From: Gracilaria domingensis
Taxonomy: Eukaryota; Rhodophyta; Florideophyceae; Gracilariales; Gracilariaceae
Assembly: GCA_022539475.1 (NCBI GenBank)
Contig: VCMS01000472.1
Coordinates: 16,103-58,843, forward strand
DNA length: 42,741 nucleotides
Reading direction: 5' to 3'
How positions within the stretch are numbered: the stretch's first letter is position 1; the number at the start of each line of letters is the position of its first letter. Positions 1 to 42,741 of the stretch are shown piece by piece. Both the position numbers and the translations under genes were made by a program. The notes under the pieces are model-generated. The model searched no databases. It worked only from the letters and a program-made list of their open reading frames with translations, and was not told where the DNA came from.

Positions 1-415
1 AATGTTTTTGTGTATGTGCGCAACAGAGGTTGACCTGCAAGGCGCTTTCCGAGTGACGTGACTCCCGTTTGGGGTGTGGCATGGAACGAAGCCTGATCTG
101 CGCAAGTGTGCGTGTGTTTGGTAGCCGTTGCTGGTACAAGGTGGTTGATCACAAGTTGAAGAAGCTGGGAAGAGGCGTGCAGTGGAAGCCATCTTCATTG
201 GGTACACTTCAGGCTCCCACGGATACAAGTTGTGGACAGCCAGAAAAGAAGGTGATTGTATCACGAGATGTGAGGTTTGACGAGTGCTCTGAAACTGAAA
301 GTGACGAGCACTCTGAACACGAGGACTACGCGGATATCGACTTGGTCGACAATCGGGAGCTGCTGAAGCGTCACCTGTGACACATCCACCGATGATTCTG
401 AAGATGACCCTTCTG
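1..415 (+). pseudogene. Family B pol fragment (integrase C-terminal part), copy B0, left of A1
   Basis: Translated pieces match the end of the integrase region of the other family B copies in this window, including the VFGSRCWYKVVDHKLKK segment (about 112-165), followed by the acidic linker that joins integrase to reverse transcriptase. Against the copy at 22450-22860 it carries many one-base insertions, for example between 25 and 110, so no frame stays open through it. The match stops at 415, where family A element A1 begins, and resumes at 6912; the flanking 5-bp repeat shows that both parts were once one gene. The 5' part of this B copy lies outside the window. Identity is certain from similarity to the other copies; the protein is non-functional. 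Confidence 0.85.
411..415. repeat. Target-site duplication of A1 (left), ttctg
   Basis: The five bases ttctg precede the 5' LTR of A1 and recur directly after its 3' LTR at 6907-6911. The uninterrupted site can be read in other B copies (e.g. 28946-28960), where ttctg occurs once. This fixes both ends of A1 and a 5-bp staggered cut, as usual for copia integrases. Confidence 0.93.
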
Positions 416-1139
416 TGTTGATGTTTGGATGGTGTCGAGTGCCTGGCAGTCCTTGAATTTGTCTCCAAGTACCTGGAACACAAAGTTGCAGGGAGCATGG
501 GCACTTTTGGGCACCCTCGCGCGAAAGCGCGTATGCGCCTCTCCGTAAACCCAACGTGATACTGCAATATGATTGGCTACTGCAAATGCGTATATGCAAC
601 GTAGTGTGGACAAGTGGACCTGGCTGTATGGGGCAGGAGTGGCGGATGGCACAAGTGGTGCGCTGTGATTGGCTGAAGTGTGCTAGTGCTGGCCAGTTAT
701 GCAGTAGCTGAGAATGTGCGAATACAGGCTGTTCTGGGCGGGTTTTGCTTTATGTGCGATTCTAGGCTAGTACGAAGGATTTTGGAGCGAATGTGCGATT
801 CTGAGCTGCGCGAGGGGTTTGTTGCGCCAGATGGAAAATGTTGATTTTTTAGAGCGATTTTGGATCATGGAGTTGGCATTGGATTTGGCGCGGTTTGATT
901 TAGTTGTTTCGAATTCGTATTGTGATTTGCGCGCGCTTTCGTTGTCAAGGTGTACACTTTGACAGCGTGTGCTGTTATGTCTCATGCAGCGACGGCGGCG
1001 GTGCGCGGTTAGTACTAGTAGGTTGCGATCGTCCCCGTTCACTAAACTCGGTCGAAGGTGGCCTACCCCCTTTGTTTGTCTTACCTATCTTGTTCACATC
1101 TTTTCCTTTCTACTTGTCTAACCTGCGTTCGTTACGTTA
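416..1139 (+). repeat. A1 5' LTR (724 bp)
   Basis: Begins TGTTGATG and ends GTTACGTTA, directly before the primer-binding site. It matches the 3' LTR at 6179-6906. Inside are two ATTGGCT (CCAAT-type) boxes near 571 and 668 and a GCGC-TATGCGC near-palindrome near 530. These belong to a block of about 110 bp (491-601) also present in family B and C LTRs. I see no clear TATA box or polyadenylation signal. The terminus is TG...TA rather than TG...CA. Confidence 0.95.
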
Positions 1140-1153
1140 GGTTATGGGCCCAG
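1140..1153 (+). promoter_or_regulatory. Minus-strand primer-binding site, initiator tRNA-Met half-molecule type
   Basis: GGTTATGGGCCCAG follows the LTR without a gap. It is complementary to the anticodon stem-loop of eukaryotic initiator tRNA-Met (CTGGGCCCATAACC), not to the tRNA 3' end. Drosophila copia and yeast Ty5 are known to prime from such an internal tRNA fragment. The same 14 bases follow the LTRs of the B and C families here. Confidence 0.9.
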
Positions 1154-1849
1154 AGCGTCGACTCTTCGCAGACGTCACGCTCTTCTACTAATTTCTCGTT
1201 TGGATTCTACGAAGTTTTGTTTTCTTGCGACAGGTACGCGTTGCGAGCGAGCGAGCGAGCGAGCGAGCAGAAGGACCGCGCTGTTTTCCCGCAAGCGACT
1301 AGCAGGGGCTAACTGGTGAACGCATATCTTTGGCTACTAACCTCCCTGGGACGTCTCGTAGGGATTGTAAAGCCCCTCGCTCTGAAGTACGCAGAGCAGG
1401 GTAGGTCAAGAAGAATTCGTGCCTCACCTGGAGAGAGTAACCAGGGACCAGAGGTTCGGACCTCTAGGGTAACCGGATATTAGATCCTGCCAGTGGACCC
1501 GCTGCTTCTTCTTCTTCTTGTTGTTTCCGGGTTGAGTTCTGTCTCACCCGTGAGTATACTCCAGGCGTCGAGTACCCGAACTCCGCCTAGGATCGCGTAC
1601 GGGACGCGTCCCGACGAGCGTTGTAGACCTGGTTACACGGTCTCCGCTGGCGCCCTCGCTGTTGAGTGTTGAGAATACTCCACTCCAGCCTTTACCCTCT
1701 TGTGTAACTGAAGCGTTGATTCCCTCTTTCCGCTTCTTTGTTTGTTTCTTCGAGCTTTGCTTTTCACTTCCGAGCTGGTTTTCTACTTTTCTTGGCTTAA
1801 TTACTACCTGGTTTGCCGATTCCGACTGTGTTCCTCAGGCTCTTTTGTC
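1154..1849 (+). other. A1 untranslated leader with predicted RNA hairpins and a (GCGA)n run
   Basis: About 700 bp between the primer site and the gag start, without a convincing coding frame. It contains a GCGA microsatellite (1243-1268). A segment at 1312-1503 aligns with the leaders of families B and C: both have GGTGAA-GCATATCTT, then GTCTCGTAG and a row of short hairpins. Stems visible here are GCTCTG/CAGAGC (1379-1397), CCTGG/CCAGG (1427-1445) and AGAGGT/ACCTCT with a four-base loop (1450-1465). A TTC-rich tract lies at about 1504-1520. Packaging, dimerisation or translation control are possible roles; none is shown by sequence alone. Confidence 0.75.
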
Positions 1850-4800
1850 ATGTCTGACTCCGAAAAGGAAACGGATACCAACTCCGGTGTGAAGATTCCT
1901 CGCTTCCATGGCAAGCGTGGTGAGGATTACGCACTCTGGAGGCATCGACTTCGTGCCGCCTGTCGCATCAAAGGTGTCTGGAATGTGGTTAACACAGATA
2001 CTGAGCAGTCTATTTCAACTGAGACGACCGCTACTGATGGTCAGGGATCCTCTGTTGATGCCATTCGCACGTTATCCAAACGCGAGAAGGCTTGCGGAAT
2101 CATCATCTGTGCACTTGGTGATGCTCCTTTACGTGTGGTTATGGACGTGGATGACGATCCGGCAAAGATGATCAAGTTGCTGGATGCACGCTATGCTTCG
2201 AATCGCACGGTGTCTAGGATTGCTGTTCAGACCCAACTATTCCGTATGAGATACAATGGGCAGAACATGTCCGAATACGTTGACCAATTCACGGCTCTGT
2301 TCTCGCAGTTGGATCGTATGGGCAAGGATGCTGCCATCCCCGAATCTCACAAAGCTCCAATGTTGTTGGCTTCTATTGATCCGCAGAGCTCACTGGAGTC
2401 CACGGCTGCAGCATTACGTACCAAGGAGATCTCTGAGTTAACGTGGGACTATGTTGCTACCACCCTCATTGATGAATACAATGCACGTCACATGACTACT
2501 GGTCGCAGTCGCAGCCGAAAGAAAGGAAAGGGAAGAGGTTCCAACAAGTCTCATGGTACCTCCTCTATCACACATCATCGAGATGGTAATGATTCGGATG
2601 ATGTTTCTGGCACACATGCACTTGCAGCAGCCAGTGGCAGCGGGTATCACTGTGACTTTTGTGGTCGAGATGGACATACCAAAGATCGTTGCTTTGTAAA
2701 CCCGGACAATCCTGACAACCATCTGCCTCAGAGCATACTCGACAAGTTGGCTTTGAAGGCGAAGGACAAGTCTGGAGGATCTAAAGCGTCAGCAAAGTCG
2801 TCTAGTAAGTCCTCCAAGATAGAGATTGCAGGCATGTCATTTGAGAAAGCGACAGTCCTGCCACCTGCGCAACGAGAAATGGACACCTATGCAGACAGTG
2901 GAGCAACTTCTCATTACTTCCACTCTGCAGCTGCCTTCGTTCCAAGCTCATTGCACGATGTGGAGGAGCGACACATACGGCTGGCCGACAAGAGTACTGT
3001 GTCTGCGACGAAATGTGGAGATGTTATTCTGCCTTTTGACAATGTGAATCTAAGGTTGACTGATGCCCTACTCGTGCCTGACATGGAGTACAACCTAGTT
3101 TCCGTTGGGAGCCTTGCCGACAAGTCTATTGAGTCTCGGTTCCGTGTACGTGAAGTTCGCTTGATTCATGAAAATGGCTTGGTCATCGGGAGCGGTCAGC
3201 GCGATAAACGTTCTGGCCTGTATACTTTGCCCGAACCTGTCATGCATTTCGGCGCGGAGCACGCATTACTCGCTGGTAAAGCCGATTTGCAGTGCATGTT
3301 GAAGGCATCATTACCGGAGTTGACTCAACTATGGCACCGCCGATTGGCTCATATCAACCCGAGAGACCTTCAAATGGTGCACAAGCATGCCAGTGGTGTC
3401 CCACAGGTCACAGAAATGAGGGAGGTGTGTCACCCTTGTCGTCTTGGGAAAGCACACAAACTTCCATTTCCTGGAGTATTTACTCGTGAATCCGAGGTTG
3501 GTGACACTGTGCACTCCGACATAATAGCTCCACTCACCCTGTCCTTCCCCGACCGATTCAAGTACGCATCAGCATTTGTGGATGATCACTCGCGTTATGT
3601 CATGGTAGGGTTCATGAAACACCGCAGTGAAATCAATGATGTGTATGATGGAGTGGCGCAGAAGCTCAAGCAGCTTGGAGGAGCTGTGGTGAAGAAGGTA
3701 CACTCTGATGATGCAAAGGAGTACATAGCTCTGCAGGAGAATCCGGAGAACTCCTTCGACGATACATCTTTCTCTGCCCCATACACTCCGGAACATAACG
3801 CCATTGCCGAGCGCATCAACCGTACCATGGAAGAAGCTGCTCGAGCTTTGCTCATTCAAGCAAATCTACCAGAGTGCTTGTGGCATTTCGCACTCAAACA
3901 TGTTCTATATGTGCGTAACCGTGTACCCCACTCTACAACTGGGAGTACGCCGTTCTTGTTGTTGACTGGAAACAAACCAACGTTGAAGCACACTCGCGTG
4001 TTCGGTTGTTCCGCATTCGTCCTGAAGATGACTGGTGGAACCAAGTTCGAGTCTCGTGCACTTGATGGGGTGTACTTGGAGACTCTTGAGCATGGTGTCT
4101 ATGACATTCTTGTTGCTGGCGATGATGGACTGCCGCGCATCATGCGTTCCCGTCATGTCACATTTGACGAAGATTCATTCTCCGGTGCAGAGTACTTGGA
4201 GGAGTACATGGAGGATAAAAGCGCATCTGATACCGACTTCACCGATTCAGAGTCTCACAGCACCGAAGATGTCTCCAGTACAGATCGGAATGTACTTGAT
4301 GAGGTCTCTGTTGATGATATAACTGATGCTGACGATCATTCTCCAGAAGAAAGTGCACCTGATGCAGAAGTCGTTGAAGCTGCACCAAGTGTCCAGTCAA
4401 ATGATAGTGACTCTGGTGGTGACGAGAGTGACGATGATGACTCCAGCGACTCAGATGTGGACGATGACACCGATCAGGTCCCTACTGTGCAGCAAGCTGA
4501 GCCCGTACAGGAGGAGTCACGCTACCCACAGCGCACTCGTCGTGCACCTCGCAGGTGGTTCATGGCTGGTTCCGCAACCCCAGCTGGAGTCCAAGTCACC
4601 ACGAGTGATGAACCAACACTCAAGGAAGCAATGTCCGCAACACCTACGGAACAGAGCTTGTAGCGTGCTGCTATTGAGGAAGAGCTGGCATCTCTTGAGT
4701 CGAAGAAAACCTGGAAGGTTGACCAGTCCCCAGCTCAGCAACCACTTCCCACACATATCATTCTCAAAGTTAAACGTAATGCGGATGGGTCTGTGGATCG

Positions 4801-6184
4801 CTTCAAGGCTCGAGTTGTCGCTGGTGGTAATCACCAAACCTTCGGGGAGAACTACATGGACACATATGCTCCAGTGGTTTCATTTAGTTTGGTGCGGTTC
4901 TTCCTCTACCTGACGCTGTGCTTGCAGATGTTTGTGGCACAAGTCGATGTGAAGACTGCCTTCCTCAATGGCGACCTCGAGAAGGATGTGTGGGTCATGT
5001 CACCGCGTGGTGTTCCTGGTCTTGGTTCACGCTGCTACAAGCTTCAGAAAGCCATGTATGGATTGAAGCAAGCCCATCTAGCATGGCATACCAAGTTCAC
5101 ACGTGATCTACACTCCATTGGTTTCCAAGAACTACCGAGTGCCCCATGCGTGTTTCGGAGGGCTAGCGAGCATAATGGATACTGCTATATCCTTGTGTAC
5201 GTCGATGACTTGTTCATCTTCACGCCCTCTGCCAAGGAACGATCTGGGATCTTGGAGGAGCTCAAGCGATTGTACGAGATTCGCGTTGAGAACAAAGTGA
5301 CCCTCTACCTCGGTGTAGAGTTGACATGGAGCATTAATGACGATGGTCGTGTCACTGGAGTGCACCTTGGTCAGACACTCTACATCGAAGGAATTCTGCG
5401 ACGTTTCGGTCTGGACAACTCTAAGCCGGCTCGTAGTCCAATGGTGGAGTCATTCTTCTCGGGTCTCGTGGCCGAGGAAGACCAGTAACCCCAGGATTTG
5501 CAGCTGTACCAGCAGATGATCGGGTCTCTGCTGTACTTGGCACTGCGCACGCGCGTGGACATTCTGGCTCCGGTGCTCATCCTCGCTCGTTTCCAGAGCA
5601 ACCCCACGGCATACTGTCACAGGGCCGCCAAACGAGTGTTGCGTTACCTGCAAGGAACTCGCAGACATGGCTTGAACTACAAGGCTGGATCCCTGGACAT
5701 GCAAGCGTATGTGGACTCGGACTTCGCCGGTGACACCTGCGATCGCAAGTCCATGTCTGGTTACATGATCAAGTTCGGATCTGCGGTGGTGTTCTTCGGT
5801 GCCAAGAAGCAGTCGTCTGTTGCTTTGTCTACTGCTGAGGCTGAGTACTACGCGTTAACCATGGCTGCTCAGGAGGTTGTGTGGATGAGGCGTGTACTCT
5901 CTGAGATTGGTCTGGATAGTTCCGGGGCTGTTCCTATGCACTCTGACAATCAGATTGCCATTGGCTGGAGTGCAGGTGAGCGGTGCCCATCTGGTCGTGC
6001 GAAGCATATTGATGTCAAGTTGCACTTCATTAGGGAACTGGTAAAGGAGTCTGTCATTGTGGTGCTGTATGTCCCAAGTAAGTTGAATGACTCGGACATA
6101 CTCACAAAGCCTCTAGGTCCTCTCGACGCCCAGGCCATTATGAAAAGGATTGGTCTTGGACAGGAACTCGAGGAGGAGTGTTGA
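1850..6184 (+). pseudogene. gag-pol: Family A gag-pol polyprotein, copy A1, two in-frame stops
   Basis: One frame of 1,445 codons including the terminator. I choose the ATG at 1850 (MSDSEKETD) because the upstream codons of the same open frame are not protein-like and A2 starts identically. Domains: Gag, with CCHC zinc knuckle CDFCGRDGHTKDRC at residues 268-281; protease DSGA near 349; integrase HHCC starting near His496 (LWHRRLAHI) and first catalytic Asp near 557 (HSD), then SDDAKEY and NAIAERINRT for the second Asp and the Glu; an Asp/Ser-rich linker; reverse transcriptase with YVDD near 1117-1120; RNase H with DSD near 1289 and ending in the KHIDVKLHF region. TAG at 4661-4663 (codon 938, TGG in A2) and TAA at 5486-5488 (codon 1213, TCA in A2) break it in the linker/RT region. 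No frameshift is seen. The last Cys codon and the TGA lie inside the 3' LTR. Confidence 0.95.
6170..6178 (+). promoter_or_regulatory. A1 polypurine tract
   Basis: GAGGAGGAG lies directly before the 3' LTR and would prime plus-strand DNA synthesis. Unusually it is protein-coding, specifying the Glu run at the end of RNase H. A2 has the same sequence at 38847-38855. Confidence 0.75.
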
Positions 6185-6906
6185 TGTTTGGATGGTGTCG
6201 AGTGCCTGGCAGTCCTTGAATTTGTCTCCAAGTACCTGGAACACAAAGTTGCAGGGGAGCATGGGCACTTTTGGGCACCCTCGCGCGAAAAGCGCGTATG
6301 CGCCTCTCCGTAAACCCAACGTGATACTGCAATATGATTGGCTACTGCAAATGCGTATATGCAACGTAGTGTGGACAAGTGGACCTGGCTGTATGGGGCA
6401 GGAGTGGCGGATGGCACAAGTGGTGCGCTGTGATTGGCTGAAGTGTGCTAGTGCTGGCCAGTTATGCAGTAGCTGAGAATGTGCGAATACAGGCTGTTCT
6501 GGGCGGGTTTTGCTTTATGTGCGATTCTAGGCTAGTACGAAGGATTTTGGAGCGAATGTGCGATTCTGAGCTGCGCGAGGGGGTTTGTTGCGCCAGATGG
6601 AAAATGTTGATTTTTTAGAGCGATTTTGGATCATGGAGTTGGCATTGGATTTGGCGCGGTTTGATTTAGTTGTTTCGAATTCGTATTGTGATTTGCGCGC
6701 GCTTTCGTTGTCAAGGTGTACACTTTGACAGCGTGTGCTGTTATGTCTCATGCAGCGACGGCGGCGGTGCGCGGTTAGTACTAGTAGGTTGCGATCGTCC
6801 CCGTTCACTAAACTCGGTCGAAGGTGGCCTACCCCCTTTGTTTGTCTTACCTATCTTGTTCACATCTTTTTCCTTTCTACTTGTCTAACCTGCGTTCGTT
6901 ACGTTA
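6179..6906 (+). repeat. A1 3' LTR (728 bp)
   Basis: Same sequence as 416-1139 except for four single-base homopolymer differences (a G run near 6256, an A run near 6290, a G run near 6582, a T run near 6870). Its first six bases, TGTTGA, supply the final Cys codon and the stop codon of gag-pol. It is followed by the second ttctg target copy (6907-6911). Confidence 0.95.
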
Positions 6907-6911
6907 TTCTG
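6907..6911. repeat. Target-site duplication of A1 (right), ttctg
   Basis: Second copy of the 5-bp duplication; family B pol sequence continues directly after it. Confidence 0.93.
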
Positions 6912-8352
6912 CACCAGCTTCTCACGAGAGTACCACGAATGCCAGTACGGATGAACACACCACACCAGACGGCCATGATGAGCCAGGAGTGCCAGAGACG
7001 CAGCCCCTTCGTAGATCCACACGTCAGAGAAAGACGACATCCTCATGGTGGCGTGGTGCCAGTGCTTTGCTTACAGCCAGTGATGATACTCCTTCGTCGT
7101 ACGGTGACGCAGTGTCACGTCCTGATTCCGAAGCTTGGAAGAAGGCGATGAAGAGTGAGTATCAATCGTTGATGGAGCACGACACGTGGGATCTAGTGCC
7201 AAGGCCAGCAGACAGCAACGTGATTTCGTCCAAGTGGGTGTATGTACAGAAGTATGAGGCTTCGTCATCTGGTGAACCGACAGTGCGTTACAAGGCTCGT
7301 GTGGTTGCAAGAGGCTTCCTGCAGATCGAGGGTGTGGACTTCTCAGAGACTTATGCACCTGTAGTGAAGTTCACATCCATCAGAATGATCTTGTCTGTGA
7401 CTGCCGTGCGAGACTTTCACTTGCACCAGATGGATGTGAAGACTGCCTTTCTGAACGGTGACCTTGACGAGACAGTGTACATGGAGCAGCCAATGGGATT
7501 CACACAGCAGGGAAAGGAGGACTTGGTGTGCCGACTGAAGAAAGCGATCTATGGGCTTAGACAAGCACCAAGACAGTGGCACGCCAAGATATACGCCTTC
7601 CTTGTTCGTGAAATGCACCTCAAGCCGAATGACGCAGACGAGTATGTCTACACCGGGATCATACTAGGTTTCTTGGTTATCATTGCTCTGTATGTAGATG
7701 ACTTGCTGATTGCGAGTCCGAGCATGAAAACCGTGGAACGTGTGAAGGCAGAGCTGTCAAGTCGTTTCCGCATGAAGGACCTCAAAGAAGCTCGCATGGT
7801 TCTTGGATTTGAAATCCATCGAGACAGAACCAAGCGAGAGCTGTACTTGACTCAGTCAGCGTACACGAACAAGGTCCTGGAGCGATTTGGCATGCAGCTG
7901 TCGAAACCCGTTGACACTCCTATGGAGTGCGGTGTGGACTTGTCTGTTGAAGAGGAAGTGCTCACGCATGTACCGTATCGTCAGGCGATTGGCTGCCTCA
8001 TGTATCTCTCTGTGGGAACTCGTCCAGACATCTCATATGCTGTGGCTAAGCTGGCCAAGTATGTTGAGAAGCCGGGAAACACTCACTGGAAGGCGGTCAA
8101 GCGTGTTCTTCGCTACCTCAATGGCACTACCACGTTCGGGTTGACGTATGGCTCCAGCACTGATTTGCAACTGCACGGCTATGTGGACTCTGACTGGGCT
8201 GGCGACGTTACCAACCGCAAGTCCACTAGTGGATACTTGTTCATGATGTGCGGTGGTGCTGTGTCGTGGTCGTCTCGTCAACAGGAGGTAGTTGCTCTGT
8301 CGAGTGCAGAGGCTGAGTACGTGAGCTTGTGCTCTGGCACCAAGGAGGCGAT
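6912..8352 (+). pseudogene. Family B pol, RT and RNase H part, copy B0, right of A1
   Basis: Continuation of the gene cut by A1. The frame is open from the linker (SAPASHESTTNAS) through the whole reverse transcriptase to the RNase H start, about 480 codons without a stop. Visible motifs are the RT palm segment DVKTAFLNGDL, YGLRQAPRQWH, the catalytic YVDD (about 7690-7702), and RNase H YVDSDWAGD, SWSSRQQEVVALSSAEAEY. At 8350-8352 the gene jumps into LTR sequence: GAT is shared by the pol side and the LTR side. The jump removes the RNase H C-terminus, the polypurine tract and the first part of the 3' LTR. The RT domain is the best preserved one of family B in the window, but it is an N-terminally separated fragment. 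Confidence 0.9.
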
Positions 8353-8551
8353 GATTGGTAGTATCGAGTGTCTCTAGCTAGTGGTTTAGGTATTGCTTGG
8401 AGTTGGAGGTTTGCGATGGTTGCGCAAAGTAGTTCTATATAAGCGGTGACTCGAGCACCTCCAAGTAAATTCCGAGCCAGAGCTGGCGAACTTCCTTTCA
8501 TTCCCCCCATCTTTTCTCTCAACCTTCCCTTTCCAGGTATAACCTCTATCA
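8350..8551 (+). repeat. Truncated 3' LTR of B0 (last ~200 bp)
   Basis: Matches the last part of the 786-bp family B LTR, starting at the GATGATTGGTAGT segment and ending in CTCTATCA. It includes the TATA box TATATAAG at 8436-8443. The start is a deletion junction with pol. The expected primer-binding site after the LTR end is missing, because a second deletion joins the LTR end directly to leader sequence at 8552. Confidence 0.88.
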
Positions 8552-8992
8552 GATCCGAGCAATCCGGGACGTTAGTCTTGCGACTTGAACCAAAGCGGAC
8601 GTGCTCTCTATCGGGCTCCCACCGGTCCCTCGTGGCGGATAACGGTGTCGGTCGGAAGACCTGGTAGTACCGCGAGTGCTGAAGTGGACGGGGTGCCGTG
8701 ACGCACTGTTGGACTTGGGTGGCTCACCCTTGTTGTTGTTGACCTGACTTTGTGTCGGGTTCTTGATCTGTGGTGAAGGCAAACCGAAACGAGCTTTTGA
8801 TCCGTGCAACTTCGGTTGAGCGGGGAGGCGACGTACCGAAGACTGACCTCCTTTTCAGGATCAGGCCGCGTGTGGGCATTATTGTCTGCTCGTTAGGAGC
8901 GTACCTTGGTTTGTCATAGTAGCTGCAGTTTCGAGGTCGCGCAAGTTCTTGCAAGAGGCCAGATTGGGTTAAGTGGTGAAGGCATATCTTTG
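8552..8992 (+). other. Family B leader fragment without primer-binding site
   Basis: Starts GATCCGAGCAATC and follows the family B leader (compare 13771-14215) up to the GGTGAAGGCATATCTT segment, where it stops abruptly at 8991-8993. It shares several differences with the last leader in the window (42395-42741), such as the CGGACGTGCT segment, suggesting a separate B subfamily. No coding frame is supported. Confidence 0.85.
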
Positions 8993-10427
8993 GCACTCCT
9001 GGCTCATCATGGGCGTCTGGTGTGGTGTGTTCATCCGTACTGGCATTCGTGGTACTCTCGTGAGAAGCTGGTGCAGAAGGGTCATCTTCAGAATCATGGG
9101 TGGATGTGTCAGAGGTTGAGGCTTCAGCAGCTCCCGACTTGTCGACCAAGTCGATATCCGCGTAGTCCTCGTGTTCAGAGTGCTAGTCACTTTCAGTTCC
9201 AGAGCACTCGTCAAACCTCACATCTCGTGACACAATCACCTTCTTTTTCTGGCTGTCCCACAACTTGTATCCGTGGGAGCCTGAAGTGTACCCAATGAAG
9301 ATGGCTTCCACTGCACGCTCTTCCAGCTTCTTCAACTTGTGATCAACCACCTTGTACCAGCAACGGCTACCAAACACACGCAGATTGCTCAGATCAGGCT
9401 TCTGTCCATGCCACAGCTCAAACAGAGTCACGTCACTCGGAAGCGCCTTGCAGGTCACTCTGTTGCGCACATACACAGAAACAGTCAGGGCCTCAGCCCA
9501 AAAGCTTTTTGGCACATTCTTGTGATGCAACATTGACCTGACCAAGTCCATGAGTTTGCGATTGAACCTCTCGGCAAGCCCGTTCTGCTGTGGATTGTAG
9601 GGCACAGTTCGCTGATGCTCAATACCGTACTGCTCCAGTTTCGCGGAAAATCGATTGGACAGGTACTCACCACCGTTGTCTGTGCGCAAAGCACGCAGCA
9701 CACTTTTACGAGCGGTGATGGTTAGGACCTTCCTGCCCATCTGCTTCTCCACAAACCTGAGCCACTTGATGAACATCCGGAACAACTCATCCTTCGTCTT
9801 GAGCATGTACAGAAAGCAGTAACGGCTGTGGTCATCGATGAATGTGACAAAGTAGTGCGAGCCTCCCAAGGACTTCACGTTCACTGGACCCGAAATGTCA
9901 GAGTGTACCAGGTCCAGTACGTGTTCAGCTCGTTCCCCTCCTTGCTTGGGAGTCGGAGCACGGGTTGCTTTGCCCACTACACATGAGCCACACACATCCA
10001 CCTTCTGAGCCACATCCACATTCAGACCTGACAAAACGCCATTTCGAGCCATCTGCTTGATGCCTTCCACATTCACATGAGCCATTCGAGCATGCCAAAG
10101 AGACAAGTCTGACACAAGCGCACTGTCCATGTCCGTCAGCTGTTCTGCAGCAGTGCAAAGGTAGTACAGGTCTTTGACGCGTCGCCCGACGGCAACCACT
10201 TTTGACCCCTTTTACACACATACCTTTTCTTTATCAAACACTACCGTGCATCCCAGATCACAAATCTGTGACACAGACAACAAGTGGTACCGTAAGTTGG
10301 GCACGTGTACCACCTGCTTTAGCTTGCACTTACGTTTGGACCCTTCAACTGTCAGATCGAGCTCCACACTTCCGTGACCAACAGACTGCAACTTGGAATC
10401 ATTGCCGATACTCACACCCGACGACAC
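8993..10427 (-). pseudogene. Inverted family B gag-pol fragment: protease end, integrase, linker
   Basis: On the minus strand one frame runs from the end of the protease (SSGVSIGNDSKLQS at 10427) through the pre-integrase and integrase region: LWHARMAHVNVEGIKQ with the zinc-binding Cys pair CGSCVVGK, HSDISGP, TDNGGEY and NGLAERFNR for the DDE triad, then VFGSRCWYK and the linker up to DEPGVP. It has no frameshift over 1.4 kb. Two substitutions create stops: TAA at 10212-10214 (TAC in other copies) and TAG at 9183-9185 (GAG in others). The left end abuts the plus-strand leader at 8991-8993 with TGG shared by both sides. The right end is interrupted by C1. Gag and RT/RNase H are absent. Confidence 0.92.
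10423..10427. repeat. Likely left target-site copy of C1, gacac
   Basis: The five bases directly before the C1 LTR. The partner copy is not in view, because the right end of C1 is separated by the B array, so this is inferred from the 5-bp pattern of the other insertions. Confidence 0.45.
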
Positions 10428-10668
10428 TGTTAGAGCTTATAGCTGGGATCGGAAAGTTGACATGAGGAAGGATGGGGAGATGCAAGGAAGTTCGCCAGCT
10501 CTGGCTCAGATTTACTTGGAGGTGCTTGGGTCACAACTTATATACCACTTCTTCGCTACTCTATCATGCGACTCCAACTCTGACCAACATGCAACTCACT
10601 AACCAGAGACACTCAATACTACCAATCATCTACGGACATAACATGGTAACAGTGCCAAACTGCTTACA

Positions 10669-10774
10669 ACAGCAGTGCACAACAACGCACAACAGTGTAC
10701 AACAGTGCACAACAATTCCGTACACTACTGCACAGCAGTGCACAGCAATGCACAACAATGCACACCAATGTTGT
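10669..10774. repeat. Short irregular tandem repeat (gcacaaca-like units)
   Basis: About ten imperfect units of the type GTGCACAACA in the C1 LTR. The B and C2 LTRs have only three or four such units at the corresponding place, so the run has expanded here. Function unknown. Confidence 0.7.
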
Positions 10775-10978
10775 AGCCGTACACGTCCCTGACAGTGTAC
10801 CGACACATTTCGACAGGACACCACAAGCACCACACATCAATGCAGTCAACAATATGACAGCAGACCATAGCAACGCGACCATGCATACACACAATGCACC
10901 TCACCATTATGACCAGACATACTTACGAACATAACACCACACTTCACGTGTTGCTTGCACTCTGTAATCCGTACACGA

Positions 10979-11764
10979 TGATAGAGGTTGAAGCTGAAAG
11001 GGAAGGTTGAAGAAAGGATAGGGGAATGAAGGGAAGTTCGCCAGCTCTGGCACGGATTTTACTTGGAGGTGCTCGAGTCACCGCTTATATAGAACTACTT
11101 TGCGCAACCATCGCACAACTCCAACTCCAAGCAATACCTAAACCACTAGCTAGAGACACCCAATACTACCAATCATCTTCTAACATAACATGGTAACACT
11201 GCCACACTATCATGACAGCTTACAACAACAAAGCACAACAACGCACAACAGTGCACAACCGTGCACATCAAGTTACGTGCCTACACATAACCATGACCAT
11301 GCACAGATTCACATAGTGCCAACACACTGTAATCCGTACACGCCACCATAACAGTTACGTACAAGCTCACCAACCAACACGTCACCACAAACTCACTCCA
11401 AGTCCTACGTCACCAACAATACCACAGTGTAAACCTCTTGACAGCGCATCTACTCTTCACCATAGTGCCAAAGTCACATGAAGCTGTCCTACATGTCCAC
11501 GTACATACGTGTGTACCCTGTGCATCATGTACAGTATGCCCAGTGTACTAGCTACACACGTGTACCCCGGAAACAACCCATTAGCGCCACAACACTTGTA
11601 CCAACCACAATGCATATGACCATTTGCAGTAGCCAATCACAAGCCCGTTTCACGTTGAGTTTGCGCAGAGGCGCATATGCGCTTTTCCAACGGCACCCTC
11701 CAAAACAGCCCATGCTCCCCAGCACTTTTGGTTTTCAGTGACAGCGCAGGGTCAACATCCAACA
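10979..11764 (-). mobile_element. Solo LTR of family B (786 bp, minus strand)
   Basis: A complete family B LTR in reverse orientation, starting TGATAGAGG and ending CATCCAACA on the plus strand. The same five bases cacga flank it at 10974-10978 and 11765-11769. No internal sequence remains, so it is the product of recombination between the two LTRs of a former insertion into the C1 LTR. The TATA box appears as CTTATATAG near 11082-11090 on this strand. Length equals that of the LTRs in the B array. Confidence 0.95.
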
Positions 11765-12206
11765 CACGACACCGTAATGTGTACGTGTTATGTACCCAAG
11801 TCCCACATCATCAACAAGTACCTGTAAACCAGATGACGTCAGTCACTCAGCTGCAACATGTTCCATTCATCCATACACACACATTTGCATGTAGCACAAC
11901 TCAAACATGGTGTAAACTTCACAACACTGACAGTGCTGCAACCTGTACCATGTGTTCATATAGAAAGCCTTGCAACCTGTATTCCATGACCACTGTACAA
12001 CCTGTCATCGTTGTACCTTGTGGTCATCCCAGCTGAACGACAGCATTCCAATGTAGCCGTAAACGTTCAACCCATACTGAGTATACCACACAGCAACATA
12101 TTATACCAAACAGAACAACATCAATCTCGCCTTCACATAGCAAGGTACCATTCTAGACTTCACCCATCTCAGCTGCTTGATGTCAGTGACAGCATGACTT
12201 CCAACA

Positions 12207-12498
12207 CCCTCCCTCTGTTACTGACTTCAAGCAACCAGCGCTGCTGGCGAAGTACATGCAAAGTAACACGATGGGTGGTGAGGAACAGAACGGTACCACT
12301 GAACCTGACAATGTCAGACGGCGACAACCAAACATCAAGTGCAGTTAGTGTGTGTCCAAGTCCACGGGTGTACCGTTCTACCAGTATACCAAGATCATAG
12401 TTCTGTTCTGTACGATTCGGATGTTCTGGAAACACCCTCCTTTTGTCACACACTCTGAACTTCTTACTCATCCTTCGTATGGCAACGAAAGCAACAGC
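12207..12498 (-). other. C1 internal 3' region with polypurine tract
   Basis: In element sense it ends with AACAGAGGGAGGG (12207-12219) directly before the LTR, a polypurine tract like those of B (AGAGGGGGGG) and C2. The rest matches C2 30844-31125 and holds no supported gene. It is cut at 12498 by the first LTR of the B array; the last five bases, acagc, are the likely left target copy of that insertion, and the uninterrupted site can be read in C2 near 31124-31128. Confidence 0.8.
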
Positions 12499-13284
12499 TG
12501 TTGGATGTTGACGTTGTGCTGTCACTGAAAACCAAAAGTGCTGGGGAGCATGGGCTGTTTTGAAGGGTGCCATTGGAAAAGCGCATATGCGCCTCTGAGC
12601 AAACTCAACGTGAAACGGGCTTCTGATTGGCTACTGCAAATGGTCACATGCATTGTGGTTCGTACAAGTGTTGTGGAGCTAATGGGTTGTTTCCGGGGTA
12701 CACGTGTGTAGCTAATACACCGGGCATGCTGTACATGATGCACAGGGTACACACGTATGTACGTGGACATATAGGACAGCTTCATGTGACTTCGGCACTA
12801 TGGTGAAGAGTAGATGCGCTGTCAAAAGGTTCACACTGTGGTATTGTTGGTGACGTACGACTTGGAGTGAGTTTGTGGTGACGTGTTAGTTGGTGAGCTT
12901 GTACGTAACTGTTATGGTGGCGTGTACGGATTACAGTGTGTTGGCACTATGTGAATCTGTGCATGGTCATGGTTATGTGTAGGCACGTAACCTGATGTGC
13001 ACGGTTGTGCAGTGTTGTGCGTTGTTGTGCTTTGTTGTTGTAAGCTGTCATGATAGTGTGGCAGTGTTACCATGTTATGTTAGAAGATGATTGGTAGTAT
13101 TGAGTGTCTCTAGCTAGTGGTTTAGGTATTGCTTGGAGTTGGAGTTGTGCAATGGTTGCGCAAAGTAGTTCTATATAAGCGGTGACTGGAGCGCCTCCAA
13201 GTAAATTCCGAGCCAGAGCTGGCGAACTTCCCTTCATTCCCCTATCCTTTCTTCAACCTTCCGTTTCAGCTTCAACCTCTATCA
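12499..13284 (+). repeat. Family B array, LTR1 (786 bp)
   Basis: TGTTGGATG...TCTATCA, with TATATAAG at 13172-13179. It differs from LTR2 at roughly 15-18 positions by eye (about 2 percent), whereas LTR2 and LTR3 are almost identical. It is the 5' LTR of unit B1. The U3 part contains the GCGCATATGCGC palindrome and an ATTGGCT box. Confidence 0.95.
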
Positions 13285-13298
13285 GGTTATGGGCCCAG
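13285..13298 (+). promoter_or_regulatory. Primer-binding site, unit B1
   Basis: GGTTATGGGCCCAG directly after LTR1, complementary to the anticodon stem-loop of initiator tRNA-Met. Confidence 0.9.
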
Positions 13299-14527
13299 CC
13301 CCGCTGACCTCTGCCATTATCGTTCTCTCTCGCCGCTGATTCTCGCCGCTCCCCCTCACCGCCGTTCATCCGCTTCGCTGTTTTCCGTTTCGTTCCCTTC
13401 TCCGTTGCGTCGGGTGTGTTGACCGTATCGTTGGTCGGTGTTGACTTTCTTCTTTCGGTCGTTCGTTCCTCCCTGAGGGCGTTTTGTTGTTGGTGGTTCG
13501 ACGTTGACTTTCTATCGTGATTGTGTTTGGGCACTCGTTGTTGCCCGTGTTGTCGATCGCTATCCGCTTCGTTTGGTCTCCCTCTGTTATTATTGTTGGG
13601 ATCCCCACGTTGTCTTTGTGGGTTCTAATTCGAGAGGTTGAGGACCTTGTGTTGTTGAAGTCTGTGCACTTGTGTGTTGTGCTCAGCATTCGTTTCTGTT
13701 GAAGTCCGTGCACTGCGTGTGTGCTCGGCAGGTGTGGTGATCACTTGAGTTTCGGTGCGACGAGCGGTTGATCCGAGCAATCGGGGACGTTAGTCTGGCG
13801 GCTTGAACCAAAGCATTTGTTCCGTCTTGCGAGTTTCCCACCGGTCCTTAGGGGCAGATAACGGTGTCGGTCGAAAGACCTGGTATTCTTCGCGGGGATT
13901 TGTGGACGGGGTGCCGTGACGTACTGCACTGGACAGGAGGTGGTCCACCTTTATTGTTGCTGACCTGACTTTGTGTTGGGTTCTTGATCTGTGGCGAAGG
14001 CAAACTGAAACGAGCTTTTGATCCGTACTGCTTCGGTGGTGCGGGGAGGCGACGTGTCGTAGGCTGACCTCCTTTTTAGGATCAGGCCGCTTGTGAACTT
14101 CATTGTTTGCTTGCTAGAAGCGTACCTCGGTTTGTCATAGTACCTGCAGTTTCAGGGTCGCGCAAGTTCTTGCAAGAGACCAGAGAGGGTTTACTTGGTG
14201 AAGGCATATCTTCGGTCATTAACCATCCTCTGGAAGTCTCGTAGAGAGCGACGCACCTTCTCCTAGAACGCAGGAGGAGGTAGACTGCAGAAGTCGTTTC
14301 TTACCCGGAGAGTCTTCGGGGGTCAGGGGTCCGACTCCCTAGGGTACCAGGAATCTTAGTTCCTTTTGCACCCGACTATTCATCTTTATTGTTGTTGTTG
14401 TTTGTTGTTATTGTTGTTTGTTGTTGTTTGTTGTTGTTGTTTGCTGTTGTTGTTTACCGCTGTCGTTTGCTATTGCCGCCTATCTGCCACCGCATTATCT
14501 GGTTCGCTGCAGTTCCTCTCTTACATC
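13299..14527 (+). other. Unit B1 untranslated leader
   Basis: About 1.2 kb without a supported plus-strand gene. The 3' part (14195-14375) aligns with the family A leader and carries short hairpins, for example CTCCT/AGGAG (14260-14276) and the CCGGAG/CTTCGG stem near 14320. A (TTG)n tract of variable length follows at about 14390-14455, directly before the gag start. An open frame on the opposite strand over 13253-13713 is low-complexity and broken here, so I do not call it. Confidence 0.8.
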
Positions 14528-17500
14528 ATGGACTCGTTTAGTGGGCTCAAGATCGAGAAGTTGGGTGAGGATAACTTCCATACTTGGAAGCAGAAGATTC
14601 AGTATGTACTTGCACTGAAAGACCTCAAGAACCATCTCACCAGTTCTGCACCCACGGATGAAGAGGAACTGGTAAAGTGGCAAATCCGCGACGAAAGGGC
14701 CAGAGCTATCATTGGACTCACGCTTGCCGATGAGCACTTGGATCAAATTCGAGACATCGAGACTGCTGCTGACGCATGGAACGCCATTTGCAATGTGTTT
14801 CAACGTAAGACTCTTCTTAACCGAATCAACGCCAGACGTGCCTTCTACTCTGTCAAGATGCGCGAGGACGAGAAGATGTTGCAATTCATCAATCGTGTTC
14901 GGCACTTGGCCTCCAACCTCAAGAGTATGGACGTCAAAGTTGAAGAAGAGGACATTGCTATGGCTGCTCTACGTGGACTTCCGGAACGTTTCGAACACCT
15001 CATTGTTGCAATTGACACCACGATCGGAGATCGCCAACTCACCATGGAGTTTGTGAAGAGCCGTCTGTTGCAAAAGAGCAACGTATGAGTGATCGCAAGG
15101 AGGAGTCCGGTGTTGATGCTGCACTCTTGGGACGCCAGTTTCGTAGGAAGTCATTGAAGTGGGTTGTGTGTTACTATTGTGGCATAAAGGGTCATATCCA
15201 GAAGAACTGTTTCAAAAAGCAACGTGATGGGGCTAACAAGGATCAGATCGATGCTGCTCACCCAAGTGTACATACCGCGCTCAACGATGAGCAAGGTACG
15301 GGCGGCAGCGATTCTGACTTTGTATGCCTCATTGCGAATGGTGCCGACATGGCCACTAACAGTGACTGGATTGTTGACTCTGGGGCTACTGCGCACATGA
15401 CTTATGATGACTCAATGTTCCAAACGTATGAGACAAAGGTGTCGTCGGGTGTGAGTATCGGCAATGATTCCAAGTTGCAGTCTGTTGGTCACGGAAGTGT
15501 GGAGCTCGATCTGACAGTTGAAGGGTCCAAGCGTAAGTGCAAGCTAAAGCAGGTGGTACACGTGCCCAACTTACGGTACCACTTGTTGTCTGTGTCACAG
15601 ATTTGTGATCTGGGCTGCACGGTAGTGTTTGACAAAGAAAAGGTATGTGTGTACAAGGGGTCAAAAGTGGTTGCCGTTGGGCGCCGCGTCAAAGACCTGT
15701 ACTACCTTTGCACTGCTGCAGAACAGTTCACGGACATGGACAGTGCGTTTGTGTCAGACTTGTCTCTTTGGCATGCTCGAATGGCTCATGTGAATGTGGA
15801 AGGCATCAAGCAGATGGCTCGAAATGGTGTTGTGTCAGGTCTGAATGTGGATGTGGCTCAGAAGCTGGATGTGTGCGGCTCTTGTGTAGTGGGCAAAGCA
15901 ACCCGTGCTCCGACTCCCAAGCAAGGGGGGGAACGAGCTGAACACGTACTGGACCTGGTACACTCTGATATATCGGGTCCAGTGAACGTGAAGTCCTTGG
16001 GAGGCTCGCACTACTTTGTCACATTCATCGATGACCACAGCCGCTACTGCTTCTTGTACATGCTCAAGACGAAGGATGAGGTGTTCCGGATGTTCATCAA
16101 GTGGCTCAGGTTTGTGGAGAACCAGATGGGCAGGAAAGTGTAACCATCACCGCTCGCAAGAGTGTGTTGCGTGCATTACGCACTGACATGGTGGTGAGTA
16201 TTGTCAATCGGTTCTCCGAAAAGCTTGAGCAGTACGGTATTGAGCATCAGCGGAACTGTGCCTTATAATCCACAGCAGAACGGGCTGGCCGAGAGGTTCA
16301 ACCGCACACTCATGGACTTGGTCAGGTCAATGTTGCATCACAAGAATGTGCCAAAAAGCTTTTGGGCTGAGGCTCTGAATGTTTCTGTGTATGTGCGCAA
16401 CAGAGTGACCTGCAAAGCGCTTCCGAGTGACGTGACCCGTTTGAGCTGTGGCATGGACAGAAGCCTGATCTGAGCAATCTGCGTGTGTTGGTAGCCGTTG
16501 CTGGTACAAGGTGGTTGATCACAAGTTGAAGAAGCTGGAAGAGCGTGCAGTGGAGGCCATCTTCATTGGGTACACTTCAGGCTCCCACGGGTACAAGCTG
16601 TGGGACAGCCAGAAGAAGAAGGTGATTGTGTCACAAGATGTGAGGTTTGAACGAGTGGCTGGTGGAACTGAAAGTGACGAGCATCTGAAGACGAGACTAT
16701 GCGGTATCGACTTGGTTGACAAGTCGGTATNNNNNNNNNNNNNNNNNNNNNNNNNNNNNNNNNNNNNNNNNNNNNNNNNNNNNNNNNNNNNNNNNNNNNN
16801 NNNNNNNNNNNNNNNNNNNNNNNNNNNNNNNNNNNNNNNNNNNNNNNNNNNNNNNNNNNNNNNNNNNNNNNNNNNNNNNNNNNNNNNNNNNNNNNNNNNN
16901 NNNNNNNNNNNNNNNNNNNNNNNNNNNNNNNNNNNNNNNNNNNNNNNNNNNNNNNNNNNNNNNNNNNNNNNNNNNNNNNNNNNNNNNNNNNNNNNNNNNN
17001 NNNNNNNNNNNNNNNNNNNNNNNNNNAGGCGATGAAGAGTGGAGTTACGAGTCATTGATGGAGCATGACACATGGGATCTAGTGCCAAGGCCAGCAGACA
17101 GCAACGTGATTTCGTCCAAGTGGGTGTATGTACAGAAGTATGAGGCTTCGTCATCTGGTGAACCGACAGTGCGTTACAAGGCTCGTGTGGTTGCAAGAGG
17201 CTTCCTGCAGATCGAGGGTGTGGACTTCTCAGAGACATATGCACCTGTGGTGAAGTTCACATCCATCAGAATGATCCTGTCAGTGACTGCCGTACGAGAC
17301 TTCCACTTGCACCAGATGGATGTGAAGACTGCCTTTCTGAACGGTGACCTTGACGAGACAGTGTACATGGAGCAGCCAATGGGTTCACACAGCAGGGAAA
17401 GGAGGACTTGGTGTGCCGACTGAAGAAAGCGATCTATGGGCTTAGACAAGCACCAAGACAGTGGCACGCCAAGATATACGCCTTCCTTGTTGGTGAAATG

Positions 17501-18561
17501 CACCTCAAGCCGAATGACGCAGACGAGTGTGTCTACACCGGGATCATACTGGGTTTCTTGGTTATCATTGCTCTGTATGTTGACGACTTGCTGATTGCGA
17601 GTCCGAGCATGAAAACCGTGGAACGTGTGAAGGCAGAGCTGTCAAGTCGTTTCCGCATGAAGGACCTCAAAGAAGCTCGCATGGTTCTTGGATTTGAAAT
17701 CCATCGAGACAGAACCAAGCGAGAGCTGTACTTGACTCAGTCAGCGTACACGAACAAGGTCCTGGAGCGATTTGGCATGCAGCTGTCGAAACCCGTTGAC
17801 ACTCCTATGGAGTGCGGTGTGGACTTGTCTGTTGAGAGGAAGTGCTCACGCATGTACCGTATCGTCAGGCGATTGGCTGCCTCATGTATCTGTCTGTGGG
17901 AACTCGTCCAGACATCTCATATGCTGTGGCTAAGCTGGCCAAGTATGTTGAGAAGCCGGGAAACACTCACTGGAAGGCGGTCAAGCGTGTTCTTCGCTAC
18001 CTCAATGGCACTACCACGTTCGGGTTGACGTATGGCTCCAGCACCGATTTGCAACTGCACGGCTATGTGGACTCTGACTGGGCTGGCGATGTTGCCAACC
18101 GCAAGTCCACTAGTGGATACTTGTTCATGATGTGCGGTGGTGCTGTGTCGTGGTCGTCTCGTCAACAGGAGGTAGTTGCTCTGTCGAGTGCAGAGGCTGA
18201 GTACGTGAGCTTGTGCTCTGGCACCAAGGAGGCGATCTGGCTTAGGCGACTTTGGAACGGCATTGGCAGTGTGATTGGCATGGAAGCAGACGGGTCTGTA
18301 AAGCTGCTGGTTGAACCAACTCCCATGTATGTTGACAACCAGGGCAGCATTGACCTTGCTCGAAATGGAGTGGTGAACAGGCGAACCAAGCATATTGAAA
18401 TTCGGTTCCACTTCACTCGAGAAGCTCTGCAGGCCAAGTCGATTGTGCTGTTCTACTGCCCGACGGATTCCATGGTTGCCGACATGCTGAATAAGCCGCT
18501 TGCGCGAGTGAAGCACGAGAGGTTCCGCGAAGCCGGTGGTGTGATCCACATAGAAGTTTGA
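14528..18561 (+). pseudogene. gag-pol: Family B gag-pol polyprotein, unit B1, several frameshifts and an assembly gap
   Basis: Starts MDSFSGLKIEKLGEDNFHTW, a typical copia Gag beginning. Domains: Gag; zinc knuckle CYYCGIKGHIQKNC (about 15173-15214); protease DSGATAHM; integrase LWHARMAHV, HSDISGP; then, after the gap, RT with DVKTAFLNGDL and YVDD; RNase H with DSDWAGD; and a complete C-terminus ending IHIEV at 18561. One-base losses shift the frame near 15070, 16141, 17382 and 17836, and several more lie between 16180 and 16730. Positions 16731-17026 are N. The stretch 17842-18561 (end of RT and all of RNase H) is open and gives the family's intact C-terminus. Indels cluster beside the gap, so some may be sequencing errors. 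Intact length would be about 1,340 residues. Confidence 0.93.
16731..17026. other. Assembly gap (296 N)
   Basis: A run of N within the integrase/RT linker of B1. The flanking bases contain many single-base differences from B2, as expected at low-quality contig ends. By comparison with B2 (about 22820-23110), roughly 290 bp are missing, so the gap size seems right. Confidence 0.98.
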
Positions 18562-18571
18562 AGTCAGTGAC

Positions 18572-18581
18572 AGAGGGGGGG
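18572..18581 (+). promoter_or_regulatory. Polypurine tract, unit B1
   Basis: AGAGGGGGGG directly before LTR2, a classic plus-strand primer site. It is non-coding, starting 11 bases after the gag-pol stop. The same tract occurs at 24649-24658. Confidence 0.9.
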
Positions 18582-19367
18582 TGTTGGATGTTGACCCTGT
18601 GCTGTCACTGAAAACCAAAAGTGCTGGGGAGCATGGGCTGTTTTGGAGGGTGCCGTTGGAAAAGCGCATATGCGCCTCTGCGCAAACTCAACGTGAAACG
18701 GGCTTCTGATTGGCTACTGCAAATGGTCATATGCATTGTGGTTCGTACAAGTGTTGTGGCGCTAATGGGTTGTTTCCGGGGTACACGTGTGTAGCTAGTA
18801 CACTGGGCATACTGTACATGATGCACAGGGTACACACGTATGTACGTGGACATGTAGGACAGCTTCATGTGACTTTGGCACTATGGTGAAGAGTAGATGC
18901 GCTGTCAAGAGGTTTACACTGTGGTATTGTTGGTGACGTAGGACTTGGAGTGAGTTTGTGGTGACGTGTTAGTTGGTGAGCTTGTACGTAACTGTTATGG
19001 TGGCGTGTACGGATTACAGTGTGTTGGCACTATGTGAATCTGTGCATGGTCATGGTTATGTGTAGGCACGTAACTTGATGTGCACGGTTGTGCACTGTTG
19101 TGCGTTGTTGTGCTTTGTTGTTGTAAGCTGTCATGATAGTGTGGCAGTGTTACCATGTTATGTTAGAAGATGATTGGTAGTATTGAGTGTCTCTAGCTAG
19201 TGGTTTAGGTATTGCTTGGAGTTGGAGTTGTGCGATGGTTGCGCAAAGTAGTTCTATATAAGCGGTGACTCGAGCACCTCCAAGTAAATTCCGAGCCAGA
19301 GCTGGCGAACTTCCCTTCATTCCCCTATCCTTTCTTCAACCTTCCCTTTCAGCTTCAACCTCTATCA
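18582..19367 (+). repeat. Family B array, LTR2, shared by units B1 and B2 (786 bp)
   Basis: It is preceded by a polypurine tract (3' LTR role for B1) and followed by a primer-binding site (5' LTR role for B2), so one LTR serves two internal regions. TATATAAG lies at 19255-19262, the GCGCATATGCGC palindrome at 18664-18675, the ATTGGCT box near 18708. It is nearly identical to LTR3; I see one substitution (19275 region, cacc versus cgcc). Confidence 0.95.
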
Positions 19368-19381
19368 GGTTATGGGCCCAG
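19368..19381 (+). promoter_or_regulatory. Primer-binding site, unit B2
   Basis: GGTTATGGGCCCAG directly after LTR2, same half-tRNA initiator-Met type. Confidence 0.9.
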
Positions 19382-20607
19382 CCCCGCTGACCTCTGCCGT
19401 TATCGTTCCCTCTCGCCGCTGATTCTCGCCGCTCTCCCTCACCGCCGTTCATCCGCTTCGCTGTTTTCCCTTTCGTTCCCTTCTCCGTTGCGTCGGGTGT
19501 GTTGACCGTATCGTTGGTCGGTGTTGACTTTCTTCTTTCGGTCGTTCGTTCCTCCCTGAGGGCGTTTTGTTGGTGGTGGTTCGACGTTGACTTTCTATCG
19601 TGATTGTGTTTGGGCGCTCGTTGTTGCCCGTGTTGTCGATCGCTATCCGCTTCGTTTGGTCTCCCTCTGTTATTATTGTTGGGATCCCCACGTCGTCTTT
19701 GTGGGTTCTGATCCGAGAGGTTGAGGACCTTGTGTTGTTGAAGTCTGTGCACTTGTGTGTTGTGCTCAGCATTCGTTTCTGTTGAAGTCCGTGCACTGCG
19801 TGTGTGCTCGGCAGGTGTGGTGATCACTTGAGTTTCGGTGCGACGAGCGGTTGATCCGAGCAATCGGGGACGTTAGTCTGGCGGCTTGAACCAAAGCATT
19901 TGTTCCGTCTTGCGAGTTTCCCACCGGTCCTTAGGGGCAGATAACGGTGTCGGTCGAAAGACCTGGTATTCTTCGCGGGGGCATTTGTGGACGGGGTGCC
20001 GTGACGTACTGCACTGGACAGGAGGTGGTCCACCTTTATTGTTGCTGACCTGACTTTGTGTTGGGTTCTTGATCTGTGGCGAAGGCAAACTGAAACGAGC
20101 TTTTGATCCGTACTGCTTCGGTGGTGCGGGGAGGCGACGTGTCGTAGGCTGACCTCCTTTTTAGGATCAGGCCGCTTGTGAACTTCATTGTTTGCTTGCT
20201 AGAAGCGTACCTCGGTTTGTCATAGTACCTGCAGTTTCAGGGTCGCGCAAGTTCTTGCAAGAGACCAGAGAGGGTTTTACTTGGTGAAGGCATATCTTCG
20301 GTCATTAACCATCCTCTGGAAGTCTCGTAGAGAGCGACGCACCTTCTCCTAGAACGCAGGAGGAGGTAGACTGCAGAAGTCGTTTCTTACCCGGAGAGTC
20401 TCCGGGGTCAGGGGTCCGACTCCCTAGGGTACCAGGAATCTTAGTTCCTTTTGCACCCGACTATTCATCTTTATTGTTGTTGTTGTTTGTTGTTATTGTT
20501 GTTTGTTGTTTTGTTGTTGTTTGCTGTTGTTGTTTACCGCTGTCGTTTGCTATTGCCGCCTGTCTGCCACCGCATTATCTGGTTCGCTGCAGTTCCTCTC
20601 TTACATC
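19382..20607 (+). other. Unit B2 untranslated leader
   Basis: Nearly identical to the B1 and B3 leaders. The hairpin CCGGAG-AGT-CTCCGG lies at 20391-20405; in B1 its 3' arm is CTTCGG, which keeps pairing through a G-U wobble. The (TTG)n tract before gag is shorter than in B1. No gene is supported on the plus strand. Confidence 0.8.
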
Positions 20608-23600
20608 ATGGACTCGTTTAGTGGGCTCAAGATCGAGAAGTTGGGTGAGGATAACTTCCATACTTGGAAGCAGAAGATTCAGTATGTACTTGCACTGAAA
20701 GACCTCAAGAACCATCTCACCACTTCTGCACCCACGGATGAAGAGGAACTGGTAAAGTGGCAAATCCGCGACGAAAGGGCTAGAGCTATCATTGGACTCA
20801 CGCTTGCCGACGAGCACTTGGATCACATTCGAGACATCGAGACTGCTGCTGACGCATGGAAGGCCATTTGCAATGTGTTTCAACGTAAGACTCTTCTTAA
20901 CCGAATCAACGCCAGACGTGCTTTCTACTCTGTCAAAATGCGCGAGGACGAGAAGATGTTGCAATTCATCAATCGTGTTCGGCACTTGGCCTCCGACCTC
21001 AAGAGTATGGACGTCAACGTTGAAGAAGAGGACATTGCTATGGCTGCTCTATGTGGACTTCCGGATCGTTTTGAGCACCTCATTGTTGCAATTGACACCA
21101 CGATCGGAGATCGCCAACTCACCATGGAGTTTGTGAAGAGCCGTCTATTGCAAGAAGAGCAACGTATGAGTGATCGTGCCAAGGAGGAGTCCGGTGTTGA
21201 TGCTGCACTCTTGGGACGCCAGTTTCGTAGGAAGTCATTGAAGTCGGTTGTGTGTTACTATTGTGGCATAAAGGGTCATATCCAGAAGAACTGTTTCAAA
21301 AAGCAACGTGATGGGGCTAACAAGGATCAGATCGATGCTGCTCACCCAAGTGTACATACCGCGCTCAACGATGAGCAAGGTACGGGCGGCAGCGATTCTG
21401 ACTTTGTATGCCTCATTGCGAATGGTGCCGACAAGGCCACTAACAGTGACTGGATTGTTGACTCTGGAGCTACTGCGCACATGACTTATGATGACTCAAT
21501 GTTCCAAACGTACGAGACAAAGGTGTCGTCGGGTGTGAGTATCGGCAATGATTCCAAGTTGCAGTCTGTTGGTCACGGAAGTGTGGAGCTCGATCTGACA
21601 GTTGAAGGGTCCAAGCGTAAGTGCAAGCTAAAGCAGGTGGTACACGTGCCCAACTTACGGTACCATTTGTTGTCTGTGTCACAGATTTGTGATCTGGGCT
21701 GCACGGTAGTGTTTGACAAAGAAAAGGTATGTGTGTACAAGGGGTCAAAAGTGGTTGCCGTTGGGCGCCGCGTCAAAGACCTGTACTACCTTTGCACTGC
21801 TGCAGATCAGTTCACGGACACGGACAGTGCGCTTGTGTCAGACTTGTCTCTTTGGCATGCTCGAATGGCTCATGTGAATGTGGAAGGCATCAAGCAGATG
21901 GCTCGAAACGGTGTTGTGTCAGGTCTGAATGTGGATGTGGCTCAGAAGCTGGATGTGTGTGGCTCTTGTGTAGTGGGCAAAGCAACCCGTGCTCCGACTC
22001 CCAAGCAAGGGGGGAACGAGCTGAACACGTACTGGACCTGGTACACTCTGATATATCGGGTCCAGTGAACGTGAAGTCCTTGGGAGGCTCGCACTACTTT
22101 GTCACATTCATCGATGACCACAGCCGCTACTGCTTCTTGTACATGCTCAAGACGAAGGATGAGGTGTTCCGGATGTTCATCAAGTGGCTCAGGTTTGTGG
22201 AGAACCAGATGGGCAGGAAAGTGTTAACCATCACCGCTCGCAAGAGTGTGTTGCGTGCATTACGCACTGACAATGGTGGTGAGTACTTGTCCAATCGGTT
22301 CTCCGAAAAGCTTGAGCAGTACGGTATTGAGCATCAGCGAACTGTGCCTTATAATCCACAGCAGAACGGGCTTGCCGAGAGGTTCAACCGCACACTCATG
22401 GACTTGGTCAGGTCAATATTGCATCACAAGAATGTGCCAAAAAGCTTTTGGGCTGAGGCTCTGAATGTTTCTGTGTATGTGCGCAACAGAGTGACCTGCA
22501 AAGCGCTTCCGAGTGACGTGACGCCGTTTGAGCTGTGGCATGGACAGAAGCCTGATCTGAGCAATCTGCGTGTGTTTGGTAGCCGTTGCTGGTACAAGGT
22601 GGTTGATCACAAGTTGAAGAAGCTGGAAGAGCGTGCAGTGGAGGCCATCTTCATTGGGTACACTTCAGGCTCCCACGGGTACAAGTTGTGGGACAGCCAG
22701 AAGAAGAAGGTGATTGTGTCACGAGATGTGAGGTTTGACGAGTGCTCTGCAACTGAAAGTGACGAGCACTCTGAAGACGAGGACTATGCGGATATCGACT
22801 TGGTCGACAAGTCGGTATCTGCTGAAGCCCCAACCTCCGACACATCCGCCGATCATTCTGAAGATGATCCTTCTGCACCAGCTTCTCATGAGAGTACCAC
22901 GAATGCCAGTACGGATGAAACACCACACCAGTTCCACAAGATGAGCCGGAAGTGACAGAGACGCAGCCCCTTCGTAGATCCACACGTCAGAGAAAGACGC
23001 CATCCTCGTGGTGGCGTGGTGCCAGTGCTTTCCTTACAGCCAGTGATGATACTCCTTCGTCGTACGGTGACGCAGTGTCACGTCCTGATTCCGAAGCTTG
23101 GAAGAAGGCGATGAAGAGTGAGTACGAGTCATTGATGGAGCATGACACATGGGATCTAGTGCCAAGGCCAGCAGACAGCAACGTGATTTCGTCCAAGTGG
23201 GTGTATGTACAGAAGTATGAGGCTTCGTCATCTGGTGAACCGACAGTGCGTTACAAGGCTCGTGTGGTTGCAAGAGGCTTCCTGCAGATCGAGGGTGTGG
23301 ACTTCTCAGAGACATATGCACCTGTGGTGAAGTTCACATCCATCAGAATGATCCTGTCAGTGACTGCCGTACGAGACTTCCACTTGCACCAGATGGATGT
23401 GAAGACTGCCTTTCTGAACGGTGACCTTGACGAGACAGTGTACATGGAGCAGCCAATGGGATTCACACAGCAGGGAAAGGAGGACTTGGTGTGCCGACTG
23501 AAGAAAGCGATCTATGGGCTTAGACAAGCACCAAGACAGTGGCACGCCAAGATATACGCCTTCCTTGTTGGTGAAATGCACCTCAAGCCGAATGACGCAG

Positions 23601-24630
23601 ACGAGTGTGTCTACACCGGGATCATACTGGGTTTCTTGGTTATCATTGCTCTGTATGTTGACGACTTGCTGATTGCGAGTCCGAGCATGAAAACCGTGGA
23701 ACGTGTGAAGGCAGAGCTGTCAAGTCGTTTCCGCATGAAGGACCTCAAAGAAGCTCGCATGGTTCTTGGATTTGAAATCCATCGAGACAGAACCAAGCGA
23801 GAGCTGTACTTGACTCAGTCAGCGTACACGAACAAGGTCCTGGAGCGATTTGGCATGCAGCTGTCGAAACCCGTTGACACTCCTATGGAGTGCGGTGTGG
23901 ACTTGTCTGTTGAGGAGGAAGTGCTCACGCATGTACCGTATCGTCAGGCGATTGGCTGCCTCATGTATCTGTCTGTGGGAACTCGTCCAGACATCTCATA
24001 TGCTGTGGCTAAGCTGGCCAAGTATGTTGAGAAGCCGGGAAACACTCACTGGAAGGCGGTCAAGCGTGTTCTTCGCTACCTCAATGGCACTACCACGTTC
24101 GGGTTGACGTATGGCTCCAGCACCGATTTGCAACTGCACGGCTATGTGGACTCTGACTGGGCTGGCGATGTTGCCAACCGCAAGTCCACTAGTGGATACT
24201 TGTTCATGATGTGCGGTGGTGCTGTGTCGTGGTCGTCTCGTCAACAGGAGGTAGTTGCTCTGTCGAGTGCAGAGGCTGAGTACGTGAGCTTGTGCTCTGG
24301 CACCAAGGAGGCGATCTGGCTTAGGCGACTTTGGAACGGCATTGGCAGTGTGATTGGCATGGAAGCAGACGGGTCTGTAAGCTGCTGGTTGAACCAACTC
24401 CCATGTATGTTGACAACCAGGGCAGCATTGACCTTGCTCGAAATGGAGTGGTGAACAGGCGAACCAAGCATATTGAAATTCGGTTCCACTTCACTCGAGA
24501 AGCTCTGCAGGCCAAGTCGATTGTGCTGTTCTACTGCCCGACGGATTCCATGGTTGCCGACATGCTGAATAAGCCGCTTGCGCGAGTGAAGCACGAGAGG
24601 TTCCGCGAAGCCGGTGGTGTGATCACATAG
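20608..24630 (+). pseudogene. gag-pol: Family B gag-pol polyprotein, unit B2, four small frame-breaking losses
   Basis: ATG at 20608 (MDSFSGLK). The first frame is open to the integrase: Gag, zinc knuckle CYYCGIKGHIQKNC at residues 216-229, protease DSGATAHM with Asp near 285, integrase His near 417 (LWHARMAHV) and CGSCVVGK. One G is missing from a G run at 22009-22014 (seven G in B1 and B3), shifting the frame. The second frame carries the integrase core (HSDISGP, TDNGGEY, NGLAERFNR) to about 22918, where another base is lost. The third frame carries the linker, RT with YVDD and most of RNase H. One A is lost near 24379 and one C near 24625, so the C-terminus ends early at 24630. All lesions are single-base losses, mostly in runs. 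Confidence 0.94.
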
Positions 24631-24648
24631 AAGTTTGAAGTCAGTGAC

Positions 24649-24658
24649 AGAGGGGGGG
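24649..24658 (+). promoter_or_regulatory. Polypurine tract, unit B2
   Basis: AGAGGGGGGG immediately before LTR3. Confidence 0.9.
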
Positions 24659-25444
24659 TGTTGGATGTTGACCCTGTGCTGTCACTGAAAACCAAAAGTG
24701 CTGGGGAGCATGGGCTGTTTTGGAGGGTGCCGTTGGAAAAGCGCATATGCGCCTCTGCGCAAACTCAACGTGAAACGGGCTTCTGATTGGCTACTGCAAA
24801 TGGTCATATGCATTGTGGTTCGTACAAGTGTTGTGGCGCTAATGGGTTGTTTCCGGGGTACACGTGTGTAGCTAGTACACTGGGCATACTGTACATGATG
24901 CACAGGGTACACACGTATGTACGTGGACATGTAGGACAGCTTCATGTGACTTTGGCACTATGGTGAAGAGTAGATGCGCTGTCAAGAGGTTTACACTGTG
25001 GTATTGTTGGTGACGTAGGACTTGGAGTGAGTTTGTGGTGACGTGTTAGTTGGTGAGCTTGTACGTAACTGTTATGGTGGCGTGTACGGATTACAGTGTG
25101 TTGGCACTATGTGAATCTGTGCATGGTCATGGTTATGTGTAGGCACGTAACTTGATGTGCACGGTTGTGCACTGTTGTGCGTTGTTGTGCTTTGTTGTTG
25201 TAAGCTGTCATGATAGTGTGGCAGTGTTACCATGTTATGTTAGAAGATGATTGGTAGTATTGAGTGTCTCTAGCTAGTGGTTTAGGTATTGCTTGGAGTT
25301 GGAGTTGTGCGATGGTTGCGCAAAGTAGTTCTATATAAGCGGTGACTCGAGCGCCTCCAAGTAAATTCCGAGCCAGAGCTGGCGAACTTCCCTTCATTCC
25401 CCTATCCTTTCTTCAACCTTCCCTTTCAGCTTCAACCTCTATCA
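24659..25444 (+). repeat. Family B array, LTR3, shared by units B2 and B3 (786 bp)
   Basis: Same termini and elements as LTR2, with TATATAAG at 25332-25339. Again one LTR lies between a polypurine tract and a primer-binding site, making the array head to tail. Confidence 0.95.
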
Positions 25445-25458
25445 GGTTATGGGCCCAG
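25445..25458 (+). promoter_or_regulatory. Primer-binding site, unit B3
   Basis: GGTTATGGGCCCAG directly after LTR3. Confidence 0.9.
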
Positions 25459-26686
25459 CCCCGCTGACCTCTGCCGTTATCGTTCCCTCTCGCCGCTGAT
25501 TCTCGCCGCTCTCCCTCACCGCCGTTCATCCGCTTCGCTGTTTTCCCTTTCGTTCCCTTCTCCGTTGCGTCGGGTGTGTTGACCGTATCGTTGGTCGGTG
25601 TTGACTTTCTTCTTTCGGTCGTTCGTTCCTCCCTGAGGGCGTTTTGTTGGTGGTGGTTCGACGTTGACTTTCTATCGTGATTGTGTTTGGGCGCTCGTTG
25701 TTGCCCGTGTTGTCGATCGCTATCCGCTTCGTTTGGTCTCCCTCTGTTATTATTGTTGGGATCCCCACGTCGTCTTTGTGGGTTCTGATCCGAGAGTTGA
25801 GGACCTTGTGTTGTTGAAGTCTGTGCACTTGTGTGTTGTGCTCAGCATTCGTTTCTGTTGAAGTCCGTGCACTGCGTGTGTGCTCGGCAGGTGTGGTGAT
25901 CACTTGAGTTTCGGTGCGACGAGCGGTTGATCCGAGCAATCGGGGACGTTAGTCTGGCGGCTTGAACCAAAGCATTTGTTCCGTCTTGCGAGTTTCCCAC
26001 CGGTCCTTAGGGGCAGATAACGGTGTCGGTCGAAAGACCTGGTATTCTTCGCGGGGGCATTTGTGGACGGGGTGCCGTGACGTACTGCACTGGACAGGAG
26101 GTGGTCCACCTTTATTGTTGCTGACCTGACTTTGTGTTGGGTTCTTGATCTGTGGCGAAGGCAAACTGAAACGAGCTTTTGATCCGTACTGCTTCGGTGG
26201 TGCGGGGAGGCGACGTGTCGTAGGCTGACCTCCTTTTTAGGATCAGGCCGCTTGTGAACTTCATTGTTTGCTTGCTAGAAGCGTACCTCGGTTTGTCATA
26301 GTACCTGCAGTTTCAGGGTCGCGCAAGTTCTTGCAAGAGACCAGAGAGGGTTTTACTTGGTGAAGGCATATCTTCGGTCATTAACCATCCTCTGGAAGTC
26401 TCGTAGAGAGCGACGCACCTTCTCCTAGAACGCAGGAGGAGGTAGACTGCAGAAGTCGTTTCTTACCCGGAGAGTCTCCGGGGGTCAGGGGTCCGACTCC
26501 CTAGGGTACCAGGAATCTTAGTTCCTTTTGCACCCGACTATTCATCTTTATTGTTGTTGTTGTTTGTTGTTATTGTTGTTTGTTGTTGTTTGTTGTTGTT
26601 TGCTGTTGTTGTTTACCGCTGTCGTTTGCTATTGCCGCCTGTCTGCCACCGCATTATCTGGTTCGCTGCAGTTCCTCTCTTACATC
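25459..26686 (+). other. Unit B3 untranslated leader
   Basis: Nearly identical to the B2 leader, with the same hairpins and a (TTG)n tract of intermediate length. One base is missing near 25796. No supported gene. Confidence 0.8.
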
Positions 26687-29600
26687 ATGGACTCGTTTAG
26701 TGGGCTCAAGATCGAGAAGTTGGGTGAGGATAACTTCCATACTTGGAAGCAGAAGATTCAGTATGTACTTGCACTGAAAGACCTCAAGAACCATCTCACC
26801 ACTTCTGCACCCACGGATGAAGAGGAACTGGTAAAGTGGCAAATCCGCGACGAAAGGGCTAGAGCTATCATTGGACTCACGCTTGCCGACGAGCACTTGG
26901 ATCACATTCGAGACATCGAGACTGCTGCTGACGCATGGAAGGCCATTTGCAATGTGTTTCAACGTAAGACTCTTCTTAACCGAATCAACGCCAGACGTGC
27001 TTCTACTCTGTCAAAATGCGCGAGGACGAGAAGATGTTGCAATTCATCAATCGTGTTCGGCACTTGGCCTCCGACCTCAAGAGTATGGACGTCAACGTTG
27101 AAGAAGAGGACATTGCTATGGCTGCTCTATGTGGACTTCCGGATCGTTTTGAGCACCTCATTGTTGCAATTGACACCACGATCGGAGATCGCCAACTCAC
27201 TATGGAGTTTGTGAAGAGCCGTCTATTGCAAGAAGAGCAACGTATGAGTGATCGTGCCAAGGAGGAGTCCGGTGTTGATGCTGCACTCTTGGGACGCCAG
27301 TTTCGTAGGAAGTCATTGAAGTCGGTTGTGTGTTACTATTGTGGCATAAAGGGTCATATCCAGAAGAACTGTTTCAAAAAGCAACGTGATGGGGCTAACA
27401 AGGATCAGATCGATGCTGCTCACCCAAGTGTACATACCGCGCTCAACGATGAGCAAGGTACGGGCGGCAGCGATTCTGACTTTGTATGCCTCATTGCGAA
27501 TGGTGCCGACAAGGCCACTAACAGTGACTGGATTGTTGACTCTGGAGCTACTGCGCACATGACTTATGATGACTCAATGTTCCAAACGTACGAGACAAAG
27601 GTGTCGTCGGGTGTGAGTATCGGCAATGATTCCAAGTTGCAGTCTGTTGGTCACGGAAGTGTGGAGCTCGATCTGACAGTTGAAGGGTCCAAGCGTAAGT
27701 GCAAGCTAAAGCAGGTGGTACACGTGCCCAACTTACGGTACCACTTGTTGTCTGTGTCACAGATTTGTGATCTGGGCTGCACGGTAGTGTTTGACAAAGA
27801 AAAGGTATGTGTGTACAAGGGGTCAAAAGTGGTTGCCGTTGGGCGCCGCGTCAAAGACCTGTACTACCTTTGCACTGCTGCAGATCAGTTCACGGACACG
27901 GACAGTGCGCTTGTGTCAGACTTGTCTCTTGGCATGCTCGAATGGCTCATGTGAATGTGGAAGGCATCAAGCAGATGGCTCGAAACGGTGTTGTGTCAGG
28001 TCTGGATGTGGATGTGGCTCAGAAGCTGGATGTGTGTGGCTCTTGTGTAGTGGGCAAAGCAACCCGTGCTCCGACTCCCAAGCAAGGGGGGGAACGAGCT
28101 GAACACGTACTGGACCTGGTACACTCTGATATATCGGGTCCAGTGAACGTGAAGTCCTTGGGAGGCTCGCACTACTTTGTCACATTCATCGATGACCACA
28201 GCCGCTACTGCTTCTTGTACATGCTCAAGACGAAGGATGAGGTGTTCCGGATGTTCATCAAGTGGCTCAGGTTTGTGGAGAACCAGATGGGCAGGAAAGT
28301 GTTAACCATCACCGCTCCAAGAGTGTGTTGCGTGCATTACGCACTGACAATGGTGGTGAGTACTTGTCCAATCGGTTCTCCGAAAAGCTTGAGCAGTACG
28401 GTATTGAGAATCAGCGAACTGTGCCTTACATCCACAGCAGAACGGGCTTGCCGAGAGGTTCAACCGCACACTCATGGACTTGGTCAGGTCAATATTGCAT
28501 CACAAGAATGTGCCAAAAAGCTTTTGGTCTGAGGCTCTGAATGTTTCTGTGTATGTGCGCAACAGAGTGACCTGCAAAGCGCTTCCGAGTGACGTGACTC
28601 CGTTTGAGCTGTGGCATGGACAGAAGCCTGATCTGAGCAATCTGCGTGTGTTTGGTAGCCGTTGCTGGTACAAGGTGGTTGATCACAAGTTGAAGAAGCT
28701 GGAAGAGCGTGCAGTGGAAGCCATCTTCATTCGGTACACTTCAGGCTCCCACGGATACAAGTTGTGGGACAGCCAGAAGAAGAAGGTGATTGTGTCACGA
28801 GATGTGAGGTTTGACGAGTGCTCTGGAACTGAAAGTGACGAGCACTTTGAACACCAGGACTACGCGGATATCGACTTGGTCGACAAGTCGGGAGCTGCTG
28901 AAGCCTCAACCTCCGACACATCCGCCGATCATTCTGAAGATGACCCTTCTGCACCAGCTTCTCATGAGAGTACCACGAATGCCAGTACGGATGAGAACAC
29001 CACACCAGACGAACATGATGAGCCGGGAGTGACAGAGACGCAGCCCCTTCGTAGATCCACACGTCAGAGAAAGACGACATCCTCGTGGTGGCGTGGTGCC
29101 AGTGCTTTCCTTACAGCCAGTGATGATACTCCTTCGTCGTACGGTGTCGCAGTGTCACGTCTTGATTCCGAAGCTTGGAAGAAGGCGATGAAGAGTGAGT
29201 ATCAATCGTTGATGGAGCACGACACGTGGGATCTAGTGCCAAGGCCAGCAGACAGCAACGTGATTTCGTCCAAGTGGGTGTATGTACAGAAGTATGAGGC
29301 TTCGTCATCTGGTGAACCGACAGTGCGTTACAAGGCTCGTGTGGTTGCAAGAGGCTTCCTGCAGATCGAGGGTGTGGACTTCTCAGAGACTTATGCACCT
29401 GTGGTGAAGTTCACATCCATCAGAATGATCTTGTCTGTGACTGCCGTACGAGACTTTCACTTGCACCAGATGGACGTGAAGACTGCGTTTCTGAACGGTG
29501 ACCTTGACGAGACAGTGTACATGGAGCAGCCAATGGGGTTCACACAGCAAGAAAGGGGGACTTGGTGTGCCGACTGAAGAAAGCAATCTATGGGCTTAGA

Positions 29601-29887
29601 CGAGCACCAAGACAGTGGCACGCCAAGATATACGCCTTCCTTGTTCGTGAAAAGCACCTCAAGCCGAATGACGCAGACGAGTGTGTCTACACCGGGATCA
29701 TACTGGGTTTCTTGGTTATCATTGCTCTGTGTGTTGACGACTTGCTGATTGCGAGTCCGAGCATGAAAACCGTGGAACGTGTGAAGGCAGAGCTGTAAAG
29801 TCGTTTCCGCATGAAGGACCTCAAAGAAGCTCGCATGGTTCTTGGATTTGAAATCCATCGGGACAGAACCAAGCGAGAGCTGCACTT
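26687..29887 (+). pseudogene. gag-pol: Family B gag-pol polyprotein, unit B3, part left of C2
   Basis: ATG at 26687 with the family B Gag start. Frame breaks lie near 27001, 27929, 28316, 28427 and 29550, and TAA at 29796-29798 replaces a Ser codon. All domains up to the middle of the RT are recognisable: zinc knuckle, DSG protease, HHCC integrase, DDE core. The RT active site reads CVDD instead of YVDD (Cys codon 29729-29731), so this copy would be inactive even without the shifts. Up to about 28500 it is almost identical to B2; from about 28597 it follows the B0-type subfamily. C2 interrupts it at 29887 and the gene resumes at 40816. Confidence 0.92.
29883..29887. repeat. Target-site duplication of C2 (left), cactt
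   Basis: The right copy at 40816-40820 is tactt, and the uninterrupted B pol site reads tactt, so the left copy has one substitution. Confidence 0.85.
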
Positions 29888-30830
29888 TGTTAGAGGTTAT
29901 AGCTGGAAAGGGAAGGTTGAAAGAAAGTTTGGGGGAATGAAAGGAAGTTCGCCAGCTCTGGCTCGGAATTTAATTGGAGGTGCTCGAGTCACCGCCTATA
30001 TAGAACTACTTTGCGCAACCATCGCAAACCTCCAACTCCAAGCAATACCTAAACCACTAGCTAGAGACACTCAATACTACCAATCATCTTCTAACATGAC
30101 ATGGTAACACTCCCACACTATCATGGCAGCTTACAACAACAAAGCACAACAGTGCACAACAGTGCACAACAACTTACGTGCCTACACATAACCATGACCA
30201 TGCACAGATTCACATAGTGCCAACACACTGTAATCCCTACACCACACCATAACAGTTACGTACAGGCTCACCAACAACAACTCACCACAAACTCACTTCA
30301 AGTCCTACGTCACTAACAACACCACACTGTAATCCTCTTGACACCGCATCAACTCTTCACTATAGTGCCCAAGTTACACCAAGCTGTCCTACATGTCCAC
30401 GTACATACGTGTGTACTCTGTGCATCATGTACAGTATGCCCAGTGTACTAGCTACACACGTGTACCCCGGACACAACCCATTAGCGCCACAACACTTGTA
30501 CGAACCACAATGCATATGACCATTTGCACTAGCCAATCAGAAGCCCGTTTCACGTTCAATTTGCGCAGACGCGCATATGCGCTTTTCCAACGGCACCCTC
30601 CAAAACAGCCCATGCTCCCCAGCACTTTTGGTTTTCAGTGACAGCACAGGGTCAACATTCAACACAGCATTCCAATGTAGCCGTAAACGTTCAACCCATA
30701 CTGAGTATACCACACAGCAACATAGTATACCAAACAGAACAACATCAATCTCGGTTTCACATACCAAGGTACCATTCTAGACTCCACACATCTCAGCTGC
30801 TTGATGTCAGTGACAGCATGACTTCCAACA
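29888..30830 (-). repeat. C2 3' LTR (943 bp)
   Basis: TG...CA in element sense (plus strand TGTTAGAGG...TTCCAACA). Positions 29888-30664 resemble an entire family B LTR, including CTATATAG (TATA box, minus strand) near 29996-30003 and the 12-bp palindrome region near 30570. Positions 30665-30830 are a 166-bp segment found only in family C. Confidence 0.9.
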
Positions 30831-30843
30831 CCCTCCCTCTGTT
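30831..30843 (-). promoter_or_regulatory. C2 polypurine tract
   Basis: In element sense AACAGAGGGAGGG immediately before the 3' LTR; same place and type as in C1 and similar to the B tract. Confidence 0.82.
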
Positions 30844-31261
30844 ACTGACTTCAAGCAACCAGCGCTCCTGGCCAAGTACATGCTAAATAACAAGTCGGGC
30901 AGTCAGGAAACCAGCGTCACTGCACTTAAACCTTACGATGGCCAACGGTGACAACCAAACATCAAGTGCAGTTATTGTGTGACCAAGTCCACGGGTGTAC
31001 CGTTCTACCAGTATACCAAGATCATAGTTCTGTTCTATACGATTCGGATGTTCTGGGAGCACCCTCCTTTTGTCACATGCTCTGAACTTCTTACTCATCC
31101 TTCGTATGGCAACGAAGGCAACAGCTTCCGGTTCAAACAGATATCAACAACAGACAGTGAGAGCCTAAGTCTGAGGATGTTACTCTGACACCCTCCCTCT
31201 CTTACTGGCTTTGAACTTCTCTCAGAAACAAAATGCCCCTCAGAGTCCTTCACGAAAGGGA
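30844..31261 (-). other. C2 internal 3' region, no gene, with a second polypurine-tract-like copy
   Basis: Matches C1 12220-12498 for its first part (to about 31125). A 26-bp stretch at 31191-31216 repeats the polypurine tract and its upstream flank (30831-30856), about 21 of 26 identical. A CCTTCG/CGAAGG hairpin lies near 31098-31118. No coding frame is supported. Confidence 0.65.
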
Positions 31262-31309
31262 TCTAGACGTCCACAAGTTACCACATTCTAGACACCGAAG
31301 ACAAATGTT

Positions 31310-32225
31310 GCTCCGAGCATGTAACACATAACAACCTCTCGGAGCACCATTAATCACAGTACTTCAACCAGACATGCAAACACACGCAACCTTCTGGTTC
31401 AAGACCGATTTTCTGAACACCGGACATGCAACAAGTAGCAACCTTCCGGTTCAATATCACTTTCTTAACAGCTGGACATGCAAAACAGAGCAACCTTCCA
31501 GCTCAACAAATCTCTTCAAACAGCGGACATGCAAAATCACAGCAACCTTCCGCGAATAACACATAAGAGAATTGCGACACAAGCAACCTGGACATGGAAA
31601 ATGACAACCTTCCAGGCCCCGTCCATACAAAATGATGTCCTACACACTCAGGCATGAAACACTCAACCTCCTGAGTCAATTAGCTCTTTCATTCACACCG
31701 GAAATGCAAACACATAGCAAACTTCCAGTGACAACAAACTGAAACAAAGAGCGAAACAAACGTCACAAGTAATGAAACAAACACTCAGGCATGAAACACT
31801 CAACCTCCTGAATCGAACAGCTCTTCCATAACCCAGACATGCATACATGTAACAACCTTCTGGTAACATGAGAACAACATGGAGAGCAAAACACACATCA
31901 CAAGTCATCAATAATACACTCAGGCATGAAACACTCAACCTCCTGAGTCAAACAGCTCTTCCATACACACCGGACATGCAAACAAATAGCAACCTTCCGG
32001 TACAACATAATTGAAGCGAAGAGCACAGCACACATCCCGGGCATACATAACGACAACCTTCTGAGCCTGCGTAAGGAAGTCACGATAACAACGGACAAGT
32101 AACATCGCAACTTTCCAGAGTTGATACAAAGAAGAGCTCAGACATGTTCAACAACAAACACCCAGGAAGTGTCATAAACGAATCTCACACACATAGGCTC
32201 AGGCAGGAAACACTCCACCTCCTGA
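31310..32225 (-). ncRNA. Array of at least 13 covarying RNA hairpins in C2
   Basis: Each unit has an outer stem of 5-8 bp whose sequence differs from unit to unit, enclosing a loop of 17-21 nt. Read on the plus strand the loop begins CATG and ends CAACCT in most units; in element sense it begins AGGTTG and ends CATG. Outer stems (plus coordinates): 31310-31317/31338-31345, 31366-31372/31393-31399, 31419-31424/31445-31450, 31470-31476/31497-31503, 31523-31527/31549-31553, 31587-31592/31611-31616, 31646-31652/31670-31676, 31696-31702/31724-31730, 31783-31789/31807-31813, 31833-31837/31859-31863, 31918-31924/31942-31948, 31969-31974/31996-32001, 32199-32203/32221-32225. Inside, a 3-bp stem also covaries (TGC/GCA, TGA/TCA, TGT/ACA, GGA/TCC), leaving an AGGT/TG internal loop. 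Degenerate units lie near 32036, 32090 and 32135. The role is unknown; the pattern is that of a structured RNA, not of a gene. Confidence 0.8.
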
Positions 32226-33084
32226 ACTGTAGCGAGAATAACAACAACAAACTGCAAGCGATTGGGTGCATAAGGAACTAAGATTCCTGGTACCCTAGGG
32301 AGTCGGACCCCTGACCCCCGGAGACCCTCCGGGTAGGAAACGACTTTCTTCTGTCTACCTCCTCCTGCGTTCCAGGAGAAGGCGCGTCGCTCTCTACGAG
32401 ACGTCCAGAGGATGGTTAGTGACCAAAGATATGCCTTCACCAAGTTAAACCCTCTCTGGTCTCTTGCAAGAACTTGCGCGACCCTGATACTGCAGGTACT
32501 ATGACAAACCGAGGTACGCTTCCAGCAAGCAAACAATCAAGTTCACAAGCGGCCTGATCCTGAAAAGGAGGTCAGCCTACGACACGTCGCCTCCCCGCAC
32601 CACCGCAGCAGTACGGATCAAGAGCTCGTTTCAGTTTGTCTTCCCAACAGATCAAGAACCCAACACACAGTCAGGTCACACACAACAAAGGTGAACCACC
32701 CCTGTTAGATGCAGTACGTCACGGCACCCCGTCAACTTCAGCACTCGCGGTACTACCAGGTCTTCCGACCGACACCGTTATCTGCCCCGAAGGACCGGCG
32801 GGAGCCCGCTCGACAGCGCTTCCGAATTGGTTCAAGCCGCCAGACTAACGTCCCCGATTGCTCGGATCAACCGCTCGTCGCACCGAAACTCAAGTGATCA
32901 CCACAAATGTCGAGCACAAAGGCAGTGCCCGGACTTCAACGAAAAAACGAATGCTGAGCACAACACACAAGTGCACAGACTTCAACGACAACGGTACTCA
33001 ACCCCTCGGATCAGAACCCGCAAACACGACACGGGGATCCCAACAACGAAAACAGAGGCGAGAAACCAACAACAGCGGATAGCG
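32226..33084 (-). other. C2 leader, part downstream of A2 in element sense
   Basis: In minus orientation it follows the family B leader from the tagcg site at 33080-33084 down to about 32240, including the conserved segment with GGTGAAGGCATATCTT (reverse at about 32425-32447) and the CCGGAG-type hairpin near 32315-32335. Homology ends close to where gag would start in B; the hairpin array begins directly after. No gene is supported. Confidence 0.82.
33080..33084. repeat. Target-site duplication of A2 (left), tagcg
   Basis: Repeated at 39584-39588 after the 3' LTR. The family B leader carries the uninterrupted site on the opposite strand (cgatcgctatcc). Confidence 0.94.
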
Positions 33085-33812
33085 TGTTGATGTTTGGATG
33101 GTGTCGAGTGCCTGGCAGTCCTTGAATTTGTCTCCAAGTACCTGGAACACAAAGTTGCAGGGGAGCATGGGCACTTTTGGGCACCCTCGCGCGAAAAGCG
33201 CATATGCACCTCTCCGTAAACCCAACGTGATACTGCAATATGATTGGCTACTGCAAATGCGTATATGCAACGTAGTGTGGACAAGTGGACCTGGCTGTAT
33301 GGGGCAGGAGTGGCGGATGGCACAAGTGGTGCGCTGTGATTGGCTGAAGTGTGCTAGTGCTGGCCAGTTATGCAGTAGCTGAGAATGTGCGAATACAGGC
33401 TATACAGAGCGGTTTTTGCAATATGTGCGATTCTAGGCTAGTACGAAGGATTTTGGAGCGAATGTGCGATTCTGAGCTGCACGAGGGGGTTTGTTGCGCC
33501 AGATGGAAATTGTTGATTTTTTAGAGCGATTTTGGATCATGGAGTTGGCATTGGATTTGGCGCGGTTTGATTTAGTTGTTTTGAATTCGTATTGTGATTT
33601 GCGCGCGCTTTCGTTGTCAAGATGTACACTTTGACAGCGTGTGCTGTTATGTCTCATGCAGCGACGGCGGCAGTGCGCGGTTAGTACTAGTAGGTTGCGA
33701 TCGTCCCCGTTCACTAAACTCGGTCGAAGGTGGCCTACCCTCTTTATTTGTCTTACCTATCTTGTTCACATCTTTTTCCTTTCTACTTGTCTAACCTGCG
33801 TTCGTTAGTTTA
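33085..33812 (+). repeat. A2 5' LTR (728 bp)
   Basis: TGTTGATG...GTTAGTTTA. Contains the U3 block shared with families B and C, two ATTGGCT boxes, and GCGCATATGCAC, one base off the perfect palindrome present in its 3' LTR. Confidence 0.95.
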
Positions 33813-33826
33813 GGTTATGGGCCCAG
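33813..33826 (+). promoter_or_regulatory. A2 primer-binding site
   Basis: GGTTATGGGCCCAG directly after the LTR, half-tRNA initiator-Met type. Confidence 0.9.
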
Positions 33827-34525
33827 AGCGTCGACTCTTCGCAGACGTCACGCTCTTCTACTAATTTCTCGTTTGGATTCTACGAAGTTTTGTTTTCTTG
33901 CGACAGGTACGCGTTGCGAGCGAGCGAGCGAGCGAGCGAGCAGAAGGACCGCGCTGATTTCCCGCAAGCGACTAGCAGGGGCTAACTGGTGAACGCATAT
34001 CTTTGGCTACTAACCTCCCTGGGACGTCTCGTACGGATTGTAAAGCCCCTCGCTCTGAAGTACGCAGAGCAGGGTAGGTCAAGAAGAATTCGTGCCTCAC
34101 CTGGAGAGATTAACCAGGGACCAGAGGTTCGGACCTCTAGGGTAACCGGATATTAGATCCTGCCAGTGGACCCGCTGCTTCTTCTTCTTCTTCTTCTTGT
34201 TTCCGGGTTGAGTTCTGTCTCACCCGTGAGTATACTCCAGGCGTCGGGTACCCGAACTCCGCCTGTGATCGCGTACGGGACGCGTCCCGACGAGCGTTGT
34301 AGACCTGGTTACACGGTCTCCGCTGGCGCCCTCGCTGTTGAGTGTTGAGAATACTCCACTCCAGCCTTTACCCTCTTGTGTAACTGAAGCGTTGATTCCC
34401 TCTTTCCGCTTCTTTGTTTGTTTCTTTGAGCTTTGCTTTTCACTTCCGAGCTGGTTCTCTACTTTTCTTGGCTTGGTTACTACCTGGTTTGCCGATTCCG
34501 ACTGTGTTCCTCAGGCTCTTTTGTC
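33827..34525 (+). other. A2 untranslated leader
   Basis: Same layout as in A1: GCGA microsatellite (about 33916-33941), conserved hairpin segment (about 33985-34176), then a TTC tract two repeats longer than in A1 (about 34177-34199). No gene is supported. Confidence 0.78.
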
Positions 34526-37500
34526 ATGTCTGACTCCGAAAAGGAAACGGATACCAACTCTGGTGTGAAGATTCCTCGCTTCCATGGCAAGCGTGGTGAG
34601 GATGACGCACTCTGGAGGCATCGACTTCGTGCCGCCTGTCGCATCAAAGGTGTCTGGAATGTGGTTAACACAGATACTGAGCAGTCTATTTCAACTGAGA
34701 CGACCGCTACTGATGGTCAGGGATCCTCTGTTGATGCCATTCGCACGTTATCCAAACGCGAGAAGGCTTGCGGAATCATCATCTGTGCACTTGGTGATGC
34801 TCCTTTACGTGTGGTTATGGACGTGGATGACGATCCGGCAAAGATGATCAAGTTGCTGGATGCACGCTATGCTTCGAATCGCACGGTGTCTAGGATTGCT
34901 GTTCAGACCCAACTATTCCGTATGACATACAATGGGCAGAACATGTCCGAATACGTTGACCAATTCACGGCTCTGTTCTCGCAGTTGGATCGTATGGGCA
35001 AGGATGCTGCCATCCCCGAATCTCACAAAGCTCCAATGTTGTTGGCTTCTATTGATCCGCAGAGCTCACTGGAGTCCACGGCTGCAGCATTACGTACCAA
35101 GGAGATCTCTGAGTTAACGTGGGACTATGTTGCTACCACCCTCATTGATGAATACAATGCACGTCACATGACTACTGGTCGCAGTCGCAGCCGAAAGAAA
35201 GGAAAGGGAAGAGGTTCCAACAAGTCTCATGGTACCTCCTCTATCACACATCATCGAGATGGTAATGATTCGGATGATGTTTCTGGCACACATGCACTTG
35301 CAGCAGCCAGTGGCAGCGGGTATCACTGTGACTTTTGTGGTCGAGATGGACATACCAAAGATCGTTGCTTTGTAAACCCGGACAATCCTGACAACCATCT
35401 GCCTCAGAGCATACTCGACAAGTTGGCTTTGAAGGCGAAGGACAAGTCTGGAGGATCTAAAGCGTCAGCAAAGTCGTCTGGTAAGTCCTCCAAGATAGAG
35501 ATTGCAGGCATGTCATTTGAGAAAGCGACAGTCCTGCCACCTGCGCAACGAGAAATGGACACCTATGCAGACAGTGGAGCAACTTCTCATTACTTCCACT
35601 CTGCAGCTGCCTTCGTTCCAAGCTCATTGCACGATGTTGAGGAGCGACACATACGGTTGGCCGACAAGAGTACTGTGTCTGCGACGAAATGTGGAGATGT
35701 TATTCTGCCTTTTGACAATGTGAATCTAAGGTTGACTGATGCCCTACTCGTGCCTGACATGGAGTACAACCTAGTTTCTGTTGGGAGCCTTGCCGACAAG
35801 TCTATTGAGTCTCGGTTCCGTGCACGTGAAGTTCGCCTGATTCATGAAAATGGCTTGGTGGTCGGGTGCGGACAGCGCGATAAACGTTCTGGCCTGTATA
35901 CTTTGCCCGAACTGGTCATGCATTTCGGCGCGGAGCACGCATTACTCGCTGGTAAAGCCGATTTGCAGTGCATGTTGAAGGCATCATTATCGGAGTTGAC
36001 TCAACTATGGCACCGCCGACTGGCTCATATCAACCCGAGAGACCTTCAAATGGTGCACAAGCATGCCAGTGGTGTGCCACAGCTCACAGAAATGAGGGAG
36101 GTGTGTCACCCTTGTCGTCTTGGGAAAGCACACAAACTTCCATTTCCTGGAGTATTTACTCGTGAATCCGAGGTTGGTGACACTGTGCACTCCGACATAT
36201 TAGGTCCACTCACCCTGTCCTTCCCTGACCGATTCCAAGTATGCATCAGCATTTGTGGATGATCACTCGCGTTATGTGATCATAGGGTTCATGAAACACC
36301 GCAGTGAGATCAATGATGTGTATGACGGAGTGGCGCAGAAGCTCAAGCAGCTTGGAGGAGCTGTGGTGAAGAAGGTACACACTGACGATGCAAAGGAGTA
36401 CATCGCTCTGCAGGAGAATCCGGAGAATGCCTTCGACGATACATCGTTCTCTGCCCCATACACCCCGGAACATAACGCCATTGCCGAGCGCATCAACCGT
36501 ACCATGGAAGAAGCTGCTCGAGCTTTGCTCATTCAAGCAAATCTACCAGAGTGCTTGTGGCCTTTCGCACTCAAACATGTTCTATATGTGCGTAACCGTG
36601 TACCCCATTCCACTACTGGGAGTACGCCGTTCTTGTTATTGACTGGGAACAAACCAACGTTGAAGCACACTCGCGTGTTCGGTTGTTCTGCATTTGTGCT
36701 TAAGATGACTGGTGGAACCAAGTTCGAGTCTCGTGCACTTGAGGGGGTGTACTTGGAGACTCTTGAGCATGGTGTCTACGACATTCTTGTTGCTGGCGAT
36801 GATGGACTGCCGCGCATCATGCGTTCCCGTCATGTCACATTTGACGAAGATTCATTCCCCGGTGCAGAGTACTTGGAGGAGTACATGGAGGATGAAAGCG
36901 CATCTGATACCGACTTCACCGATTCAGAGTCTCACAGCACCGAGGATGTCTCCAGTACAGATCGGAATGTACTTGATGAGGTCTCTGTTGATGATATAAC
37001 TGATGCTGACGATCATTCTCCAGAAGAAAGTGCACCTGATGCAGAAGTCGTTGAAGCTGCACCAAGTGTCCAGTCAAATGATAGTGACTCTGGTGGTGAC
37101 GAGAGTGACGATGATGACTCCAGCGACTCAGATGTGGACGATGACACCGATCAGGTCCCTACTGTGCAGCAAGATGAGCCCGTACAGGAGGAGTCACGCT
37201 ACCCACAGCGCACTCGTCGTGCACCTCGCAGGTGGTTCATGGCTGGTTCCACAACCCCAGCTGGAGTCCAGGTCACCACGAGTGATGAACCAACACTCAA
37301 GGAAGCAATGTCCGCAACGCCTACGGAACAGAGCTTGTGGCGTGCTGCTATTGAGGAAGAGCTGGCATCTCTTGAGTCGAAGAAAACCTGAAAGGTTGAC
37401 CAGTCCCCAGCTCAGCAACCACTTCCCACACATATCATTCTCAAAGTTAAACGTAATGCGGATGGGTCTGTGGATCGCTTCAAGGCTCGAGTTGTCGCTG

Positions 37501-38861
37501 GTGGTAATCACCAAACCTTCGGGGAGAACTACATGGACACATATGCTCCAGTGGTTTCATTTAGTTTGGTGCGGTTCTTCCTCTACCTGACGCTGTGCTT
37601 GCAGATGTTTGTGGCACAAGTCGATGTGAAGACTGCCTTCCTCAATGGCGACCTCGAGGAGGATGTGTGGGTCATGTCACCGCGTGGTGTTCCTGGTCTT
37701 GGTTCACGGTGCTACAAGCTTCAGAAAGCCATGTATGGATTGAAGCAAGCCCATCTAGCATGGCATACCAAGTTCACACGTGATCTACACTCCATTGGTT
37801 TCCAAGAACTACCGAGTGCCCCATGCGTGTTTCGGAGGGCTAGCGAGCATAATGGATACTGCTATATCCTTGTGTACGTCGATGACTTGCTCATCTTCAC
37901 CCCCTCTGCCAAGGAACGATCTGGGATCTTGGAGGAGCTCAAGCGATTGTACGAGATTCGCGTTGAGAACAAAGTGACCCTCTACCTCGGTGTAGAGTTG
38001 ACATGGAGCATTAATGACGATGGTCGTGTCACTGGAGTGCACCTTGGTCAGACACTCTACATCGAAGGAATTCTGCGACGTTTCGGTCTGGACAACTCTA
38101 AGCCGGCTCGTAGTCCAATGGTGGAGTCATTCTTCTCGGGTCTCGTGGCCGAGGAAGACAAGTCACCCCGGGATGTGCAGCTGTACCAGCAGATGATCGG
38201 GTCTCTGCTGTACTTGGCACTGCGCACGCGCGTGGACATTCTGGCTCCGGTGCTCATCCTCGCTCGTTTCCAGAGCAACCCCACGGCATACTGTCACAGG
38301 GCCGCCAAACGAGTGTTGCGTTACCTGCAAGGAACTCGCAGACATGGCTTGAACTACAAGGCTGGATCCCTGGACATGCAAGCGTATGTGGACTCGGACT
38401 TCGCCGGTGACACCTGCGATCGCAAGTCCATGTCTGGTTACATGATCAAGTTCGGATCTGCGGTGGTGTTCTTCGGTGCCAAGAAGCATTCGTCTGTTGC
38501 TTTGTCTACTGCTGAGGCTGAGTACTACGCGTTAACCATGGCTGCTCAGGAGGTTGTGTGGATGAGGCGTGTACTCTCTGAGATTGGTCTGGATAGTTCC
38601 GGGGCTGTTCCTATGCACTCTGACAATCAGATTGCCATTGGCTGGAGTGCAGGTGAGCGGTGCCCATCTGGTCGTGCGAAGCATATTGATGTCAAGTTGC
38701 ACTTCATTAGGGAACTGGTAAAGGAGTCTGTCATTGTGGTGCTGTATGTCCCAAGTAAGTTGAATGACTCGGACATACTCACAAAGCCTCTAGGTCCTCT
38801 CGACGCCCAGGCCATTATGAAAAGGATTGGTCTTGGACAGGAACTCGAGGAGGAGTGTTGA
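34526..38861 (+). pseudogene. gag-pol: Family A gag-pol polyprotein, copy A2, one frameshift and one stop
   Basis: ATG at 34526 (MSDSEKETD). The first frame gives Gag, the zinc knuckle CDFCGRDGHTKDRC, protease DSGATSHYF, integrase LWHRRLAHI and HSDILGP. One extra C at 34234-relative position 36234-36237 (GATTCC versus GATTC in A1) shifts the frame inside the integrase core. The new frame continues with SDDAKEY-like and NAIAERINRT motifs, the acidic linker and the RT start. TGA at 37389-37391 (TGG in A1) stops it. The rest, 37392-38861, is open: RT with YVDDLLIF, RNase H with DSDFAGD, and the natural C-terminus EEEC, whose last codon and stop lie in the LTR. Where A1 has stops, A2 has sense codons and vice versa, so the lesions are private to each copy. 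Confidence 0.94.
38847..38855 (+). promoter_or_regulatory. A2 polypurine tract
   Basis: GAGGAGGAG directly before the 3' LTR, coding for the Glu run at the protein end, as in A1. Confidence 0.75.
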
Positions 38862-39583
38862 TGTTTGGATGGTGTCGAGTGCCTGGCAGTCCTTGAATTT
38901 GTCTCCAAGTACCTGGAACACAAAGTTGCAGGGAAGCATGGGCACTTTTGGGCACCCTCGCGCGAAAAGCGCATATGCGCCTCTCCGTAAACCCAACGTG
39001 ATACTGCAATATGATTGGCTACTGCAAATGCGTATATGCAACGTAGTGTGGACAAGTGGACCTGGCTGTATGGGGCAGGAGTGGCGGATGGCACAAGTGG
39101 TGCGCTGTGATTGGCTGAAGTGTGCTAGTGCTGGCCAGTTATGCAGTAGCTGAGAATGTGCGAATACAGGCTATACAGAGCGGTTTTTGCAACATGTGCG
39201 ATTCTAGGCTAGTACGAAGGATTTTGGAGCGAATGTGCGATTCTGAGCTGCGCGAGGGGGTTTGTTGCGCCAGATGGAAATTGTTGATTTTTTAGAGCGA
39301 TTTTGGATCATGGAGTTGGCATTGGATTTGGCGCGGTTTGATTTAGTTGTTTTGAATTCGTATTGTGATTTGCGCGCGCTTTCGTTGTCAAGGTGTACAC
39401 TTTGACAGCGTGTGCTGTTATGTCTCATGCAGCGACGGCGGCGGTGCGCGGTTAGTACTAGTAGGTTGCGATCGTCCCCGTTCACTAAACTCGGTCGAAG
39501 GTGGCCTACCCCCTTTATTTGTCTTACCTATCTTGTTCACATCTTTTTCCTTTCTACTTGTCTAACCTGCGTTCGTTACTTTA
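38856..39583 (+). repeat. A2 3' LTR (728 bp)
   Basis: TGTTGATG...GTTACTTTA, followed by the second tagcg copy at 39584-39588. It carries the perfect 12-bp palindrome GCGCATATGCGC near 38967. Confidence 0.95.
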
Positions 39584-39588
39584 TAGCG
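39584..39588. repeat. Target-site duplication of A2 (right), tagcg
   Basis: Second copy of the 5-bp duplication; the C2 leader continues after it. Confidence 0.94.
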
Positions 39589-39853
39589 ATCGACGAAAAC
39601 GAAAATGAACGAGAAGCCAAACAGAATCACGAAAGTAGAACAACGTCAAACCACTACCACCACAACGCCCTCAGGGAGGAACGCAAACCAAAAGGGAAAT
39701 ACAACACCACCAAACCAGTCAACGACAAGAAACACGACAGCTAACAACCATCGAAAACATCAACAACGGCGTTCAACAACACGGTCGGCGGTGAGGGAGA
39801 GCGGCGGAAAGGGAAACCTCAAGACGAACGACAAACGGCAGAGGTCAGCGGGG
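39589..39853 (-). other. C2 leader, part next to the primer site
   Basis: Minus-orientation counterpart of the first ~270 bp of the family B leader (compare 13299-13560), more diverged than the rest. A 86-codon frame on the plus strand is rich in Asn, Thr, Arg and Lys without a recognisable domain; I treat it as chance. Confidence 0.78.
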
Positions 39854-39867
39854 CTGGGCCCATAACC
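39854..39867 (-). promoter_or_regulatory. C2 primer-binding site
   Basis: In element sense GGTTATGGGCCCAG, perfect, directly after the 5' LTR. Identical to the sites of A and B. Confidence 0.9.
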
Positions 39868-40815
39868 TGTTAGAGGTTATAGCTGGAAAGGGAAGGTTGA
39901 GAGAAAGGATGGGGGGAATGAAAGGAAGTTCGCCAGCTCTGGCTCGGAATTTAATTGGAGGTGCTCGAGTCACAGCCTATATAGAACTACTTTGCGCAAC
40001 CATCGCAAACCTCCAACTCCAAGCAATACCTAAACCACTAGCTAGAGACACTCAATACTACCAATCATCTTCTAACATGACATGGTAACACTCCCACACT
40101 ATCATGGCAGCTTACAACAACAAAGCACAACAGTGCACAACAGTGCACAACAACTTACGTGCCTACACATAACCATGACCATGCACAGATTCACATAGTG
40201 CCAACACACTGTAATCCTTACACCACACCATAACAGTTACGTACAGGCTCACCAACAACAACTCACCACAAACTCACTTCAAGTCCTACGTCACTAACAA
40301 CACCACACTGTAATCCTCTTGACACCGCATCAACTCTTCACTATAGTGCCCAAGTTACACCAAGCTGTCCTACATGTCCACGTACATACGTGTGTACTCT
40401 GTGCATCATGTACAGTATGCCCAGTGTACTAGCTACACACGTGTACCCCGGACACAACCCATTAGCGCCACAACACTTGTACGAACCACAATGCATATGA
40501 CCATTTGCACTAGCCAATCAGAAGCCCGTTTCACGTTCACTTTGCGCAGACGCGCATATGCGCTTTTCCAACGGCACCCTCCAAAACAGCCCATGCTCCC
40601 CAGCACTTTTGGTTTTCAGTGACAGCACAGGCAGGGTCAACATTCAACACAGCATTCCAATGTAGCCGTAAACGTTCAACCCATACTGAGTATACCACAC
40701 AGCAACATAGTATACCAAACAGAACAAGATCAATCTCGGTTTCACATACCAAGGTACCATTCTAGACTCCACACATCTCAGCTGCTTGATGTCAGTGACA
40801 GCATGACTTCCAACA
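39868..40815 (-). repeat. C2 5' LTR (948 bp)
   Basis: Matches 29888-30830 apart from about ten small differences, including a 4-bp GGCA insertion near 40631. The family-C-specific 166-bp segment is 40650-40815. Right target copy tactt follows at 40816-40820. Confidence 0.9.
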
Positions 40816-41294
40816 TACTTGACTCAGTCAGCGTACACGAACAAGGTTTGGAACGATTTGGCATGCAGCTGTCGAAACCCGTTGACACTTCTATGGAGTA
40901 CGGTGTGGACTTGTCTGTTGACGAGGAAGTGCTCACGCATGTACCGTGTCGTCAGGCGATTGGCTGCCTCATGTATCTCTCTGTGGGAACTCGTCCAGAC
41001 ATCTCATATGCGGTGGCAAGCTGGCCAAGTATGTTGAGAAGCCGGGAAACACTCACTGGAAGGCGGTCAAGCGTGTTCTTCGCTACCTCAATGGCACTAC
41101 CACGTTCGGGTTGACGTATGGCTCCAGCACCGATTTGCAACTGCACGGCTATGTGGGCTCTGACTGGGCTGGCGATGTTGTCAACCGCAAGTCCACTAGT
41201 GGATACTTGTTTATGATGTGCGGTGGTGCTGTGTCGTGGTCATCTCGTCAACAGGAGGTAGTTGCTCTGTCGAGTGCAGAGGCTGAGTACGTGA
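40816..41294 (+). pseudogene. Family B pol, unit B3, part right of C2 (RT end and RNase H start)
   Basis: Resumes at YLTQSAYTNKV, the point interrupted at 29887, and runs through the RT connection into RNase H. One base is lost near 41016. The first RNase H catalytic Asp is replaced by Gly (YVGSDWAGD; Gly codon 41156-41158). At 41289-41294 the gene jumps into LTR sequence with six shared bases, ACGTGA. The RNase H C-terminus, polypurine tract and LTR start are deleted. Confidence 0.9.
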
Positions 41295-41953
41295 AACGGG
41301 CTTCTGATTGGCTACTGCAAATGGTCATATGCATTGTGGTTCGTACAAGTGTTGTGGTGCTAATGGGTTGTTTCCGGGTACACGTGTGTAGCTAGTACAC
41401 TGGGCTTACTGTACATGATGCACAGGGTACACACGTATGTACGTGGACATGTAGGACAGCTTGGTGTACTTGGGCACTATGGTGAAGAGTTGATGCGCTG
41501 TCAAGAGGTTTACACTGTGGTGTTGTTGATGACGTAGGACTTGGAGTGAGTTTGTGTGAAGTGTTGTAGGTGAGCTTGTACATAACTGTTATGGTGTGGT
41601 GTAGGGATTACAGTGTGTTGGCACTATGTGAATCTGTGCATGGTCATGGTTATGTGTAGGCACGTAAGTTGTTGTGCACTGTTGTGCAGTGTTGTGCTTT
41701 GTTGTTGTAAGCTGCCATGATAGTGTGGGAGTGTTACCATGTTATGTTAGGAGATGATTGGTAGTATTGAGTGTCTCTAGCTAGTGGTTTAGGTATTGCT
41801 TGGAGTTGGAGGTTTGCGATGGTTGCGCAAAGTAGTTCTATATAAGCGGTGACTCGAGCACCTCCAAGTAAATTCCGAGCCAGAGCTGGCGAACTTCCTT
41901 TCATTCCCCCCATCCTTTCTCTCAACTTCCCTTTCCAGCTATAACCTCCATCA
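41289..41953 (+). repeat. Truncated LTR4, 3' LTR of unit B3
   Basis: Lacks about the first 115 bp of the LTR. TATATAAG lies at 41839-41846; it ends CTCCATCA before a degraded primer site. Several features (TTGGTGTACTTGGGC, GAGTTGATGCG, a single GTGTGAAG) match the C2 LTR better than LTR2 or LTR3, so it comes from a different subfamily. Confidence 0.88.
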
Positions 41954-42741
41954 GGTTATGGTCCAGCCCGCTGACCTCTGCCGTTATCGTTCGTCTATCG
42001 CCGCTCTCCCTCACCGCCGTTCACCCGCTTCGCTGTTTTCCTTCTCTCTCCTTCCGTCGTTGCGTCGGGTGTGTTGACCGTGTTGTTGGTTGGTGTTGAT
42101 CTTCTCCTTTCGGTCTGCGTTCCTCCTGAGGGCGTTGTGGTGGTAGTGGTTCGCCGTTGATTCTGTATCGTGATTGTGTTTGGGCGCTCGTTGTTGCCCG
42201 TGTTGTCGATCGCTATCCGTTTCGTTTAGTCTCCCTCTGTCGTATTGTTGGGATCCCGCGTCGTGTTGTGGTTCTGATCCGAGAGGTTGAGGACCATTTG
42301 TTGTTGAAATCTGTGCACTGCGTGTGTGCTCAGCAGTTGTTGAAGTTGTGCACTGTGTGGGCTCAGCGTTTGGGGTTGTCATCTGAGTCCACGACGAGCG
42401 GTTGATCCGAGCAATCGGGGACGTTAGTCTGGCGGCTTGAACCAAAGCGGACGTGCTGTCTAGCGGGCTCCCACCGGTCCTTCGGGCGGATAACGGTGTC
42501 GGTCGAAGACTCTGGTAGTACCCGAGTGCTGAAGTGGACGGGTGCCGGTGACTGACCACTGTCTGGACTTGGGTGGCTGACCTTTGTTGTTGTTGACCTA
42601 GACTTTGTGTCGGGTCTTGATCGCTTGTGGTGAGGCAAACGAAAACGAGCTTTTGATCCGTGCAACCTCGTTGACGGGGGAGGCGACGGTACCGAAGGCG
42701 ACCTCCTGTTCAGGATCAGGCCGCGGTGTGGGCATTATTGT
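41954..42741 (+). other. Family B-type leader after LTR4, runs off the window
   Basis: Starts with a damaged primer-binding site (GGTTATGGTCCAG; bases missing from GGGCCC) and follows the B leader to GGGCATTATTGT at the window end, with many small indels. This indicates a fourth internal region in the array or an adjoining older copy. No coding frame on the plus strand is supported. Confidence 0.82.

Follow-up and report, generated by a model that had tools for sequence, protein, structure and literature searches.

Non-coding LTR retrotransposons of the LARD and TRIM kinds, among them Dasheng with RIRE-2 and the TRIMs of taeniids, carry LTRs, a primer site and a polypurine tract, contain no genes, and have an apparent helper with a similar LTR and leader. 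Their non-coding part is presumed to hold a packaging structure, and in the mobilisation of such elements a packaging element conserved only in secondary structure is considered difficult to identify (excerpt of PMC4558846). The element analysed here, termed C, resembles LARDs and TRIMs in all of these features; unlike them, it repeats a single covarying hairpin about 13 times in a row. In Ty1 the sequences for packaging are located close to the 5' end, and Ty3 packaging depends critically on the zinc-finger motif (excerpt of PMC4974528), and a looped-purine site is bound by the Gag of MMTV (excerpt of PMC8096270). The array is like retroviral and Ty packaging signals in being structured, in exposing purines and in lying towards the 5' terminus of the genomic RNA (excerpts of PMC8096270 and PMC4974528). 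Those signals, however, occupy few sites in an autonomous genome, whereas C has many copies of its motif and none was found in its likely helper.

The bacterial regulatory RNAs CsrB and RsmZ have many hairpins with a short purine motif in their terminal loops, and CsrB-type RNAs titrate CsrA. The array shares with them the many hairpins and the short purine motif, but in C the motif is a 4x2 internal loop within a mobile element. The constitutive transport element of MPMV (likened by its description) and the ENE of Copia93 are, like the array, cis-acting RNA structures of retroelements. An ENE requires a U-rich internal loop, which the array units lack, as their loop strands are AGGU and UG. 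Elements of this class are expected to contain a packaging structure (excerpt of PMC4558846), but no comparable hairpin array was among the matches listed in the open-licence PMC literature; within the literature and Rfam searched, an array of this kind is new.

The window, that is, the whole stretch of DNA analysed, covers 42.7 kb of the 77.9-Mb assembly searched. The host is probably a red alga, judged by one gene: for a plastid-type PGK of this assembly, the red alga Agarophyton chilense gave the highest identity of any named match among the 120 listed (84% over 82%). The LTRs and leader of C match those of a gag-pol-bearing Copia element, B, in reverse, so the sense strand of C is the minus strand. 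The features of C, in element order, and one feature of B are as follows.

40816-40820, no strand: target duplication at the 5' LTR, AAGTA in element sense (AAGTG on the other side, one mismatch)
39868-40815, minus: 5' LTR of C, 948 nt, starting TGTTGGAAGTC and ending CTCTAACA; 98.7% identical to the 3' LTR; bounds agree with the unnested copy L113
39853-39867, minus: putative primer-binding site GGTTATGGGCCCAGC, immediately inside the 5' LTR, with the same sequence in element B
39583-39867, minus: first part of the leader common to B (sequence match to B)
33084-39583, plus: Copia element A, nested in the C leader and foreign to C; LTRs at 33084-33812 and 38855-39583, gag domain
32264-33084, minus: second part of the leader common to B (sequence match to B)
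31310-32228, minus: hairpin array (descriptor, pairing statistics, covariance model)
30831-31309, minus: 3' region of C with polypurine-like blocks (by eye, sequence reading)
30831-30840, minus: polypurine tract abutting the 3' LTR, AGAGGGAGGG (sequence reading)
29888-30830, minus: 3' LTR of C, 943 nt (LTR comparison)
29883-29887, no strand: target duplication at the 3' LTR, AAGTG in element sense (sequence reading)
21250-21297, plus: CCHC zinc knuckle of Gag in a B copy (Pfam PF00098, residues 226-241 of window:20575-22068)

The LTRs of C end in TG..CA and are flanked by a 5-bp target duplication. We take GGTTATGGGCCCAGC for the complement of the initiator tRNA-Met anticodon arm; a half-tRNA primer from this tRNA is used by Drosophila copia. 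With no nested insertion, copy L113 measures 4519 bp (LTR 993, internal region 2533, LTR 993), with LTRs 99.9% identical to each other and a perfect target duplication, TGAAC, so that LTR lengths range over 0.94-0.99 kb across the window and L113; its internal region consists of the leader, the array and then about 480 nt with polypurine-like blocks. Given the LTR identity in both copies, and another array that is 99.8% identical to that of the window, C has been mobile recently. The first 1101 internal nucleotides of L113 are 84% identical to the leader of B (B 13285-14375), and the B-like part of the LTR in the window copy is 91-93% identical to B, which encodes Retrotran_gag_2, Pol_BBD and RVT_2 domains (Pfam); C is in this respect derived from Copia. 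The longest ORF overlapping 30700-32300 has 132 aa, and none of the six ORFs tested gave a Pfam match above the cut-off. L113 has no internal ORF over 177 aa, the 177-aa ORF being antisense and outside the Pfam scan. The 132-aa sense ORF, which has a TTG start, spans the leader and the start of the array (L113 2654-3052; window 32138-32536), and its window version has no Pfam match. The initial annotation had called the element a gene-less retrotransposon, and its LTRs, target duplication, primer-site-like and polypurine tracts and the six ORFs without a Pfam match agree with this. As in LARDs, there are paired LTRs with a target duplication, no coding capacity and a total length (in L113) over 4 kb, the size limit of that class (excerpt of PMC4558846). 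Judged by its sequence, C is a non-coding, LARD-like Copia derivative.

Several details of LTR structure were noted alongside. The window LTR at 29888-30830 is a hybrid of 165 C-specific nucleotides followed by about 780 nt of B-like sequence; the L113 LTR (835-1827) is C-type throughout. Each polypurine-like block in 30831-31309 has TG directly after it. Two stretches of about 1.3 kb (L114 5998-7317 and L118 5925-7225) start at an upstream polypurine block and run through the C 3' region and the start of the C LTR into a B-like LTR, thus resembling solo LTRs of a longer form; the one in L114 has a short overlap of B gag-pol at its flanks, and the right flank of that in L118 differs. The B elements of the window form a tandem at 12499-29887 (LTR-internal-LTR-internal-LTR-internal, with common LTRs of about 787 nt), of which recombination or assembly could be the cause. 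At 10427-12206 a C-type LTR has a B-type LTR (10979-11764) inside it, and a run of 296 N lies at 16731-17026.

The array occupies the position where B continues to gag-pol; in B about 150 nt rich in TTG separate the common leader from gag. It consists of 13 hairpins on the sense strand, although the hairpin form is readable on both strands of 31310-32228. In sense order, each unit comprises an outer stem of 5-9 bp, AGGU, an inner stem of 3 bp, a loop of 5-9 nt, UG and the closing arm, so that the unpaired bases described earlier on the plus strand as CA and ACCT are UG and AGGU on the minus strand. AGGU was found in 12 of the 13 window units as the 5' side of the internal loop, and UG likewise in 12 of 13 as the 3' side. 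The coordinates and letters given previously (31310-32225) proved right, the first unit lying at 31310-31345 and the last at 32196-32228, and the claim of 13 or more hairpins with this loop holds as 13 aligned units and one decayed unit. These units, with their covariance model scores, and the predicted closing stems are listed below in sense order.

32196-32228, minus: unit, inner stem GGA/TCC, 5-nt loop, 35.3 bits
32034-32067, minus: decayed unit, left out of the model, 9.7 bits
32018-32024, minus: closing stem of unit 31967-32003, 5' arm GCTCTTC (consensus fold)
31967-32003, minus: unit, ACCGGA stem, 9-nt loop, 52.8 bits
31955-31961, minus: closing stem of unit 31967-32003, 3' arm GAAGAGC (consensus fold)
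31917-31949, minus: unit, ACTCAGG stem, 5-nt loop, 42.0 bits
31879-31887, minus: closing stem of unit 31830-31866, 5' arm GCTCTCCAT (consensus fold)
31830-31866, minus: unit, CCAGA stem, 9-nt loop, 40.3 bits
31820-31829, minus: closing stem of unit 31830-31866, 3' arm ATGGAAGAGC, one bulged A (consensus fold)
31782-31814, minus: unit, ATTCAGG stem, 41.2 bits
31746-31752, minus: closing stem of unit 31695-31731, 5' arm GCTCTTT (consensus fold)
31695-31731, minus: unit, CACTGGA stem, loop AGTT/TT, 43.6 bits
31683-31689, minus: closing stem of unit 31695-31731, 3' arm AAAGAGC (consensus fold)
31645-31677, minus: unit, ACTCAGG stem, 42.0 bits
31585-31618, minus: unit, CCTGGA stem, 40.1 bits
31520-31556, minus: unit, GCGGA stem, 42.7 bits
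31469-31504, minus: unit, AGCTGGA stem, 45.3 bits
31417-31452, minus: unit, ACCGGA stem, 45.8 bits
31365-31400, minus: unit, AACCAGA stem, 47.6 bits
31310-31345, minus: unit, GCTCCGAG stem, 45.0 bits

The closing stem GCTCTTY/RAAGAGC, predicted by the consensus fold around three long-loop hairpins (in one case in a bulged form), is nearly invariant among copies and therefore offers no covariation support. Units are spaced at about 52 nt or at 135, 137 and 272 nt, and modules of 52 and 135 nt have evidently been duplicated. A coding repeat was rejected as an explanation, since the spacings keep no single frame and the six ORFs are without a Pfam match. In a diverged copy, L031, two further segments (1327-1360 and 1382-1415) score as units that are weak or absent in the window; the ancestral array may thus have had about 15 units.

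A strict descriptor of the hairpin found 11 units on the minus strand of 31280-32260, whereas 1000 dinucleotide shuffles of this region gave a mean of 0.024 and a maximum of 2. Elsewhere in the window it matched six further places, which represent two repeated sequences (38327/5650, and the four B-type LTRs at 11140, 13124, 19207 and 25284); all six are absent from the window matches of the covariance model. A looser descriptor was too permissive and was set aside (12 observed; mean 3.35 and maximum 9 in 200 shuffles). The covariance model was built from the 13 aligned units and recovers them by construction, at 35-53 bits; apart from these and the decayed unit it finds nothing in the window up to E = 5. 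The initial annotation knew of no named RNA motif of this form, and Rfam likewise gave no match at the gathering score for the window and none at E <= 1 for 30830-32300, which led us to reject a known RNA family or ribozyme. When seven minus-strand units were folded in isolation, six took the expected stems, one of them with an extra pair, and unit 32196-32228 preferred a different inner pairing. The consensus fold of 13 whole arrays predicted 278 pairs, two with a change on both sides; by hand count, this fold has both stems in nine of the 13 units, the outer stem only in one and neither in three, two of these three being lost because ACTCAGG-type units are able to pair mutually.

The pairing evidence comes from comparison of the units with one another. 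In the 12 distinct window units 95.8% of the cells are paired, with 32 double-change cells, and nine of the ten pairs are changed on both sides. Simple shuffles reached these statistics in 0 of 500 trials, and sliding the structure along the units gave at most 47.5% paired cells. Two kinds of tree-aware null, with tree and number of changes held constant, were run for 2000 trials each on 52 units from four copies (44 distinct); neither ever reached the paired fraction of 0.958 or the 32 double changes of the window units, and the same result (0/2000) was obtained for the units of L031, those of L030 and the four copies pooled. The internal loop changes less than the stems, with two changes in six loop columns against 42 in 20 stem columns in the window (p = 0.001), 4 against 40 in L050 (p = 0.015) and 7 against 57 in L031 (p = 0.011), in units that were chosen by loop and pairing, a choice that favours loop conservation. 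Covarying stems around a fixed internal loop, as originally described, are thus borne out among units. An R-scape-like test of single pairs agreed in part: the top three pairs of the window set and the top six of a larger set (95 units from eight copies, 70 distinct; model matches with E above 0.01 left out) are structural, but only one of 378 column pairs was significant in the window (6-32, E = 0.028; threshold E < 0.05) and none among the 70 units. The covariation is one between the units of the array.

Arrays in other copies of the family had been named as support, and they occur at no fewer than 51 places in the genome, a few of which may be pieces of one copy. The array query gave at least 44 rows at 40 places (best 40 of 61 candidates scored), with row L001, the window itself, dropped. 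A pattern search of the assembly gave 219 matches, compared with three for the reversed control, and the 100 listed add eight places; C125:33878 and C161:144676 were counted as arrays from several pattern matches each. Matches to the 3' region of C (best 40 of 79 candidates scored) add three more. Of these 40 matches 38 adjoin an array (32 at array-query places, three at pattern places and three read directly); the remaining two begin within the region, have no array and resemble solo LTRs of the longer form. Twelve copies searched with the model have 6-14 units each at E <= 0.01, some of these copies being cut. Four copies have in common an extra module of about 135 nt, and arrays gain and lose whole modules. 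The only match standing alone among the 100 listed of the 219, C221:26922, was not found by the model. Genome copies are mostly 90-100% identical, and a query with the diverged L031 gave 44 rows, none below 84% identity (best 40 of 61 candidates). Outside element C, the pattern search gave 32 single matches in prokaryote genomes (about 37 expected by a hand estimate of chance) and one and three single matches in viral contigs, all of which look like chance; phage records had no match to the motif.

Comparison of the genome copies, proposed as a deciding test, decided little: stems vary about as much as linkers. Across 40 sequences variation was 2.3% in the outer and in the inner stem, 1.6% in the internal loop, 2.5% in the hairpin loop and 2.6% in the linker, and only the two doubly changed pairs of the consensus fold were seen. 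Frequent variants alone gave no sign of constraint (p = 0.50), nor did the tree (39 rows with over 700 nt), either for core against linker (p = 0.11) or for whole hairpin against linker (p = 0.49), and pairing-keeping changes were not significantly more common on internal branches (19/40) than on terminal ones (22/62, p = 0.30). Among 46 rows, frequent minor states kept pairing more often than singletons (7/11 versus 22/70, p = 0.049), seven of those 11 lying in one unit; in unit 31830-31866 one pair shows A-U, G-U and G-C states across copies. Among genome copies, which are young and for the most part presumably dead, no clear excess of constraint on stems over linkers is seen.

The least probable account of the array is that the antisense strand is selected, with an antisense transcript or single-stranded minus cDNA folding into the hairpins. 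Whole-array folding does give a stronger z on the plus strand (-7.9, against -3.4 for sense, 20 shuffles each), and the minor states among genome copies have no strand bias (G-U 29, A-C 23). The plus-strand value counts against a sense-strand fold, though it may stem from the A/C-rich, poorly pairing linkers of the antisense strand. In the units of all four copies counted sense G-U cells exceed A-C cells (4:0 in the window, 7:0 in L030, 10:0 in L050, 9:4 in L031), in copies that are relatives of one another and in units whose selection itself favours G-U. The G-U excess in units points to the sense RNA as the folded molecule. It also speaks against the array being an old palindrome without function, spread by tandem duplication and with its arms restored by template switching (quasi-palindrome correction) during reverse transcription. 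Such an origin would fit the small constraint among copies and the evident module duplication, but template switching should erase the AGGU/UG mismatch, each side of which is kept in nearly every window unit, and we consider this origin improbable.

The computed properties of the array (the hairpins, the covariation and loop conservation among units, the position and the copy number) include a fixed internal loop on changing stems, which looks like a protein-binding surface. We tentatively propose, at rather less than even odds, that the array is a selected RNA structure in the sense RNA of C that serves as a multivalent platform on which Gag from B docks. In lineages that transposed, selection would have maintained the array, acting in a sense-strand transcript of C. 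On varied stems, each hairpin would offer the same asymmetric loop, in which AGGU faces UG and Gs are perhaps exposed, and 6-14 copies of one binding surface (13 in the window) could provide avidity. The Gag of B, which has one CCHC knuckle, may dock on the array and so raise the share of C RNA in particles beyond the effect of the common leader. It is the most economical candidate ligand, as C must borrow everything. Against this proposal, C already has the leader of B, and the motif, which a Gag-binding packaging signal would be expected to have in the helper genome as well, was not found there: with filters off, the model gave nothing above 6.0 bits in B (window 12400-18700), and no unit in those portions of L114 and L118 that belong to B. 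Packaging of B by its own Gag should hence be possible without the motif, and the array does not resemble a signal by which B itself is packaged. Inheritance of the motif from B was rejected on the same result, the strict-descriptor matches in the B-type LTRs being mostly G-U paired. The absence from B would also fit a need peculiar to non-coding RNA, and the main rival, somewhat unlikely in itself and nearly as good as Gag docking, is a selected structure whose partner is a host factor for nuclear export, stability or translational exclusion of the non-coding transcript. A gene-less unspliced RNA must exit the nucleus and survive; export of unspliced MPMV RNA needs a cis element (excerpt of PMC3856414), and an ENE protects Arabidopsis Copia93 RNA (excerpt of PMC12501189). 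Such a host factor is a candidate partner only, the loop, not being U-rich, is not that of an ENE, and no isolated unit was confirmed among the listed pattern matches. About 13 similar hairpins with the same AGG-type unpaired bases, in arrays that gain and lose whole modules, might instead act as a sponge, with the transcript of C titrating in trans either Gag or another RNA-binding protein that serves silencing or decay. This we regard as a slim prospect, because a trans effect is hard for selection on an element to keep and the likeness to CsrB is limited to architecture.

Extending the Gag-docking proposal to gene-less retrotransposons at large, such elements might evolve an amplified array of recognition hairpins that is absent in the helper and win the helper's Gag by avidity, a generalisation that we put forward as doubtful. 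If true, C would parasitise a parasite by means of a packaging or recruitment code that is multivalent and its own invention. The array is one structure repeated about 13 times within one element and carries its own covariation record; it supplies a defined 37-nt motif for a ligand search and bears on how non-coding retrotransposons are mobilised.
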